Translations under genes and position numbers: made by a program
Notes under the pieces: model-generated
Seen by the model: the letters and a program-made list of their open reading frames with translations, nothing else
What the model was told of the DNA's origin: nothing
Databases searched by the model: none
In this document: one piece after another, positions 1 through 64,000 of the stretch
Position numbering within the stretch: position 1 is the first letter of the stretch
How the letters are laid out: every line of letters begins with the position of its first letter
Source of the DNA: Flavobacterium dauae
GTDB taxonomy: Bacteria > Bacteroidota > Bacteroidia > Flavobacteriales > Flavobacteriaceae
Assembly: GCF_004151275.2 (NCBI RefSeq)
Contig: NZ_CP130821.1
Location: forward strand, 2,880,829-2,944,828
DNA length: 64,000 bases
Reading direction: 5' to 3'

Positions 1-164
1 TGCTAAAACCAAAGAAAGGCGATTTATTGGTTTTCACTACCAACTTCAAACCCGAAAAAGGCAAAAAAGGCTATTATCGGGTAAATATGAAACACGGTGT
101 AAGTGAGGTTCACAGTGGGAAACGCTACACTTTGGGTATTATTTTTCACGATGCGACAAATTAA
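1..164 (+). CDS. 2OG-Fe(II) oxygenase, C-terminal fragment
   Basis: Only the last 53 residues lie in the window (reading frame from base 3, stop at 162-164). The visible part reads KPKKGDLLVFTTNF, then MKHGVSEVHSGKRYTLGIIF, which matches the end of the double-stranded beta-helix of 2-oxoglutarate/Fe(II) oxygenases: the distal iron-ligand histidine (HGVSEV) and the downstream Arg (GKRYTL) that binds 2-oxoglutarate. It stops 2 bases before the Ada-like gene and so probably shares a transcript with it and alkB. The substrate cannot be told from this fragment. Family assignment is fairly firm from the HG...GKRYTL pattern. Confidence 0.7.
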   Translation, partial: LKPKKGDLLVFTTNFKPEKGKKGYYRVNMKHGVSEVHSGKRYTLGIIFHDATN

Positions 165-166
165 TA

Positions 167-412
167 ATGATAAGGCATTGTGAAATATCTGATCGCGATT
201 TGCATCACAAACTCAGGCACAACGAAATTTGTTTTGGAGGAAATCTCAAACTGAAAATTTACGGAACTTTGTCTTGCAAATCAGGGAAACGAATGAAAAG
301 GAATAACAGAGTTTTCTTCACATCAGAAAATGAAGCGATTGAAAAGGGTTTTCGCCCTTGCGGACATTGCATGAAAGAAAAATACCAAAAATGGAGAAAT
401 GGATTTATTTGA
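167..412 (+). CDS. Stand-alone Ada-type metal-binding domain protein
   Basis: An 81-residue protein that is little more than the N-terminal zinc domain of Ada. In Ada this domain holds a four-cysteine zinc site whose first cysteine accepts methyl groups from DNA phosphotriesters. Visible motifs are GGNLKLKIYGTLSCKSGKRM and FRPCGHC, with cysteines in the expected order. The AraC-type HTH and methyltransferase domains of full Ada are absent, so it cannot work as the classical activator by itself. The 3' end overlaps alkB by 14 bases, so translation is coupled. Role in sensing or repairing alkylation damage is inferred from domain and context. Confidence 0.8.
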   Translation: MIRHCEISDRDLHHKLRHNEICFGGNLKLKIYGTLSCKSGKRMKRNNRVFFTSENEAIEKGFRPCGHCMKEKYQKWRNGFI

Positions 413-1007
413 GAACAGTATAGACAAAACAAAAAATTGGCTGCCCAAAGATGGAATGGTTAATTATCATGGTAAATTGTTTGAACGACAACGAGCGGAT
501 CATTATTTTGAATGCTTGCTCAACACTATTGAATGGCGAAATGACGAAGCCATTATTTTTGGCAAGAAAATCATAACAAAACGTAAGGTAGCTTGGTATG
601 GCGACAAGCCATTTGAATACACCTACTCCAACACTTCAAAATATGCTTTGCCTTGGACTGAAGAATTATTAACACTCAAAACCGCAATAGAAAAAGAAAC
701 AGACGAAACTTTTAATTCCTGCTTATTGAACCTGTACCACAGTGGAAGCGAAGGAATGGCGTGGCACAGCGACGGAGAAACGGACTTGAAGAAAAACGGA
801 GCAATCGGCTCCCTAACTTTTGGATCAGAACGGAAGTTTGTTTTCAAACATAAGCAGACCAAAGAAAAAGTAGAAATGATTTTAGAACACGGCAGTTTGT
901 TGGTAATGAAAGACACCACACAAACACACTGGTTGCACCGACTTCCACCAACAAAAAAAGTAGCCAAACCGAGAGTGAATTTAACTTTTAGAACAATTGT
1001 GGAATAA
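399..1007 (+). CDS. alkB: AlkB-like DNA/RNA dealkylating dioxygenase
   Basis: 202 residues, the usual size of bacterial AlkB. AlkB enzymes oxidatively remove methyl groups from 1-methyladenine and 3-methylcytosine using Fe(II) and 2-oxoglutarate. Visible motifs: the strand NLYHSGSEGMAWHSD with iron ligands H and D in WHSD, SLTFGSERKF for substrate contacts, the distal iron His in THWLHRLP, and the end motif KPRVNLTFR with the arginine pair for 2-oxoglutarate. The start ATG overlaps the Ada-domain gene by 14 bases. With the upstream 2OG oxygenase and Ada domain this forms a small alkylation-damage operon. Family assignment is firm; substrate preference is not visible. Confidence 0.9.
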   Translation: MDLFENSIDKTKNWLPKDGMVNYHGKLFERQRADHYFECLLNTIEWRNDEAIIFGKKIITKRKVAWYGDKPFEYTYSNTSKYALPWTEELLTLKTAIEKETDETFNSCLLNLYHSGSEGMAWHSDGETDLKKNGAIGSLTFGSERKFVFKHKQTKEKVEMILEHGSLLVMKDTTQTHWLHRLPPTKKVAKPRVNLTFRTIVE

Positions 1008-1162
1008 AAAAGTGGTAGCTTACAAATATGTCAGCTTATTGTAACCTATCTCCTTTTTTCACTAACTTGAGCCTTCTAAAAATAGGCAAAGTTCAATAAA
1101 ATTATGAAGATTTTATCGCTAGCAAATAACAATACATCATAGACATTAAAAAAATATTAAAA

Positions 1163-1552
1163 ATGACAAAACTTGACCCAATGATTGCCGTAAAAGATGT
1201 GGAAGTGAGTGCTGAATGGTATAGAAACATATTTGGATTCAACATTACACACGGTGGAGACCATTTTTCCATTCTAACGAATAAGGACAATGAAATTGTG
1301 CTTTGCCTACACGCTTGGGAAAGGGACGGTCACCCAACGATGAAAGACCAAAGTTTAACAGCAGGAAATGGCTTGTTACTTTATTTTAGAACTTCTGATT
1401 GGAAGAAAGTGAAGCGTAACCTTGAAGAAATCGAATGGACTGTTGAAGAAGAAATTCACCTAAATAAAAATTCACGCAGACAGGAATTCTCGTTCAGGGA
1501 CCCCGATGGCTATTTTATAACGGTAACAGAATTTCACATATACGAAGGATAA
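1163..1552 (+). CDS. VOC-superfamily protein (glyoxalase/bleomycin-resistance fold)
   Basis: 129 residues with the two beta-alpha-beta-beta-beta units of the vicinal oxygen chelate fold. The N-terminal unit shows DPMIAVKDVEVSAEWYRNIF and the C-terminal unit ends in FSFRDPDGYFITVTE, the DPDG turn typical of this family. Members include glyoxalase I, fosfomycin and bleomycin resistance proteins and dioxygenases. The sequence does not say which. It lies 155 bases after alkB and may have its own promoter. A second, broken VOC gene lies at 48175. Confidence 0.8.
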   Translation: MTKLDPMIAVKDVEVSAEWYRNIFGFNITHGGDHFSILTNKDNEIVLCLHAWERDGHPTMKDQSLTAGNGLLLYFRTSDWKKVKRNLEEIEWTVEEEIHLNKNSRRQEFSFRDPDGYFITVTEFHIYEG

Positions 1553-1593
1553 AAAAACATCATACATCATCAATCTAAATACATTTTTAAACC

Positions 1594-2193
1594 ATGCAAA
1601 CAACATCAAGAACTTTTAAAATTCCGTTTTATACACTTGTCGTATTCAATATCGCACTCTTAACCGCTTTAAGTTTTATACTACTAAACGGCTCAAATGG
1701 ATTTATGGACGCTGAAAGGATTAACATTAAAGACAAAACCGGAAAAAACAGAATCGTAATTTCCAATATGGATAATATTCCGCCTCCCATCATCAATGGT
1801 AAAACATTTCAAAGGGCAGTTAATCCGGCAGGGATTATTTTTTATGATAAAAACGGTGATGAACGAGGGGGGATTGCCATAACCGATAATGAAACCACAA
1901 ATTTAAATGCTATAGCTTTAGACTATCAAAATGCCGATGCTATTGGTGTTCTCGCTCAGGATAATAAAGAAGATAGTTATTTTAAAGCCGGTTTGATTAT
2001 TAATGACAAAGACTTGTCTGGCAAACCAGGTCACAATATTAATAGAATTAACCTGATAACAGAAAACGGAAATGCCGCTCTGATTATGAAAGATGCCAAC
2101 GAGGTACCAAGAATTATCTTAAAGGTTGACAGTTTAGGGAATCCATCTATCGAAATGTTTGACAAAAATGGAAATCTTAATTGGAAACAATAA
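1594..2193 (+). CDS. Membrane-anchored protein of unknown function
   Basis: 199 residues. The N-terminus has one hydrophobic segment (residues about 11-31, FYTLVVFNIALLTALSFILL) preceded by a lysine, so the protein is probably tethered by a signal anchor with the rest outside the cytoplasm. The remainder is rich in short repeated turns such as IFYDKNGDERGG, IALDYQNADAI and IEMFDKNGNLNW, which resemble a repetitive beta structure. No enzyme motif was recognised. It starts 41 bases after the VOC gene and may be co-transcribed. Coding status is well supported by length and frame; the function is unknown. Confidence 0.65.
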   Translation: MQTTSRTFKIPFYTLVVFNIALLTALSFILLNGSNGFMDAERINIKDKTGKNRIVISNMDNIPPPIINGKTFQRAVNPAGIIFYDKNGDERGGIAITDNETTNLNAIALDYQNADAIGVLAQDNKEDSYFKAGLIINDKDLSGKPGHNINRINLITENGNAALIMKDANEVPRIILKVDSLGNPSIEMFDKNGNLNWKQ

Positions 2194-2330
2194 AATCATT
2201 GTAGTATCAACAAAATAAAAATAAACAAAGAGGGAATCATGGAAGCTGAAAAACAATTTTTTTTCAGGTCGGCTTGTGCGTAATATACAACATACGAAGA
2301 ACTATAAAAAATGAATCATAAGTTGCAATT

Positions 2331-2477
2331 ATGTCACTTCTAAGCAAATGTAAAAAAGCACTACCTAATTTAAAGGAAAATTCTTCTCAACAAACTTTAC
2401 TTGAACTTAGAATTAAAGCGTTACAGATTGCCTTAAATTTGATTGAAAAAGCACAGTTAGAATCAGCAAATAATTGA
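2331..2477 (+). CDS. Possible small protein, 48 residues
   Basis: An ATG-initiated frame beginning MSLLSKCKKALPNLKENS and ending EKAQLESANN. Its composition (Leu, Lys, Glu, Ala heptad-like helices) is protein-like and it fills an otherwise empty stretch between two + strand genes. No family was recognised and no strong ribosome binding site is seen. It could be a remnant or chance. Confidence 0.3.
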   Translation: MSLLSKCKKALPNLKENSSQQTLLELRIKALQIALNLIEKAQLESANN

Positions 2478-2579
2478 TAAAACAATGCTTCCACCATAAT
2501 CAAACCGAAAGTATTGACGGAATGTAAAAAAATATGGACGGAAAATTGCACGCAAATCCACCACTACTCATACAGTTTA

Positions 2580-2590
2580 CCGTTAGCGAG
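2580..2590 (+). repeat. Half of a cassette-type palindrome core (CCGTTAGCGAG)
   Basis: The bases CCGTTAGCGAG stand just before the DUF4180 gene and match the right-hand core CCGTTAGCGG of the palindrome at 5601-5734. The following SUMF1 gene is closed by the left-hand core CCGCTA at 3681. The pair would bound a DUF4180-SUMF1 unit. Only the right end is recognisable here, so the call is tentative. Confidence 0.35.
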
Positions 2591-2620
2591 CATTTAAAAA
2601 AACATACGCCAGAGATTGAA

Positions 2621-2983
2621 ATGGAAATAAACACACACGAGATAAATAATATAAAGATTGCTGAACTTTCATCAGAACAAATCCTTATAAACAACATAGA
2701 TGATGGACTGAATTTATTAGGAAACGTTTACTATCAAGGATTCGATAAAGTTGTCATTCATCAAAAAAATATTACTCCAGACTTTTTTGAACTCAAAAAT
2801 CGAATGGCGGGAGAAATCCTTCAAAAATTTTCAACTTATCGTGTTCAATTGGCTATTGTGGGGGATTTTTCGACATTCAACAGCAAGAGCCTAAAAGATT
2901 TCATATATGAAAGCAATAAGGAAAACCAAATTAGCTTTGTTTCATCAACGAATGAAGCATTTACAAAATTATCAGGGAAATGA
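2621..2983 (+). CDS. DUF4180 domain protein
   Basis: About 120 residues if started at the ATG of MEINTHEINNIKIAEL. The frame is open further up to an ATG at 2534, but that extra part reads through the palindrome-like sequence at 2580 and lacks family similarity, so 2621 is preferred. The body follows the DUF4180 pattern: LLGNVYYQGFDKVVIHQKNI, then MAGEILQKFSTYRVQLAIVG and SLKDFIYESNK, similar in layout to small STAS/SpoIIAA-like folds. The function is unknown. It overlaps the next gene by 4 bases (ATGA), so the two are translationally coupled. Confidence 0.75.
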   Translation: MEINTHEINNIKIAELSSEQILINNIDDGLNLLGNVYYQGFDKVVIHQKNITPDFFELKNRMAGEILQKFSTYRVQLAIVGDFSTFNSKSLKDFIYESNKENQISFVSSTNEAFTKLSGK

Positions 2984-3672
2984 ATGTTACAAAGATAGAC
3001 ATAGAAGCAATTATTGCTGAGCAAATGATTCAAATTCCAAAAGGAACAATAGAATTACGTGATGACAGAATAAAAGAAAAATGGACAACAGAGATTAAAT
3101 CGTTTTTCATTTTAAAATATCCGGTAACACAAGATTTGTATTTAACAGTAACCAATCAAAACCCGAGTACATTTCAAGGCGGCAAGCTCCCGGTTGAAAC
3201 AGTTTCTTGGATTGATGCAGTAAGTTTTTGTAACGCTCTTTCTGAATCTTTAGGAAAAGATAAATGTTATGAAATTGATTTGGTCACTGAAATTGTAACG
3301 CTAAATTCAGAAGCAAATGGATTTCGATTGCCAACAGAAGCAGAGTGGCAATTTGCTTGCCAAGCAGGAACCAAAGACATTAGATATGGAGTATTGAGTG
3401 AAATCGCTTGGTTTAAAGAAAACTCCAATAATCACACGCAAGAAGTCGGACAAAAAATGCCTAACGATTGGGGACTGTACGATATGTTGGGAAATGTTTG
3501 GGAATGGTGTACAGATATTTATGATGAAACTGTTTACGGCTCTTATCGTGTATTCCGTGGTGGTGGATGGTGCGACCAAGAAAGAAGTGTTATGGCGACA
3601 ACTCGAAGAAGAAGTCATCCTTTCTCGTTCAAAATAGACGATTTGGGATTCAGAATTGTGAAGAATAAATAA
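2980..3672 (+). CDS. SUMF1/formylglycine-generating-enzyme-like protein
   Basis: 230 residues of the FGE-sulfatase (C-type-lectin-like) fold. Visible family motifs: FFILKYPVTQDLYLTVT, PVETVSWIDAVSFCNALSE, FRLPTEAEWQFACQAGT, WGLYDMLGNVWEWCTD and YRVFRGGGW, closing with DDLGFRIV. True sulfatase-modifying enzymes use a late cysteine pair. Here the late segment reads RGGGWCDQERSVMATTRRR, with one cysteine and no clear second one, so catalysis is doubtful and a binding role is possible. No signal peptide. It follows DUF4180 with a 4-base overlap, and its stop lies directly before the palindrome core at 3674. Confidence 0.8.
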   Translation: MNVTKIDIEAIIAEQMIQIPKGTIELRDDRIKEKWTTEIKSFFILKYPVTQDLYLTVTNQNPSTFQGGKLPVETVSWIDAVSFCNALSESLGKDKCYEIDLVTEIVTLNSEANGFRLPTEAEWQFACQAGTKDIRYGVLSEIAWFKENSNNHTQEVGQKMPNDWGLYDMLGNVWEWCTDIYDETVYGSYRVFRGGGWCDQERSVMATTRRRSHPFSFKIDDLGFRIVKNK

Positions 3673-3673
3673 A

Positions 3674-3686
3674 AAACGACCCGCTA
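3674..3686. repeat. Left core of palindrome site 2 (split by group II intron)
   Basis: The sequence AAACGACCCGCTA directly follows the SUMF1-like gene. If the intron 3687-5600 is removed it joins to ACAACGGTTTGGC at 5601, giving CCCGCTAACAACGG. That is complementary in outline to the far end of the site, CCGCAAACCGTTAGCGG at 5711-5727. It is therefore the outer arm of a palindrome of about 140 bases. Confidence 0.55.
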
Positions 3687-3731
3687 ATCGAGTAGACGGC
3701 TCCGCCAGAAACTGACGGAGTGCGCCTCTCA

Positions 3732-3767
3732 CACCACCGAGCGTACGGGTCACGTACTCGGCGGTTC
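3732..3767 (-). ncRNA. Group II intron domain V
   Basis: On the - strand the 36 bases fold as a hairpin. The lower stem pairs GAACCGCCGA with TCGGTGGTG and the upper stem pairs GTACG with CGTAC around a GTGACC loop. This is the catalytic domain V pattern of bacterial group II introns, followed by TGAGAGGCGC and the domain VI stem. The maturase stop codon lies within it at 3750-3752. Confidence 0.8.
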
Positions 3768-5045
3768 GCAAAGAGATGGGTTAAGTTGTAAATGTAATTC
3801 AGTTAAGGAAACATATCCTCTTTTCTTCAAGCGTTGTAAAGTAATGGTAGTGCCTAGAATAGGACTTTGTGCTATTGCCCAACCGCCTTTCCGTGTTCTG
3901 CTCCAAGTGTAGGCATGGTCTTGGTCTACACCTAATCGAATCAGGTTTTTCCTTTTCCTTTCGGGTTTTTTCCAATGATGCCAAATGCAATAGCGCAGTC
4001 GGTTGCGAAGCCAACCATCTAAATCTCGTAATTTGCCCAAAATACTCGTGCCTTGGAAATAGTTCAACCATCCGCGTTGCACTTCTTTTATCTTGGCAAT
4101 ACGCTCTTCAAATGTGGCTGGTGTGGTTTTTCGGGTGATTGTTTTAAGTCGTTCTTTTAGTTTCTTCCATGCTTTTTCCGATACAATGAGTTGGTATTGA
4201 TTTTTACTTCCTTTCTCGTACGTAGGTACGAATCCAAAACCCAAAATTGTGAAGTGGATTGGTTTTCTGATACCGCTCTTTTCTTCATTTATAGTTAATT
4301 TGAGTTTGTTTTTCAAAAACTTTTCAATTACCACTCTTGTTGCCTTGGCTTGATTGTGGCTTTTGCAATAAATACTAAAATCATCCGCATAACGTACAAA
4401 TTTGTGTCCTCTTCGAGTCATTTCCTTATCCAATTGATGTAGTAAAATGTTCGACAATAATGGACTTAAAGGGCTTCCTTGCGGAACGCCTTTTCTTCTC
4501 TTTCGTAGATTTCCGTTGATTTTAATAGGTGCTCTGAGCCATTTGCGTATGAGTTGCATGGTAGCTTTGCATTTCACTTTTTGATAGATTAAATTCAGTA
4601 ATAAACAGTGGTCAACTTCATCAAAGAAGTTTTTCAGGTCAATATCCACAATGTGGTTTAATCCTGAATGGATGTAATCCCGAGATTGTCCAACGGCTTG
4701 TCGGGCATTCTTGTGAGGTCTAAATCCATAGCTGTAATTACTAAATTCGGGCTCAAAAAGTGGTGCAATAGTTTGTGCTAAGGCTTGTTGCAACACACGT
4801 TCTGTAGTAGTGGGAACACCCAATAATCGAGTTTTCCCATTCCCTTTCGGAATTTCAATACCTAAAATGGGTTGTACTTGGTAGTTGCCTTGTTTGATTG
4901 CTTCAATCAGTTGTAGTTTCTTTTCAGAAAACACCTTGCGGAGCTCTCTTATAGAAACACCATCAATACCCGCACTGCCTTTATTGGCAATCACGTGTTC
5001 CAATGCTCTTTGAAGATTAAACGGATGTACTACTCTTGTTATCAT
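3750..5045 (-). CDS. ltrA: Group II intron reverse transcriptase/maturase
   Basis: 431 residues, intact. It makes the intron RNP and copies intron RNA into DNA at the target. Reverse transcriptase motifs: NKGSAGIDGVS near 21-31, SYGFRP near 105-110, GVPQGSPLSPLLSN at 186-199 and catalytic YADD at 219-222. The maturase X domain shows RGWLNYFQGTS near 324-334 and LDGWLRNRLR near 342-351. The C-terminus (SRTRKGGWAIAQS) is the short tail seen in endonuclease-less intron proteins, and no HNH motif follows. The last codons overlap domain V of the intron RNA. No frameshift is seen, so the intron may be active. Confidence 0.93.
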   Translation of the reverse strand: MITRVVHPFNLQRALEHVIANKGSAGIDGVSIRELRKVFSEKKLQLIEAIKQGNYQVQPILGIEIPKGNGKTRLLGVPTTTERVLQQALAQTIAPLFEPEFSNYSYGFRPHKNARQAVGQSRDYIHSGLNHIVDIDLKNFFDEVDHCLLLNLIYQKVKCKATMQLIRKWLRAPIKINGNLRKRRKGVPQGSPLSPLLSNILLHQLDKEMTRRGHKFVRYADDFSIYCKSHNQAKATRVVIEKFLKNKLKLTINEEKSGIRKPIHFTILGFGFVPTYEKGSKNQYQLIVSEKAWKKLKERLKTITRKTTPATFEERIAKIKEVQRGWLNYFQGTSILGKLRDLDGWLRNRLRYCIWHHWKKPERKRKNLIRLGVDQDHAYTWSRTRKGGWAIAQSPILGTTITLQRLKKRGYVSLTELHLQLNPSLCEPPST

Positions 5046-5600
5046 TTTAGTTGTTTTTAACCTGTTTTCGTTAAGTAGGGCTACTATGTGTTCCGTTACC
5101 TATTGAAAACCTTTTTACGTTCAGTCCTTCCTTGTTTGTGAGACCTATGCGGTATCTATTCGCACCTCGTTTGCCCTCAAGTACTATGACCTCTGCTGAC
5201 TTCTTGGCTTGATTAACTCGTAACCACCAAGACCTCCCCTGGTAAATGCTTTTTCCTTCCGTCTATCGCCGGTACATCTACATAACAATAATCTGATTTA
5301 ATAGCATGTTCAGAACACTGTTTTGGACTTCGTATTGCTGTGGATACTCATCCTTATTGCTATGCCTCTTATGTACTTTCTGTTCGTCGGTACAGACTTT
5401 TGCAGTCCTGCTTCCTTCAGTGCATACCTCACGATAAACCACCTTGCAGCTTGCTAACGATTCGGGGTTTCAATCCGCTCGTAAGGGACTTGCACCCTCT
5501 GGAAAAATAACACCCCGAAAACTTGGTTCGTAAAACTAAATTTGTATTTTTGAACTATTTGAAAAGCTTTCGGGGTGTGTCCTGCATATGCAGGGCACAC

Positions 5601-5734
5601 ACAACGGTTTGGCAAAAGTGGCGGTTCAGTGCTTCGTATGACAGTTTTTCGTAAATTTGAAGTGTGTGCTTCGTATGAACATTTGTGGTTAAATCGCCAC
5701 CTTCGCCAAGCCGCAAACCGTTAGCGGTAATGCA
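5601..5734. repeat. Main part of palindrome site 2, cassette-type (attC-like)
   Basis: The left arm ACAACGGTTTGGCAAAAGTG and GGCGGTT is mirrored by AATCGCCACC, CGCCAAGCCGCAAACC and GTTAGCGG on the right. Between them lie near-repeats GCTTCGTATGACA and GCTTCGTATGAACA. The right core runs GTTAGCGGTAATGCA (5720-5734), directly upstream of the DUF4375 gene. The other end of that gene unit is TGCACTACCGCTAAC at 7048, which is complementary to it with one mismatch. Confidence 0.6.
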
Positions 5735-5753
5735 ATCATACGACCGTCCCAAA

Positions 5754-7043
5754 ATGAAACGAATTTTAGCAATAGCCATATTTACAATGAGTATTTTTAA
5801 TTTATTTGGACAAAACAAAGCAGAAAATGACCCTTATTGGGAATTTGATAAATCAAAACATTTCAAACCAAAACTAAATATTGGAGATTTTTTTAAGCTT
5901 ACTGATTTTGATTTTGGTTGGTTTGTACTTGAACCAATTTCAGAGTTCATTCAAGACGAAAAAGGCGAACTTACTAAAGGAAACACTTTATCCTATGGAC
6001 AAAAAGCTCTTTATTATTGGTGGTATGTTGATGCTCAAGTTACAAATGGTGGTTTTACACAATTCTACTATAATGGTTATGGAAAATATGTCCCAACAAT
6101 AATTAAAAGTCTGAAATACATTGGAGATGATAAAATGGCTGAACTGGTTAACAGGTCATACGAACTTTATTTAAAAGAGAATAAAAAGATTAAGGACGCA
6201 AGAAAAGGTGGATTAGAAGCATTTAGCAATCTATACAAAGAAATCAAAGACTTTGACGAATTGGATGATGAATATTACAATCTCAATGAACAAACAATGA
6301 AAAAAGTTGAGAAATATATTCGCGAAAATCCAAATGAATTCTGTACTAATGAAAATAACGAAGAATTTGATTTGACAATTTCGGGAGACTTAAAAACTTA
6401 CTATTCAAATAATAATATAAAAGAAATAACTCCACTTTCAAATGGAAAAGTCAATGGAATTTTTAAAAGCTTTTATGAAAATGGAAATCCAAAAGATGAA
6501 ATCAATTATATAGATGGAGAAGCTACGGGAGAAAGAGTTGAATATTATGAAAATGGAAATAAAAAGTTATCTATATCAAAATCAGATAAACCAAAAGGAC
6601 TTTTACATTCAGAATTTTACGACAATGGAAATTTAAGATCAACTCAAATTTATATATCAAAATATGATAGAGATGGAAAGTGGATACAATACTTTTCAAG
6701 CGGACAAATGAAGAGCGAGACTGAATTTATCAATAAGGAATTTTTCGTGCAAAATTGTTGGAAAGAAGATGGCACTCAGATTCTAAAAGATGGTACAGGT
6801 TTGTACATAACTGAAAACACTTATTGGGAAGGCTACACTCAAAGAAATGAACAAGAATATTTAAACTACAAAAGACACGGAAAACAATACACATACAACA
6901 ACAATAAACTTTCCTTATATCAAGAAATGTTTGAAGGAAAAGAAAACGGACTAACAAAATCATTTGACGAAAATGGAAATGTTACGGAAGAAACCGTTTA
7001 TGAAAATGGAAAAGAAATATCAAGAAAAAAATTAAAACAATAG
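5754..7043 (+). CDS. Secreted DUF4375/MORN-repeat protein
   Basis: About 429 residues from the ATG of MKRILAIAIFTMSIFNLFGQ, which is a signal peptide; an earlier in-frame ATG at 5685 would add palindrome-encoded sequence and is rejected. Residues about 60-190 resemble DUF4375: ALYYWWYVDAQVTNGGFTQF, YYNGYGKYVPTIIKSL, then an acidic helix ending RENPNEFC. The C-terminal half carries MORN/YwqK-type repeats (SFYENGNPKDEINY, EYYENGNKKL, FYDNGNLRST, KSFDENGNVTEETVYENGKE). Such repeats occur in bacterial immunity/antitoxin-like proteins, but no toxin neighbour is visible. The gene forms a unit bounded by complementary ends (5720 and 7048). Confidence 0.75.
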   Translation: MKRILAIAIFTMSIFNLFGQNKAENDPYWEFDKSKHFKPKLNIGDFFKLTDFDFGWFVLEPISEFIQDEKGELTKGNTLSYGQKALYYWWYVDAQVTNGGFTQFYYNGYGKYVPTIIKSLKYIGDDKMAELVNRSYELYLKENKKIKDARKGGLEAFSNLYKEIKDFDELDDEYYNLNEQTMKKVEKYIRENPNEFCTNENNEEFDLTISGDLKTYYSNNNIKEITPLSNGKVNGIFKSFYENGNPKDEINYIDGEATGERVEYYENGNKKLSISKSDKPKGLLHSEFYDNGNLRSTQIYISKYDRDGKWIQYFSSGQMKSETEFINKEFFVQNCWKEDGTQILKDGTGLYITENTYWEGYTQRNEQEYLNYKRHGKQYTYNNNKLSLYQEMFEGKENGLTKSFDENGNVTEETVYENGKEISRKKLKQ

Positions 7044-7047
7044 CAAA

Positions 7048-7072
7048 TGCACTACCGCTAACACGGGTAACT
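7048..7072. repeat. Left core of palindrome site 3 (split by IS1182 element)
   Basis: TGCACTACCGCTAAC at 7048-7062 directly follows the DUF4375/MORN gene. It is complementary, with one mismatch, to GTTAGCGGTAATGCA at the start of the same gene unit (5720). The IS begins 10 bases later, and the rest of the palindrome continues at 8775. Confidence 0.55.
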
Positions 7073-7115
7073 GTTGCACAACTCCAATTTTAAGGATATA
7101 AAGGTAAAATAACAC

Positions 7116-7160
7116 AAAAACCAACCACTTTTAAAGAGATTTTAGAGAGGTTGGTTTTTT
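7116..7160 (-). terminator. Terminator of the IS1182 transposase
   Basis: AAAAACCAACC at 7116 pairs with GGTTGGTTTTT at 7149, and T runs lie on both sides. It follows the transposase stop (7194) on the - strand and would also stop + strand transcription leaving the DUF4375 gene. Confidence 0.7.
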
Positions 7161-7193
7161 AGTTTCACTACTAAATTCTAAAATTTGCATTGC

Positions 7194-8732
7194 TTAAAAT
7201 GAAGTATTTGATGTTGTATTAGATAAATTTATAAAAAACAAGTTCTTTCCTTGATATAAGAACAAAACTTGGGCTAAAGCTTTGGGAATTTTAAGAATAA
7301 AACGCAGGTATTTCTTCAAGTTGTACGATAAACTTGACATCAATACATGTTTGTTTGCCTGCGCCATTCCCCGACTGTTGATACGCTTCATGTTAAAAAA
7401 GTTAATCAGCGTACCTAAAACGGGTTCTACTGTTGCACTTCTACGCTTTACCAACCTGCGATGATACGCTTTATTTTGGGTGAGTTTTTCGTGCATTTTA
7501 TCGTACAAAGGTTTATGAATGCTTTCTTCCAGTTTTTTAAACTTGGTTACTTTACCACAACAACTTGCTCGTAACGGACATTGTCCACAGGCTTTTTCAC
7601 TGCTTCGGTAACTTTTCTTTTCGTAGCCTTTGCTGTCTTTTGATGTTTTTTTATAAGGTAAAAAAGCTTTGTTTCCGCCTTCTTGAATACATTCGTATCG
7701 GTTTTCTTCTTTATTAAAAATAAAGCCTTCGCGGTTAGGTTTGTATTGTCCAAAATTGGGGATCCAAGCGTTTAGATTATGGTCTTCACAATATTGCAAA
7801 CTTGTACCGCTGCTGTAACCTGCATCGGCTATCACTTCATTGATTTGAATATCATTTTGAGCCAAGTTGGCTATTGTCTGATCCATAATGTCGCTAAAGA
7901 TTGCCGAGTCTTTACTCCCTGCTGTGCTCTCACAAGCTCCTGTAATCACGTGGTGTTTATCGTCTACTGCTAACTGTCCTGCATAGTTCAGTTGGCGTGG
8001 CTTACCAGGTTTGGTCGATATTTTCGCATCAGGATCGGTAGATGAATAATGGGTGTGATTGCTTAAAAATTTAGGACGAATTTCTTCGCCATCTTCATCA
8101 ATTTGAACGGTCTTTCTATGGCCTGGCATGTCTTTAAATGCTTCGGTTTTCCACGCATGATGTTGTTCTACTTCTTTTTTCTTTTGAGTGCTAACTTGGT
8201 ACTCAGAGTTCGCTTTCAATTCTTCTGCATAAGTTTGTACATCATCGATAATTTCTTTTTCCACCAAACTATCCATACTCGCGTTGGCTTTGATAAAAGC
8301 GCTGTCTACACATTGACGTTTGCCTCGAACCATATCTTTGTGTACGCACAAACCTAATATCATTTGAAAAAGCTGCAAGAAAACTTCTTCGCCAAAAAGT
8401 GCGCGCGTTCGGCTTATCGTCGAATGCCAAGGCAAATCTTCATTTAAATCGTAACCTAAAAACAAGCGAACATCTAAACAATTACTGCAATATCGAATCA
8501 AGGCTCTGTCGCTATTGATGTTGTTTAAATAGCCAACCAATAAAATCTTGAAAAACACCACGGGATCAATGCTTTCTTGACCCTGGGTACCGTAATAGTT
8601 GCGAGTAGATTTATACAGAAAATGTAAATCGAGCTCTTGATTTACGCGGCGATAAAAGTTATCGACTGGAACTAACCGATCGAGGCTTAGTTCATAGAAA
8701 AGTTGTGGGGTGAAATCTTTACGTCCTTGCAT
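7194..8732 (-). CDS. IS1182-family transposase
   Basis: 512 residues, full length. N-terminal DUF772-type domain: VPVDNFYRRVNQEL, DPVVFFKILLVGYL, LPWHSTISRTR. Then come the DDE parts: CVDSAFIKANAS (first D), QLAVDDKHHVITG, EVIADAGYSSG (second D) and RSATVEPVLGTLINFF (E). A cysteine cluster, ACGQCPLRASCCGK, lies between the last two, as in IS1182 members. The reading frame is unbroken, so the element may still be mobile. It lies inside perfect terminal repeats. Confidence 0.93.
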   Translation of the reverse strand: MQGRKDFTPQLFYELSLDRLVPVDNFYRRVNQELDLHFLYKSTRNYYGTQGQESIDPVVFFKILLVGYLNNINSDRALIRYCSNCLDVRLFLGYDLNEDLPWHSTISRTRALFGEEVFLQLFQMILGLCVHKDMVRGKRQCVDSAFIKANASMDSLVEKEIIDDVQTYAEELKANSEYQVSTQKKKEVEQHHAWKTEAFKDMPGHRKTVQIDEDGEEIRPKFLSNHTHYSSTDPDAKISTKPGKPRQLNYAGQLAVDDKHHVITGACESTAGSKDSAIFSDIMDQTIANLAQNDIQINEVIADAGYSSGTSLQYCEDHNLNAWIPNFGQYKPNREGFIFNKEENRYECIQEGGNKAFLPYKKTSKDSKGYEKKSYRSSEKACGQCPLRASCCGKVTKFKKLEESIHKPLYDKMHEKLTQNKAYHRRLVKRRSATVEPVLGTLINFFNMKRINSRGMAQANKHVLMSSLSYNLKKYLRFILKIPKALAQVLFLYQGKNLFFINLSNTTSNTSF

Positions 8733-8774
8733 ACAACAAGATACGAAATTTTAATTATATTTGAGTTGTGCAAC

Positions 8775-8970
8775 AAGCACAAAGGTTTGGCGCAATGGCG
8801 GGTTAAAGCTAAAATTAAAGTTTTGGTTTTCTATTCCGCAAAAAGCCAATTGTATTGACTTTTTTCTTAAATTTATTCAATTAATTGGCTTTTTGCTTAA
8901 GTTGGTTTTTAGTTCAAAGTTTAGGCTTTGAATTCCGCCACTGACGCCAAGCTGCAAACCGTTGTGCGAT
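8775..8970. repeat. Main part of palindrome site 3, cassette-type
   Basis: A nearly 200-base imperfect palindrome. The outer arm CACAAAGGTTTGGCGC and TGGCGGGTT is mirrored by CCGCCACTGACGCCAAG and GCAAACCGTTGTGCG. The inner arm GCAAAAAGCCAATT is mirrored by AATTGGCTTTTTGC around TTAAATTTATTCAATT. The inner loop recurs almost unchanged at 48045-48100, showing a dispersed family. The right core GTTGTGCGAT (8961-8970) is complementary to ATCGCACAAC at 9767, the end of the following gene unit. Confidence 0.65.
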
Positions 8971-8991
8971 ATTTTGAAAACAAAAGAAAAT

Positions 8992-9022
8992 TTTGGTATT
9001 TTAATTGAAATTGATAACTTTG
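8992..9022 (+). promoter_or_regulatory. Bacteroidota-type promoter of the toxin-antitoxin unit
   Basis: TTTG at 8992-8995 and TAACTTTG at 9015-9022 are spaced by 19 bases, matching the TTTG-N19-TAnnTTTG promoter consensus of Bacteroidota. The -7 element ends 21 bases before the ATG of the antitoxin candidate. Confidence 0.65.
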
Positions 9023-9043
9023 TATAATTAAAAACAAAAGAAA

Positions 9044-9208
9044 ATGGCAAAACCAATTAAAATAACACCAGTATTAAGAGGTCGAGATGCTGTCAATTTT
9101 CTTTCAAAGATGAGAGTAAATAAGCGTCAAAATTCAAATTCTACTTCAAAATTAATTGAAGTTAGGAAAGATGCTGCTATATTCAAATCGTTGCTTAAAA
9201 AAGCTTAA
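9044..9208 (+). CDS. Small putative antitoxin of the GNAT pair
   Basis: A 54-residue protein, MAKPIKITPVLRGRDAVNFL and onward, ending AAIFKSLLKKA. It is basic, with a short N-terminal strand-like segment and a predicted C-terminal helix. No family was recognised with certainty. Its stop lies 3 bases before the GTG start of a GNAT gene. A small gene directly before a GNAT gene, under its own promoter, is the layout of acetyltransferase toxin-antitoxin modules (TacAT, AtaRT type). The antitoxin role is therefore inferred from position and size only. Confidence 0.6.
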   Translation: MAKPIKITPVLRGRDAVNFLSKMRVNKRQNSNSTSKLIEVRKDAAIFKSLLKKA

Positions 9209-9211
9209 TTC

Positions 9212-9760
9212 GTGTCAGAAGAAGAATTATCGCAACTTTCCTTAATTTTACTAGATGAAGCTCACACAATTAAACCTTTTGATTGTGAAGATATTGATTT
9301 GAATGAATTTTTATTTGAAAAAGCAAAACTCTATAAACAAGAATTTTTAGCCACTACATTTATCTTAGAAAACGAGGAACAAACTGTTGCCTACTATAGT
9401 ATATTTAACGATAGTTTAAAAGTGGAAGAAGAGGGTTTTGCAAGCAAAAGTGCTTTTAACAGATTTCTTAGAGATTTAGTAAGTCATCCAAAACGACACT
9501 TAAAATCATTTCCCGCTCTTAAAATAGGGAGATTAGGTATAGATAAAAATTTTAAAGGAAAAGGATTAGGAAAACTAATTGTTAATAACATAATAAACGA
9601 CACTTTAGAATTAAACGAAAAGCAAGCGTGTAAACTAATTACTGTAGACGCATACAATCAATCTTTACATTTTTATGAAAAGTTAAATTTCGAATATTTA
9701 ACTGAAAATGATAAAGATGAAGAAACAAGACAAATGTATCTTGATTTAACATCATTATAA
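9212..9760 (+). CDS. GNAT acetyltransferase, TacT/AtaT-like toxin candidate
   Basis: 182 residues from a GTG start 3 bases after the small upstream gene. GNAT features: strand TTFILENEEQTVAYYSIF, acetyl-CoA loop LGIDKNFKGKGLGKLIVNNI (R/Q-x-x-G-x-G/A type), and the C-terminal YNQSLHFYEKLNFEYL. TacT/AtaT toxins acetylate aminoacyl-tRNA and share this long N-terminal strand region and an NQSLHFYEKLGF-like ending. The tight pairing with a small gene supports a toxin-antitoxin module. Alternatively it is an ordinary acetyltransferase. The gene ends 6 bases before the palindrome core ATCGCACAAC. Confidence 0.75.
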   Translation: MSEEELSQLSLILLDEAHTIKPFDCEDIDLNEFLFEKAKLYKQEFLATTFILENEEQTVAYYSIFNDSLKVEEEGFASKSAFNRFLRDLVSHPKRHLKSFPALKIGRLGIDKNFKGKGLGKLIVNNIINDTLELNEKQACKLITVDAYNQSLHFYEKLNFEYLTENDKDEETRQMYLDLTSL

Positions 9761-9905
9761 AAAAACATCGCACAACATGTAATTTGCAAAATTGCGGGTT
9801 TGAGGTTGAATTAAAGTTTTAAAATAAATATCGCAAAAGGCAATTAATTGAATATTTTGTTTAAATTTATCCAATTAGTTGCCTTTTGCTTTAGTTGGTT
9901 TTATA
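9761..9905. repeat. Palindrome site 4, cassette-type, right arm degenerate
   Basis: It begins with ATCGCACAAC (9767-9776), complementary to the start of the GNAT unit at 8961. It continues TTGCAAAATTGCGGGTTTG, then the inner stem GCAAAAGGCAATTAATTG mirrored by CAATTAGTTGCCTTTTGC around TTAAATTTATC. The inner stem matches sites 3 and 47950. No clear right-hand GTTAGCG-like core follows, so the run of units seems to end here. Confidence 0.55.
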
Positions 9906-10625
9906 ATTAAACATTTCGGTTTATAATTTCTATTGTTCATTTTTACATCCAAGAATTATTTTACGGCTTGGAAGCTGTGAATCCCCGATTTATGACTAAA
10001 AGAACCAAAAGGCTTTTCTTTTTTTGTCTTGCTGCATCATTAAAACGATCGACTACGTTTTATAAGCTAAATCATAAAAAAGTATTCATTCTTTGTTATT
10101 TTATAATAATGTATTCATAACTCAAGTAAAGCGACTGAACGGAGTTAATCTTAGATTTCGCTACGTTCCCCGATTAGTTTACGCTTGTTTCAACAATTTA
10201 ATCCCGAAAATATTGGGATTGGTTGTTTGCTTTGCCCTAATAGTACTTAAATAACTATGTTATATTTAATATGGGGATTCCGTATAAAGTCCGTTGACAA
10301 CAGGCTTCTTAATTTTAACACATAACCTAACCAATACAGGACCGACCAAAATACTTAACCCAAATATTGGTCGAGTAAAAAAAATTTTATCGACCAACCG
10401 CTGATGTATAAAGGGATTGTTAAAAAATATAAAAAATTAGTTAAAAAAAAGTTTAACAATTATTTGTTTGCTTTTTACATTTTTTTAATTTTACAATAAG
10501 CAACCTAAATAATAAACATAATAAGCATAGTTTTTACTAAAATATTGATAAAGCATTCGCTTTTTCAGTTACCGGACTACTCCTGTAGTCTGACATAAAC
10601 TATTGCCAAAACTTTAATTTAGCTT
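9906..10625. other. Non-coding stretch upstream of the Rhs locus
   Basis: No gene is seen in about 700 bases. It holds short hairpins (AATCCC/GGGATT near 10200, GACCAA/TTGGTC near 10350, GACTAC/GTAGTC near 10575). A segment at 9943-9985, TTTTTACATCCAAG with GCTTGGAAGCTGTGAA, recurs at about 33153-33203. A GCTTTTTCAGTTACC motif at about 10562 recurs in the leader of the cold-shock operon. The promoter for the downstream locus should lie here but is not obvious. Confidence 0.5.
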
Positions 10626-12362
10626 ATGAAAAGAATATTACACTGCTTACTAAGCACTACGATCTTCTTTTGCGGTTTTTGGGGATATTCCCAAGAAAGC
10701 AATTTGTTTAAACCTACTCTTTGGTTATCCAGTCCGCAAAAAGTAAATGACACCCTGCCGGAATTCGACCGGTTGAACTTCCACAAAGATTTAGGATTGA
10801 CCAAAGGAACACTTTGGAGTTCTTCAAAAAAAATCAACAGGCCACAACATCTGTTTCTGGTTTACAAATCTAAAAAGAAAGAGAACCTTGTATCCTTTAT
10901 GGGAGAAAAGCGTGCCGTATTCTTGGAAGGCAAAAGCCTCCGTTTAAATGATTCGGTTGACCTAAATGGCTATAACGAATCATACGGTGAACTACTGGAT
11001 GTCCGGTTCTCCAATATTGAAGAAGGCAGGTTTTGGATGAACCCCGAACTTAAAGATTCACGGATATTCGAACTGGTGCTGACCGATCAGAAATCGGTTT
11101 CCGCCGCCAATGAAATCAGAACCTACCTCAGTCTTAAATATGGTATCGACCTGATTGACTACAAGCAATATACTTATAACGACAAGGAATTGTGGGACGG
11201 TGGAAAGAAAGCTTTCAACCACCACATTTTCGGGCTTGCTTCGATGCGTCGTTTCAACTTGTACCCATTCCAAAGCATGCATTCGAAAGATGGCGACCTG
11301 ATCCTATCCCTTTCCAAAGAACAACGCAGACCTATGGATGAAGGTTCATATGTTCTGGCAGGGAGTAATGGAAAAAGTCTGACGTTCGACAGAAAATCAA
11401 AACTAAGCCGCAAAGAATGGCTGGTGCAGACCAATAAGGAACAGGTAACAATTAACCTTTCCATTCCGCTAAGCAAACTGGGAGCCCCCGATAATTCATT
11501 TAACGATTACGAACTGTTGGTAGGGACAGATAGTAAAAATACCCTAAAATATACCGGTGTTCCTAAAGATACCCTGCTTGTTTTCAGTAATGTTGTTTTT
11601 AGTAACGGTAACAACAACATCATCCGCTTAAAGGAACATCCTTCCAATATAAAATTCGAAGAAGAAAACAACTGCGGTCAGTTCCGCCTGAAAATAAAAG
11701 CTCCTTCAGTCCTTTCCAACTACTCTGTAACAATACACGACGATAAAAAAAATGAAGTTCTGGCTTCATTAAACATTAATGAAACCTATACAATCAATAA
11801 CAGTACTTCTACTTATTTTGACGTAACCGTTGCCTACAATGGCAAAAAGGTTGTAAAAAGGTTTGAAACCCCGATAACTGAACTTAATCCTACTGAGGTT
11901 GAGAAATTCTATACGCTGGAAAATGGCGAAGTTACCATTTCGCTGAAAAACACCGGCAACCTTAGCTACCATTGGTTTAGTAACAATAATGAAATAGCAC
12001 AGGGAAATGAAGTAACCTTGCGTGCAGAAGGAACCTACAGCGTAAAAATAGCCAACGATACAGGCTGTTCGATAACGCAGGCATTCAGCGTAGGTGCGGA
12101 CTTTAACGACGAAGGCTGGCGGGTATATCCCAATCCAGCTACTGCAAACGAAGATATTAATGTGCTGTTCAACCTTGCCGAAAAATCAAACGTTAACATC
12201 GCACTTTATGACAATGGTGGCAGATTGGTAAAAACGACCGCTTTGGGAACCGTTCAGAACGAAACCGTAAACCTTGGCAAGCTACCACTTTCATACGGGG
12301 TTTATATTGTTGTAGCCTATATCAATGAGCTTCCCCAAATCAAAAAAATCATTATAAAATAA
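10626..12362 (+). CDS. T9SS-sorted surface protein upstream of Rhs
   Basis: 578 residues. It starts with signal peptide MKRILHCLLSTTIFFCGFWG ending YSQ. The central part contains AANEIRTYLSLKYGIDL, a motif found in large Bacteroidota surface proteins secreted by the type IX system. An Ig/PKD-like segment (SYHWFSNNNEIAQGNEVTL) follows. The C-terminus is a type A T9SS sorting domain: WRVYPNPATANEDINV, NVNIALYDNGGRLVKT, GKLPLSYGVYIVVA and final KKIIIK. It ends 16 bases before the giant rhs gene and is probably in its operon, suggesting a surface scaffold or delivery partner. That role is inference. Confidence 0.8.
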   Translation: MKRILHCLLSTTIFFCGFWGYSQESNLFKPTLWLSSPQKVNDTLPEFDRLNFHKDLGLTKGTLWSSSKKINRPQHLFLVYKSKKKENLVSFMGEKRAVFLEGKSLRLNDSVDLNGYNESYGELLDVRFSNIEEGRFWMNPELKDSRIFELVLTDQKSVSAANEIRTYLSLKYGIDLIDYKQYTYNDKELWDGGKKAFNHHIFGLASMRRFNLYPFQSMHSKDGDLILSLSKEQRRPMDEGSYVLAGSNGKSLTFDRKSKLSRKEWLVQTNKEQVTINLSIPLSKLGAPDNSFNDYELLVGTDSKNTLKYTGVPKDTLLVFSNVVFSNGNNNIIRLKEHPSNIKFEEENNCGQFRLKIKAPSVLSNYSVTIHDDKKNEVLASLNINETYTINNSTSTYFDVTVAYNGKKVVKRFETPITELNPTEVEKFYTLENGEVTISLKNTGNLSYHWFSNNNEIAQGNEVTLRAEGTYSVKIANDTGCSITQAFSVGADFNDEGWRVYPNPATANEDINVLFNLAEKSNVNIALYDNGGRLVKTTALGTVQNETVNLGKLPLSYGVYIVVAYINELPQIKKIIIK

Positions 12363-12378
12363 CATAAACAAAAACATT

Positions 12379-15300
12379 ATGAACGGATCAGTCAATCCCT
12401 TAAAATCCGGTATGCGGGTTTTATACTATACCGCACTGTTTGGCATGTTCTTCCAGTTGTTTGCCTATCCGCTTTATGCGGCAGTGAGCTATTTTCCTTA
12501 TGGTGTACGTTCCAATTACTACATCCCTTTTATCAGACCCGACCAATTCGAAGCTTCTGCGACTCCTTATCACGAAGAGGATACGGAGACGGCACAAACA
12601 ACACCTGCGAAGGTTTGGGAATCTTCCCATACGGAGGGAATCCGGGAAAATACCACAGAAGAAACCTTTGAAATTTATTCTTCGGATAAAACAGGGGTCA
12701 TCGGTTACGACAACCAAAGCAAGAGCGACGACCCTTCCGACAATATTTTCCATTTTTCAATCAATAAAAAACAGCTTGCCGGAAAAGACCTTGTTTTAAG
12801 CTATGAGGTGTATGGTATCGAGAATGCTTCCGGGATTGCCCGCAGCATCAACGAGCATACGGCAACAGGCGGTTTTTACATACAAAGGAATGCTTCGTGG
12901 CAAACCGTAAAGGAAACAGTGGTTGCAGGCCAGTTAAAAAACGGCGACAACCATTTGTTGTTTACCGCTTTTGAAACCGTTGGATCGGATTATAAAATCC
13001 GCAACGTAAAATTAACCGCAGCCACGGCTAAAGAAACTCCTTCGGTATCTTTTGCAGACGGAAACCATTTGTACGTGAAAAACGGCAAAGGGTATGTAAA
13101 AGGAACGGTTGACGAAGCTGCTGCACAGCTTTTTATCAACGGTAAAGAAATACCCGTAAGAAACCATGAATTTGAAACCGTACTTGACCATGTTTCCAAT
13201 ATGGAATCACTGGATGTACGCGTAGTAAAGTCAGGGAATACCGTTTTCCGGCAACAACTGCCTGTAATTTTAAAGGAAATTACAGAAACGGTAACCTATA
13301 GGGGTGCCGGACAAATGATTCCGGTACGTCAGTCAGAAAACGGGAGCTACGGTTTCGCCCTTGCCGATGTGGACCTGAACATCACAAAGGAAATCTATGG
13401 GGGAGCCGACCGCATTACGGTTCAGAAGCTACGTGCCATCGATGCGGCTCCGGTTGGAACCAACATCGTCAATGTAACGGCAGGTGCTGCCGCCTACCGG
13501 TTCTTGCCCGATGGTGCAATCTTTAAAGACAATGCCCAATTAACCATAAAATTTGATGATAAACTACTCCCAAAGGGATACAATGCCGGCGATGTAAAGA
13601 TCCTTTACTTTGATATGGAGCAAAGACGCTGGCTGGCTGTGGCAACCGATACCATTTTAACGGCAGAAAACAAGGTAGTGGGACTTACCAACCACTTTAC
13701 CGACTATATCGCAGGAATCATACAAGCACCCGAGTCACCTGAAACAAGTGCTTTTACGCCGACGTCTATTTCCGACATCCAGGTAGCAAACCCTACGGCA
13801 AATATCGTACAGATACAGCCACCGACAGCCAACCAGAAAGGCGATGGTACACTGGATTTCCCCATTACCGTTCCGGCAGGGCGTAACGGCTTGCAACCTA
13901 ATTTATCCGTTTCCTATAACAACAACGGCAGCAGCGGCATCACAGGTTACGGCTGGGACATTCCTATTCCGTATATCTCGGTAGATACCAAATTCGGTGT
14001 GCCGAAGTACGATCTGCAAAAAGAAACCGAAAGTTATCTGTTTAACGGTGAAGAGCTGATGCTGGTTAACGGCTCAAACCTTTACCTGCCACACAGGCAG
14101 TCAAACGCCATTAACAGGGTAAGCGGGACGGCGACCTTTGTACCTAAAGTGGAAGGCTCGTTTTCAAAAATCCAACGGATAGGGAGCAGTCCGTCAACCT
14201 ATACCTGGGTGGTGTGGGACAAGTCCGGCACGAAGTATTATTATGGACAAATAGCTGCCCACAGGTTGAGTTCTGGGACTAACCCCAAAAATATAGCGAA
14301 ATGGTACCTTTCTAAAGTTGAAGATAAAAACAAAAATTACATCCGGTATAATTATCTACCGAAAACCTACGGCTCGAGTACCGGCAATTTAAACGGGGGT
14401 GTCGAAATACTTCCTCGGAGTATTGAGTATACCCTGCATCCCGATGTGGATATAAGCGCCAATACAGATAATCTTTATTATACCGTAAATTTCAATTATG
14501 CCAGCAGCAAGCGTACGGATGCACATTTCAACTACCGTTACGGTTTTAAGGAAGTCAATGCGTCAAAACTGGACTATATCAAGGTAACCTGCGATAAAAT
14601 GATTCCAATAGATGTGCGTGATGCCCCGGACATTTATTGTGATTACGACGTGGAATACCGTTTTAATTACGGTACCGGTCGGTTTGGTAAAACGCTTTTA
14701 AGCAGCATTACTACGCGGAATATCCAAAAGGACGACAGCGGAAATATAACCGCAACAGAAGACTATACCCATACGTTTGATTATTACAACGACGTTCCGA
14801 GTAATTCGATGTTCGGTGCGGCGAAAACCATCAGCGTGGAAGACGACATTGCCGACGAGAAACATTCGGTCATCAGCTCTACCAAAGAAAGTACCAGCTC
14901 CACAGAGTTCAATATCGGAGCCGGAATTACTCTTGCCTCGAATCCCCCGGCATGGTGGCCGTTCAGCTATGGCGGTACCATCAATTTCAATTTTCCTTCG
15001 GGCGTTTCCACATCCAGCTCTCCTACGATGCTGCTTTTGGATATCGACGGTGACGGATTGGATGACAAGGTGGTGAAGGTCGGCAACGAGATCAAATACC
15101 ACAAAAACCTTGGGGGTATAGCGTTCAGCAGCCAGCTGTACAAGGCATACAGCATCGGCGATCTGGGACTTTCTGAAAGCAATACCAAAACCGATCCCGA
15201 GATGTCGCTGAGCGTCATTTTGGGAAGCTACAGCGCGTCCAAATCGCAGACCAACGGAAGGGCACGTAGCTTCTTTACCGATGTGAACAACGACGGGCTG

Positions 15301-18300
15301 GTAGATTTTGTCAAAGACCGCATTGTGTATTTCAACCGGATTGACCCCAACTCGGACCGTCCCAATTTTACCGACAACAGTGCGCTGACACCCAACCGGA
15401 TCTTTAAGGAAGGTGCTCCCGATCCTAATGTATCCGCACCGCTGCCCGACCTTACGGTGGGCAACGACCTGATGGACGTGGTAAAGGTGTGGGTGGCTCC
15501 AAGGGAAGGCGATGTGGACATCAGCGGTTCCATTTCCAAAAACTTCATCGCATCGCATAACGGGATCCGGTATTCCGTGGAGAAAAGCAGCAGAACAGGT
15601 TCAGGATTCCCTTATTGGGATCCCAATAAACCTATAGTCATAAATAATCCGAAAATTTCGATTCAACCGTGGAATCCGTCTAACCCTGTCATACTCGGAC
15701 CGATACCCTTCAATCCCTACAGTAAAAGCTACCTGATACAGCCCACCTTACTGGTAACGGCAACGCAGTCCACTACTGCATCTACGCACGTGGAAGAAGG
15801 CGACCGCATCTACTTCAGGGTAAACAGCAGTCAGATTCCCGAAGATAAGGTAGGTGTGGACTGGGATCCACAAGTTGAATACACTTCTTCAAGTGGTGGA
15901 CTTGCTTACCGTTCGAAATACAGTGAATCCTTCCTCTATGGAGACGTGCTTCAGCAGCCGATGACCATTGCCGAACCGGGAAATTACAGAATTGAATGGG
16001 GAGCTATGAGTCCGGGGCTTTCAGAAGACGTAACTATTAAAGTACGTGCATACAAGATTTCAGCAACCCCGGGGACAATAGGTAACAAACTTGGAGTTTC
16101 CGGAAGCGCCATAGAGATTTACGACAAAGTATTAAAAGCAAATTCAAGCCTGCCGGGTGTTACACTGCCGATTAGCGGATCGGGTATTGATACCAATAAT
16201 CCCGACACCTATATTTATGTGGAAGTGGAAGCAGGTGCCAAATTCAGCCTGGAATGGAAAGATTTTGACACGGCATTTATTCCAAAGCTCAGAAATACTT
16301 TGACAAACACAAGCAAACACATCGTACCTTTTTACGATATGCGTGAAGAGGCACTTACCTATTATCCGCCAATTAAATTCCCGTTTCCGTGGCCGATAAA
16401 GATCAAGCACGATTTTCAGCTGGCACAATGCCAGAACTTTGACGGGGCATGCGAGCAAAGATTCGTGTATATGAAGGCGCGTTATGAAAACGGTGAACCG
16501 CTGCGGACCGCAAATGGAAGGGAAGCCAAGTTCCGCTACCGGATCAACCGTCAGGGAATCATTGACGAAGTACGCCAGTTTGAAGGAGAGAACTTTGACC
16601 ATTCTCCGGTAATTGGTGATCCTTTTTCACAAATACAGGTGCAGCCAAACAGGGAACTGTTTGTAGAATATACTGCGGACGATTACGGTGTGGCATCTAT
16701 TTTAAACCATTACCAGAACAACAACGACGATTTAATCAGTACCACGGCGATGGGCTTCGCTTCGGGAGGTGCTTCTTCTCCGATAGCGGGAACTTCACCA
16801 AGCACAGGAACTTCACCGGCAACCGGTGCCGCCCCGATGGGTTTTACACTCCCTTCGGGATTGGTGCGTGCAAACATCAAGACCGTAAAACCCGAGGAAC
16901 TGGGAATGGGTACGCTGTACAAAGACTGGGGACAGTTTGCCTATAAAGGAGCCGCACCGGACGAGAACTTTACTCCGATCGACGAACGGTACGCAAGCCG
17001 TCTGGCAATTATGGGGGTATCCAAAACCCCTACGCAAGCAGAAATTGATAATGGAAAAGAGTTAATGGAACTGGATCCGAAAGACATGGATTATGATGAA
17101 GACAAGGGTACCATTACTGCCGGGGGAAATCCGATTCCCGTAACTCCGGGGCAGATGGAAGCCATACGGCACTTCACCATGCTGCGTCCCGACCGGGCGA
17201 TTGAGGCATGGAGTGCACACGAGCGATTGTATGTGCAAGAAGAAGAAATGAGCCCGTACCTGCGTTATTACAACGAAAACTACAGTCCCATGCTACCGAT
17301 TCCGGCACCTACGGGTATCGGGCAATATGGAGCGTTTTCCATCGTGAAGGAAAACACCTCGGAATCCAAATCCAAAGGATGGAGTGTCGGCTACTACGGA
17401 ATCAATATCGGTACCACCTCCAGCAGTGCGGTGTCACGCCAATTGAACGATTTCAGGGACGTCAACGGAGATGGTTACCCGGATATACTGGGTGACAAGA
17501 TACAGCTGACCTCTTACCGCGGCGGGCTGACTTCCACGATACTTAATAAAAACCTGTTGGGTACCACTACCAGTGCCGGTGAGGGAACGACTGCCGGCGT
17601 GTCTACCGCACATATCACAGCTCTTGCCGATCCAAGCGGAAGCTTCAGCAGAATAAAAGTCGGAGATAGCAAATCGTTCTATTCCGGAAGCTTTGGCGGA
17701 GGAGCCCAAGACTATCAAACCTCTACGCTTCCTGAAAGCGTTCTGGTAGATTTGAACGGCGATGGACTGCCGGATTTGGTAAAAACAAATAATCAGGTAG
17801 AATTTAACAATGCAGGAACTTTCGTAGCCTCTACCTGGACCGGTTATTCGGATCCTTCCTTGAGCAAAACCTCTTCGAAAACTACTTCGCTGTCCGTTTC
17901 AGCAGGAGAAAATTTTAACGGTAAAGGCTCATCCAACCTGGATCTTGCCATTGGTTACAGCGGATCGCAGGGTGTTACCCATACCGAAAAAGACTTTGTT
18001 GATTTTAACGGCGACGGACTACCCGATTATATCAGCGGCGGTCAGATCCTTTTTAATACGGGTACAGCACACTCCGGAGGCGGATCGGCATCTCTGCCAC
18101 GCAGGTCGGAATCTACTACCTATGCACACGGGTTTAACGTAAACCTTTCGATTTTAATACCAATTTCCCTTACTCCCCTGCCGTTTATCGTTAAAGTAGG
18201 CGGCGGTGGCGGAAAAAGCTGGGGCACCAACTACAACGAAGACAATGTAAGCCTCCGCGATTTTGACGGCGACGGCTATGTGGACATCGTGGAATCGGCA

Positions 18301-21300
18301 TCGGAAACGGAGGTAAAAGTCCAATTTTCGAAAATCGGGCGTACCAACATGCTTAAAAAGGTAACAAATCCTACGGGATCGACCATAACAATGGATTATG
18401 CGACCAACAACATAATTACGGGCGAAGGCTTCGGACCTACCTACAAAATGCCGTTTAAAAAATGGGTACTGAGCAAGGTAACGGTCAACGACGGTTTCAG
18501 AGGGGATGGTGCCGACGAGCAGAAATTCGCCTTTGAATACCAAAACGGTTTGAAAGACCGCCGCGAACGCAAGTTCTTAGGCTTCGGTGAGGTGAAAACA
18601 CACCAGCTGAAAGAGAATGCCAACCCGGTAATTTACCGCACCGTGGTACAAAAGTACCTGCTGGACGAGATGCCGTCTTACGAAATCTACCTGCACGGCG
18701 ACCATTCTGACAGCCGCAAGTACCAATACATCGGAAATCTTTTAAAAGAAGAAAGTACGTATGACGGTACGCAGCGTCTTTTGAACAAAACAGAATACGA
18801 TTACGCTATTTATTCTGTCGGTGCAACAAACCCAACAAGTGAATTTCAGACAGAGTATCCGATAAACCCTTTCAGTTATACGGATACCAGCCGTATCCTG
18901 CCATTGGTAAAAAGCACTACCAGTACCGTACGTCATTACAACGGAACCGGTGCTTCTCCTTTCAAGGACGACATTCTGGTACAGGTGTTCAAGGAATACG
19001 ACAAATACGGCAACCTGACACGTTATTTTGACCCGTTAGACGGAAACAATGTAATAATTGGTTACCACCAACGCAATACGGCCTCCCAGTATCTGGTAAA
19101 TGTACCGTCATCACACAATGTGAACAACGGACAAAGGTACAGTACCACCGTTATGGATACACCGGGAAACATTACCGCCATTAACCGGTTTAAAAACGGG
19201 CCTACCGGCAGTGATGTGGCAACCACCAATATGGAATACAATACGTTGGGGCAGCTGACCAAAGTGATACAGTCTAAACCAAAGATGAGCTCAAACAACA
19301 GCGAACGTATGTTCTATGAATACACGTATGATGACAGCACGTTTAAACTATTTGTGACCAAAGTTACCGATGCTTACGGATTTACAAGCAGTACCACCTA
19401 TGATCATTTCGGGATGCCGTTAAAGCAAACCGACCTGAACGGTACGGAATTCGAATACACGTACGACCCGTTGCGCCGCGTTACACAGTTTAAAGGGCCG
19501 TACAATGATGAATGGACGATTAAAAACGAGTATAAAAAAGACACGGCAACCGGTTTGCGTTACGCCGTAACAAAACACAATATCACCGACGAAACAGTTG
19601 CAGGGGCAACACAGCAGGTGCTGCATACCTCGTCGTTTGCCGACGGTCTGGGACGCATCATCCAGACCAAAAAACAGCTGGCACCTGAAGACGACCCTAA
19701 CTGTACCACACCGGGCAGCGGCTACCGTTTTGCTACATCGGGCTTGCAGGTATATGACGCGTTCGGGCGTGTGGTGAAAAGCTTCCTTGGGCAGGAAGAA
19801 CTGGACTGTACCGGAAACTTTGTAAACGTATTGCAGGCATATACCCCGCTGACGCATGTTAAGGCGGAACAAACGGATATTGCTTACGACGTGCGCGACC
19901 GCGTACTGCAAAACCACGTGTACGGATTAAATGCCACCACCAAATACCAATACGGTTTTGACGACGACGGACTGGGAAACAGCCGTTCCTACGAACGGGT
20001 AACCCTTCCTGAAGGAAACCTGTCGGCTACCTACAAAGACGAAAAAGGGCGTGTACGCACTACCAAACAGACAGGCAGCAGCATGCAGCTGCTTACCCAG
20101 TACCGGTACGATATGCTGGGCCAGTTAGAGAAAGTAACCGATGCCGACGGTAAGGAAACCTTATACGAATACGACAACTTCGGTCAGAAAACAAAAACAA
20201 CCCATCCTGACAACGGTATCACAGAGTTTACCTACGATTTAACAGGCAAGCTTACCGCGAGTGCCAACCAAAACCTTGTGACACAAGGAAAAGAAATAAC
20301 CTATGCCTACAATTTCAACCAGCTGGTAAACATTGCCTATCCGTCTTTTGTTGCCAACGGACAGAATTACCCGGCATACCAGGTAAATTATCTTTACGGC
20401 GGCGTGGGGGCACCTGATTTTACCGCAGGAAGAATCAAACAGGTGACCGACCTTACGGGAAGAAAAACCTTTAAATACGGGGCATTGGGCGAAGTGCTGG
20501 AAGATACCCGCCAGCTGATCGGTGCCACCGGAACCATGGAATTTACCACAGGATACCGCTACGACAGCTGGGGACGCATTATGGAAATGACCTACCCCGA
20601 CGGAGAGCACCTGACCTACGGATACAACAGTGCGGGGCAGCTGAAAAGTATTTACAGTGACACGGAACAACAATCGTATTTGAGAAACGTTACCTACACC
20701 TTCTTTGAGCAGCCGGCAGAAATTACCTACGGCAACGATGTGGTAACCAAAAACGAATACGACATTACGCAGCGCGTGCGTGCCATGCAGCTGGACCGTC
20801 CGGACACCACCACCTTTATGCGCAACCTGTACACGTACGACCGCAACCAGAACATTACCAATATCATGAACAAGTTCTCGCAGCACAACGTGTTACAAAT
20901 GGGCGGTACCTTTACTAAGGATTACACATACGACGGGTTTAACAGGTTAAGCCATGCCGAGGGTAATTGGGAAGGATACCAGGAAACCCATGAATATACA
21001 CTGGATATGCAGTACAACAACACCCATGGTATTGTAGAAAAAAATCAAACGCATAATACGGTAAACCCTGTATTTTCGGGTGCAACCGAAAATGCCTATC
21101 AGGCTAAATATAATTATAATAATACGGCACATCCGCATGCGGTAAACAGCATTGCCTACACGGGTATTGGCGGTACGCAGAATGCAACGGCTAACTTTAC
21201 CTACGATGCCAACGGAAACATGACGCGTTACCAAAGCAGTTTCGGAAGTTTTAACGACCGTAAGATGATCTGGGACCAGCAAAACCGTTTACTGGCGGTG

Positions 21301-23478
21301 GTTGACGATAACGCAAGGGTAAGCCATTACATTTACGACCACGCGGGCGAACGCACCTTTAAGGCGGTGGGTACCGTGGCAACGGTAAGCATTGGCGGAC
21401 AGGATATTTACAGCGTGCTTGATTTTGACCAATACACCCTGTACCCTTCGGGATATATGGTGGTAGATCCCGGTAAAGGAGAGTATTCTAAACACTATTA
21501 CATTAACGGCAAGCGTTTTGCAAGCCGTTTAGAAAGCGGCACCAGCCAGTTTGGTGCTGCGGCAAAAAGTGCGTACGCAACCACTGCAAACGAAAATACG
21601 GCAACGGAAAATGCCGGATTGGATCTTGGTGCCATGGTGGGTGCACAAAACACCACGTACAGCATTGAAACACCGGGCAACGACCCTGACGACTGCCAGC
21701 AGCAGCTGGATGATATTATTGCACAATATCAAAATACAGCCAACTACCCACCGGGTACGGTAACACATTGTATTACTGCAATACAGGGCATTATTAACAG
21801 CCATAGCGGCGATCCGTGCGAGGCATTGGTGTTGGTTAACCAATACGTGTGTACGCCGGTAGATCCGAACGATCCGGGCAATGTACCCGACGATCCGAAC
21901 AACCCCGTACTGACACCGGGTGAAATGGAAGCAGCCGACTGTTTAACCGACCTAAACATCCTTATTGCCCATTTTGCCGCACAAATACAAAACGGCGAAG
22001 GCTCGGAATTCTTTGAATGGTACCAGTGCATAGATGCCTGTATTGACCGCAATGAAATAAGGGATACGCAGGGATGCTGGGAAGCGTTTACCATAACAGG
22101 CCAATGGCCCGAAGGTTGTAACGCATTCTATCGCGATTGTGATTGCGGCGACCAGCCGGTGATTTCAGAACTGCTGAAATGCCCTGCACTGGCAATGATC
22201 TACATTGACACCCATTTGGCGGCAGACCTAAGCAACGCCTGTGCCGTGTTAAATTATGTGAAGGAAAACTTTAATTGCGTACCTTTACCTGAGGAGCCTG
22301 AACCGGATCCTGTAACACCGGGCGATGAAGATGATGATTGGAAAGACGAAGGCGGTAATGAAGACGAACCGGAAGAAGATTACGACGAATACCAGCGCAA
22401 ACCGATCTGGTGGTACCACACAGACCATTTAGGAAGTTCAACCTATTTAACGGATAATTTCGGTAGACCAAGCCATTATTATGAAACCTTACCGTTTGGT
22501 GAGATGATGGTAGAACATAACCAAAGTAAATATTATAAAGTACCGTATCCGACAACCAATACAGGAAGTTATGACAATAAATGGAAGTTTAACGGTAAAG
22601 AGTTGGATGACGCTACGGGTATGTATTATTACGGCGCACGTTATTACGACCCAAGAATTAGTATATTTGTAAGTGTAGATCCGCTGGCGGAACAGACCAT
22701 GACGCCTTATCAGTATGTACATAATAATCCTGTGAATTTGATTGATCCTACGGGGATGAGTGCGGAGGGACCTGGAGATGGTAATAAAGAACGTCCTAAT
22801 TGGGCTTCAAGGACTTGGAGTACAATTAAATCTTGGTTTAGGGGAGGTTCAGAATATCAAAATATCCCCCAAACGAAGCCTTCATATACAGTTTTGGTAG
22901 GTCCGGCGGAAGAATATGAAAGAGAACTAGAATCAGGAGACACGTGGTATGCGAATGGAGTAACAAGTACAGTGGTAAATTCTACTACGGTAGTAAATCA
23001 ACCTAATGTAGGAGATCCTTATTACTCGTTCATATACCCTAGCGATATGGGCTCTTGGGGACAAGCAGGTTCAGATGGTAAAATTTGGATTGGTTGCATG
23101 TCTTGTCATGGAGATAATGGAGCATATAGGGAAGCTGCTTATAATTCACAAGAAGCTCTTGCAGGTCATATAGCTGCTTTTGTATTAAATTCTGTTATTT
23201 TTGGCGGTAATATTAGTGCTGCTAAAACGAGTGAGACGCAGTTAAGAAGTACTGTTGGAGCTGCTAGATCTGGATTCTCCAAACTTCCAAAAGGTTTCAA
23301 GGAGACTAAAGAATTTGGATATCAACATGGTCAGAAAGTGTATCAATATAAGAATAAATTTTATTCTCGAGATATTGATTCTCACAATGGAGGTGCATGG
23401 AAGGTATTCGAGAATAATGGAGGTAGGTTAAATCGTATAGGAACAGCTGATGAATTTCTTAACATTTTCAGACAATAA
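12379..23478 (+). CDS. Giant Rhs/SpvB/YD-repeat polymorphic toxin with Ntox21-like tip
   Basis: 3,699 residues, one unbroken frame. The N-terminus has a hydrophobic export segment (residues about 15-35). A SpvB domain starts near 470 (NPTANIVQIQPP, GRNGLQPNLSVSYNNNGSSG, TGYGWDIPIPYISVDTKFG). FG-GAP/VCBS calcium-type loops lie at about 885, 967, 1694, 1790, 1873 and 1958 (DIDGDGLDD, DLNGDGLPD, DFDGDGYVD), and a TcdB-middle-like part follows. YD repeats fill about 2200-3030. The Rhs core (WWYHTDHLGSSTYLTDNFG, GARYYDPRISIFVSVDPLAE) ends in DPTGM near 3460. The variable tip of about 240 residues ends with KFYSRDIDSHNGGAWKVF and RLNRIGTADEF, resembling Ntox21-type toxins. No T9SS sorting domain is visible on this protein. 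Confidence 0.93.
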   Translation: MNGSVNPLKSGMRVLYYTALFGMFFQLFAYPLYAAVSYFPYGVRSNYYIPFIRPDQFEASATPYHEEDTETAQTTPAKVWESSHTEGIRENTTEETFEIYSSDKTGVIGYDNQSKSDDPSDNIFHFSINKKQLAGKDLVLSYEVYGIENASGIARSINEHTATGGFYIQRNASWQTVKETVVAGQLKNGDNHLLFTAFETVGSDYKIRNVKLTAATAKETPSVSFADGNHLYVKNGKGYVKGTVDEAAAQLFINGKEIPVRNHEFETVLDHVSNMESLDVRVVKSGNTVFRQQLPVILKEITETVTYRGAGQMIPVRQSENGSYGFALADVDLNITKEIYGGADRITVQKLRAIDAAPVGTNIVNVTAGAAAYRFLPDGAIFKDNAQLTIKFDDKLLPKGYNAGDVKILYFDMEQRRWLAVATDTILTAENKVVGLTNHFTDYIAGIIQAPESPETSAFTPTSISDIQVANPTANIVQIQPPTANQKGDGTLDFPITVPAGRNGLQPNLSVSYNNNGSSGITGYGWDIPIPYISVDTKFGVPKYDLQKETESYLFNGEELMLVNGSNLYLPHRQSNAINRVSGTATFVPKVEGSFSKIQRIGSSPSTYTWVVWDKSGTKYYYGQIAAHRLSSGTNPKNIAKWYLSKVEDKNKNYIRYNYLPKTYGSSTGNLNGGVEILPRSIEYTLHPDVDISANTDNLYYTVNFNYASSKRTDAHFNYRYGFKEVNASKLDYIKVTCDKMIPIDVRDAPDIYCDYDVEYRFNYGTGRFGKTLLSSITTRNIQKDDSGNITATEDYTHTFDYYNDVPSNSMFGAAKTISVEDDIADEKHSVISSTKESTSSTEFNIGAGITLASNPPAWWPFSYGGTINFNFPSGVSTSSSPTMLLLDIDGDGLDDKVVKVGNEIKYHKNLGGIAFSSQLYKAYSIGDLGLSESNTKTDPEMSLSVILGSYSASKSQTNGRARSFFTDVNNDGLVDFVKDRIVYFNRIDPNSDRPNFTDNSALTPNRIFKEGAPDPNVSAPLPDLTVGNDLMDVVKVWVAPREGDVDISGSISKNFIASHNGIRYSVEKSSRTGSGFPYWDPNKPIVINNPKISIQPWNPSNPVILGPIPFNPYSKSYLIQPTLLVTATQSTTASTHVEEGDRIYFRVNSSQIPEDKVGVDWDPQVEYTSSSGGLAYRSKYSESFLYGDVLQQPMTIAEPGNYRIEWGAMSPGLSEDVTIKVRAYKISATPGTIGNKLGVSGSAIEIYDKVLKANSSLPGVTLPISGSGIDTNNPDTYIYVEVEAGAKFSLEWKDFDTAFIPKLRNTLTNTSKHIVPFYDMREEALTYYPPIKFPFPWPIKIKHDFQLAQCQNFDGACEQRFVYMKARYENGEPLRTANGREAKFRYRINRQGIIDEVRQFEGENFDHSPVIGDPFSQIQVQPNRELFVEYTADDYGVASILNHYQNNNDDLISTTAMGFASGGASSPIAGTSPSTGTSPATGAAPMGFTLPSGLVRANIKTVKPEELGMGTLYKDWGQFAYKGAAPDENFTPIDERYASRLAIMGVSKTPTQAEIDNGKELMELDPKDMDYDEDKGTITAGGNPIPVTPGQMEAIRHFTMLRPDRAIEAWSAHERLYVQEEEMSPYLRYYNENYSPMLPIPAPTGIGQYGAFSIVKENTSESKSKGWSVGYYGINIGTTSSSAVSRQLNDFRDVNGDGYPDILGDKIQLTSYRGGLTSTILNKNLLGTTTSAGEGTTAGVSTAHITALADPSGSFSRIKVGDSKSFYSGSFGGGAQDYQTSTLPESVLVDLNGDGLPDLVKTNNQVEFNNAGTFVASTWTGYSDPSLSKTSSKTTSLSVSAGENFNGKGSSNLDLAIGYSGSQGVTHTEKDFVDFNGDGLPDYISGGQILFNTGTAHSGGGSASLPRRSESTTYAHGFNVNLSILIPISLTPLPFIVKVGGGGGKSWGTNYNEDNVSLRDFDGDGYVDIVESASETEVKVQFSKIGRTNMLKKVTNPTGSTITMDYATNNIITGEGFGPTYKMPFKKWVLSKVTVNDGFRGDGADEQKFAFEYQNGLKDRRERKFLGFGEVKTHQLKENANPVIYRTVVQKYLLDEMPSYEIYLHGDHSDSRKYQYIGNLLKEESTYDGTQRLLNKTEYDYAIYSVGATNPTSEFQTEYPINPFSYTDTSRILPLVKSTTSTVRHYNGTGASPFKDDILVQVFKEYDKYGNLTRYFDPLDGNNVIIGYHQRNTASQYLVNVPSSHNVNNGQRYSTTVMDTPGNITAINRFKNGPTGSDVATTNMEYNTLGQLTKVIQSKPKMSSNNSERMFYEYTYDDSTFKLFVTKVTDAYGFTSSTTYDHFGMPLKQTDLNGTEFEYTYDPLRRVTQFKGPYNDEWTIKNEYKKDTATGLRYAVTKHNITDETVAGATQQVLHTSSFADGLGRIIQTKKQLAPEDDPNCTTPGSGYRFATSGLQVYDAFGRVVKSFLGQEELDCTGNFVNVLQAYTPLTHVKAEQTDIAYDVRDRVLQNHVYGLNATTKYQYGFDDDGLGNSRSYERVTLPEGNLSATYKDEKGRVRTTKQTGSSMQLLTQYRYDMLGQLEKVTDADGKETLYEYDNFGQKTKTTHPDNGITEFTYDLTGKLTASANQNLVTQGKEITYAYNFNQLVNIAYPSFVANGQNYPAYQVNYLYGGVGAPDFTAGRIKQVTDLTGRKTFKYGALGEVLEDTRQLIGATGTMEFTTGYRYDSWGRIMEMTYPDGEHLTYGYNSAGQLKSIYSDTEQQSYLRNVTYTFFEQPAEITYGNDVVTKNEYDITQRVRAMQLDRPDTTTFMRNLYTYDRNQNITNIMNKFSQHNVLQMGGTFTKDYTYDGFNRLSHAEGNWEGYQETHEYTLDMQYNNTHGIVEKNQTHNTVNPVFSGATENAYQAKYNYNNTAHPHAVNSIAYTGIGGTQNATANFTYDANGNMTRYQSSFGSFNDRKMIWDQQNRLLAVVDDNARVSHYIYDHAGERTFKAVGTVATVSIGGQDIYSVLDFDQYTLYPSGYMVVDPGKGEYSKHYYINGKRFASRLESGTSQFGAAAKSAYATTANENTATENAGLDLGAMVGAQNTTYSIETPGNDPDDCQQQLDDIIAQYQNTANYPPGTVTHCITAIQGIINSHSGDPCEALVLVNQYVCTPVDPNDPGNVPDDPNNPVLTPGEMEAADCLTDLNILIAHFAAQIQNGEGSEFFEWYQCIDACIDRNEIRDTQGCWEAFTITGQWPEGCNAFYRDCDCGDQPVISELLKCPALAMIYIDTHLAADLSNACAVLNYVKENFNCVPLPEEPEPDPVTPGDEDDDWKDEGGNEDEPEEDYDEYQRKPIWWYHTDHLGSSTYLTDNFGRPSHYYETLPFGEMMVEHNQSKYYKVPYPTTNTGSYDNKWKFNGKELDDATGMYYYGARYYDPRISIFVSVDPLAEQTMTPYQYVHNNPVNLIDPTGMSAEGPGDGNKERPNWASRTWSTIKSWFRGGSEYQNIPQTKPSYTVLVGPAEEYERELESGDTWYANGVTSTVVNSTTVVNQPNVGDPYYSFIYPSDMGSWGQAGSDGKIWIGCMSCHGDNGAYREAAYNSQEALAGHIAAFVLNSVIFGGNISAAKTSETQLRSTVGAARSGFSKLPKGFKETKEFGYQHGQKVYQYKNKFYSRDIDSHNGGAWKVFENNGGRLNRIGTADEFLNIFRQ

Positions 23479-23485
23479 AATTTAT

Positions 23486-23965
23486 ATGATAAAAATAGAT
23501 TCAACAAATTTTGATGATCAATTTAAAGTACTCCTTGAAAATAAAAAAGGAAAAAATGTTATTACAGGAAGATTTGATATCGAATCTATTGGTTTAATAA
23601 ACAAAATAGATTTTATAATTGAATTCTTTTCATTAAATCAAATCATAGGTTCAACTATCAAAATTCTTTTTTGGGAAAAAGATAGTTTTTTGATAAATTT
23701 AATGGCTTCAATGAATGTTACAAACTATTGGTTAGCTACTTCTTATAAAAATGAAGAAATACCAGGTACTCTTTATATCGATATGAGTGTTTTTGATGAG
23801 TCAGTTTTCAGACAATTATTGATAAATCATTTTAATTTCGAAATGGCGGAAAACCCCTCTTTGAATATGAGGGTTCAAATATGCTTAACTAAAGAAAAAA
23901 AAGTAACATTACTTGATATATACGATGATAGAGGATTTGACATTTATATGTTAGAGAAAGAATAA
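23486..23965 (+). CDS. Immunity protein for the Rhs tip (probable)
   Basis: 159 residues from ATG at 23486, 7 bases after the rhs stop; an in-frame ATG at 23450 would overlap the rhs end and is less likely. Cytoplasmic, acidic, no signal peptide. The end reads LLDIYDDRGFDIYML, which resembles the end of the DUF3885-type proteins found beside toxin tips. Base composition is more AT-rich than the rhs core, as is the tip itself, fitting co-transfer of tip and immunity gene. The role is inferred from position and size. Confidence 0.7.
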   Translation: MIKIDSTNFDDQFKVLLENKKGKNVITGRFDIESIGLINKIDFIIEFFSLNQIIGSTIKILFWEKDSFLINLMASMNVTNYWLATSYKNEEIPGTLYIDMSVFDESVFRQLLINHFNFEMAENPSLNMRVQICLTKEKKVTLLDIYDDRGFDIYMLEKE

Positions 23966-24007
23966 CATGATTGGAACGTAGTGTATCCCACGCTGGCGCG
24001 AGCATCT

Positions 24008-24197
24008 GGTAATGTTTCAGAATTAGTGATGCCCTTAAAAAGTGCATTAAATCGCTGAAAAACAATACATTTTGTAAATTTTAATCATTAAAAACAGACA
24101 GGCAATTGCCTGTCTGTTGTATTTTTACGGCATTAAACCTAAAATAATGAATGCCAACCAAACCTTGTGTTACAAAGTTAGTGACAAGATGTTGTGC
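24008..24197 (+). mobile_element. Left-end remnant of the IS1-family element
   Basis: GGTAATGTTTCAGAATTAGTGA at 24008 and the following bases match the left end of the IS1-family copy at 27184, including a 26-base perfect palindrome (24093-24118) and the first codons of the transposase (ATGAATGCCAACC). The match breaks at about 24194, where GTTGTGCCCATTTTGCC fuses IS sequence to the rhs segment that starts at 21966 in the full gene. The fusion lies in a short shared stretch (TGTGCC..TTTTGC), so it looks like a microhomology junction. Confidence 0.75.
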
Positions 24198-25692
24198 CCA
24201 TTTTGCCGCACAGATACAAAACGGCGAAGGCTCGGCGTTCTTTGAATGGTACCAGTGCATAGATGCCTGTATTGACCGCAATGAAATAAGGGATACGCAG
24301 GGATGCTGGGAAGCGTTTACCATAACAGGCCAGTGGCCCGAAGGTTGTAACGCATTCTATCGCGATTGTGATTGCGGCGACCAGCCGGTGATTTCAGAAC
24401 TGCTGAAATGCCCTGTATTGGCAATGATTTACATTGACACCCATTTGGCGGCCGATTTAAGCAATGCCTGTGCCGTGTTAAATTATGTGGAGGCTAACTT
24501 TAATTGTTTACCTTTACCTGAGGAACCTGAACCGGATCCTGTAACACCGGGCGATACAAACGACGACTGGGTTGATGACGGCGGTAATACGGACGATCCT
24601 GAAGAAGATTACGACGAAGACCAGCGCAAACCGATCTGGTGGTACCATACAGACCATTTAGGAAGCAGCACGTATTTAACGGATAATTTCGGTAGACCAA
24701 GCCATTATTACGAAACCTTACCGTTTGGGGAAATGATGGTGGAGCACAACCAGAGCAAGTATTATAAAGTACCGTACCCAACCACAAACACAGGCAGTTA
24801 CGATAATAAGTGGAAGTTCAACGGAAAAGAACTGGATGATGCTACCCAAATGTACTATTACGGGGCAAGGTATTACGATCCACGGATAAGTATTTTTGTA
24901 AGTGTGGATCCGCTGGCGGAAGAAACCATGATGCCTTATCAATATGTTCATAACAACCCGATTATGTTTACGGATCCTACTGGTATGGAAGCTGATGCAA
25001 TCGATGGACCTGGTGATGAATTTAAAACCTATGAAGAGGCTATTAAGGACTTTGGAATGGAATATAATGGTTTTTCAATTGCAAGAGATATTGAAGTTTC
25101 TACTCTATTTTATACTTATACAGGAGAAAATGATGAAACATTTTTTAGTTATATAAGACCTCATGTTGGAGCAAATGGAGGGATGGGAAAGAGCCTTACG
25201 AACGAACATCTTCAGACTTTTGCAAAAGGAAAAGGACATAAAAATGCTACCTTTTTTAGTGATGGACATACTCATGGTAGTGGTTTTAAGAGTGTTCCTA
25301 TGGAAGAATTTAAAAGGGATTCTTATCCAGCAAATGAGTTTTCTCTTGGAGATATTCAATTTTACACTAATCATCCTGGTAATAAAAATTCATGGGGTAG
25401 GAGAATTAATGGCGCAATGATATCTCCAACAGGAGAAGCTTTTATGTTTAACGAAGCTGATCATCCAGAAATTAACCACAAGTTAATAGATATGACAACA
25501 AGTAAAAGTGATGTTATGGCACGATATGCTTTAGACAAAATAAATGGTTTATCTAATCCCATATTTGGAGGACTCCCCTCTGACAAGATATTTCAATATA
25601 GTAGATCTGGAAATAATTCAAATTATGATGATCCTAAAGTATTACCAGTTGGTTTTAATAAAGATGTACATATAAGAAGAAAAGGATATTAG
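24151..25692 (+). CDS. Displaced Rhs 3' module with DUF4329 (JAMM-like) toxin tip
   Basis: A 513-residue frame. Its first about 15 codons come from the IS1 remnant, in another frame than the transposase. From about residue 16 it matches residues about 3197-3460 of the full Rhs protein (FAAQIQNGEGSAFFEWYQC to DPTGM). Then a new tip of about 235 residues starts. It contains SDGHTHGSG and, about 20 residues later, EFSLGDIQFY: an HxH...SxxD set like JAMM metalloproteases and DUF4329. The body lacks SpvB, YD repeats and a signal peptide, so it is most likely a silent cassette that can recombine onto the full gene through the shared core. Whether it is translated is uncertain. Confidence 0.8.
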   Translation: MPTKPCVTKLVTRCCAHFAAQIQNGEGSAFFEWYQCIDACIDRNEIRDTQGCWEAFTITGQWPEGCNAFYRDCDCGDQPVISELLKCPVLAMIYIDTHLAADLSNACAVLNYVEANFNCLPLPEEPEPDPVTPGDTNDDWVDDGGNTDDPEEDYDEDQRKPIWWYHTDHLGSSTYLTDNFGRPSHYYETLPFGEMMVEHNQSKYYKVPYPTTNTGSYDNKWKFNGKELDDATQMYYYGARYYDPRISIFVSVDPLAEETMMPYQYVHNNPIMFTDPTGMEADAIDGPGDEFKTYEEAIKDFGMEYNGFSIARDIEVSTLFYTYTGENDETFFSYIRPHVGANGGMGKSLTNEHLQTFAKGKGHKNATFFSDGHTHGSGFKSVPMEEFKRDSYPANEFSLGDIQFYTNHPGNKNSWGRRINGAMISPTGEAFMFNEADHPEINHKLIDMTTSKSDVMARYALDKINGLSNPIFGGLPSDKIFQYSRSGNNSNYDDPKVLPVGFNKDVHIRRKGY

Positions 25693-25694
25693 AT

Positions 25695-26420
25695 ATGAAG
25701 TATTTTTTAAATTTATTAATGTTTTTATTTTTTGTAAACATTAATACGTCATTCGCTCAAAAAATAAACAGTAAATTTCCACAAGATTATGAAGAAGTTT
25801 CTCTCGAGTTATTAAATGAAGAATATTGGTTCACTCATTATGATAATAAAAATATTGTTTTAGAAAAACAATGTAAACAAATTATTGTAAGTGAGTTCAC
25901 TTACAAAAAACCCGAAAAATTATGGATTGTTGAAAGTTCATTTGGAGACTTGTTAGGGGTTGATTCAGGAGAGTGGATTGGTGGATTATATCACATCTCT
26001 GGTTATGGTGTGCCACATTTAATAAAAAAAATGAATGTTAATCATTTACATATAACTAATGATGATAGAGTGCTTTTTTTTGATATAAATTACGGAAATG
26101 GTGAAAGTACACTAAATGAAATCTATCAAAATGAAAACACTGCTAATCTTGAAATTGAGAAAATATTAAATTTTGATGATTTGCCCACAATGATTTTTTA
26201 TGATAAAGACGGACTTTTTTATGTATTAGGCAAAAAGAATATTTACAGATACATAGATAGAAATTTGGTTCCAATTTTAGGTGTTAATATATGGAAGGAT
26301 ATTGAACCTAAAAGTATTGTTCAAGATTCAAAAAACTGTTTAATAGTTGGAATACGAGGCGGAATTTTAGAAATAAATATCAATAATAAAAGTTTGAAGT
26401 TATTTGTGAAAAAGAGGTGA
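25695..26420 (+). CDS. Exported immunity protein candidate for the DUF4329 tip
   Basis: 241 residues, starting 2 bases after the toxin module stop. The N-terminus KYFLNLLMFLFFVNINTSFA with AQ is a signal peptide, so the mature protein should act outside the cytoplasm. The rest has repeated strand-turn units (LWIVESSFGDLLG, RVLFFDINYGNGES, PTMIFYDKDGLFYVLG, CLIVGIRGGILEI), suggesting a small beta-propeller-like fold. No known family was recognised. Its place directly after a toxin tip suggests immunity. The signal peptide implies that the matching toxin acts in the periplasm or must be blocked there. Confidence 0.65.
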   Translation: MKYFLNLLMFLFFVNINTSFAQKINSKFPQDYEEVSLELLNEEYWFTHYDNKNIVLEKQCKQIIVSEFTYKKPEKLWIVESSFGDLLGVDSGEWIGGLYHISGYGVPHLIKKMNVNHLHITNDDRVLFFDINYGNGESTLNEIYQNENTANLEIEKILNFDDLPTMIFYDKDGLFYVLGKKNIYRYIDRNLVPILGVNIWKDIEPKSIVQDSKNCLIVGIRGGILEININNKSLKLFVKKR

Positions 26421-26431
26421 CGTTTATAACA

Positions 26432-26465
26432 GGTAATGTTACAGATTTAGTGATACAGTAAAAAA
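26432..26465 (+). mobile_element. Short IS1-family left-end remnant
   Basis: GGTAATGTTACAGATTTAG and the next bases are identical to the left end at 27184. The match ends after about 30 bases (TGATACAGTAAAAAAG). It lies between the immunity gene and a third Rhs scrap. Confidence 0.65.
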
Positions 26466-26500
26466 GTAAAGCTATGCAAGTGCGGGGCTTTTAAAACCAG

Positions 26501-26580
26501 ATGGTTGAAAGTACGATGACACCGTACCAATATGTTACTAATAACCCGATTATGAGAATTGAACCCGATGGCGCGGATTT
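26501..26580 (+). pseudogene. Scrap of an Rhs core end (third module)
   Basis: The frame from ATG 26501 reads VESTMTPYQYVTNNPIMRIE and PDGADLQ, matching the end of the Rhs core (EQTMTPYQYVHNNPVNLIDPTGM). No Rhs sequence precedes it and no tip of useful length follows. It is a remnant of another displaced module. Confidence 0.7.
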
Positions 26581-26687
26581 GCAATCCGTGCCTATAAACC
26601 ACAACAGCCTCTTTACAAACGTATTGAGGCTGTATTATTATAAAACACTTTACTGTTGTTATACATTTATTAGTTTGTTGTAAAAGC

Positions 26688-26717
26688 AAAACGCCAGGCT
26701 AGTAGCTTGGCGTTTTT
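26688..26717. terminator. Terminator-like hairpin joined to Rhs fragment 4
   Basis: AACGCCAGGCT at 26690 pairs with AGCTTGGCGTT at 26704 and runs into TTTTTT. The T run merges with TTTGAATGGTACCAG of the next Rhs fragment, so the fragment junction lies in the terminator tail. Confidence 0.6.
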
Positions 26718-27183
26718 TGAATGGTACCAGTGCATAGATGCCTGCATTGAACGCAATGATATAGTTGATAGCCAGGGCTGTTGGGAACGTCTTATTTTTG
26801 GCGATGGACAATGGACCGAAGACTGTAACGCGCTCTATCGCGATTGTGATTGCGGCGAACAGCCGGTGATTTCAGAACTGCTGAAATGCCCTGTATTGGC
26901 AATGATTTACATTGACACCCATTTGGCGGCCGATTTAAGCAATGCCTGTGCCGTGTTAAATTATGTGGAGGAAAACTTTAATTGCGTACCTTTACCTGAA
27001 GAACCTGAACCGGATCCCGTAACACCGGGCGATGAAGATGATGAATGGGTTGACCAGGGCGGTAATGAAGACGATCCGGAAGAAGATTACGACGAATACC
27101 TGCGTAAGCCAATTTGGTGGTACCATACCGACCATTTAGGTAGCAGTACGTATTTAACGGATAATTTCGGAAGACCAAGCCAT
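26709..27183 (+). pseudogene. Rhs core fragment (fourth module), cut by IS1-family element
   Basis: It reads FFEWYQCIDACIERNDIVDS through to HTDHLGSSTYLTDNFGRPSH and matches residues about 3210-3375 of the full Rhs protein with small changes. It has no start region, and the frame ends where GGTAATGTTACAG of the IS1-family element begins after AAGCCAT. The expected continuation of the core (TATTATGAAACC) is not found beyond the element, so the 3' part and tip have been lost. Confidence 0.8.
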
Positions 27184-28021
27184 GGTAATGTTACAGATTT
27201 AGTGATATTCTAAAAAAGCACATTAAATCACTGAAAAACAATATATTTTGTAAATTTTAATCACTAAAAACAGACAGGCAATTGCCTGTCTGTTGTATTT
27301 TTACGGCATTAAACCTAAAATAATGAATGCCAACCAAACCTTGTGTTACAAAGTTAGTGATGGGATGTTGTGCCGCTTTTGCAAAAGTGCCAATACCGTT
27401 AAAAATGGTACAACCAAAAACAAAAAGCAGCAGTATTTGTGTAAACAATGCGGTAAAAGATTCATAGAACATTATACCTACCGTGCATACCGCCCGTATA
27501 TCAATAAACAAATTGTAACGCTTACCAAAGAAGGACTTGGCATACGCAGTATTGCAAGGGTACTGGCGGTTTCTGCCACAACAATACTTAAACGTATTAT
27601 TGCCATTGCACGTACTGTTGCAAAACCGGCTATAAGCAAAGGAAAAACATACGAAGTTGACGAAATAAACACCTTTATAAAAAGAAAAAGCAAAAAAATA
27701 TGGATTGCATATGCGTTGGAACGCGCAAGTAAAACCGTGGTAAACTTCCGCATAGGAGCACGAACCAACAAAACATTGAACTATGTGCTAAAAACCCTAA
27801 CGCATAGCAATGCAAAACAGATTTATACTGATGGATTAAAAAATTACAAATACCTAATAGATCAGAAAATTCATCGTGTTACACGCTACGGCACAAACCA
27901 TATAGAAAGAAACAACCTGACCTTGCGTACCCATCTAAAACGACTAAACCGCAAAACAATTTGCTTTTCTCGAAGTCTGGTTGTTTTAGCTGCGGTACTT
28001 AAAATTTACTTTTGGGGGTAA
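27184..28021 (+). mobile_element. IS1-family insertion sequence
   Basis: The left end GGTAATGTTACAGATTTAG is defined by three copies in this locus. It carries a 26-base perfect palindrome at 27269-27294, directly before the transposase, which could stop incoming transcription. The transposase is intact. The right terminal repeat was not found after the stop codon at 28021, so the right boundary is a minimum. Confidence 0.75.
27323..28021 (+). CDS. IS1-family transposase
   Basis: 232 residues from ATG 27323 (an in-frame ATG at 27293 is upstream within the palindrome and unlikely). The N-terminal zinc ribbon CRFCKSANTVKNG and YLCKQCGKRFI corresponds to InsA. It is followed by an HTH (GLGIRSIARVLAVSATTILK) and the catalytic part with YEVDEINTF, IYTDGLKNY and HIERNNLTLRTH (D, D, E/N positions). 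InsA- and InsB-like parts are in one frame, without the frameshift used by E. coli IS1. The frame is unbroken. Confidence 0.88.
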   Translation: MNANQTLCYKVSDGMLCRFCKSANTVKNGTTKNKKQQYLCKQCGKRFIEHYTYRAYRPYINKQIVTLTKEGLGIRSIARVLAVSATTILKRIIAIARTVAKPAISKGKTYEVDEINTFIKRKSKKIWIAYALERASKTVVNFRIGARTNKTLNYVLKTLTHSNAKQIYTDGLKNYKYLIDQKIHRVTRYGTNHIERNNLTLRTHLKRLNRKTICFSRSLVVLAAVLKIYFWG

Positions 28022-28092
28022 TGAGAAGTTTTTTGTGGTTTATTTATAATTATGGACAACCGAAAATATTAAAAAATTATTTAAGACACATA

Positions 28093-28284
28093 GAGCCTGT
28101 TTAAAATTTTACCGAAATTTTTTATACAGCCACATAAAATCATCTTTGCTAAATTTTGATGCTCTTTTGAGTGTATTTCCTACTTCCTATTTTTGATTTA
28201 GCCCGCTAAAGCTACAAAAACGAAGCAAAAAATCCATCTCAAAATATCTGTAAAAATTTTTAGCAATAAAATTTAAACAGGCTC
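28093..28284. mobile_element. 192-base MITE with 3-base target duplication
   Basis: Terminal inverted repeats GAGCCTGTTTAAA and TTTAAACAGGCTC enclose 192 bases with no gene. The flanks read CACATA on the left and ATAGTGTTT on the right. A second copy of the flanking DNA at 32646-32660 reads CACATAGTGTTT without the insert. Comparing the two gives an empty site and an ATA duplication, so this is a non-autonomous transposon. Confidence 0.8.
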
Positions 28285-28491
28285 ATAGTGTTTTAGTCGT
28301 TTGTTTTTTATTTGTTATATTTAACTGTTTTTACTTCTTAAAATACCCATTTTTCCATTTTTGGGTTTTCTGTGTAAACACAAAGTAACGTATCAGTTAA
28401 AATGTCCAGCCTGATAAGGCGTGTCATTATTTAAAGTCCTTAAAAAAACAATTTATTTACATAAATAATGCATATTATAAACATTTTTGCT
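28285..28491. repeat. Duplicated non-coding segment (matches 32650-32735)
   Basis: GTTTGTTTTTTATTTGTTA, TTAACTGTTTTTACTTC and TTTTTCCATTTTTG at 28308-28373 recur in the same order at 32656-32727. The rest up to 28491 holds no gene. The duplicate lies downstream of IS1-family sequence in both places, so it may be the former right part of that element or a shared flank. Confidence 0.55.
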
Positions 28492-28499
28492 TATCTTTG
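28492..28499 (+). promoter_or_regulatory. -7 element of the cold-shock operon, with long leader
   Basis: TATCTTTG fits the TAnnTTTG -7 element of Bacteroidota. It stands about 119 bases before the ATG of the RRM gene, leaving a leader of over 100 bases (28506-28617) that contains pyrimidine-rich stretches and GCTTTTTCAGTTGCC. Long leaders are common on cold-shock mRNAs. No good -33 TTG is visible. Confidence 0.5.
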
Positions 28500-28617
28500 T
28501 ACCTAATTTATTATTAGGCTTCTGCCTCTTGCCTTTTCTGAAATAGTTTAATACATTTTTCTCTCTCAGTTTTTTGCTTTTTCAGTTGCCAGTGTTTAAT
28601 CTTAATCACAATATATT

Positions 28618-28884
28618 ATGAACATTTTTGTAGGCAATTTGAATTTCCAAACCACAGAAGACCAACTAAAAGAAGTATTTACCTCATTTGGGGAAGTAGC
28701 ATCCGTTAAGATCGTAACCGATAAATTTTCGGGGCGTTCCAGAGGTTTTGCCTTTATAGAAATGCCTAACGCGACACAAGCCGAAAAAGCCATTCAGGAA
28801 CTCCAAGACTACGCTTTAAACAACCGGAACATGGTAGTTAGCGAAGCAAATCAACGTGATGACAGCAAGCGTTACACTAAATAA
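28618..28884 (+). CDS. RRM-type RNA-binding protein
   Basis: 88 residues, a single RNA recognition motif. RNP2 reads IFVGNL at residues 3-8 and RNP1 reads RGFAFIEM at about 41-48, with the usual beta-alpha-beta spacing. Such small RRM proteins in Bacteroidota and cyanobacteria act as RNA chaperones, often cold-induced. It is the first gene of a cluster with a DEAD helicase and two cold-shock-domain proteins. Confidence 0.9.
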   Translation: MNIFVGNLNFQTTEDQLKEVFTSFGEVASVKIVTDKFSGRSRGFAFIEMPNATQAEKAIQELQDYALNNRNMVVSEANQRDDSKRYTK

Positions 28885-29006
28885 ACAATCAGCATTTATT
28901 AATCTAATCAATCCTTTTTGTTTTACCATAATTACCGTTGAAGAAACAGCGTAAAACCTGTTTTTCAAATCCATCAGAAAAATGTCGGTATTCCGACAAT
29001 CAACCT

Positions 29007-30143
29007 ATGTATTTTAAAGAATTAAACCTTATACCGCCTATAATTAAGGCGATAAACAAAGCCGGGTACGAAAAACCCACAGAAATACAGTACCAATCAA
29101 TACCCCATATATTAAAGGGAAACGATATTATAGGATGTGCACAAACAGGCACAGGTAAAACGGCATCGTTTGCCATACCCATCCTGCAATTATTGCAACA
29201 CCATGATGTTGCACACAAAGGCATCCGTACTTTGATATTAACCCCCACAAGAGAACTTGCCATACAGATTAGTGAAAATTTTAAAACGTATGGTGCATTT
29301 TTATCCTTAACCCATACGGCGATTTACGGCGGCGTTCCGCAAAACAAGCAGATAGCCCTTATTAACAAAGGTGTTACTATTTTAATAGCAACACCAGGCA
29401 GGCTGTTAGACCTTATAAGTCAGGGATGTGTCAACATTTCAAAAATTGAGATACTGGTACTTGACGAAGCCGACCGTATGCTGGATATGGGTTTTGTGAA
29501 TGATGTAAAAAAGATATTGAAAAAGGTACCCGAAAAAAGACAAACACTATTCTTTTCAGCTACCATGCCGTTAGACATCAGGAATTTTGCACAAACCATA
29601 TTAAAACATCCTAAAGAAATCAACGTTACACCTGTTTCTTCAACAGCTCAAACGGTACAGCAATCGGTCTATTTTGTTGAAAAAGACGAAAAACTAAACT
29701 TACTTGTAAGCATCTTAGAAGATCAGTCTATCAAAAGATCACTAATCTTTTCACGTACCAAGCACGGAGCCGACAAATTGGTAAGAAAACTGACCAAAGC
29801 CGGTATATCTGCAGCAGCCATCCACGGTAACAAATCACAAAACGCCCGGCAAAAAGCGTTGGATGATTTCAAAAAAAGTACTATCCGGATTTTAATAGCT
29901 ACCGATATTGCTGCAAGAGGTATTGACATTGACGAGTTGCCACACGTTATAAATTACGAATTACCCAATGTGCCCGAAACCTATGTTCACAGAATAGGGA
30001 GAACCGGCAGAGCAGGAACATCAGGTGTTGCCGTTTCATTTTGTGGTACCGACGAAAAAAAAGACCTTAACAATATACAAAAACTGATAGGCTTTAAAAT
30101 TCCGGTTGTGACAAAAAAACAAGAAAACATATCATCTAAATAA
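29007..30143 (+). CDS. DEAD-box RNA helicase (RhlE/DeaD type)
   Basis: 378 residues from ATG 29007 (MYFKELNLIPPIIKAINKAG). An in-frame TTG at 28938 would add non-homologous residues. All helicase motifs are present: Q motif KPTEIQYQSIP, motif I AQTGTGKT, Ia PTRELAIQ, II DEAD in VLDEADRMLDMG, III SATMP, V IATDIAARGIDI and VI HRIGRTGRAG. It unwinds RNA duplexes, and in this setting probably cold-stabilised mRNA structures. The C-terminal extension is short. Confidence 0.92.
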   Translation: MYFKELNLIPPIIKAINKAGYEKPTEIQYQSIPHILKGNDIIGCAQTGTGKTASFAIPILQLLQHHDVAHKGIRTLILTPTRELAIQISENFKTYGAFLSLTHTAIYGGVPQNKQIALINKGVTILIATPGRLLDLISQGCVNISKIEILVLDEADRMLDMGFVNDVKKILKKVPEKRQTLFFSATMPLDIRNFAQTILKHPKEINVTPVSSTAQTVQQSVYFVEKDEKLNLLVSILEDQSIKRSLIFSRTKHGADKLVRKLTKAGISAAAIHGNKSQNARQKALDDFKKSTIRILIATDIAARGIDIDELPHVINYELPNVPETYVHRIGRTGRAGTSGVAVSFCGTDEKKDLNNIQKLIGFKIPVVTKKQENISSK

Positions 30144-30151
30144 TCTAAAAT

Positions 30152-30580
30152 ATGGCAGATTCTTTTTCTAAAAAAGAAAATAATAAGAAGAAAAACAAAA
30201 AATTACAAGACAAACAATCAAGGCGAGAAGACCGTAAAAGCAATAACAACAAGGGAAAAAGCCTTGACGATATGATCGTATATATAGATATCAATGGAAA
30301 TTTCACTTCTGTCCCGCCCCACCTTCAAAACAGAGATGAGGACCTGGCAGCAGCAAAAAAATCCAGAAATGTCGTTGAAACCGAAGATACCGTATGCAAC
30401 GGTACTGTAACTTATACCAACGAAAAAGGGTATGGCTTTATTACAGAAGAAAAAACCGGAGAAAACATATTTTTTCACCAGGGACAGATTAACCAACCGA
30501 TAAACAAACACGACAAAGTAAGTTTTACAAAAGAAAGCACCCTGAAAGGGGACAGAGCAATTAATATCATAAAAAAATAA
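30152..30580 (+). CDS. Cold-shock-domain protein with charged N-terminal extension
   Basis: 142 residues. The first about 85 are lysine-rich and low-complexity (SKKENNKKKNKKLQDKQSRR). The last about 55 form a cold-shock domain: NGTVTYTNEKGYGFITEEKT with RNP-1-like KGYGFI, then ENIFFHQGQI (RNP-2-like) and HDKVSFTKE. It binds single-stranded RNA or DNA. It starts 8 bases after the helicase stop and is in the operon. Confidence 0.85.
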   Translation: MADSFSKKENNKKKNKKLQDKQSRREDRKSNNNKGKSLDDMIVYIDINGNFTSVPPHLQNRDEDLAAAKKSRNVVETEDTVCNGTVTYTNEKGYGFITEEKTGENIFFHQGQINQPINKHDKVSFTKESTLKGDRAINIIKK

Positions 30581-30604
30581 GAGAATAATTAATTTAATAA
30601 GAGA

Positions 30605-30796
30605 ATGTACGAAGGAACAGTAAAATTTTTTAATGAAACCAAAGGGTTTGGTTTTATTTCACAAGCAAACGGAGCCGAGGATATTTTTGTTCACACTTCA
30701 GGGTTATTAGACAGGGTTCGTGAAAACGATACCGTTGTTTTTGAAGTAGAGCAAGGCAGAAAAGGCATTACTGCTGTAAACGTTAAAAGAAAATAA
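30605..30796 (+). CDS. cspA: Cold-shock protein, CspA family
   Basis: 63 residues, slightly shorter than the usual 65-70. It shows KFFNETKGFGFIS (RNP-1) and EDIFVHTSGL (RNP-2), then DTVVFEVEQGRKGITAVNV. It binds single-stranded nucleic acids as an RNA chaperone. It is the last gene of the cold-shock cluster, followed by a terminator. The symbol denotes the family, not a proven orthologue of E. coli cspA. Confidence 0.9.
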   Translation: MYEGTVKFFNETKGFGFISQANGAEDIFVHTSGLLDRVRENDTVVFEVEQGRKGITAVNVKRK

Positions 30797-30814
30797 TAAA
30801 TTGTGTTTATTTGA

Positions 30815-30846
30815 AAAGAGGCTGTATAGTTTTGTACAACCTCTTT
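30815..30846. terminator. Bidirectional terminator between cspA and KAS III gene
   Basis: AAGAGGCTGTA pairs with TACAACCTCTT around ATAGTTTTG, with T/A runs on both sides. It lies between converging genes. Confidence 0.7.
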
Positions 30847-30849
30847 GTT

Positions 30850-31908
30850 TTAAAACTTGTAAACAAAAGCGTTAATATTCATTCCGGCACCTACCGAGGC
30901 AAATAAAACTACATCGTCCTTATGCAAACTATGCTCTGGCAATTCATTATTTAAAAGCATCGTCAACAAAGACGGAATGGTAGCCACACTGCTGTTACCC
31001 AATTTGCTTATTACCATAGGCATGATGTTTTCGGGCACAGGTTGATCATATAACTGATAAAACCTTTTTACAATGGCTTCATCCATTTTTTCATTTGCCT
31101 GATGTATAATAATTTTGTTAAGATGATTAATAGAATACCCACTACTATCAAAGCATTTTTTCATTGCCTGGGGTACATTTAAAAGAGCAAATTCATAAAT
31201 CTTCCGTCCGTTCATTTTAATATACCGTATATCGGGCGAATGATCGTTGTTATACGATTTACCAAAATACAGATACTCTTTTTCATTTAATGTAAAAGAA
31301 GCCGATAGGTGTGATTTAATTCCAGAATCGTCATTGTTAAGCTCTAAAACAGCGGCCCCAGCGCCATCGGCATAAATCATACTGTCGCGGTCGTGAATAT
31401 CCACCACACGTGAAAGTGCTTCGGCTCCGATTACCAGACACCGTTTGGCGATTCCAGACTTAATAAAGGCATTTGCCTGAATCATTCCTTCTATCCAGCC
31501 CGGGCATCCGAACAACACGTCATAAGCCACACAGAAATTATTCTTTATTTTCAAAAGATGCTTCACTCTTGAAGCTAAACTTGGCACCATATCCGATTGC
31601 ACCGTTCCAAAACGGACATCTCCAAAATTATGTGCGAAAATAATGTAATCTAAAGTCTCCGGGTCAATACCCGCGTTTTCTATGGCAGATTGTGCCGCAA
31701 TAAAACCCATATCAGAAGTTACCTGTTCCTTTTCTGCATAGCGTCTTTCTTCAATACCTGTAATTTCTTTGAGTTTTCCAGCAATGGTTGCATTATTCTG
31801 TTTTAGTGTTTCTCCGCTTTCATCCATAAAATGATGCTGGTCAAAAAATAAATTGGTAATGGTTTGTGAAGGGATATAGTTTCCAACCCCAATAATTTTA
31901 CTTGTCAT
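30850..31908 (-). CDS. 3-oxoacyl-ACP synthase III (FabH/KAS III-like) enzyme
   Basis: 352 residues with the thiolase fold. Catalytic residues are visible: Cys in YDVLFGCPGW, His in IIIHQANEKM and Asn in LGNSSVATIPSL. The end AGMNINAFVYKF is the usual KAS III C-terminus. KAS III condenses acyl-CoA with malonyl-ACP; side-branch members act in specialised lipid or pigment pathways. The length is about 20 residues above typical FabH, and no fatty-acid genes are nearby, so a specialised or secondary role is likely. Confidence 0.88.
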   Translation of the reverse strand: MTSKIIGVGNYIPSQTITNLFFDQHHFMDESGETLKQNNATIAGKLKEITGIEERRYAEKEQVTSDMGFIAAQSAIENAGIDPETLDYIIFAHNFGDVRFGTVQSDMVPSLASRVKHLLKIKNNFCVAYDVLFGCPGWIEGMIQANAFIKSGIAKRCLVIGAEALSRVVDIHDRDSMIYADGAGAAVLELNNDDSGIKSHLSASFTLNEKEYLYFGKSYNNDHSPDIRYIKMNGRKIYEFALLNVPQAMKKCFDSSGYSINHLNKIIIHQANEKMDEAIVKRFYQLYDQPVPENIMPMVISKLGNSSVATIPSLLTMLLNNELPEHSLHKDDVVLFASVGAGMNINAFVYKF

Positions 31909-32007
31909 ATTAAAAAATGCTTTATTACTAAGGTTTTTTTATAAAATATTGAATAAATATATGGATTTGAAACGAGTAAACCTTGTTTTACAAGAAAGAA
32001 TTGAGAT

Positions 32008-32190
32008 TTATATTCCTAAAATCAGTTTATACTCTTCAAAGCGGCGTTCCCTTACGGGCTTTATATAAGGTTCGGTCTTAAAATACAACAACAGGCACGG
32101 ACTGATGTTTTTATATTTCTCTACAAACTCATACCTGATTAATTCGCCGTTTTTAATGCGTTGTTTGATTTTGTTGTGATAAGGATACAT
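32008..32190 (-). CDS. Small conserved-looking protein, 60 residues
   Basis: It reads MYPYHNKIKQRIKNGELIRY, then ISPCLLLYFKTEPYIKPVRE. Charged and compact, no signal or membrane segment. It stands alone about 100 bases upstream of the KAS III gene on the same strand. I do not recognise the family. The compact start and lack of competing frames support coding. Confidence 0.5.
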   Translation of the reverse strand: MYPYHNKIKQRIKNGELIRYEFVEKYKNISPCLLLYFKTEPYIKPVRERRFEEYKLILGI

Positions 32191-32295
32191 TCAGATTGTT
32201 AATTCGCAAAGTTATTGATTGAATACAAAAAAGCTTTTTATACTTTTTTGTCTTTTTTTAGCTTAAAATGGGGTTGTGCAACGATTACCCCCCCC

Positions 32296-32330
32296 CCTTA
32301 TTAGCGGTTCGTTGTGTTTCCTTTCCAATT
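32296..32330 (-). repeat. Cassette-type core at the end of the GNAT remnant
   Basis: Read on the - strand: AAACACAACGAACCGCTAAT followed by AAGG. This matches AACGAACTGCTAGCAAGG at 45782 and AACGAACCGTTAACAAG at 47954. A run of nine C bases (on the + strand) adjoins it, and the rest of a palindrome is not seen. Confidence 0.5.
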
Positions 32331-32561
32331 TTCTCGTCTGACTGCATAAATTAATTCGTCTATTAGAGTATCCTCTTTAATTAATGTTTTCTCAAATCTA
32401 CCTTCCAAAATAAAATCGTTTTTTTCTAGAACTTTTTGTGAAGCAATATTTGTCCCAAATGTTCTGGCAAATACCCGTCAGCGTCATATGTTTCAAAAGC
32501 AAAATTTAAAACTTGATTTATTGCACGACTAATTATACCTTGTCTCCAAAAAGGTTCTGCC
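32301..32561 (-). pseudogene. GNAT acetyltransferase remnant
   Basis: The - strand reads AEPFWRQGIISRAINQVLNF, then after a frameshift FARTFGTNIASQKVLEKNDF and TLIDELIYAVRREN, ending at a stop in 32301-32303. These are the central and C-terminal parts of a RimJ-like GNAT enzyme. The start is missing: the fragment meets IS1-like sequence at about 32560. Its stop codon is part of AACCGCTAA, the same core as the cassette-type palindromes, preceded by ACAACG. Confidence 0.8.
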
Positions 32562-32735
32562 AACCAAACCTTGTGTTACAAAGTTAGTGAGATACTGCCT
32601 TTTTAAAGGAAATAAATTGTTTTATCCTCGTAAATGAGTTGATTTTCACATAGTGTTTGTTTTTTATTTGTTATATTTAACTGTTTTTACTTCATAAAAC
32701 ACCGATTTTTCCATTTTTGAATTTTCTGTTTTTTT
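32560..32735 (+). mobile_element. Internal scrap of IS1-family DNA plus duplicated segment
   Basis: TGCCAACCAAACCTTGTGTT and ACAAAGTTAGTGA (32560-32592) are identical to bases just inside the IS1-family transposase start (27328-27360). After about 55 unrelated bases, the segment duplicated from 28308-28373 follows at 32656. This looks like an internally deleted copy. Confidence 0.6.
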
Positions 32736-33280
32736 TCTAACTAAATTGAAAAATTTGGAATAAACTTCTGTTTTTGAATGTTTTTTCCGAAAATGTATTT
32801 CATGCTCTATAGTAGGCTTTGCCATACAGTATCTACGGAGTATCCCCGTTGTTAGGATTTAGAATATTTTTCGGTTTGGTTTTTTGGCAAAATGCTATAT
32901 AATCTATCACTTTTTCTCTTCTTTGAAACACCAAAGAAGCAAAGTGTTTTATTGCGGTCAAGCTTTTAGCGGTCAAAATTTGGTTTGTTGTCTAGCCCAT
33001 CGGAACGATCGCTTTGCGACCCGATGTGCTTAACGCCAACTTCACCCGTTTTGACACTCGCTAAAACCTTAATACCGCTTGTTTATAGAGCATATACGTT
33101 ATTCAATCAAAATTTTTGATTTAACGACATTCACTGTATAGGAGTATTCGCTTTTTACGTCCAAACTTTATCTTACAGCTTGGAAGCCGTGAACCTTACG
33201 GTTTGATGTACCAATACGCAAAACGAGGTATGAAATTTAGTTTAAAGGTTAAACGACCACAAAAAATAATATTATTATAA
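32736..33280. other. Non-coding stretch
   Basis: About 540 bases without a supported gene. Short hairpins are present (CTTTGAAACACCAAAG near 32924). A segment TTTTTACGTCCAAAC with GCTTGGAAGCCGTGAA at 33153-33203 matches 9943-9985. Nothing else recognised. Confidence 0.5.
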
Positions 33281-33497
33281 CTATTAACCCGAGTTCGACC
33301 CTTCTCTTGGATTCATATTATTGATTATTAGAATTATAAGTAATAAAAATTATGTTTTAATAAACTTTCCGATAAATGGCAACCTACTTCGCCTTTTTTA
33401 CTCAAAATAGCCCGCTATTCCTTCATAAAAAACGCTCGTATCTTACTCATTTATTGAAATATGAATCTCAATTTTATAATCGAACTCGGGTTATTAG
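33281..33497. mobile_element. 217-base MITE-like element
   Basis: The ends CTATTAACCCGAGTTCGAC and ATCGAACTCGGGTTATTAG are inverted repeats matching at 17 of 19 positions. The arms continue inside (TTGGATTCATATT on the left, AATATGAATCTCAA on the right). No transposase is encoded. It lies just upstream of the DUF421 gene. Confidence 0.65.
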
Positions 33498-33607
33498 TGC
33501 TTGTACACAGCAGGTAACGATAATGAACATCACTGTTTTTTTTATAAAAAAAACGAATCTTTTAATTATAAACCACGAAAACACTACATTTATGGAAAAT
33601 TGAGATT

Positions 33608-34288
33608 ATGGACGAGAACATCTTCTTTGGAGATACAGGGATTTCTTTTACTTTTTCTATTATCCTGAGAACATTTTTAATGTTTGTTATTATATTGCTT
33701 TTCTTAAGGTTATTAGGTAAACGCGGTGTAAAACAGCTATCTGTTTTTGAGTTGGTTGTTATTTTGGGATTGGGATCAGCTGCCGGCGACCCAATGATTT
33801 ATAAGGAAATAGGGATTGTGAGTGCACTGGTTGCTTTTGCAGTAATTGTTATTTGCTATAAACTGCTCACTGTACTGGTTTTTAAATACAAATGGATTGA
33901 AAATATTGTTGAAGGAAAAGAAGTGTACATTATAAAAAAAGGGAAATTTGCCATTGAGGAATTTAAAAAGGAATCGGTAAGTAAGGACGAGTTTTTTATG
34001 GAATTAAGGCTTCAGGGTGTTTTTCATTTAGGTCAGGTAGAATATGCAATTTTAGAAACTTCGGGAGAATTAAGCGTTTATTTTATTGCTCCCCAACAAA
34101 CAAAGTACGGGCTACCCATCTTACCCGATTCTTTACAAAAAACGGTAAGTATCTTTAAAACCGGCACATTTTATTCTTGTACTTTCTGTGGCCAAACAAT
34201 TAAATACCGAACCACTACTTCGCTTATCTGCCCACAATGCAATAAACAAGAATGGACAAAAGCCAGCAATAGGAAGATTAGTTTCTAA
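33608..34288 (+). CDS. DUF421 (YetF-like) membrane protein with zinc ribbon
   Basis: 226 residues. Three transmembrane segments fill residues about 12-90 (LRTFLMFVIILLFLRLLGKR, VVILGLGSAAGD, VSALVAFAVIVICYKLLTVL). The cytoplasmic DUF421 domain follows (EGKEVYIIKKGKFA, ELRLQGVFHLGQVEYAILE). The C-terminus adds a zinc ribbon, CTFCGQ and CPQCNKQEW, which many family members lack. The molecular function of the family is poorly known. It appears monocistronic. Confidence 0.85.
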   Translation: MDENIFFGDTGISFTFSIILRTFLMFVIILLFLRLLGKRGVKQLSVFELVVILGLGSAAGDPMIYKEIGIVSALVAFAVIVICYKLLTVLVFKYKWIENIVEGKEVYIIKKGKFAIEEFKKESVSKDEFFMELRLQGVFHLGQVEYAILETSGELSVYFIAPQQTKYGLPILPDSLQKTVSIFKTGTFYSCTFCGQTIKYRTTTSLICPQCNKQEWTKASNRKISF

Positions 34289-34350
34289 TAAAGCACTGAT
34301 TTTAAAATTGTATTGTTTTTTTGATTAACTTTTTAATAAAATTTGAATCT

Positions 34351-34587
34351 ATGCATGGTTATTTAGAATTAGTAATTATCAGACAGAGGATAATAATTTC
34401 GAAGTATATCGAATCGTACCAGGTTCAAATAAAGTCGTTCTCAATAAAAAGTTGGAAAAAAAAACTTATTGAAGAAGAAATAACATCCAATTCTAATACC
34501 CGGGTTTATAATTTACTAAAAGATAAAAAGTTAATTGATTCTGCAATGTTACAAATTGAACAAGGAATTTTAGATTGTGTCGGATGA
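34351..34587 (+). CDS. Doubtful small open frame
   Basis: 78 residues, MHGYLELVIIRQRIIISKYI to MLQIEQGILDCVG. The frame is AT-rich but has a plausible mix of charged and hydrophobic residues. No family was recognised and no ribosome binding site is seen. It might be a chance frame after DUF421. Confidence 0.25.
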   Translation: MHGYLELVIIRQRIIISKYIESYQVQIKSFSIKSWKKKLIEEEITSNSNTRVYNLLKDKKLIDSAMLQIEQGILDCVG

Positions 34588-34823
34588 AGCAGTCCCTCTT
34601 TTAATGGTTTTCAAAATTTTGTTATAACCAGCCCATAGGTTGCTCATAACATTTAACTAACTGATAATTAAACAGATCTTACCACAACATCTTAGCTTAT
34701 TGTTTTAATATTAATTTTACAAAACACTGTATTTAGTATCTTTAAAATAATTATTTCATAGTATCTGCATAATCATATTTAGTGTTTATTTTGTCAGCTT
34801 TGCTGCACAAATCAACTAAAAAA

Positions 34824-37520
34824 ATGAAAAAAATTACACCAATCTGCTTTATTGCAACTTTCCTGTTTTCAGGATTCAACCTTTGTGCACAAACACTACT
34901 GCATTACTGGAATTTTAATGATCCAACATCGGATCAAACCATCAGAACACCTAACGTTTCATTAGTATCAACTTCATCGATTTCATATATAGGAGGTATT
35001 TTAGAATTTAATGGAGGAACGGGTCAAAACTTTAACGTAGCTAACTTAAACGCACGTAATGGTGATGTATCTGGAACACATTTTCGTTATAACAATCCAA
35101 TTGGTGGCGTTATAACCTTTAATTTACCTACTACGGGTTATGAAAATCCAATAGTAAAATTTACTACGCGCCGTTCTGGTCAAGGTGCCGGTACACAAAC
35201 ATGGTCTTATACAACCGATGGTACAACATACACAACTTTTCAAACCGTTTCGCCTCAGGATAACGATCCACAATTAATCACACTTGATTTTTCATCTATT
35301 ACAGCAGCTGACAATAACCCCAATTTTAAACTGAAAGTAGCGTTTTCTCAAGGTCAGGGAGGAACAGGTGGAAACAACCGTTTTGACAATTTTACACTAG
35401 AAGCGTATGCACCGGGTACAACACCTGTAATACCGCCAAAGGTAAGTTTCTTAACAAAATTTAAATCGGTTAACGAAGATGCCGGTACAGCAACAATAGA
35501 TATAAAAGTTGAAAATGCAGGTACAGCTTCTTTTGATCTAGTAGCTAAAACAGCACCGTTCAGTACTGCAGATATTAATGATTTTACCCTGCAAACACAA
35601 ACCATACAAATTGATTCGTTAACAGGAACTACAAAAACCATCAGTATTCCGATTATTGATGATACCAACGAAGAACAACATGCTGAATATGTAGTACTGG
35701 CTTTAGAAAATCCTGTTGGATTAACAATTGAAGGCGATCCATACTTTACCTTATATATAAAAGATAATGATCGTAAAGCACCTGTACCTACCAATGAAAT
35801 TGAGTTGGATTATTTGGTAAGTTTTGACCCATCGGGAACAAATTCAAGTTCTACAGAAATTGTAGTGCACGATCCGCAAACACAAAGATTATTTGCAACA
35901 AGTGCTATTGCTGGTTATTTAGATATTATTGATTTTTCAACACCTGCAACTCCTTCAAAAATAAAGTCGATTGATATGAGTCCGTACGGAGGAATTACCA
36001 GTGTTGCAGTTAAAAACGGAATTGTAGCCGTAGCATCGCCAAATAACATAGAAACTAATAACGGTTCGGTTGTTTTCTTTGATACAGATGGTGTGTACAA
36101 AAAACAGGTAACCGTAGGTGTATTGCCAGACAATATTGTTTTTACGAAAGACGGAACAAAAGTATTAACGGCAAACGAAGGCCAGCCAAATACAGATTAT
36201 TCGGTAGATCCAGAAGGATCGGTTTCTATTATAGATCTTTCAGCAGGTATCAATACCTTATCACAAAACCACGTAACCACTTTAAACTTTACAACATTTA
36301 ATAGTCAGGAAACTCAATTGGTTCAGCAAGGTGTTCGTAAAACAAAATCAACAAGTACCTTATCGCAAGATTTAGAACCGGAATACATTACCGTAAGTGA
36401 CGATTCTCAAAAAGCCTGGGTTACGTTACAAGAAAATAATGCCGTTGCAGAAATCAACCTAACAAACAAAAGCATCACATCGCTTTGGGCATTGGGCACA
36501 AAAGACATGAGCATTCCTGGTAATGGTTTTGATGCATCAGACAACAACGGTGAGATTTTAATTGCAAACTGGCCTGTAGAATCGTACTATATTCCAGATG
36601 CTGTTGCAAGCTTTACGGTAAATGGTACCAACTACCTGATTACAGCCAATGAAGGTGATGAAAAAGAATACGATGATTTTGAAGAGCGAGTAGCTGTTAG
36701 CGCAACAGATTATCTGTTAGACGAAACATTGTTTCCGAATGCTTCTGTATTAAAACAACCTCATAACTTAGGAAGATTCAGAGCCACAAACCTTAACGGT
36801 GATTTGGATAACGATGGAAAGTTCGAAAAAATTCGTTCTGTAGGAACACGTTCATTCTCTATTTTCAATGCAGATACCAAAGCAATTGTTTTTGACAGTG
36901 GAGACGATTTTGAAATGTACACTGCAGCACATTATCCTACAATTTTTAACTCTGATCACGAAGAAAATAAAGCTAAAGTACGAAGCAGAGCCAAAGGTCC
37001 GGAACCAGAAGGTGTAACGGTTGCTACAATTGGCGGACAAACGTTTGCTTTTATTGCCCTGGAACGTATTGGCGGTGTAATGGTTTACAATGTAACCGAC
37101 CCCAATAATGTTACGTTTACAGACTATAAAAACAACCGAAGTACATCTGCTTACTCAGGTGATTTTGGTGCCGAAGGTATTATTTATATTGACAAAGCAG
37201 ACAGCCCAGACAATAAAGGTTACATAATTATCGCCAACGAAATAAGTGGTACGCTGACTATTTACGAAGTGAACACCACCAATCTTTCAAACGACGAATT
37301 CGCACCGATAGAAACTAAAACCTTTAACGTTTTTCCTAACCCAAGCAACGGCGGAACGGTATATTTTAACAGAGCTGCCGATGTTACGGTTTACGACATG
37401 AACGGTCGCCAGATGTTCCAAGGTAAAAATGTTGAAACATTAAATGTAGATAATTATCCAGCGGGAATTTATATCGTAAAAACCAAAGAAGGTTTTGTTC
37501 AAAAATTAGTAAAGAAATAG
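34824..37520 (+). CDS. Choice-of-anchor I surface protein with T9SS sorting domain
   Basis: 898 residues from ATG 34824. Signal peptide MKKITPICFIATFLFSGFNL ends CAQ; the in-frame ATG at 34782 would spoil it. A lectin-like N-terminal domain (LHYWNFNDPTSDQT) is followed by a Calx-beta-like segment near 220-330 (VNEDAGTATIDIKVENAGTA). The choice-of-anchor I beta-propeller follows (GGITSVAVKNGIVAVASPN, KVLTANEGQPNTDYSVDPEG, EPEYITVSDDSQKAWVTLQE, YLITANEGDEKEYDDF). The end is a type A T9SS domain (FNVFPNPSNGGTVYF to GFVQKLVKK). It is a secreted, probably cell-surface protein, possibly a phosphatase- or esterase-like propeller. Confidence 0.88.
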   Translation: MKKITPICFIATFLFSGFNLCAQTLLHYWNFNDPTSDQTIRTPNVSLVSTSSISYIGGILEFNGGTGQNFNVANLNARNGDVSGTHFRYNNPIGGVITFNLPTTGYENPIVKFTTRRSGQGAGTQTWSYTTDGTTYTTFQTVSPQDNDPQLITLDFSSITAADNNPNFKLKVAFSQGQGGTGGNNRFDNFTLEAYAPGTTPVIPPKVSFLTKFKSVNEDAGTATIDIKVENAGTASFDLVAKTAPFSTADINDFTLQTQTIQIDSLTGTTKTISIPIIDDTNEEQHAEYVVLALENPVGLTIEGDPYFTLYIKDNDRKAPVPTNEIELDYLVSFDPSGTNSSSTEIVVHDPQTQRLFATSAIAGYLDIIDFSTPATPSKIKSIDMSPYGGITSVAVKNGIVAVASPNNIETNNGSVVFFDTDGVYKKQVTVGVLPDNIVFTKDGTKVLTANEGQPNTDYSVDPEGSVSIIDLSAGINTLSQNHVTTLNFTTFNSQETQLVQQGVRKTKSTSTLSQDLEPEYITVSDDSQKAWVTLQENNAVAEINLTNKSITSLWALGTKDMSIPGNGFDASDNNGEILIANWPVESYYIPDAVASFTVNGTNYLITANEGDEKEYDDFEERVAVSATDYLLDETLFPNASVLKQPHNLGRFRATNLNGDLDNDGKFEKIRSVGTRSFSIFNADTKAIVFDSGDDFEMYTAAHYPTIFNSDHEENKAKVRSRAKGPEPEGVTVATIGGQTFAFIALERIGGVMVYNVTDPNNVTFTDYKNNRSTSAYSGDFGAEGIIYIDKADSPDNKGYIIIANEISGTLTIYEVNTTNLSNDEFAPIETKTFNVFPNPSNGGTVYFNRAADVTVYDMNGRQMFQGKNVETLNVDNYPAGIYIVKTKEGFVQKLVKK

Positions 37521-37539
37521 AAAATCATATCATTGTTTT

Positions 37540-37572
37540 TTAAAAGGGTGGAGTAATTTCCGCTCTTTTTGT
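37540..37572 (+). terminator. Terminator-like hairpin after the choice-of-anchor gene
   Basis: AAAAGGGTGGAG and CCGCTCTTTTT form an imperfect stem around TAATTT, ending in a T run, 20 bases after the stop codon. Confidence 0.45.
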
Positions 37573-37616
37573 TTCCACAAAATTTTCAATTATTTTTACA
37601 ATGAAAAGAAAATCTT

Positions 37617-38009
37617 ATGACAAAGAAAATCTGTATTAATGGCAACAACATATCCGATAAAAAAAGCCTGTACCAAGAAATAAATCGGGTTTTTATGGCG
37701 AATGAAGATTGGAAAATCGGAGAAAGCCTTGATGCTTTGAACGATCTATTTTATGGCGGTTTCGGATTGATTTCTGGAAACGAACCGATTGAGCTTACTT
37801 GGAAGAATTTTGATTATAACAAAGAATTGTTCGGCTATGATTTTACAATGGAATTCTATCAGGAAAAACTAAAGCAACCTAAAGTATTTTCAACTAAAAT
37901 CATACAGCAAAACATCAGTGCTCTTGAAAATGGTACAGGTTTAACCTACTTTGAAATGATTCTTGAAATTATTGCCGAACACAAAAACATCACACTGATT
38001 ACAGAGTAA
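37617..38009 (+). CDS. Barstar-family ribonuclease inhibitor, orphan
   Basis: 130 residues. The N-terminal two thirds follow barstar: KKICINGNNISDKKSLYQEI, then DWKIGESLDALNDLFYGGFG with the acidic helix that plugs barnase-type RNases, and TWKNFDYNKE. The C-terminal part is longer than B. amyloliquefaciens barstar (89 residues). No barnase-like gene is nearby, so it is an orphan immunity gene or inhibits a toxin made elsewhere or by neighbours. Confidence 0.78.
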   Translation: MTKKICINGNNISDKKSLYQEINRVFMANEDWKIGESLDALNDLFYGGFGLISGNEPIELTWKNFDYNKELFGYDFTMEFYQEKLKQPKVFSTKIIQQNISALENGTGLTYFEMILEIIAEHKNITLITE

Positions 38010-38040
38010 TAGTCTTAAAAATCAAAAAAAGCCTTTAAAG

Positions 38041-38420
38041 CTCTTTTTTCGTGTCATTTCTACATGCGGAATATTGTCTTCCATATATTCATTAAAAACT
38101 GTTTCAAAACCATGTTTGTTATAAAATTACTGTAAATGTGCCTGTGCCGATATAGTGATGTTTCCTGTTTTATACAGATCTTCTACTGCTTTTACGGCAT
38201 GTTCCATCAGCAAATAACCCAATTTTAATTCTCGATGTGCGAAATTTACAGCCACTCTGCCAATACTACTTTCGGTATATTAAATTCCCGGGGCGAAAAT
38301 GCCTGCATAAGCTTCCAAAACCTCATCATGCCAAACCATTACGTGATGTGCCACCTGATCTTTTCCGTCGGTATCCAAATACGGACAATTTTGTTCCACC
38401 ACAAAAACCTCGTTTCGCAC
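38041..38420 (-). pseudogene. ElaA-like GNAT acetyltransferase pseudogene
   Basis: The - strand reads NEVFVVEQNCPYLDTDGKDQ, then EVLEAYAGIFAPGI followed by a stop, SSIGRVAVNFAHRELKLGYL, ISAQAHLQ with another stop, and KHGFETVFNEYMEDNIPHVE. The pattern is that of ElaA acetyltransferases, with two in-frame stops and no intact N-terminus. Clearly decayed. Confidence 0.8.
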
Positions 38421-38509
38421 AACCTTACTTTAAAATGAAAATAACTTAAATTTTATTTCCAGTAATATAAAAAAATGGTACATTAGAGTTTCGGTTTAAC
38501 AGCATAAAA

Positions 38510-39448
38510 ATGAAGCTATCCTTATTGTTCATCATAAGTTTGTTTTCACTTTCAGTAACGGCACAAAACAGTGCCAACGAAAAAACATTCTTAAAAAATA
38601 TTCCTTATAAAATTATTGAAAAGGATACCGTTAAATTGGATATTCATCTACCAACACAAAAAGTTTTCGATAAAAGTCCGATTGTGGTATTTATTCACGG
38701 TGGCGCATGGGCAAAAGGCGATAAAGAAATTAAATACCATTACACCAAAGATATTAAAGATACCTTGCAAGAAAGCGGATATACTGTTGTGGCTATAAAT
38801 TACCGTTTGGTTAGCAAAACTGTTGATATTGCTAAACAAGTAAGTGATTGTAACGATGCAGTTCGTTGGATTGCAGATAACGCAGACAGGTATAATTTTG
38901 ATACGGAAAACATTGGACTTTGGGGAGAATCTGCCGGTGCACATTTGGCGTTAATGGTTGCTTGTACCGCAAATCAATCAAAAGAATTTCCTGCAATCCG
39001 TTTTATTATTGATAATTTTGGACCTACCGATTTAAACAAGGTTTTAAAAACCAATGCCAGCTGGTTTACCAAGAAAGCATATAAATTACTTTTACCTAAA
39101 TTATATGATATCAGAGAAAAATTAATCGTTGCAATGACCTCTTACGATATTAATACTCATAAAAAAGAGGCCATTGCTGTTTCAAAACAGTATTCGCCTA
39201 TTGAAAATTTAAACAATCACTTTAATGCACCTACTTTAATTTTGCATGGCAACAGAGATTTTATTGTTCCTTTTAAACAATCAAAAAAACTACATAAAGA
39301 ACTTAACAAACTTGCCGTAACCAACAAACTTATTAAAGTTAAAAAAGGTAACCATGGCTTTACAAAGACCAACAAAAAAGAGATTCATCATTTAATTAAG
39401 GAAACGTTTGTTTTTGTACAGCAGCATTATCATAAAACGACTCTTTAA
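38510..39448 (+). CDS. Exported alpha/beta hydrolase (esterase/lipase family)
   Basis: 312 residues with signal peptide MKLSLLFIISLFSLSVTAQN. Alpha/beta-hydrolase features: oxyanion motif VVFIHGGAWAKGDKE, nucleophile elbow WGESAGAHLALM (GESAG), acid in LILHGNRDFIVPF and base His in KKGNHGFT. This is the carbohydrate-esterase/feruloyl-like (BD-FAE) layout. The substrate is unknown. It converges on the lipoprotein gene downstream. Confidence 0.85.
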   Translation: MKLSLLFIISLFSLSVTAQNSANEKTFLKNIPYKIIEKDTVKLDIHLPTQKVFDKSPIVVFIHGGAWAKGDKEIKYHYTKDIKDTLQESGYTVVAINYRLVSKTVDIAKQVSDCNDAVRWIADNADRYNFDTENIGLWGESAGAHLALMVACTANQSKEFPAIRFIIDNFGPTDLNKVLKTNASWFTKKAYKLLLPKLYDIREKLIVAMTSYDINTHKKEAIAVSKQYSPIENLNNHFNAPTLILHGNRDFIVPFKQSKKLHKELNKLAVTNKLIKVKKGNHGFTKTNKKEIHHLIKETFVFVQQHYHKTTL

Positions 39449-39461
39449 CGCTTAACCTGGA

Positions 39462-39911
39462 TTATTTCTTCGTTAATACCAAACCTGTACCATACTCTAA
39501 ATTTGCCGGATTTTTAAACACCCTTTTTCCGTTGATTTCTTCTACTTCACCATAGCCTTCAATTGCAGAAGAATTGGTTAGTTTAAAAGCAATTTGCCTT
39601 TCAGACAAAATTCCTTCTGAAGAAAACGTATAATTTGCCAACAAAATTCCATCTTTAATTTCGCCAGCAAACGAACCCGAATTACGGTCTTTTTCACTTA
39701 AGGCATACAATAAATTTCCGTTTGCCTTATTGCCATCAACTGTTAACTGCAACGTTATGGTATCGCCATTTTGTTGGTAACTGTACAATCCCGAAAAATC
39801 GGTTTGGTTTGTATTGATAACTGTAGATGTAACGGTATCAATATTTTCTGTCTTTTTGGTACATGCACTTAACACCGCAATTGCACCAAAACAATATAGG
39901 AAATTTTTCAT
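39462..39911 (-). CDS. Lipoprotein of unknown function
   Basis: 149 residues. The lipobox is visible at LSAC after KNFLYCFGAIAV. The mature part has NGDTITLQLTVDGNKANGNL, ALSEKDRNSGSFAGEIKDGI and EYGTGLVLTKK, a beta-rich pattern. A decayed paralogue lies at 55416-55851. It follows msrA on the same strand with a 197-base gap containing a palindromic repeat. Confidence 0.75.
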   Translation of the reverse strand: MKNFLYCFGAIAVLSACTKKTENIDTVTSTVINTNQTDFSGLYSYQQNGDTITLQLTVDGNKANGNLLYALSEKDRNSGSFAGEIKDGILLANYTFSSEGILSERQIAFKLTNSSAIEGYGEVEEINGKRVFKNPANLEYGTGLVLTKK

Positions 39912-39979
39912 AGAAATTTTTTAAATTAAAATTACTTTTATTGACTCTTACTAACTTTACACCAAGATATGTTTATTCT

Positions 39980-40060
39980 CGTCACTTCGAGTGAGTTTTC
40001 AATGGAAAACTGTATCGAGAAGTCTTTGAATTATAAGTTCTCGACAAGCTCGAACTGACG
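39980..40060. repeat. 81-base palindromic repeat (REP-like)
   Basis: CGTCACTTCGAGTGAG at the left pairs with CTCGAACTGACG at the right. Inner TCGAGAAGT and GTTCTCGA also pair. It lies between the lipoprotein gene and msrA, where it could form a strong hairpin. The type resembles intergenic palindromes dispersed in Flavobacteriaceae genomes. Confidence 0.65.
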
Positions 40061-40108
40061 AAAATATTAATTATATTTTGGTTTGGTATAAACTTCGTGA
40101 TAATCATT

Positions 40109-40798
40109 TTACTTTTTTAGTTTTTCACTGAATGCTTTTCTAAATTTATCGACTTTTGGTTTAACCACCAAACGACAATACGCCTGATTTGGATTGTTTT
40201 CGTAATAATTCTGATGATACTCTTCTGCCTTATAAAACTTTTTAAACGGAGTCACCTGCGTAACAACCGGTTTATCATAAGCCTTTTCTTTATTCAGCTG
40301 GTCAATATAAAATTCGGTGAGTTGTTTTTGTTCGGGATTATGATAAAAAACAGCAGATCTGTATTGGGTTCCTATATCGTTTCCTTGCCGGTTTAATTGT
40401 GTAGGATCGTGCGAAATAAAGAAAGCTTCCAACAGTTCTTTATACGAAATTACAGAAGGATTGAACATAATATTGCAAGCTTCGGCATGATTTGTATTTC
40501 CGTTGGAAACCTGTTCGTAGGTTGGATTTTCGGTTGTTCCGCCTGTATAACCCGATGTTACAGAAACAACACCATTTAACTGCTTAAACTGTTCTTCCAC
40601 ACACCAAAAACAACCGGCTGCAAAAGTAGCGGTTTCTGTTTTTCCTGATGAATCGGACTGTTTTTCGGCAACAGTTTTATTTGTTGATTTTTCTTTGGTA
40701 TTTGATTTTGCTGTGCCTTGTCCACACGAAGAAAACGGCAGTGCAAAACAACACAAAAAGAAGATATTAACCACATTCAGCATTTTAATACTTTTCAT
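40109..40798 (-). CDS. msrA: Peptide-methionine (S)-S-oxide reductase, lipoprotein form
   Basis: 229 residues. The N-terminus KSIKMLNVVNIFFLCCFALP then SSCG looks like a lipoprotein signal, and a lysine-rich spacer follows. MsrA motif ATFAAGCFWCVEEQF carries the catalytic Cys; GYTGGTTENPTYEQVSNGNT and HNPEQ follow. MsrA repairs oxidised methionine; here it would act in the envelope. There is no MsrB fusion. A fragment of a second copy lies at 55875-55980. Confidence 0.9.
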   Translation of the reverse strand: MKSIKMLNVVNIFFLCCFALPFSSCGQGTAKSNTKEKSTNKTVAEKQSDSSGKTETATFAAGCFWCVEEQFKQLNGVVSVTSGYTGGTTENPTYEQVSNGNTNHAEACNIMFNPSVISYKELLEAFFISHDPTQLNRQGNDIGTQYRSAVFYHNPEQKQLTEFYIDQLNKEKAYDKPVVTQVTPFKKFYKAEEYHQNYYENNPNQAYCRLVVKPKVDKFRKAFSEKLKK

Positions 40799-40933
40799 AC
40801 ATACAGCTTTTAACGATTGATTACTATTGTAAAGTTCGTAAAATGATGACGGCTTTTTTATAAATAAATGCTAAATTACCAATTGCAAGTTTTTGATTTT
40901 ATATATCAAAATAACTAAAATTCAATGGCTTAT

Positions 40934-41066
40934 ACCACAGATGCACCGATATATTTTAGTGTGTATTTGTAATTCTACATAACTTAATTTGCACAGATTT
41001 AATGCTGCGCATCTAATTTTAAACATTTATAAATTGTAATATTGTAAGAAATCTGTGTATCTGTGG
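40934..41066. repeat. Palindromic intergenic repeat
   Basis: ACCACAGATGCACCGAT at 40934 is mirrored by ATCTGTGTATCTGTGGT near 41051. Between the arms the sequence is AT-rich with no frame. It fills the gap between msrA and the small + strand gene. Confidence 0.55.
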
Positions 41067-41117
41067 TTTATTTTACAAGGTTTTATAATGCAATTGAATA
41101 TCTTTATCTAAAAAAGT

Positions 41118-41264
41118 ATGAAAAAATCGTTCTTTAAATTGCTGAACAGTATCAATAAAAAAATACTGCCCAGCTACATAGGTAAAGACCCTGCTAAATT
41201 AAGCAAGGTACAGCAAGCTGTTTTGGCTTACCGCTATTGGGTTTTGGTACAATCTAAAGAATAA
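41118..41264 (+). CDS. Small basic protein, 48 residues
   Basis: The frame MKKSFFKLLNSINKKILPSY, IGKDPAKLSKVQQAVLAYRY, WVLVQSKE resembles small basic proteins that recur in Flavobacteriales beside housekeeping genes. The compact start, high lysine content and W/Y-rich end support coding. No function is known to me. It converges on the lipoprotein gene 2 bases downstream. Confidence 0.6.
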   Translation: MKKSFFKLLNSINKKILPSYIGKDPAKLSKVQQAVLAYRYWVLVQSKE

Positions 41265-41266
41265 GA

Positions 41267-41602
41267 TTATTGTAATTCTGTTACAGTAATGTAGGTTACG
41301 CCTTCGGTTTCAACCCAGATAAATCCTGAAACGGTAATGGTTTCGCCTTCTTCGTAACGCTTATATTCACTGCCCGATTTTTGCAGATTGATTCTGCTTA
41401 TAGTAGCGTTGTACACTTTATTGTTGGCAGTCTGTAATACCGCTGTGTAACCGTCTTTGCCGTTGGTAACCAAAGTTATTTTACCCGTAACGGTTACACT
41501 TTCTTGATTTTGCTCAGTTGTTTCCATCTTGTTTTTTTTACACACACAACCTGTAGTAACCAATGTTGTAATGGTAAAAAGTGCTAAAACTAAATTTTTC
41601 AT
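41267..41602 (-). CDS. Small lipoprotein
   Basis: 111 residues with a lipobox (ITTLVTTGCVC). The mature part, VTVTGKITLVTNGKDGYTAV to FIWVETEGVTYITVTELQ, is an all-beta, OB-fold-like sequence. No family was recognised. It follows the GNAT gene closely on the same strand (9 bases). Confidence 0.65.
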   Translation of the reverse strand: MKNLVLALFTITTLVTTGCVCKKNKMETTEQNQESVTVTGKITLVTNGKDGYTAVLQTANNKVYNATISRINLQKSGSEYKRYEEGETITVSGFIWVETEGVTYITVTELQ

Positions 41603-41611
41603 AGTACTTAT

Positions 41612-42046
41612 TTATTTTGAATATTCTAAATACAGTAATGGATACGGTTTGCCCATACCATCGGTTTCAGAGTAACCTATCTGTTGATATCCCTGTTTTA
41701 AATAAAAATCGACCGCCTGTGTATTTTGCTTATTTACATCTACTTTATAAATCTTTAAAATGTTAATGATATAATCAACGGCGAATTTACCAAAGCCCTT
41801 GCCCCTGCTTTCGGCATTAACAAACAACATTTCTAAATTATCATAAGAAACTGAAAAGAACGCTGGAATAACCGTATTATCTTCTATCACAAAAACATTC
41901 AATTGCGGTAGAAATTCGTTTGGAATAAGCTTCTTAAATAGTTCAAAATCTTCTTGCTTCAGAAAATCGTGCGTTGCTTTAACCGAACTTTCCCAAATTT
42001 CCATAATTTTAGAATAATCCTTTATACCGGCTTTTCTAATTTTCAT
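41612..42046 (-). CDS. GNAT acetyltransferase (YjaB-like)
   Basis: 144 residues from ATG 42046 (MKIRKAGIKDYSKIMEIWES). An ATG at 42097 would add 17 unrelated residues. Acetyl-CoA motif LFVNAESRGKGFGKFAVDYI and ending VNKQNTQAVDFYLKQGYQQI are clear. Its position relative to YjaB-type enzymes is suggested by IWESSVKATHDFL. The substrate is unknown. Confidence 0.8.
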   Translation of the reverse strand: MKIRKAGIKDYSKIMEIWESSVKATHDFLKQEDFELFKKLIPNEFLPQLNVFVIEDNTVIPAFFSVSYDNLEMLFVNAESRGKGFGKFAVDYIINILKIYKVDVNKQNTQAVDFYLKQGYQQIGYSETDGMGKPYPLLYLEYSK

Positions 42047-42302
42047 ACTATTAAAATCAACCTTCAAAAATATAAAATCTAACGAACCAATTCCCATAAT
42101 AATTTCGCAAATTCATATTGATTATTGTGGGCGAGATGTTTTTTGTGTTCGATCATCCGGCAGGAACGCCATCTAAGGGGGCGTACAGCACAGGAAATAA
42201 CCGACCTTTTAACCGAAGGAATGAATGACCAGTCGTATGAGATCATATCCAAAGAAACGTTTTTTCTCAGATTAAGAGGAATATCCTTAGTAAGTGTACA
42301 AA

Positions 42303-43031
42303 CTAAAGCAAAGTGCTTAAAATTAAAATGAAGCTGATAAGTATCAGCCCTAAAAAAACGTACCTGAAAAACGTACCGTCTTTTAGTTGATGATTTAAGT
42401 ACCGGCCTAAAAATACCGCAGGGATTGTTGTTGCCAATGACATCACAAAATAATTGTTCACCTCCGTAGTAACAAGTCCTTTGGCATAATATCCAACAAC
42501 GCTTATAAGGCTGACCGGCAAGAAATAAGCCTGAAGCGTAGCCCGAAAATATTTTGGACTCCATTGCCTTAAATTCCCATAAACTACTAAAGGCGGACCA
42601 TTCAAACCATACGCGCCTCCGAAAACCCCTGACAGAAAACCACACACAAAAAGCCACAATTTACTGTCACTATCAAGCCTTTTATTCCTTTTGAAATACA
42701 GGGAATACAGGGAATATACAATCAGGAGCATTCCAAGCCCAACCTTTACCACCGTTTCATTTGCATAGAGTAAAATGACGATACCTAAAGGCACTCCGAG
42801 TATGGCATAGAAGATTAACCATTTAGCACTGTTGAAATGAATCTTGGTATGATCTTGTACCACAATGACCAATGCAATAACAACGGATAGCATAACCGAA
42901 AGAGGAACTGCTACTTCAATCGGCAGGAAAAGTACAAACAGCGGAACGGCAATCAGCGATTCACCAAAACCCAAAGTTGACCGTACCAAAGAAGCGACAA
43001 AGCTGATAATAAGGATAAAGAAGATTGTCAA
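42303..43031 (-). CDS. TauE/SafE-family membrane transporter
   Basis: 242 residues with about eight hydrophobic segments. The start is FFILIISFVASLVRSTLGFG with the family GFG motif, and FLSGVFGGAYGLNGPPLVVY in the middle is the second repeat signature. The family exports sulfite, sulfonates or other organic anions. It begins 8 bases after the broken nucleotidyltransferase gene and may be co-transcribed with it. Confidence 0.88.
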   Translation of the reverse strand: MTIFFILIISFVASLVRSTLGFGESLIAVPLFVLFLPIEVAVPLSVMLSVVIALVIVVQDHTKIHFNSAKWLIFYAILGVPLGIVILLYANETVVKVGLGMLLIVYSLYSLYFKRNKRLDSDSKLWLFVCGFLSGVFGGAYGLNGPPLVVYGNLRQWSPKYFRATLQAYFLPVSLISVVGYYAKGLVTTEVNNYFVMSLATTIPAVFLGRYLNHQLKDGTFFRYVFLGLILISFILILSTLL

Positions 43032-43039
43032 AACAGAAA

Positions 43040-43822
43040 TTATTTATTATTATCAATCTTTGACAGATATTCCAGCACGTGTTCTTCTGTCGCAGTTTGA
43101 AGCTTGATCGTATCAGTGAAAAGATCCGAACGTAACAATTGATAAATAAGGATTATGTTCTTTAAGGAATACAGCAGTGATTCACGGTCATACGCAGGGA
43201 TCGTTTTTTTCAATAGAATGAAATCTTCGTTGTCTAATTCACTTTCAACTTTTCTTACCCCCCTGGGTAATTTTCCGTTCTTTATATGAAGAAGCGGTCC
43301 TAAAACTACCATACGCAGGAAACCGAAAAAATCAAGTGCTTCGAAATATTCGCCCCTTCCTATTTTTAAGAGGGCATAATGAACCCAGAACCAAAACCGG
43401 TCTTCCATCCACTGATAATCAGGATACGGGAATACCGCTTCGGAATTGTCAAATACTTTTCGGATTTCTCCGGTTTTGTCAAACAATATGTGTGGTGTTT
43501 CCACTCGCGGAACTAATTCTTCAAGAGTAAGGAATTTAATATCGACATGCAGCAACGGGTTCTCATATAAACAGATGAGCAATCTCGGTTCCCCCACGTG
43601 TTCTCCCGTAAAACCGGAAAGGAGACTGCCTGCCTGTTTGGCATAATCCAGCATTTTTTCTTTATCGCCGCTAATTCTCTCCCTTGTTACAAGTAACAGG
43701 TCAAGGTCTTAATATTCATCTATCCCATTTTGTAACCAGGAGCCTCCAACAGCCAGACCGATAACATTGGCATCTTTTTCGAAAATTTCTTTTGCTTTTT
43801 CTGCAAAATCAAACAGTATCAT
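43040..43822 (-). pseudogene. Nucleotidyltransferase gene with a single nonsense codon
   Basis: The frame starts at ATG 43822 (ILFDFAEKAKEIFEKDANVI) and continues GLAVGGSWLQNGIDEY, then a TAA stop, then DLDLLLVTRERISGDKEK and an open frame to 43040. The expected motif is GGSW...DEYSDLDL, the active site of aminoglycoside-adenylyltransferase-like nucleotidyltransferases. One C-to-A change (TCA to TAA) would create the stop exactly at the Ser between motif halves. Restart at 43654 would give 204 residues without any active-site motif, so the gene is very likely inactive unless the stop is read through. Confidence 0.8.
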
Positions 43823-44645
43823 CTATATTTTTTAGGAATTGTCTTGATGGTAAAGATAAGGTAATTTAGACGATAGGGATTATTAACTGCCAGGGATTTT
43901 AGCTGTTTCACACTCTTTCTTTTCCATAAACCGCCTCAAAACAGTTGCCAAGTTCGGTTGCCCTGCTGGTATACCGCAGGAACATTTCTTGGGTGGCGTG
44001 TCCCTGTTGTTTTCATCAACAAAACGGTGGTAAGAGAGTATCAAAATTTAATGTCTAATCAATCTAAAAATGTAGCATAAAGAGTATATGAATTTTGTCT
44101 CAAAAATAGTTGCAAGTTCAATCACATACGTATATCAAAAACAATTCTACTTTTTATGTTTATAAGTTAAAAGGAAATATAAAGTTAATATGCTATACTT
44201 TGTTTAACTTTTATGTAATGTTGGAATATAATGTTGTTAAAAATAAAATTCTTAGTTGCAGTAGTTTTAGAAGTACCTTTGGTAAAGACAGTTTCGTATT
44301 TTGTAATGATTAAACACAGAATTTCCTTTTTTCAATACAAAATGCGTACAATAAGCTTTCATTTTAATTATGGTAATTATATAATACACAAAAAACACCT
44401 ACCAAAAATAAATCGATAGGTGCAAATAAAAATTAACTTCCTTTTTCATAACCAAAACTAAAGGTAATTAAAAAAATTAAAAACACTTCAAAATAATATT
44501 AAAAATGTTCTTTTAAACATAAAAATGAGTAAACAAAACTGAAATTTAATAAAAAAATAAACTAATAACACAAAACCATCCTTTGTTTAGACGGGCTTTA
44601 GATTAAGTTACGTATATTTGGGTTAGCGATCATTGTAAACCAATC
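43823..44645. other. Mostly non-coding stretch before the resistance island
   Basis: About 820 AT-rich bases. On the - strand it contains a recombinase-like scrap (43908-44003). A hairpin CACCTA/TAGGTG lies at about 44396-44420. TATATTTG at 44613-44620 is a possible -7 promoter element and GTTAGCGAT at 44622-44630 a cassette-type core, both just before the AraC remnant. Two short open frames here look like chance. Confidence 0.45.
43908..44003 (-). pseudogene. Tyrosine-recombinase C-terminal scrap (tentative)
   Basis: The - strand reads GHATQEMFLRYTSRATELGN, then CFEAVYGKERV and stop. GHATQEMFLRYT fits the GH....T..Y end of tyrosine recombinases, with Tyr as the nucleophile. The sequence before it is out of frame or stopped. 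Thirty residues are too few for certainty. Confidence 0.35.
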
Positions 44646-45171
44646 GTGCCAAAACAAATGGAGTACAGAAAAACTGAACCTTGCAGAGACTTAAAACCCT
44701 TTATTCATTTCTATTGGGAACTGAAAGGAACCGAACTTGGAAAACGGTGGGAACGTGTTTTCCCAGACGGCTGTGCTGGTGTATTGATAAATTTGGGAGA
44801 TACTTGTTTGATGGATAACGGCTCACTTTCATTAGAGTTTGGAAAAACGTATGTAGTTGGTGCGATGACTTCGTTTAAAGAAAGTTTTATTGATGTACAC
44901 TCATCAAATGGACAGTTGAGTGTTCACGAACTGTCAAAACGGAATTTCACAACGGTAAGACAATTTAGAGCGGAATTTCAAAAAGTTTGTCGGGCTATCC
45001 CCGAAAGAATATTCAAATATCATCCGCTTTCAAAATGCTCTAAACATCATCAAAAATTCAGATAAAAATCGAAATTTTTCAGATATTGCTTTTGAATGCG
45101 GCTATTACGACCATTCACATCTTACCAACGAAATTAAACAAAATACGGGACTTTCGCCATCACAACTTTAA
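44646..45171 (+). pseudogene. AraC-family regulator pseudogene
   Basis: The N-terminus, EYRKTEPCRDLKPFIHFYWE to KTYVVGAMTSFKESFIDVHS, is an AraC ligand-binding domain. It jumps at about 44930 directly into the HTH domain (LSKRNFTTVRQFRAEFQKV), so roughly the second half of the sensor is deleted. An extra T in AAAGTTTGTC near 44989 then shifts the frame. The intact end is found in the next frame: GLSPKEYSNIIRFQNALNII, NFSDIAFECGYYDHSHLTNE, GLSPSQL and a stop at 45171. Two independent lesions show it is dead. Confidence 0.85.
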
Positions 45172-45244
45172 AATTGTCGCATTTTTACAAAGTGCAAACT
45201 TCCGCTTAAAGATAACTTTACAGAAACATTAATATTTATAAAAA

Positions 45245-45778
45245 ATGCGGAAAATATCACTTTTTATTGCAATGAGTTTAGACGGTTACATTGCAAAACC
45301 TAATGACGACCTTACTTTCTTAAAACTCGTTGAAAAAGCAGGGGAAGACTATGGTTATGGAGAATTTACAGACACCATTGACACATTGATTATCGGCAGA
45401 AAAACCTATGATTATGTCCTTAAAAATGTCGGTTCATCTCATTACGACAATGGACAACGAGATGTTTATGTTATCACAAGATCAGAAAAACCGAGTGTAG
45501 GCAGGACGACTTTCTACACAGGAAATTTGACCGAATTAGTTAAACGGCTGAAATGCGAGAACGGAAAAAATATTTATTGTGATGGTGGTGCGGAAGTAAT
45601 AAATGAACTATTGAAGCATAACTTAATAGACAAGTTTATCATTTCGGTTATACCCGTTTTATTAGGCAATGGAACAAGACTTTTTAAAGACGGCAGACCG
45701 GAGCAAACACTTGAACTTGCAACAACAAAAACGTTTGACACAGGATTGGCACAACTGTATTATAAGCGCAAAAAATAA
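45245..45778 (+). CDS. Dihydrofolate reductase-family (RibD C-terminal) protein
   Basis: 177 residues, RibD_C/DHFR-like fold: RKISLFIAMSLDGYIAKPND, TLIIGRKTYDYVL, IYCDGGAEVINELLKHNLID and ISVIPVLLGNGTRLFKDGRP. The family includes the yeast YwjB/YyaP-type proteins of Bacillus and trimethoprim-insensitive reductases, but the true substrate is mostly unknown. It precedes a cassette-type palindrome and is followed by a second reductase of the same fold. Confidence 0.85.
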   Translation: MRKISLFIAMSLDGYIAKPNDDLTFLKLVEKAGEDYGYGEFTDTIDTLIIGRKTYDYVLKNVGSSHYDNGQRDVYVITRSEKPSVGRTTFYTGNLTELVKRLKCENGKNIYCDGGAEVINELLKHNLIDKFIISVIPVLLGNGTRLFKDGRPEQTLELATTKTFDTGLAQLYYKRKK

Positions 45779-45960
45779 ACAACGAACTGCTAGCAAGGTT
45801 TTTGCAAAACGGCGGTTTAAATCTAAATGAAAGTTTGTGCTTCTTAAACCACAAAAACCAATTTTATTGGCTTTTTTTATAATTTAGCAAATAATAAAAA
45901 GCTGTTACTTAGGTTAGTGCAAAATATGAAGTTTTGGCTTTCTAATACGTCGTTATCACA
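45779..45960. repeat. Cassette-type palindrome after the first reductase
   Basis: It starts AACAACGAACTGCTAGCAAG, then TTTTTGCAAAACGGCGGTTT, and has AACCAATTTTATTGGCTTTTT in the middle, the layout of sites 3 and 4. The far end (TAATACGTCGTTATCAC) is degenerate. The opposing core of the unit may be GTTAGCGAT at 44622. Confidence 0.5.
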
Positions 45961-46034
45961 AAGCCCCCGAAACATTGGTATGTACGCCGTACAAACAAGA
46001 AACAAGCGACGGAATAAACTTGACATTAAACAAA

Positions 46035-46604
46035 ATGAGAAAATTAAAATTACAAATGCAGATTTCCCTTGATGGGTTTAATTCAATAGGAACAAACGAT
46101 GAACAGAAATGGGTAACCTGGGCTTGGAATGAAATAAAACAAGACGTTCTTAACTTGGCTAACAGTTGCGACACCGAACTAATTGGCAGAAAGTTAGCTG
46201 TTGATTATATTCCTTTTTGGGCAGACACATTGACACAGCCAGAATCAATAATGTATGAAGCTGCAAAAATTAAAGCAGGGCAAAAGAAAATTGTTTTCAC
46301 AAAAACATTGGACAAATCTATCTGGGAAAATACTGAACTTGCAAAAGGTAACTTAATTGACGAGATAACAAAACTTAAAAATAAAAGTGGGAAAGACATA
46401 ATTGTTTATGGTGGTAGTTCTTTTGTAGCTGACCTTGTGAAAGAGAACTTAATTGATGAGTTCTATCTATTTGTAAATCCTGTAGCGTTAGGACAAGGTA
46501 TTCCAATTTTTGGCAAAATAAAAGAATGGCAACAATTAAAACTGATTAAATCAAAAGCATTTGAGAGTGGAATTATTTTACTTCACTACGAACGAAAAAT
46601 ATAA
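46035..46604 (+). CDS. Second dihydrofolate reductase-family protein
   Basis: 189 residues from ATG 46035 (MRKLKLQMQISLDGFNSIGT). An upstream in-frame ATG at 45975 encodes palindrome-derived sequence. Fold motifs: CDTELIGRKLAVDYIPFWAD, KDIIVYGGSSFVADLVKENL, IDEFYLFVNPVALGQGIPIF and SGIILLHYERK. It is only distantly similar to the first reductase, so not a recent duplicate. Forty bases later the arr gene starts; the two could be co-transcribed. Confidence 0.85.
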   Translation: MRKLKLQMQISLDGFNSIGTNDEQKWVTWAWNEIKQDVLNLANSCDTELIGRKLAVDYIPFWADTLTQPESIMYEAAKIKAGQKKIVFTKTLDKSIWENTELAKGNLIDEITKLKNKSGKDIIVYGGSSFVADLVKENLIDEFYLFVNPVALGQGIPIFGKIKEWQQLKLIKSKAFESGIILLHYERKI

Positions 46605-46645
46605 TAGAACAAAGGACAATCATAAACCGACATAATAAATAGAAT

Positions 46646-47389
46646 ATGGAATTTTCACCATTCAACAACATCGTGAAATTATGCCTTCAGGGTATGACGA
46701 AAGAAGGTCAAGGAAAACCTGAAGAAGCAAACAAACTATTTTTGCAAAGTTGGAACGAAGCAACAAACGACTTTGAAAAATTCCTTTCGGCTCATTATGT
46801 CGCACGACATCAAAAAACGGTTTCCGACAAGTTAAAATGGCTTGAAACTTCTTTACGGTTTGCAACAAAAGTGGATGACAATACCGTTAAGAGTGCCTTA
46901 CCCGCTTTATATTCAAACATTGCAAAATGTTACGAAGACTTAAATGACGATTTAAAAGCGAAAGAATATGCTGACCTATCAAATTCTTATAAACACAACA
47001 CTTCTGACAATGGTCCTTTTTATCACGGAACCAAAGCGGATTTACAAATCGGCGATTTACTGATAGCGGGCGGAAATTCCAACTATCAACCTCAACTTAA
47101 AATGAACCACATTTATTTCACAGCGTTAGTTAACGGTGCAGGACTTGCGGCAGAATTAGCAAAAGGCGAGAATGAATCAAGAGTTTATATAGTTGAACCA
47201 ACCGGTAATTTTGAAAACGACCCAAACGTTACAGACAAGAAATTTCCCGGAAACCCGACACGTTCTTATCGCAGTACAGACCCGTTGAAAGTTATTGGCG
47301 AAGTAACAGACTGGGTTAGACAAACACCCGAAGAAATCCAAAGTTTTCGTGACAAATTAGCGAGCAACAAAGGAGGAATTATTAACTAA
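46646..47389 (+). CDS. arr: Rifampin ADP-ribosyltransferase with helical N-terminal domain
   Basis: 247 residues. The C-terminal about 125 residues are Arr: GPFYHGTKADLQIGDLLIAG, NYQPQLKMNHIYFTALVNGA, ESRVYIVEPTGNFENDPNVT, GNPTRSYRSTDPLKVIGEVT. Arr inactivates rifamycins by ADP-ribosylation with NAD. The N-terminal about 115 residues form tetratricopeptide-like helices (GQGKPEEANKLFLQSWNEAT, ALPALYSNIAKCYEDLNDDL), roughly doubling the size of mycobacterial Arr (about 140 residues). Such two-domain forms occur in Bacteroidota. It is the clearest resistance gene of the island. Confidence 0.9.
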   Translation: MEFSPFNNIVKLCLQGMTKEGQGKPEEANKLFLQSWNEATNDFEKFLSAHYVARHQKTVSDKLKWLETSLRFATKVDDNTVKSALPALYSNIAKCYEDLNDDLKAKEYADLSNSYKHNTSDNGPFYHGTKADLQIGDLLIAGGNSNYQPQLKMNHIYFTALVNGAGLAAELAKGENESRVYIVEPTGNFENDPNVTDKKFPGNPTRSYRSTDPLKVIGEVTDWVRQTPEEIQSFRDKLASNKGGIIN

Positions 47390-47423
47390 TAAACTGTGCT
47401 GAACTAAAACAACGAACCGCCAA

Positions 47424-47975
47424 ATGGTAAAAAAATCCAAAATACCAGACCATTCAATATTAAAAATGGGCAACAAATCGTTTGACTATGTTGATTGTTA
47501 CCAAAGTTCGTTTATGGACGAAGCAAACAAAATTGACATTACTAAAATTGGGAAATTATTTTTTATAAGTGGACCAAAATGGGTGGACGGATTGTTTACA
47601 GTCAGAAACAAAGTTGTTAGGCTATTGGGCTTAAAAACTCCGGGTGACCCAACCGACAGACAAAAACAACTTGACAATTTTAAATGTGATAAAGGCGAAC
47701 AACTTGGACTTTTCAAAGTGTTTGACAAAACTGACAACGAAGTTATTTTAGGTGAAGACGACAAACATTTAGATTTTAGAGTTTCATTATTACTTGACAA
47801 ACTTGCCAGCAAAACTGAACAAAAAAACTTAACAATAACAACAACCGTAAAATTCAACAATTCATTCGGCCGACTTTATTTTTTGCCTGTTCGTGCGTTT
47901 CATAAACTTATCGTTCCTACAATGTTGAAAGGAATTATTAAACAACTTGAAAATGAAACAACAACGAACCGTTAA
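47424..47975 (+). CDS. DUF2867-like protein
   Basis: 183 residues. The body follows the DUF2867 pattern: KLFFISGPKWVDGLFTVRNK, VVRLLGLKTP, then VILGEDDKHLDFRVSLLLD and FNNSFGRLYFLPVRAFHKLI with VPTMLKG near the end. The function is not known; the fold is SRPBCC-like. It is preceded by ACAACGAACCGCC (47411), a degraded cassette core, and its last codons run into the next palindrome at 47950. Confidence 0.78.
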   Translation: MVKKSKIPDHSILKMGNKSFDYVDCYQSSFMDEANKIDITKIGKLFFISGPKWVDGLFTVRNKVVRLLGLKTPGDPTDRQKQLDNFKCDKGEQLGLFKVFDKTDNEVILGEDDKHLDFRVSLLLDKLASKTEQKNLTITTTVKFNNSFGRLYFLPVRAFHKLIVPTMLKGIIKQLENETTTNR

Positions 47976-48110
47976 CAAGAGTTTTGTAAAATGGCGGGTT
48001 AAGTGATTATTGAAAGTTTCTACTTTCTATATCGTAAAAAGCCCGTTATATTGACTTTTCCTTAAATTTATTCAATTAATTAGTTGCTACGTGTTGGCTA
48101 AATTGAAAGC
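47950..48110. repeat. Cassette-type palindrome after the DUF2867 gene
   Basis: It starts ACAACGAACCGTTAACAAG, then TTTTGTAAAATGGCGGGTT, and its centre (TTGACTTTTCCTTAAATTTA, TTCAATTAATTAG) is almost identical to the centre of site 3 at 8855-8890. This is the best proof that the elements of region 1 and of this island belong to one family. Confidence 0.6.
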
Positions 48111-48174
48111 TTCTTCTTTGATTTTACTTCGACAGTTCACCCAAACATTAATGTACAGACAAAAAAACAGTATT

Positions 48175-48345
48175 ATGCTGACAAACATACATCCTAAATT
48201 ACCCATGCGTGACAAAAACGCAACCAAAGACTTTTACTAGAATAAATTAGGGTTTACAGAATTGGATGACTATGGCGATTAACTAATGATAAAAAAAGAC
48301 AGAACTTTCCATGTTTTGAATATCGGAAATCCCGGATGAAGACCG
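48175..48345 (+). pseudogene. VOC-family pseudogene remnant
   Basis: From ATG 48175 it reads LTNIHPKLPMRDKNATKDFY, stop, NKLGFTELDDYGD, stop, MIKKDRTFHVLNIGNPG and stop. This is the start of a bleomycin-resistance-like VOC protein with several nonsense codons. The remaining bases to 48590 hold no recognisable gene. Confidence 0.75.
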
Positions 48346-48593
48346 TGATGATTTCTTAATTTTGATACAGAACCAACTCCATCACAGGTGAGTGTCCTAA
48401 CTGAGACAGATCGGGCAAAACACCTAACCTCAATTTTAATGAGATAATTGCCTTGAGGTTAAAAGCACGATTTCTGAATACCGCAGATTTTATCAAGAAA
48501 ACAGATGAACCACCGGATATTTCATTGTTGTTTAAAATTTATAAAACAATCTTTTAATAGTCTTATAACAAAAGAAAGATTATCGTTACGTAT

Positions 48594-49304
48594 TTAAAAA
48601 TCAATTGTTTGAAATTTCCAGTTCCACGTATCGATCAAAGTCAGCTGGTTTAATCGCATTGGCAAATCTGTAATGATTTTCAAAACTAAATTTGCCATCA
48701 TACTTCCCACAATTCCCGGTAGTACTCCCAAAACTCCCAAGCTGTCGCAATCGGGAAGGTTTTCATCAAAAGGAGGTTCTGGGAAAATATCTCTCAAATT
48801 CTTGCTTTGGTTGTAATTGAAAATCGCAACCTGTCCGGAAAAACCAAGAATGCTTCCGTAAACCAAAGGCTTATTCAGTTTTACACAAACATCGTTCACT
48901 AAATACCTTGTCTCAAAATTATCTGAACCATCCACAACGATATCAAATTGAGAAATTAGTTCTTTAGCATTCGACTCATCGATTTTTTGTTCAATGGAAA
49001 TGAATTGAACCTGATGATTCAGATTTTTCACAAATTCTTCTGCACTTTTTACCTTCGATTTGCCAACAGAATTTTCATTATGGATGATTTGGCGGTTTAA
49101 ATTATGTAATTCAACCTCATCAAAATCTGCTACGCCTAACGTTCCTATTCCAGATGCTGCAAGATACTGTATCACAGGACTTCCCAAACCTCCGGCTCCA
49201 ATTACCAAAACTTTGGCATTCATGATTTTTCGCTGACCTTCCAAACCAATTTCTTCAATGAATATTTGTCGGCTGTAACGCATAAAAATGTCTTCATTCT
49301 TCAT
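48594..49304 (-). CDS. thiF: ThiF-type ThiS adenylyltransferase
   Basis: 236 residues from ATG 49304 (MKNEDIFMRYSRQIFIEEIG), 11 bases after thiH; an ATG at 49343 would overlap thiH. E1-like fold with ATP loop LVIGAGGLGSPVIQYLAASG, then NLNRQI, DGSDNFETRYLVND and FGGQV-like GFSGQVAIFNY. It activates the C-terminal glycine of ThiS as an adenylate so that sulfur can be loaded. No rhodanese domain is fused. It is the last gene of the thiamine operon. Confidence 0.9.
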   Translation of the reverse strand: MKNEDIFMRYSRQIFIEEIGLEGQRKIMNAKVLVIGAGGLGSPVIQYLAASGIGTLGVADFDEVELHNLNRQIIHNENSVGKSKVKSAEEFVKNLNHQVQFISIEQKIDESNAKELISQFDIVVDGSDNFETRYLVNDVCVKLNKPLVYGSILGFSGQVAIFNYNQSKNLRDIFPEPPFDENLPDCDSLGVLGVLPGIVGSMMANLVLKIITDLPMRLNQLTLIDTWNWKFQTIDF

Positions 49305-49315
49305 TATCCTTCTTT

Positions 49316-50434
49316 TTAAATTCCGCTGTAAACAGTATCCCAATCTTTCATGATCGGATCGTATCCCGCTTCTTTAATAATATTTTTAATTGCTTCCATA
49401 CTTCTTTCATCGCTGGTTTCAAATTGCTCTAAAGACTCCTTATCTACCGCATATCCACCAGGATTGGTTTTAGAAGCTGCACTCATTGCCGTTGCACCCA
49501 ATGAAATAATATTGTTTCGGAATTTTTCATTTTCTCTGGTTGAAATAGAAATTTCCAATTCTTCATTCCAGATTCTGTAAGCACAGATTAACTGTAGTAA
49601 ATCCCTATCAGACATGATAAAATTCGGTTCAATAATTCCTTCGGCAGGTCGAAGCCTTGGAAATGAAACCGAATACCTGCTTTTCCAATATTGTTTTTGA
49701 AGGTAATCGATATGAAGAGCGTTGAAAAAACTATCCACTCTCCAGTCTTCCAAGCCTAATAAAACACCTAATCCTATTTTATGAATTCCGGCTTTTCCTA
49801 TTCTGTCGGGAGTTTCTAAACGAAAATTGAAATTTGATTTTTTCCCTTTCGGATGATATTCTTTATATACTTCCTGATGGTAGGTTTCCTGATACACCAA
49901 AACAGCATTTACACCCGCGTTATGCAACTGCTGATATTCTTCTTCTGATAAAGGCTGGACTTCAATTGAGATATTGGCAAAATGAGGTTTTAATAATTTA
50001 ACAGCATTCAAAAAATAATCTGTTCCGACCGTTTTATTTGCTTCACCACTTACCAGCAACACATGATTAACTCCCATTGATTTCAAAACCATGGCTTCAA
50101 TCATCAACTCAGTATCAGTCAGCGTTTTTCTTCTAATGGTATTATCCAAACTAAAACCACAATAGATACAAATATTCTGACATTCATTGCTCAAATACAA
50201 CGGCGCATATAGCTGAATGGTTTTGCCAAAACGTTTTTGAGTAAGCTGTTGAGTCATTTTCGCCATTAATTCAAGCTTTTGAGCGGCAACAGGTGAAAGA
50301 AAATTAAGAAAATCTTCGGTTGTTTTTTTCTTTTTCTGAAGGCTTCTTTCTACATCGGATAACGTCACTTTTTCAAGTTTTGCTTTGATTTCATCCCATT
50401 GATAACGTTCAAAAAAATCTTTAAAACTCTTCAT
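49316..50434 (-). CDS. thiH: 2-iminoacetate synthase
   Basis: 372 residues. Radical-SAM enzyme that cleaves tyrosine to dehydroglycine for the thiazole ring. The cluster motif is CxxxCxxC in NECQNICIYCGFS near 105-115. Other ThiH parts are visible: RKTLTDTELMIEAMVLKSMG, VLLVSGEANKTVG, EVQPLSEEEYQQLHNAGVNA, YSVSFPRLRPAEG. Its presence, rather than ThiO, marks the anaerobic-type route. It follows thiG with an 11-base gap. Confidence 0.95.
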   Translation of the reverse strand: MKSFKDFFERYQWDEIKAKLEKVTLSDVERSLQKKKKTTEDFLNFLSPVAAQKLELMAKMTQQLTQKRFGKTIQLYAPLYLSNECQNICIYCGFSLDNTIRRKTLTDTELMIEAMVLKSMGVNHVLLVSGEANKTVGTDYFLNAVKLLKPHFANISIEVQPLSEEEYQQLHNAGVNAVLVYQETYHQEVYKEYHPKGKKSNFNFRLETPDRIGKAGIHKIGLGVLLGLEDWRVDSFFNALHIDYLQKQYWKSRYSVSFPRLRPAEGIIEPNFIMSDRDLLQLICAYRIWNEELEISISTRENEKFRNNIISLGATAMSAASKTNPGGYAVDKESLEQFETSDERSMEAIKNIIKEAGYDPIMKDWDTVYSGI

Positions 50435-50445
50435 AATATTTAACT

Positions 50446-51222
50446 TTAATCAAACAAAAAAGCAGTCAGCGGACTTGATGCCTCTGCGTGTTGTGCAATT
50501 GCTCCCAAACCTGCTTCAAAAGCTCTTCTGCCGGCAATTATGCCTTCTTTAAAAGCCAATGCCATATTTACAGGATTTCCTGCAACGGCTATCGCTGTAT
50601 TTACCAGTACTGCGTCCGCTCCCATTTCCATTGCTTTTGCCGCATCAGAAGGAGCCCCAATTCCTGCGTCCACAACAACCGGAACGTTACTTTGGCTGAT
50701 GATGATTTCTAAAAAATCTAAGGTTCTCAGCCCTTTATTGGTACCAATTGGTGCTCCCAAAGGCATTACCACAGCTGTTCCCACATCTTCCAAACGTTTA
50801 CACAAAACTGGATCGGCATGAATGTACGGCATCACAACAAATCCCAATTTCGCCAATTCTTCTGTTGCATATAAAGTCTCTATCGGATCGGGCAATAAAT
50901 ATTTAGGATCAGGATGGATTTCCAGTTTCACCCAATTTGTTTCCAAAGCTTCTCTTGCCAACTGTGCCGCCAAAACCGCTTCTTTAGCTGTTCGTGCTCC
51001 TGATGTATTGGGCAGAAGATGAGCTCTTGTCGGTTTCAAAGCATTTAATAAATCATCTTCTGAAGATTGAGAATCGATTCTTTTTAACGCCATCGTCACC
51101 ATCTCACTTCCCGAAGCAATAATAGAATCGGTCATTTCTGAAAGATTTCCGAATTTTCCTGTTCCTAAAAACAATCTTGATTCAAAGGTTTTGTCTGCTA
51201 TAATTAAAGGTTGGTTTTTCAT
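50446..51222 (-). CDS. thiG: Thiazole synthase
   Basis: 258 residues, TIM barrel. It builds the thiazole phosphate from deoxyxylulose phosphate, dehydroglycine and ThiS thiocarboxylate. Visible: [20 protein letters not shown], the Schiff-base lysine region [50 protein letters not shown] and [20 protein letters not shown]. Full length. Lies between thiE and thiH. Confidence 0.95.
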
Positions 51223-51264
51223 ATGTTAATTTCTATTTTTTTAAGCCATGTGGAATCTCAGATT

Positions 51265-51879
51265 TCATTTCATTGCTTTTTTAAATTCGTTGATTAATGA
51301 AGGCTGATGGGTAATTTGTCCTGAAACGGCTGCTCCGTAAATTCCAATTTGTTGTAATAGTTCGATGTCTTCCAAAACGACTCCGCCAATGGCGAATATT
51401 TTTGGAATTTCTAAAGATCTTTCTTTTAAGTTTTCAATAATCTTCTGATAGCCCTCAAAACCTAAAATCGGACTTAACTGTTCTTTGGTTGAAGTAAACC
51501 GCAAAGGTCCCAAACCTATGTAATCGCAAGGTTCGTTCATTCTTTGAAGAACATCCGAAATGGTGTTTGCCGTTCCTCCAATGATTTTATTTTGACCTAA
51601 AATATTTCGTGCAGTTTCAATAGAAGTATCTTTTAATCCTAAATGAACGCCATCTGCATCGATATCTTTTGCAATCTGAACGTGATCATTAATGATACAA
51701 ACGGTTTGATTATCTGAACACAATTTTTTCGAAATTTCACAAAGCTTAATAAATTCCTGTTTCTGAGCATTCTTCCAGCGAACCTGAATCCATTGAGCCC
51801 CATGATCAAGCGCTTTTCTTATATTCAATTCCTGATCTTCTATGGTGAATCCTTGTGAGATATATTGTAATTTTTCCAT
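51265..51879 (-). CDS. thiE: Thiamine-phosphate synthase
   Basis: 204 residues, TIM barrel. It joins HMP pyrophosphate and thiazole phosphate. Visible family motifs: WIQVRWKNAQKQEFIKLCEI, IINDHVQIAKDIDADGVHLG, IIGGTANTISDVLQRMNEPC, DYIGLGPLRFTSTKEQLSPI and IFAIGGVVLEDIELL. It is the more canonical of the two ThiE-like proteins in this operon and starts 3 bases after thiD ends. Confidence 0.92.
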   Translation of the reverse strand: MEKLQYISQGFTIEDQELNIRKALDHGAQWIQVRWKNAQKQEFIKLCEISKKLCSDNQTVCIINDHVQIAKDIDADGVHLGLKDTSIETARNILGQNKIIGGTANTISDVLQRMNEPCDYIGLGPLRFTSTKEQLSPILGFEGYQKIIENLKERSLEIPKIFAIGGVVLEDIELLQQIGIYGAAVSGQITHQPSLINEFKKAMK

Positions 51880-51882
51880 TTT

Positions 51883-52595
51883 TTAATTTGAATGAAATCC
51901 AAGCAACGTAGGATTGCTTGTTAAAAATTTTTCAGTGTATCGTTTTCCGTTTCGACAGGCTGTTTCTAAATTTTCACCTTTAGCCAGATAACTTGCAATA
52001 GCCGAAGAGAGCACACAACCCGAACCGTGTTTTGGATAATAAACCAAGGTTTTATCGTTGGGCTCAATTGAAATTTCTCTTCCTACATCCACTAAAATAT
52101 CGGTTCCTATTTTATCTTTTCTATGTCCTCCTTTTATTAGTACTGAACATAAATCTTGAAAAAGACCGGTTTTTTGTAAAACCTTATATTCATTATAATT
52201 TGGAGTGATTACGTCGATTTCTTTTAACACTTTTTTCAAATCTGAAATTGTATGTAAATCAAAAAAATAATACTTGGAAGTGCTTTTCAACACAGGATCC
52301 CAAACAATTTTGGCTTCGGCATTATGTAATTTAATCTGTCTAATGATTTCATGTAAAAACTCGGCATCTTTTACCACTCCAATTTTTACTGCTTCAACGA
52401 AATATTTTTTCATTAAAACACCAATCGCAGATAAAACTTTGTCTAATGATTCCCATTGAATATTGAAAAACTCAGATTCTGTTTGCAAAGTCATTGCCGA
52501 ACAAACTCCCAATCCTTGAACTTTTAATTGTTCAAAGGTTTTGATATCTGCCAATAAACCAGCCCCACCACTTGGGTCATAACCCGCAATACTCA

Positions 52596-52620
<25 letters not shown>
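51883..52620 (-). CDS. thiD: Hydroxymethylpyrimidine/phosphomethylpyrimidine kinase
   Basis: 245 residues, ribokinase fold. It phosphorylates HMP and HMP-P. Motifs: SIAGYDPSGGAGLLADIKTF, GVCSAMTLQTES, VWDPVLKSTS, DVITPNYNEYKVL, LIKGGHRKDK and the anion hole/catalytic YPKHGSGCVLSSAIASYLAKG. The start ATG overlaps the preceding TenI/ThiE-like gene by 25 bases, indicating coupled translation. Confidence 0.93.
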
Positions 52621-55215
<2,595 letters not shown>

Positions 55216-55218
<3 letters not shown>

Positions 55219-55249
55219 TCCTAAAATTTTTAAATACACTTTAGGAATG
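55216..55249 (-). promoter_or_regulatory. Start-codon hairpin of thiS (riboswitch expression platform candidate)
   Basis: On the - strand CATTCCTAAA (55249-55240) and TTTAGGAATG (55225-55216) form a perfect 10-base inverted repeat with a 14-base loop. The last three bases of the second arm are the ATG of thiS and AGGA lies in the stem, so folding would hide the ribosome site. This suggests translational control linked to the upstream TPP aptamer. Confidence 0.65.
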
Positions 55250-55257
55250 CCCATCAT

Positions 55258-55275
55258 TGTACAATAAAATGTACA
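55258..55275. other. Perfect small hairpin TGTACA/TGTACA between aptamer and thiS
   Basis: TGTACA, ATAAAA, TGTACA forms a 6-base stem with a 6-base loop just downstream of the aptamer on the - strand. It may be an alternative partner in the expression platform. No T run follows, so it is not a terminator. Confidence 0.4.
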
Positions 55276-55288
55276 GTAAAGTCATTTC

Positions 55289-55375
55289 ACTTTTCCCTAC
55301 GCTAGTATGATCTAGAAATCAGGTTCAAAGGGTAAAATCTCAGCCTGTTTTGTAAACAGACACCCCTAAAGTTCT
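55289..55375 (-). promoter_or_regulatory. TPP riboswitch (thi box)
   Basis: On the - strand the aptamer reads CTTTAGGGGTGTCTG, CAGGCTGAGATTTTACC, CTTTGAACCTGATCTAGATC and ATACTAGCGTAGGGAA. The conserved CTGAGA, ACCTGATC and GCGTAGGGAA blocks of the thi box are all present in order. It lies about 70 bases upstream of thiS and should turn the whole operon down when thiamine diphosphate is plentiful. Confidence 0.95.
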
Positions 55376-55415
55376 ATGCAAATATATTGTTTTTTTATAA
55401 ACCTACCAATTGAGT

Positions 55416-55851
55416 TTATTTCTTTTTTAATGTCAGCCCGGTACCGTACGTTAGCTTCCCGAGGTATTTGAACTTCATTTTCCCTTTGGTTTCTCTTACC
55501 TCACCATAACCTTCGGTAGCAGTTGTGACGGTTAGTTTAAAAGCCACCTGTCTTTCCGAAAAAACACCTTCAGACCTAAACTTATAGTCTGCCAATAAAA
55601 TATCGTTTTTGATTTCGCCGGTAAGCGTTCCCGAGTTTCTATCTTTCTCTTTTAAGGCATACAAGAGTTCTCCGTTTACCTTACCGCCATTTACAGCAAG
55701 CTTTAACATTACCGTATCCTCATTTTGTGCATATATTTTAAAGTCTTACCAAAATGGATAGCAGCAAGTACTTCTGTGTCTTTATTTTCGGCTTTCTTAA
55801 CACACGCTACAAAAAACATATTTATCACTATACAATACATTAGTTTTCTCA
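55416..55851 (-). pseudogene. Lipoprotein pseudogene, paralogue of 39462-39911
   Basis: The end, MLKLAVNGGKVNGELLYALK, EKDRNSGTLTGEIKNDILLA and YGTGLTLKKK, parallels the lipoprotein at 39462. The start is found upstream in another frame: ATG 55851, RKLMYCIVINMFFVACVKKA with its lipobox Cys. A frameshift near 55740 separates them, and the segment corresponding to about 15 residues has been altered. The gene is broken. Confidence 0.75.
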
Positions 55852-55874
55852 TTGGATACCTTTCTTAATTAAGA

Positions 55875-55980
55875 GCTAGTTTTTCACTGAACGCTTTTCT
55901 AAATTTATCGACTTTTGGTTTAACCATCAAACGGCAATACGTCTGATTTGGATTGTTTTTGTAATAATTCTGATGATACC
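55875..55980 (-). pseudogene. Fragment of a second msrA (C-terminal end)
   Basis: The bases match the 3' end of msrA at 40118-40223 with few changes, encoding YHQNYYKNNPNQTYCRLMVK, PKVDKFRKAFSEKLALN on the - strand. The match breaks at 55981, where DNA similar to a cyanophycin synthetase begins in the opposite direction. It confirms a partial duplication of the msrA-lipoprotein pair. Confidence 0.8.
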
Positions 55981-56335
55981 ATAACAGGAAAAACAAGCTA
56001 GCTATATTGCAGTGGAAACGGTATGCAACAAACACCGTACAAAAGAACTATTGGAACATTTTTCAATCCCGGTACCGCACGGTGCACGCTACCGTTCATT
56101 TGAAAAAGTAAAAACAGTGCTGGAAGATTATGGTTTTTCGATGGGCATCAAACCATTGAACGGGCATCAGGGTAAAGGAGCCAGCGTAAACATTACAACA
56201 GAGCAACAATTACACAGTGCCTATGTGAATGCCACTAAATTTGGAAGTAAGGTAATTACAGAGTGTTTTTATTGAACGCAACGGAAACGCCAAAGTTATT
56301 TTAACCAATTTATAGATTAAATTAACCCGTTTGAT
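55981..56335 (+). pseudogene. Cyanophycin synthetase (cphA) internal fragment
   Basis: From 55985 the + frame reads QEKQASYIAVETVCNKHRTK, ELLEHFSIPVPHGARYRSFE and MGIKPLNGHQGKGASVNITT, ending KVITECFY and stop. SYIAVETVCNKHRTKELL and GHQGKGASVNI match the ATP-grasp part of cyanophycin synthetase. Both ends of the gene are missing and nothing upstream provides a start, so it is a relic at a rearrangement junction. Confidence 0.75.
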
Positions 56336-56360
56336 TCATAGGAAAAGTTAATTTATTTTC

Positions 56361-58607
56361 TTATTTCTTCACTTCCAAATACGCTTTAAAAATCCGTAAT
56401 TCTTCCCAGGTAGTGGTTTCCGAAGCTTCGGCTTTTAGTTCAGTTAACGTTTTATCAGATTGATTTTCAAATAGTTTTTCCAGTTCCATTATTTTTTTTG
56501 TTGAAAGCACTTCGGTTACATCAATTTTTTGCTGACCGATTAATTTTCCAATATGTTGTGTAATTGTTTGCACGGATAGCTTACGTTCTTCGGCTATTTC
56601 TTTTATGGTTCGTTTTCGTTGCCACAATTCAAATGTTTTATCTATTGTTGTTACTTTTACGGTTTTAGGAATTTCTTTTAAATCATCGGTTTCTACCGTA
56701 TCTATATCTAAAATCTGTGTACGCAGAATTTCTTTAATTCCCGTTAAATGGTTTAAACGATATGAAGTAATATCCTGATCGTTTAAATTTTCATTGGTAA
56801 AATCAATTCCACTGCCAAATAATTGCACCATTTTATTGGTTTTAATCAACTTTAAAACCATCTTTATATGTTCGTCTTCAAAAACACGTAATTGTTCGGT
56901 AAAAAGCACAAAACCTTTCTTCTTTTTAGACTGTTCTAACACAAACAATGTATCGTAAGCTAATTCATCTAACTTTGGATAAAAATAAGCGTACGCTTTT
57001 GTTAAACGTTGTAATAAATGATCAATTCTAAAATCATCTTGCGTGAAAAGCGTATGTAATTCCTGTAGAAATTTTAGTCCGACATTTTTAATCGTTTCCA
57101 GCAAACGTTCCTGCTTTTGTGCCCAAGGTGCATAAATTTTTCGGGTCGATTTTTTTTCGGTTACCCAGGTTTCAATCCATTTTAAAAATTCTTTGTGTGC
57201 ATTGATCCAATCAAAGGTATCTTTTACTTGCAACCACAAATATTCTAATTTTGCCTGAACCAACGGATTTTCGTTATCAGTCGATTCATTTTGTCTGGCA
57301 AACGACAATACATTTTCATCTGCCGAAATAGAACGGATTGCAACGGGTTTAGACAATACCAAACCGTTTAAACTACGCAAACGCGACAAAGCAACATACG
57401 CCTGCCCGCTCATAAAAACATCGTTAATATCCAAAACGGCTTTATCAAACGTTAAACCTTGCGATTTGTGAACGGTTATTGCCCACGCCAATTTTAACGG
57501 ATACTGCACAAACGTTCCTAAAACTTCTTCTTCAATTTCTTTAGTTTGTTCGTTTAAAGCGTATCTAACATTTTGCCATTCGTATTTTTCAACGGTAATT
57601 TTTACGTTATCATCTGGTAAATAAACTTCTATTTCATTTTCGGATACATAAAAAACGGTTCCGATTTTTCCGTTGTAATAACGTTTTTCAAAACTTAAAT
57701 CGTTTTTAACAAACATTACCTGTGCCCCTTTTTTAAGAACCAATTCGGGTTCTAACGGATACATTTTTTCAGGAAAATCGCCAATAATTTCGGGCAGAAA
57801 AACATATTCTTGTGCCTTTAAATTATTTAATTCTTTATCGTTGATATCGTCGGCTTTACGGTTGTGTGTGGTAAGCGTAATGTAGCCTTTGTTTTTCTTG
57901 GTATCAAAATTTTCGTTTACTTGTTTTTCCAGCAGTTCATAATCTTGCGGTGTATTGTTGTTTGTTCTAAAATTATTCAACAAACGTATAAAAGCTTCAT
58001 CATCTTGACGGTAAATCTTTTTTAATTCTATATAAACCGGCTGCGTTTGTTGCATAATCCAGGCGTTAAAAAAGTAGATTCCGCTATAAAACTGTTTCAT
58101 TACCTGCCAATCGGCGTGCCGTACAACCGGCGGCAACTGCCACAAATCGCCAATAAATAAAACCTGAACACCACCAAATGGTGCATTTGATTTTCGGACA
58201 AATTGCAACATTTCATTCATAGCATCTAACAAATCGGCACGCAGCATAGAAACTTCATCAATAACCAGTAATTCCAGATTTTTAATCAGTGTTTGCTTGG
58301 TTTGATTCATTTTAAAATGACGAGTAATTGTCTTTTTGGTTTCGAAATACATACCGTTGTCGGCATTTTTAAAATCGGCTGTAGGAATATAACCCGAAAA
58401 TGGCAGTTGAAAAAACGAATGAATGGTTACACCGCCCGCATTTAAAGCCGCAATGCCTGTTGGTGCTACAACCACCGTGTTTTTGTGCGTTGTTGAAAGA
58501 ATTTTTTTAAGCAATGTTGTTTTACCCGTGCCTGCTTTACCGGTTAAAAATACGTTTTTATTGGTGTGCTGTATATATTGTAAAACTAATTGTACTTCGG
58601 CTGTCAT
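56361..58607 (-). CDS. Pif1-like ATP-dependent helicase with C-terminal HTH
   Basis: 748 residues. N-terminal superfamily 1B helicase: Walker A FLTGKAGTGKTTLLKKI, APTGIAALNAGGVTIHSFF, Walker B ELLVIDEVSMLRADLLDA, QVLFIGDLWQLPPVV, and late motif LAWAITVHKSQGLTFDKAVL with QAYVALSRL. This is the Pif1/RecD2-like arrangement. Residues about 645-705 hold an HTH (RTIKEIAEERKLSVQTITQH) of the kind found in RecQ-like HTH_40 domains. Likely acts in DNA repair or G-quadruplex unwinding. Monocistronic. Confidence 0.88.
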   Translation of the reverse strand: MTAEVQLVLQYIQHTNKNVFLTGKAGTGKTTLLKKILSTTHKNTVVVAPTGIAALNAGGVTIHSFFQLPFSGYIPTADFKNADNGMYFETKKTITRHFKMNQTKQTLIKNLELLVIDEVSMLRADLLDAMNEMLQFVRKSNAPFGGVQVLFIGDLWQLPPVVRHADWQVMKQFYSGIYFFNAWIMQQTQPVYIELKKIYRQDDEAFIRLLNNFRTNNNTPQDYELLEKQVNENFDTKKNKGYITLTTHNRKADDINDKELNNLKAQEYVFLPEIIGDFPEKMYPLEPELVLKKGAQVMFVKNDLSFEKRYYNGKIGTVFYVSENEIEVYLPDDNVKITVEKYEWQNVRYALNEQTKEIEEEVLGTFVQYPLKLAWAITVHKSQGLTFDKAVLDINDVFMSGQAYVALSRLRSLNGLVLSKPVAIRSISADENVLSFARQNESTDNENPLVQAKLEYLWLQVKDTFDWINAHKEFLKWIETWVTEKKSTRKIYAPWAQKQERLLETIKNVGLKFLQELHTLFTQDDFRIDHLLQRLTKAYAYFYPKLDELAYDTLFVLEQSKKKKGFVLFTEQLRVFEDEHIKMVLKLIKTNKMVQLFGSGIDFTNENLNDQDITSYRLNHLTGIKEILRTQILDIDTVETDDLKEIPKTVKVTTIDKTFELWQRKRTIKEIAEERKLSVQTITQHIGKLIGQQKIDVTEVLSTKKIMELEKLFENQSDKTLTELKAEASETTTWEELRIFKAYLEVKK

Positions 58608-58688
58608 GTGATAAATTTAAGTAAAATGCTGATATATTGGAACGTGCGACAATTTTTTGTAATTTTGTATTACTAAAATACGAAACTA

Positions 58689-58916
58689 ATGACAACTATA
58701 ACCATAAAAATAAACGAACGCACCAAAGCTGGTAAAGCTTTAAAAAATTTAATTGAGTTTTTTTCTAGAGAACACAAAGGTATTGAAATTGTTTCGGATA
58801 CAAAAAGTGAATACAACCCAGAATTTGTTGAAAAAATTAAAGAAGCAGAAAACGATATTAAAAATGGTAAAACTACCCGTTTAGATTCTGAAAATATATG
58901 GGAAAATATTTTGTAG
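58689..58916 (+). CDS. Antitoxin of the YoeB-type module
   Basis: 75 residues: TTITIKINERTKAGKALKNL, then charged helices ending TTRLDSENIWENIL. The small N-terminal strand (TITIKINE) may form a DNA-binding ribbon-like element, and the C-terminal tail with SENIWE is typical of toxin-wrapping antitoxin ends. It overlaps the toxin gene by 19 bases. DUF2683-like. Confidence 0.8.
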   Translation: MTTITIKINERTKAGKALKNLIEFFSREHKGIEIVSDTKSEYNPEFVEKIKEAENDIKNGKTTRLDSENIWENIL

Positions 58917-59179
58917 AAATAACCGATGAGGCAAGAAAAGAATTAAAAAATCATTTCAGATCTGGTAATAAATCTGTTATTAAAAAGATAGAAAAAATAT
59001 TACTAGAATTAACTGAAACGCCTTTTTCAGGTGAAGGAAAACCTGAACAACTAAAACATAATTATTCTGGCTATTGGTCTAGAAGAATAAATCAAAAAGA
59101 CCGTATTGTCTATCGTGTAGAAGAAGAAATTGTGATGGTTTATGTGGTTTCTGCAATGGGACACTACCATGATAAATAA
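58898..59179 (+). CDS. YoeB/Txe-family mRNA interferase toxin
   Basis: 93 residues of the RelE/ParE fold, YoeB branch: KYFVEITDEARKELKNHFRS, ILLELTETPFSGEGKPEQLK, YSGYWSRRINQKDRIVYRVE and the C-terminal catalytic VVSAMGHYHDK (His-Tyr-His end). YoeB cleaves mRNA at the ribosome. It overlaps the antitoxin and is followed by a strong terminator. Confidence 0.9.
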   Translation: MGKYFVEITDEARKELKNHFRSGNKSVIKKIEKILLELTETPFSGEGKPEQLKHNYSGYWSRRINQKDRIVYRVEEEIVMVYVVSAMGHYHDK

Positions 59180-59180
59180 A

Positions 59181-59204
59181 AAAACCACCAGAATTGGTGG
59201 TTTT
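59181..59204. terminator. Bidirectional terminator
   Basis: AAAACCACCA and TGGTGGTTTT form a perfect stem around GAAT with T runs on both strands. It separates the converging YoeB and outer-membrane-protein genes. Confidence 0.85.
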
Positions 59205-59210
59205 AATTTT

Positions 59211-59990
59211 TTATTTTGCAAGAAATATCTGGAGAGATATTCCTAAATAATCGCCTGATTTTTTTGTTTCAATTACAGAATCATCAGAAATATCTAAATT
59301 CATAATATGCATTTCTCCTTTATACTGGTTTTTTAACGACTTATTATAAACAATACTTGTTTGTATCATAAAATATCTTGTCATTATATACACACCCGGG
59401 CTAAAAACAACACTTGGGTATAAGGACGTTTTATGATCATTTTCTAACCAATAATATATAATATTTTTACTATTGCCTTCATTGTCATGAAAATTTGAGG
59501 AATAATCAGAATAACCAGCTGCCATATACATAGTTTCTATACCGGTATCAAATTTCATAAATAAATTAGGCTTTATTTTAAATTTATACTGTACCAAAAT
59601 TGGAATAGAAAAATTGATACGCCTTGTTAAATTACCTGAAACGTTTGGATCAACAAAATCTTGATAATGATCTAAAGAATTTAGATCGTATTGCTTTAAC
59701 GAATATTCAAACTTATAAAGGTTGTTATTATTTAGTGTTAAACCTGTAATGTACGAAAACCTGCCATTTTTATTAAATATTTTTCTTATTGTGTACGAAT
59801 ATCCGTTAGAATATAAGGGCTTATGTTGGTAAACGCCGGATAGTTTATTTATACGCTCTTTTTGAAAAAAATAGTACGATCCACCAATTGACCAAGAACC
59901 ATAATTATTAAATTCTGGGTAATACTTGGTATTTTGGGAAAACGATATCGTTGATATAAGGGCAATTAAAATAGTTAAATTTTTTTTCAT
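59211..59990 (-). CDS. Outer-membrane beta-barrel-like protein
   Basis: 259 residues with signal peptide KKNLTILIALISTISFSQN. The rest alternates hydrophobic and aromatic residues in strands (SWSIGGSYYFFQ, GRFSYITGLTLNNN, RINFSIPILVQYKFKI, YFMIQTSIVYNKS), ending LGISLQIFLAK with a terminal hydrophobic strand typical of outer-membrane barrels. No specific family was recognised. Confidence 0.7.
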   Translation of the reverse strand: MKKNLTILIALISTISFSQNTKYYPEFNNYGSWSIGGSYYFFQKERINKLSGVYQHKPLYSNGYSYTIRKIFNKNGRFSYITGLTLNNNNLYKFEYSLKQYDLNSLDHYQDFVDPNVSGNLTRRINFSIPILVQYKFKIKPNLFMKFDTGIETMYMAAGYSDYSSNFHDNEGNSKNIIYYWLENDHKTSLYPSVVFSPGVYIMTRYFMIQTSIVYNKSLKNQYKGEMHIMNLDISDDSVIETKKSGDYLGISLQIFLAK

Positions 59991-59992
59991 AA

Positions 59993-60027
59993 AAAAAGGT
60001 TTAGAAAATAACGTTCTAAACCTTTTT
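59993..60027. terminator. Terminator after ompH
   Basis: AAAAAGGTTTAGAA pairs with TTCTAAACCTTTTT around AATAACG. It lies 8 bases after the ompH stop on the - strand and upstream of the barrel gene. Confidence 0.85.
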
Positions 60028-60035
60028 GTATTGTA

Positions 60036-60656
60036 TTATTTTTTCTTAACCTCTTCTTTTTTTGCTTCTTCTTTTACTTCAACTTTTTTACTGGTTTTTT
60101 CTTCGTATTGTTTGTGTAAAAGTGCTAATATTTCTTTGGTTAAATTATATTCTTCTTTTCCGTATAAAACCGATGCTGCATCGCCCGTTCCGTAGATATA
60201 ATCGTAACCTTGTTCTTTACCGTAATCTTTAATGAATTTTTTCATTCTTGAAACCATTGAATCACGTTCAACAGCACTTTCTTCCTGAAACTTTTTCATA
60301 TAGTTTTGTTCTTTTTCTGCTAACGTTTGCTGGCGGCGTTCTAATTCTGCCTGGCGTTTTTGTGCCCATTCCATTCCTTTAGACTGTGCATTTTTTTGCA
60401 GATCCATTACATCATTCTGAAATCTCCTTGCATCGCTGTCCAATTCATTTTTCATTTTATCGGACATTGTTTTAAACTTTGCTTCAAAATCTTTGAATTC
60501 CTGATATTCTTTCATTAATTCTTCGGTATCTATATAAGCTGTTTTAAAACCTGTTGCAGTAGAAGTAGTTTTTCCGGTATTAGCATTTGTCGCTGTTTCT
60601 TTATTACAAGCAATAACACTTAATGCTACAACAGCCAACATCATTATTTTTTTCAT
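60036..60656 (-). CDS. OmpH/Skp-family periplasmic chaperone, lipoprotein-like
   Basis: 206 residues. The N-terminus KKIMMLAVVALSVIAC looks like a lipoprotein signal with Cys. OmpH/Skp pattern: TAYIDTEELMKEYQEFKDFE, a long charged coiled coil (residues about 55-135) and GYDYIYGTGDAASVLYGKEE at the end of the body domain. The tail is KE-rich (KVEVKEEAKKEEVKKK). It probably escorts outer-membrane proteins. Confidence 0.88.
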   Translation of the reverse strand: MKKIMMLAVVALSVIACNKETATNANTGKTTSTATGFKTAYIDTEELMKEYQEFKDFEAKFKTMSDKMKNELDSDARRFQNDVMDLQKNAQSKGMEWAQKRQAELERRQQTLAEKEQNYMKKFQEESAVERDSMVSRMKKFIKDYGKEQGYDYIYGTGDAASVLYGKEEYNLTKEILALLHKQYEEKTSKKVEVKEEAKKEEVKKK

Positions 60657-60950
60657 ATTATTTTTTATTTAATATTAATGTTATATGGAATCGCTTTTAC
60701 TAATTGGTATTTGCTAAAGCAAAATTTATTTTTTGCGATTTCATGAGATGTATTTTTATTTAAAATTTCAACAAAAATATTTAAAATTATCTAATTTAAT
60801 CAATTATAAGAAATTTATATGCTTTTTGATTTTTTTATAGAATGTTTTTATATAAACGATAGTCTAAATTTTCGATCTAAGCCACTTTTACAAAATTTGA
60901 ATACAAAGACACATTTTAGATAAACATCATTTAAAATAGCCTATTTAAAA

Positions 60951-61781
60951 TTATTTTTTTAGAATATAAATATGCGAAGAATACTCTTTTGAGAAAATTC
61001 CTTTGATATTTGAAACTAATCCGATATAAAATGCCTTTAAAATATTTTTTGATCCTGTTTTATATTCTTCTGATAAAAGCGAAACATAAAAGCTATCAAA
61101 ATACATAGGTTTTATATGTATCAATTTAAATTGATGTTCTTTAGCTAGCTTTTTGATTGATTGTTTACTAAAATGCCAAAGATGTCGAGGTACGTCCCAA
61201 GCTGCCCAATGATGTTTGTAATGATAAGCATCAAACGATTTAAAATTAGGCACAGCAATTATTAAAGTTCCATTTTCATTTAAACGATTTTTAAAGAAAT
61301 TAAAATATTCGTTTAAATTGGTAACATGTTCTAAAACGTGCCAAAGTGTAATAACATCATATTTTGATTCATCTAAATTTTGAATGCTATTAAAAACTTT
61401 AATATTTTTTGATGAACTTATTTTGGCTGCTTCATTATTTGGTTCTACTCCTACTCCGTTTACATTTAATTTAGTTATTCCGTGTTTTAAAAAATCTCCT
61501 GTTCCGCAACCAATATCTAAAACTGAAATTGAATTGCTGTTGGTATATTTTTTTATCAATTTCCATTTTTGATTGATCGTATAATTTTTTACCAACTGAT
61601 AAAGTTTTTCAAACCAATTGCGTTTAGCATCGGTATGCGAAATATAATTTTCACTTTTATAATAATGATCTAATCTATCAAACGTATTGAATTTTGTTTG
61701 ATACAAATCATACGTTTCATCATAGATCAGTTCAAAATTTTCTTTTGTTATACTGTAATCTTTAATGGTTTTATTTTTCAT
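60951..61781 (-). CDS. Class I SAM-dependent methyltransferase
   Basis: 276 residues from ATG 61781 (MKNKTIKDYSITKENFELIY). The frame is open to an ATG at 61841, but that extension reads through a terminator hairpin and a parS-like site. Motif I ISVLDIGCGTGDFLKHG, motif II VITLWHVLEHVTNLNEYF and post-II NGTLIIAVPNFKSFDAYHYK with HHWAAWDVPRHLWHFSK are clear. The pattern resembles methyltransferases of polysaccharide or ubiquinone-like pathways. The substrate is unknown. Confidence 0.85.
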   Translation of the reverse strand: MKNKTIKDYSITKENFELIYDETYDLYQTKFNTFDRLDHYYKSENYISHTDAKRNWFEKLYQLVKNYTINQKWKLIKKYTNSNSISVLDIGCGTGDFLKHGITKLNVNGVGVEPNNEAAKISSSKNIKVFNSIQNLDESKYDVITLWHVLEHVTNLNEYFNFFKNRLNENGTLIIAVPNFKSFDAYHYKHHWAAWDVPRHLWHFSKQSIKKLAKEHQFKLIHIKPMYFDSFYVSLLSEEYKTGSKNILKAFYIGLVSNIKGIFSKEYSSHIYILKK

Positions 61782-61799
61782 ACTGCGAATATATAAAAC

Positions 61800-61825
61800 A
61801 AAAAACTCCTTTGCAAAGGAGTTTT
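61800..61825. terminator. Terminator after mnmG
   Basis: AAAACTCCTTTGCAAAGGAGTTTT (here described as AAAACTCCTTT and AAAGGAGTTTT around GC) is an almost perfect palindrome 20 bases after the mnmG stop on the - strand. Confidence 0.8.
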
Positions 61826-61840
61826 GTTTCACGTGGAACA
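61825..61840. other. parS-like site 1
   Basis: TGTTTCACGTGGAACA, 16 bases, differs by one base from the ParB-binding consensus TGTTTCACGTGAAACA. It lies just after mnmG. Confidence 0.75.
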
Positions 61841-61845
61841 TAAAA

Positions 61846-63723
61846 TTATCTTCCCATGTGTATTAATAAAATTGAAATATCAGACGGAGCTACCCCACTA
61901 ATACGTGATGCTTGCGAAATAGTAATAGGACGAATCTTTTTTAGTTTTTCTTTCGCTTCAAACGACATTGATTTTATTTTATCATAATCAAAATTATCCG
62001 GAATACGAACATCTTCTAACCTAGTTAACTTATCGGCATTGCTTTTTTCCTTTTCAATATATCCTGAATACTTCACTTGAATGATTGCTTGCGAAATAAT
62101 TTCTTCATCTAAACTATTTTCTTTAATGTAAGCATCTACTTTTTCGAATCGTAAAATATCATTATCTTCTAATTGCGGACGTGAAAAAACCTTAAACATT
62201 TTATCGGGTTGTTTCATTGGTTCGCTTCCTTTTTCTTCTAAAATAGAATTTGCTTCTTTCGGCTGAACAGATGTCTCTTTAAAAAACTGTACAAAGTTAT
62301 CAGAAGTTTCTTTCTTAAATTCCATACGTTTTAATCGATCTTCTTTAGCTAAACCAATTTCAAAAGACTTTGGTGTTAATCTAAAATCGGCATTATCCTG
62401 ACGTAAAAGTGTTCTGTATTCTGCTCGCGATGTAAACATACGGTAAGGCTCTTCTGTACCTTTTGTAATTAAATCATCAATTAAAACACCAATATACGCT
62501 TCGTTTCTTTTTAAAATTAAAGGCTCTTTTTCCTGAACTTTTAAAGCCGCATTTATACCAGCCATCAATCCTTGTGCCGCTGCTTCTTCATAACCTGTGG
62601 TTCCATTAATTTGTCCCGCAAAAAACAAACCGTCAACCAACTTAGTTTCTAAGGTATGTTTTAATTGTGTTGGTGGAAAATAATCATATTCAATAGCATA
62701 TCCCGGGCGGAAAAATTTCACGTTTTCGAAACCAACAACAGAACGCAAAGCTTTATATTGAACATCTTCAGGTAAAGATGTTGAGAAACCGTTTACATAA
62801 ACTTCAACCGTATTCCACCCTTCTGGTTCAACGAATAATTGGTGACGTTCTTTATCTGCAAAACGATTAATTTTATCTTCGATAGACGGACAATAACGTG
62901 GACCTAAACTTTTAATTCTACCGTTAAACATTGGCGAACGATCAAAGCCTTCACGCAACAAATCATGAACTTCTGGCGAAGTATAAGTCATATAACACGA
63001 ACGTTGCTTTGATAATGGTTTTGTTACATCTGAATAAGAAAACTTTTGCGGATTCACATCACCAGGTTGCTCTTCCATCTTAGAATAATCTAACGAACGA
63101 CCATCAACACGTGGTGGCGTTCCTGTTTTCATTCTACCCGATTCAAAACCTACTTTTATTAAATCTTCGGTAATACCAAACGATGCACTTTCTCCTGCTC
63201 TACCTCCACCAAATTGTTTATCACCAATATGGATCAATCCATTTAAAAAAGTTCCATTTGTAAGGATAACTGTTTTTGATTTTATCTCGATTCCTAAACT
63301 TGTTTTTACGCCGACAATCTTATTATTTTCGATTAAAATACCGGAAATCATTTCTTGGTAAAAATCTAAATTTGGCGTTCCTTCCAACATCAATCTCCAT
63401 GTTTCAGCAAAAAGCATTCGGTCACTTTGACAACGTGGCGACCACATTGCCGGACCTTTTGAAACGTTCAACATTTTAAATTGAATTGCAGAATTATCAG
63501 AAACAATTCCAGAGTATCCACCCAAGGCATCAATCTCACGAACAATTTGTCCTTTTGCAATTCCACCCATTGCAGGGTTACAACTCATTTGGGCAATATT
63601 TTGAAGACTCATTGTAACCAATAAAGTCTTCATTCCCATATTTGCAGCGGCAGCGGCAGCTTCGGATCCGGCATGACCCGCACCTACTACAACAACATCA
63701 TATTTATCTTGAAATAAACTCAT
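61846..63723 (-). CDS. mnmG: tRNA uridine 5-carboxymethylaminomethyl modification enzyme
   Basis: 625 residues, the usual size. With MnmE it modifies the wobble uridine of several tRNAs. FAD-binding N-terminus VVVVGAGHAGSEAAAAAANM, then SCNPAMGGIAKGQIVREIDA, LTNGTFLNGLIHIG and GGRAGESAS. NAD domain region and end part are visible: INGTTGYEEAAAQGLMAGIN, FTSRAEYRTLLRQDNADFRL, and the C-terminal RPITISQASRISGVAPSDIS. It is flanked by parS-like sites. Confidence 0.97.
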   Translation of the reverse strand: MSLFQDKYDVVVVGAGHAGSEAAAAAANMGMKTLLVTMSLQNIAQMSCNPAMGGIAKGQIVREIDALGGYSGIVSDNSAIQFKMLNVSKGPAMWSPRCQSDRMLFAETWRLMLEGTPNLDFYQEMISGILIENNKIVGVKTSLGIEIKSKTVILTNGTFLNGLIHIGDKQFGGGRAGESASFGITEDLIKVGFESGRMKTGTPPRVDGRSLDYSKMEEQPGDVNPQKFSYSDVTKPLSKQRSCYMTYTSPEVHDLLREGFDRSPMFNGRIKSLGPRYCPSIEDKINRFADKERHQLFVEPEGWNTVEVYVNGFSTSLPEDVQYKALRSVVGFENVKFFRPGYAIEYDYFPPTQLKHTLETKLVDGLFFAGQINGTTGYEEAAAQGLMAGINAALKVQEKEPLILKRNEAYIGVLIDDLITKGTEEPYRMFTSRAEYRTLLRQDNADFRLTPKSFEIGLAKEDRLKRMEFKKETSDNFVQFFKETSVQPKEANSILEEKGSEPMKQPDKMFKVFSRPQLEDNDILRFEKVDAYIKENSLDEEIISQAIIQVKYSGYIEKEKSNADKLTRLEDVRIPDNFDYDKIKSMSFEAKEKLKKIRPITISQASRISGVAPSDISILLIHMGR

Positions 63724-63739
63724 TGTTCCACGTGAAACA
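63724..63739. other. parS-like site 2
   Basis: TGTTCCACGTGAAACA, 16 bases, matches the parS consensus (fifth base variable). It overlaps no stop codon and lies immediately upstream of the mnmG start codon. Confidence 0.8.
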
Positions 63740-63760
63740 TTTAATTAGTAATTAAAAAAA

Positions 63761-64000
63761 TTATTGTTCCACGTGGAACATGTTAATTTTTTCTTGTTCT
63801 TTAGATCGCATTAATAAAGCTTCACTTTCGCTTTTATCTTTATAACCACAATAGTGTAAAACACCGTGTGCTAAAACCCTTAGTAATTCTTCGTTAAACG
63901 ATACCTCGTAATCTTTTGCATTATCCTGAACTCTTTCAATCGAAATAAAAATATCACCTGATATTAAATCGCCAATACAATAATCAAAACTTATAATATC
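63761..64000 (-). CDS. ybeY: Endoribonuclease YbeY, C-terminal part
   Basis: 79 residues are in the window; the start lies beyond 64000. The frame reads IISFDYCIGDLISGDIFISI, then ELLRVLAHGVLHYCGYKDKS, containing most of the HGxLHxxGY zinc motif, and ends QEKINMFHVEQ. YbeY is a single-strand endoribonuclease for rRNA maturation and quality control. The stop TAA lies at 63761-63763, 37 bases upstream of mnmG, so the two are probably co-transcribed. The last codons contain a parS-like palindrome. Confidence 0.9.
   Translation of the reverse strand, partial: DIISFDYCIGDLISGDIFISIERVQDNAKDYEVSFNEELLRVLAHGVLHYCGYKDKSESEALLMRSKEQEKINMFHVEQ
63765..63780. other. parS-like site 3, inside the ybeY coding end
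   Basis: TGTTCCACGTGGAACA, a perfect 16-base palindrome. It differs by one base from TGTTCCACGTGAAACA. It encodes the last residues MFHVEQ of ybeY. Confidence 0.75.

Follow-up and report, generated by a model that had tools for sequence, protein, structure and literature searches.

In integrons of the IntI type, a tyrosine recombinase gene stands beside a directional array of compact gene cassettes with hairpin sites running from AAC to GTT; an attI junction, cassette-specific complementarity between head and tail, and clusters that lack an integrase (CALIN) belong to the same plan. Their attC sites carry a 7-nt box and a GTTRRRY core, and attC sites are targets of group IIC-attC introns and of certain IS elements. 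Reverse-oriented integrons, known from Treponema and some Planctomycetes, also carry IntI, which is transcribed there in the direction of the cassettes. A passage of PMC8138268 calls the IntI insertion essential for integrons to function. In the window analyzed here, a 64,000-nt stretch of the Flavobacterium dauae genome, the units at 2.6-9.8 kb are very probably gene cassettes in a small integrase-less array (CALIN) of an integron-like system of Bacteroidota. Judged by sequence, we regard the cluster with high confidence as partly decayed and as belonging to a divergent integron lineage, in which we infer recombination. Self-complementary units of this kind look like the mobile cassettes of a system widespread in the phylum. 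Since its integrase and recombination site are unlike those of textbook integrons, this system may have been overlooked; we found no description of it in the open-access literature, preprints excluded.

An earlier note on this DNA had claimed self-complementary ends for two units. This holds for unit 1, where the head GTTAGCGGTAATGCA at 5720 and the tail TGCACTACCGCTAAC, whose last base is 7062, pair along 15 nt except for one mismatch. In unit 2, whose complementarity had been called perfect, the head GTTGTGCGATATTTT at 8961 pairs with the tail ending at 9776 at the same 15 positions as in unit 1; the pairing is perfect for the first 10 nt, but one mismatch appears over the full 15 nt. Both units have GTT and 7 nt paired, a fixed mismatch, and then 4 paired nt, and the mismatch is identical, A versus G at position 8 after GTT. 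None of 399,760 random GTT/AAC pairs from the window reached 7/7 plus 4/4, and the complementarity is therefore not a matter of chance. Among all GTT..AAC pairs of the window lying 200-4000 nt apart, three reach this level: the two units and the pair 61826/63738. In the latter, position 8 is paired as well, and the pair is flanked by two palindromes, which we take to resemble parS. Two occurrences of the motif GCCAAGCYGCAAACCGTT, with at most 3 mismatches, are present in the window versus 0.03 expected.

The sites between the units belong to a family of hairpins of ~146 nt with covariation. A pattern search yielded 106 distinct sites among the matches listed, and the site model R1 was built from 74 pattern-found sites plus site 1 of the window, hand-picked chiefly for a length near 146 nt. 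Over these 75 sites, 93.5% of the cells are paired in the fold, 13/22 pairs show double changes, and the covariation score is 0.315 versus 0.092 after shuffling. The inner stem is paired throughout and bears a one-sided 5-nt AAACC loop, a further difference from IntI-type sites. The circle-type junction of cassette c1 in locus L205 folds better than its shuffles (z of -3.65 for the top and -4.54 for the bottom strand). As in attC, conservation lies in the fold over the sequence, and the hairpin is imperfect, with unpaired bases. The sites are long for attC, as had been remarked, and the core indeed lies outside GTTRRRY: only 21/159 heads fit this IntI-type core, whereas 100/159 fit GTTRNNNG[CT][ACT]A (GTTR-NNN-G-Y-M-A) and 157/159 have A at position 8. 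A group II intron and copies of the IS1182 family occupy fixed points of the attC-like sites, reminiscent of group IIC-attC introns and of IS elements that target attC.

Features of the cassette cluster, in window positions
Feature	Position	Strand	Content
Cassette 0	2582..3686	+	Head GTTAGCGAGC; tail ..CGACCCGCTA, cut by the intron; genes (Pfam): DUF4180 (listed 2534-2983, true start probably later), FGE-sulfatase domain (2980-3672)
Group II intron	3687..5600	-	Reverse transcriptase/maturase 3750-5045; probable boundaries, from the flanks
attC-like site 1	5601..5722	+	Left arm CGGTTTGGC.., right arm ..GCCAAGCCGCAAACC; core GTT 5720-5722
Cassette 1	5720..7062	+	DMP19-like + MORN_2 protein; head and tail complementary
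IS1182-family element	7072..8775	-	In the left arm of site 2; probable boundaries, from terminal repeats
attC-like site 2	7060..8963	+	Split by the IS: AAC 7060-7062, remainder 8776-8963; core GTT 8961-8963
Cassette 2	8961..9776	+	54-aa ORF 9044-9208; GNAT acetyltransferase 9212-9760; head and tail complementary
Decayed attC-like site 3	9774..9930	+	Left arm and central hairpin retained; right arm and core unrecognizable

The intron, the IS, and the decay of site 3 have left the cluster damaged. Cassette 0 shares 91.8% identity across 656 nt with a cassette at L206:11636, the similarity beginning at CCGTT, and its head and tail pair poorly, with only partial complementarity. The intron interrupts site 1 within its R'' box (bottom strand TTGT|TAGC); it was identified by Rfam RF02001 and RF01998, by TIGR04416 (368.4 bits), and by comparing its 3' junction with locus L271, and the two matches of an Rfam scan of the first 12 kb of the window are both this intron. 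Site 1, itself among the 75 building sites of model R1, matches it at 5588-5733 (108 bits, E 7e-24), and site 2 does so at 8768-8974 (53.3 bits, E 3.5e-10). The IS, assigned by NF033551 (294.9 bits) with comparison of its junctions, is 99.2% identical to a copy in locus L205. Site 3 gives no R1 match at E<=0.01 and has direct repeats D4 and D8 in common with site 2. The cassette 1 protein (429 aa, first in-unit ATG at 5754, stop at 7043) has one partial relative and no other in 149 family genomes outside its own genome; cassette sharing was therefore examined with other units.

In the wider set of 159 units, which rests on the best 150 of 151 and the best 150 of 183 model matches (a few being one palindrome on both strands), unit-specific complementarity proved stronger than first claimed. 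At least 6/7 of the positions following GTT match in 128/159 units versus 3.3% of random pairs, and 31/159 units fall below this rule. At positions 1-7, a unit's own head and tail match at 0.58-0.90, compared with 0.25-0.64 for other pairs; the match drops to 0.03 at position 8, returns to 0.71-0.74 at positions 9-12 (0.30-0.49 in other pairs), and is at background from position 13. This 15-nt cassette-specific stem with its mismatch at position 8 differs from the 7-nt box of IntI integrons. When the tail of one unit is instead compared with the following unit's head at that site, the match is 3.0/8 versus 2.9, that is, background. The longest ORF runs in the direction of the site in 116/128 units (opposite in 8, none in 4), with median spacings of 42 nt from GTT to start and 17 nt from stop to AAC. 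The units are thus laid out on the integron plan, as tandem cassettes of one orientation with one compact gene each and the site at the 3' end.

No integrase was noticed in the window, as the earlier note had stated, and a search of the genome places the recombinase matches elsewhere. A 360-aa integrase is encoded ~90 kb before the window (G000:C1:2790172-2791251), adjoining a 10-site array in which one cassette is duplicated exactly, GTT to GTT, over 676 nt. The expected tyrosine recombinase gene and its array are therefore present in the genome; the integron-specific patch expected with them is not. Indeed, the IntI-specific insertion (alpha-I2/patch III) is absent from this integrase, from 24 array-linked relatives, and from 8 short relatives and is present in all 10 IntI of the same alignment, which with 2 Xer proteins make up a hand-picked set; the tree drawn from it was built quickly and has long branches. 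Accordingly, the alignment of our integrase with IntI4 (2a3v) breaks at the IntI insertion. The protein scores 171.6 bits against a cut-off of 265 for TIGR02249, its top family is the XerA type NF040815 (191.2 bits, below the cut-off of 220), and 0/12 NCBIfam matches exceed their cut-offs. Among solved structures, archaeal Xer proteins and IntI4 come closest to it. Close as it is to Xer-type recombinases (archaeal XerA, XerC/D) in family match and solved relatives, it differs from them by its association with arrays and by an extra N-terminal domain of ~70-88 residues, for which the predicted model of a relative gives a confident strand-strand-helix-strand-strand fold. The 50 matches listed by a fold search are all tyrosine recombinases, and no close integrase relative was confirmed in viral contigs.

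We compared 62 integrase neighborhoods: 60 fetched from matches in 69 integrase-positive genomes (relative at E<=1e-55), L122, and our own locus. In contrast to IntI integrons, sites come after the integrase, in the same orientation, in 40/62 neighborhoods, and 22/62 have none downstream; by site, 126/150 are downstream on the integrase strand, 23 are upstream and divergent (10 of them our own genome's), and 1 is placed otherwise. Transcription of the integrase in the cassette direction is reminiscent of reverse-oriented integrons, although theirs is IntI and our own-genome integrase is divergent from its array; its two closest fetched relatives (50% identity) have the array downstream. The short relatives (about 270-330 aa) have few or no sites nearby; L298 is the exception, its five sites lying upstream and divergent. 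In 29 of the 40 neighborhoods with downstream sites, a head that matches the first tail at 9/11 or better lies 60-368 nt past the integrase stop, versus a mean of 1.4 and a maximum of 5 when tails are dealt among loci. The integrase adjoins its array at an attI-like junction, the presumed point of cassette entry, with the consensus ..ATATAAACRA|GTTR, compiled from 31 of these 40 loci plus our own, 9 with a far or unmatched head being excluded. The attI-like region contains a dyad, which may be either a hairpin or a binding site in double-stranded form.

Similarity between related integrase platforms ends at GTT in 6/6 hand-picked pairs (L271 in two of them), and one cassette, which starts at G, opens the array next to the integrase in two loci and is preceded by a site in two more. 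The earlier note had proposed testing whether a unit recurs elsewhere with a break exactly between G and TT; units do occur in other contexts with GTT borders, and the break is resolved only to within GTT. Genes fixed in place, borders off the core, and repeats without unit specificity, which the earlier note had named as contrary outcomes, were not found, and the comparisons favor its proposal that the cassettes are mobilized by an integrase encoded elsewhere, the biochemical step being presumed.

We propose that the new integrase would bring cassettes in and take them out in the manner of IntI, cutting at GTT in attI and at GTT in a folded single-stranded site carried by the circular cassette. 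Once circular, the cassette would have the base of its hairpin closed by its own two ends, which form a 15-nt stem with a mismatch at position 8. The hairpin would be read by features other than the IntI-specific helix, for example, the one-sided AAACC loop or the fixed mismatch. Recombination of attI with a single-stranded site, catalyzed by this integrase, is what we infer from these patterns. Counting against it are the divergent integrase of our own genome, the 22 neighborhoods with no downstream site, the 31 units below the 6/7 rule, and the poor pairing of cassette 0.

The palindrome family, which the earlier note had suggested looking for in relatives, does occur there: 177 of the 395 Bacteroidota genomes in the phylum sample carry it, and 107/395 have an IntI match at E<=1e-55 (105 over the family cut-off). 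With AAC..GTT ends, a hairpin, and cassette arrays, which are the integron plan, the sites could be ordinary attC of classical IntI integrons transferred within the phylum, the neighboring recombinase being incidental. We give this very little credence, as GTTRRRY fits so few heads and no IntI at that threshold occurs in the sampled genomes of our own genus, family, and order; the single match in the class belongs to a genome where R1 finds nothing at E<=1e-4. R1 sites are also rarer in IntI genomes (34/107 versus 143/288), and R1 has 0 matches in ten IntI neighborhoods (133.8 kb) versus 2, 4, and 4 matches beside the new-type integrase in the three genomes with both enzymes. A crude search for GTTRRRY sites beside ten IntI genes gave matches at 3/10 loci and none in one shuffle each, and we base no argument on it. 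That the hairpins are dispersed REP/MITE-like repeats or transcription terminators between immobile genes would agree with the several palindromic intergenic copies per genome; it is hardly credible at all given that the pairing is unit specific and joins the two ends of a gene unit rather than one site, that most site-bearing neighborhoods have their sites on one strand and one side of the integrase, and that units are duplicated and exchanged at GTT borders.

Another recombinase, or homologous recombination between similar sites, might instead move the cassettes, leaving the integrase a bystander. In favor of the integrase, sites are found in 64/69 genomes with the integrase versus 113/326 without, in counts that are not independent, the genomes being related; 5 genomes have the integrase and no sites. 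Among 18 genomes searched again, G414, G418, and G556 (6, at least 7, and at least 7 sites) have no integrase relative even at 1e-25, G620 (1 site) has none, and G572 (at least 7 sites) has a weak one only; G659 retains a stop-containing fragment of the integrase along with 11 sites in the orientation of the array. Some arrays therefore use another enzyme or have lost theirs. The genomes with 6 or more sites and no relative, the great similarity among sites of one subtype, and the short relatives with few or no sites speak for a bystander. However, attI and the sites differ in sequence and yet the attI border falls sharply on GTT, the distance from the integrase stop to the first head is nearly constant, and homologous recombination would not maintain a cassette-specific stem with a fixed mismatch; we consider such a bystander highly improbable. 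Having weighed all three readings, we reject each on the evidence against it in favor of cassettes moved by the new integrase.

Under this preferred reading, arrays that outwardly look as if cassettes were exchanged go with integrases lacking the "essential" IntI insertion, which offers a second system for testing how recombinases recognize single-stranded sites in folded form. It is possible, though less likely than not, that integrons arose twice, a Xer-like recombinase of Bacteroidota with no IntI helix and its own N-terminal domain having come independently to recombine folded cassette hairpins by a different recognition code (the 15-nt stem with a fixed mismatch and the one-sided AAACC loop). 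The integron census would also change: a passage of the IntegronFinder 2.0 paper (PMC9024848) names one complete Bacteroidetes integron, that of Salinibacter ruber, beside Chlorobi and Ignavibacteriae, versus a site family in 177/395 genomes here. A sizeable reservoir of mobile genes may so far have escaped notice. In the window itself, the short ORF and the GNAT acetyltransferase of cassette 2 are perhaps a toxin-antitoxin pair.

Comparison of sites, units and integrases makes it very probable that the gene units of the window represent a divergent integron lineage in Bacteroidota, a real finding that reaches beyond the window; our confidence is tempered because array-bearing genomes without a detectable integrase relative exist. 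The window itself contains a cassette cluster of this lineage that lacks an integrase and is partly decayed. The complementary ends that the earlier note had claimed for two units are both present as described and, when extended, follow one rule: GTT at the unit start (head) against AAC at its end (tail), seven paired positions, an A/G mismatch at position 8 and four more pairs, after which the stem stops. Over all GTT..AAC pairs lying 200-4000 nt apart in the window, the same rule yields one further pair, between palindromes at 61.8 and 63.7 kb, in which position 8 pairs, unlike in the two cassette units. These palindromes are of the GTTTCACGTGGAAC type, and we take them to be probably parS sites.

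Model hits in the fetched loci delimit 159 units, defined as stretches between consecutive same-strand sites. Head positions 1 to 7 match the unit's own tail at frequencies of 0.58-0.90 (other pairs, 0.25-0.64), position 8 at 0.03, and positions 9 to 12 at 0.71-0.74 (other pairs, 0.30-0.49), with background from position 13 on; position 8 of the head is A in 157 of the 159. At least six of the first seven positions match in 128 units, compared with 3.3% of random pairs, while 31 fail. The pairing is confined to the unit: a tail matches the next unit's head at the same site in 3.0 of 8 positions, which is background, and a head matches the next unit's tail in 3.1, near background (shuffled pairs, 2.9; true pairs, 5.9). 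Since the covariance model leaves these columns unpaired, it did not create the effect. The 128 units have cassette anatomy: the longest open reading frame (ORF) follows the site direction in 116, runs opposite in 8 and falls short of 60 amino acids in 4, with medians of 42 nt from GTT to the start codon, 17 nt from the stop codon to AAC and 91% of the unit coding.

The sites are uniform in length; most span 146-147 nt, counting 11 nt at either side. Their left arm (xxxGTTTGGC) is complementary to their right arm (GCCAAGCxxx), and the variable positions of the two covary: over the 75 sites used to build the model (R1), 93.5% of cells are paired and 13 of 22 pairs show double changes. Covariation scores 0.315, compared with 0.092 after shuffling and no more than 0.064 when the partners are slid. 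AAACC is unpaired on the right strand between the inner stem and GTT, usually opposite a single A. The palindrome family, which the earlier note had proposed to seek in relatives, does occur in the family and phylum samples. A pattern derived from the right arm finds 10 places in the own genome at up to three mismatches and, at up to two, 17 of 299 family-sample genomes, own genome counted; the matches listed include contigs from many Bacteroidota as well as from some records of Chlorobi, Ignavibacteria and Kapaibacterium. Part of these matches is chance, the left arm being present by a loose rule in 72 of 208 places (at most one mismatch, loci). R1 at E<=1e-4 detects sites in 177 of 395 phylum-sample genomes and 97 of 170 genera. 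One contig filed under a Chloroflexi metagenome assembly carries a strong site (103.9 bits), which reflects either transfer or wrong binning.

The earlier note had also anticipated a tyrosine recombinase with the integron-specific patch elsewhere in the genome. When the integron-integrase family was used as the query, a tyrosine recombinase came up, below the family's cut-off and among other recombinases; it lies about 90 kb before the window start and is adjoined by an array of 10 R1 hits on the opposite strand, and the IntI-specific segment is absent. Outward from the integrase, the array carries GNAT, ankyrin, two further units (the second with a DinB-like gene), another copy of the GNAT cassette, an ArsR-type regulator with a MerT/HMA gene, a cation efflux gene and others. 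By reading, cassettes 1 to 8 pair head to tail over 9-10 nt with no mismatch, cassette 9 has one mismatch, and the unit after it fails. One more site is located 5 kb ahead of the window, within which R1 has two hits in cassette context and one weak hit (25 bits).

Cassettes also occur in differing contexts. The two GNAT copies in the own array are identical over 676 nt, from the G of GTT to the last T of the next GTT, one behind ..GTGTATAAACAA and the other behind a site. Another cassette, beginning at G, holds the first position after the integrase in loci L122 and L284; in L128 and L058 it stands behind a site. Hence borders do fall at GTT, although the G/TT break that the earlier note had envisaged can be placed only to within GTT because G and TT occur on both sides. 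In all six hand-picked pairs of related platforms, similarity is 0.70-0.90 over the 50 nt that precede GTT, then falls to 0.38-0.64 over the following 50 nt and to about 0.1-0.5 beyond. Several ~300-nt repeats (97-100% identity) adjoining the integrase in L304 are perhaps multiplied cassettes.

Features and their coordinates (window positions unless a genome, G, or fetched locus, L, is named; G000 is the own genome)
Feature	Location	Remark
Cassette 1	5720..7062	DMP19-like, MORN_2
Cassette 2	8961..9776	GNAT
Weak R1 hit	47963	
Own integrase	G000:C1:2790172-2791251	
Decayed platform	L346 (G659:C2:145000-164900)	
Chloroflexi-filed site	L061:737-885	
Repeats beside integrase	L304:6964-9392	
Group II introns	3687-5600; L271:1-418	
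IS1182-family copies	7072-8775; L205:49-1780; L206:9784-11543; L148	same left-arm place
54-aa ORF and GNAT gene	9044-9760	
3699-aa ORF and following genes	12379-27213	
DNA repeats therein	21966-22724; 24195-24953; 26705-27183	87-89% identical
GTTTCACGTGGAAC-type palindromes	61826; 63738	

The own integrase has 360 amino acids and, in NCBIfam, is nearest to archaeal XerA (191.2 bits; cut-off, 220), with 171.6 bits for the integron integrase family (cut-off, 265), both under cut-off. Its alignment with IntI4 (2a3v) breaks at the IntI extra segment, which is absent from the own protein, 24 array-linked integrases and 8 short relatives, and present in 10 aligned IntI. The ten IntI cluster together in a quick tree (support, 100), separate from the array-linked integrases; branches are long, the deeper order is unsure, and the array-linked integrases are not one group relative to the short relatives. 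Relatives are numerous (at least 5934 proteins at E<=1e-30 among 8000 candidates scored), and the named ones among the best 120 are called XerD or tyrosine-type recombinase. The predicted structure of an 86% identical relative (pLDDT, 87.1; pTM, 0.60) has a confident N-terminal domain ahead of the core-binding domain, and its best 50 structural matches are tyrosine recombinases. Short relatives of about 270-330 amino acids (L281, L286, L288, L291, L301 and L306) share the integrase's LFEGQ motif; these related recombinases lack the N-terminal domain and have no site, or one or two, nearby.

Several lines of sequence evidence argue that the integrase and the sites belong together. A relative at E<=1e-55 occurs in 69 of 395 phylum-sample genomes, and R1 sites in 64 of these against 113 of the 326 others (Fisher p 4e-20, uncorrected for kinship). 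Within the own genus, six or seven sites (seven being the cap) are scored in each of the 13 genomes that have the integrase, as they are in only 2 of 11 negative ones; one of these two, G659, still has part of an integrase gene next to its array. That locus is a decayed platform, with 11 hits on one strand after a fragment with an internal stop; two further hits are the same palindromes read on the other strand. Counting against the link, three genomes with six or seven scored sites each (G414, G418 and G556) have no integrase relative at 1e-25. For IntI the trend is opposite, with R1 sites in 34 of 107 IntI genomes against 143 of 288 others, and where both enzymes coexist (G589, G393 and G571), the new integrase is accompanied by 2, 4 and 4 R1 sites and IntI by none. 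The 62 integrase neighborhoods contain 150 sites: 126 lie downstream on the same strand as the integrase, 23 are upstream and divergent (the own genome contributes 10) and 1 is otherwise placed; 22 neighborhoods have no downstream site. In 29 of the other 40, a head matching the first tail at 9 or more of 11 positions lies 60-368 nt past the integrase stop codon; redistributing the tails among the loci 200 times gave a mean of 1.4 such neighborhoods and a maximum of 5. In 32 loci, the sequence ahead of the first head approaches a consensus, ATATAAACRA, frequently preceded by a dyad, and this element also precedes the first cassette of the own array despite the divergent integrase.

In IntI recombination, the cassette site is bound as a folded single strand. 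By analogy (PMC3053210), the circular cassette would be bound by the new integrase in the same form; head and tail would adjoin in the circle, so that a cassette-specific 15-nt stem, which could not form in the array, would close the hairpin. That this stem is kept complementary with a fixed mismatch, though formable in the circle only, points to selection on the circular, folded cassette. According to that source, the extra helix of IntI contacts an extrahelical base; since the new integrases lack this helix and their sites have a different unpaired pattern, recognition should differ. The system appears to work like an integron as far as sequence tells, and it stands outside the classical IntI family by the IntI insertion and GTTRRRY. 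Among the matches listed from an open-access library of published papers, we found no description of such a system; the integron-like subgroup of PMC8138268 may include some of the new integrases.

Other elements lie at fixed points of the sites. Group II introns in two genomes end at the same site point, with TAGC after the intron end, and from these junctions the intron seems to target the sites. Targeting of attC is likewise known for group IIC-attC introns. IS1182-family copies, three from the own genome and one from L148, all occupy one left-arm place, which suggests site-directed insertion; L134 has the same junction, by end sequence only. Directly 5' of the GNAT acetyltransferase gene in the window, a 54-aa ORF encodes a small protein without a Pfam hit, and the two resemble an acetyltransferase-type toxin-antitoxin pair. 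Farther along, a 3699-aa ORF and the genes following it contain DNA repeats.
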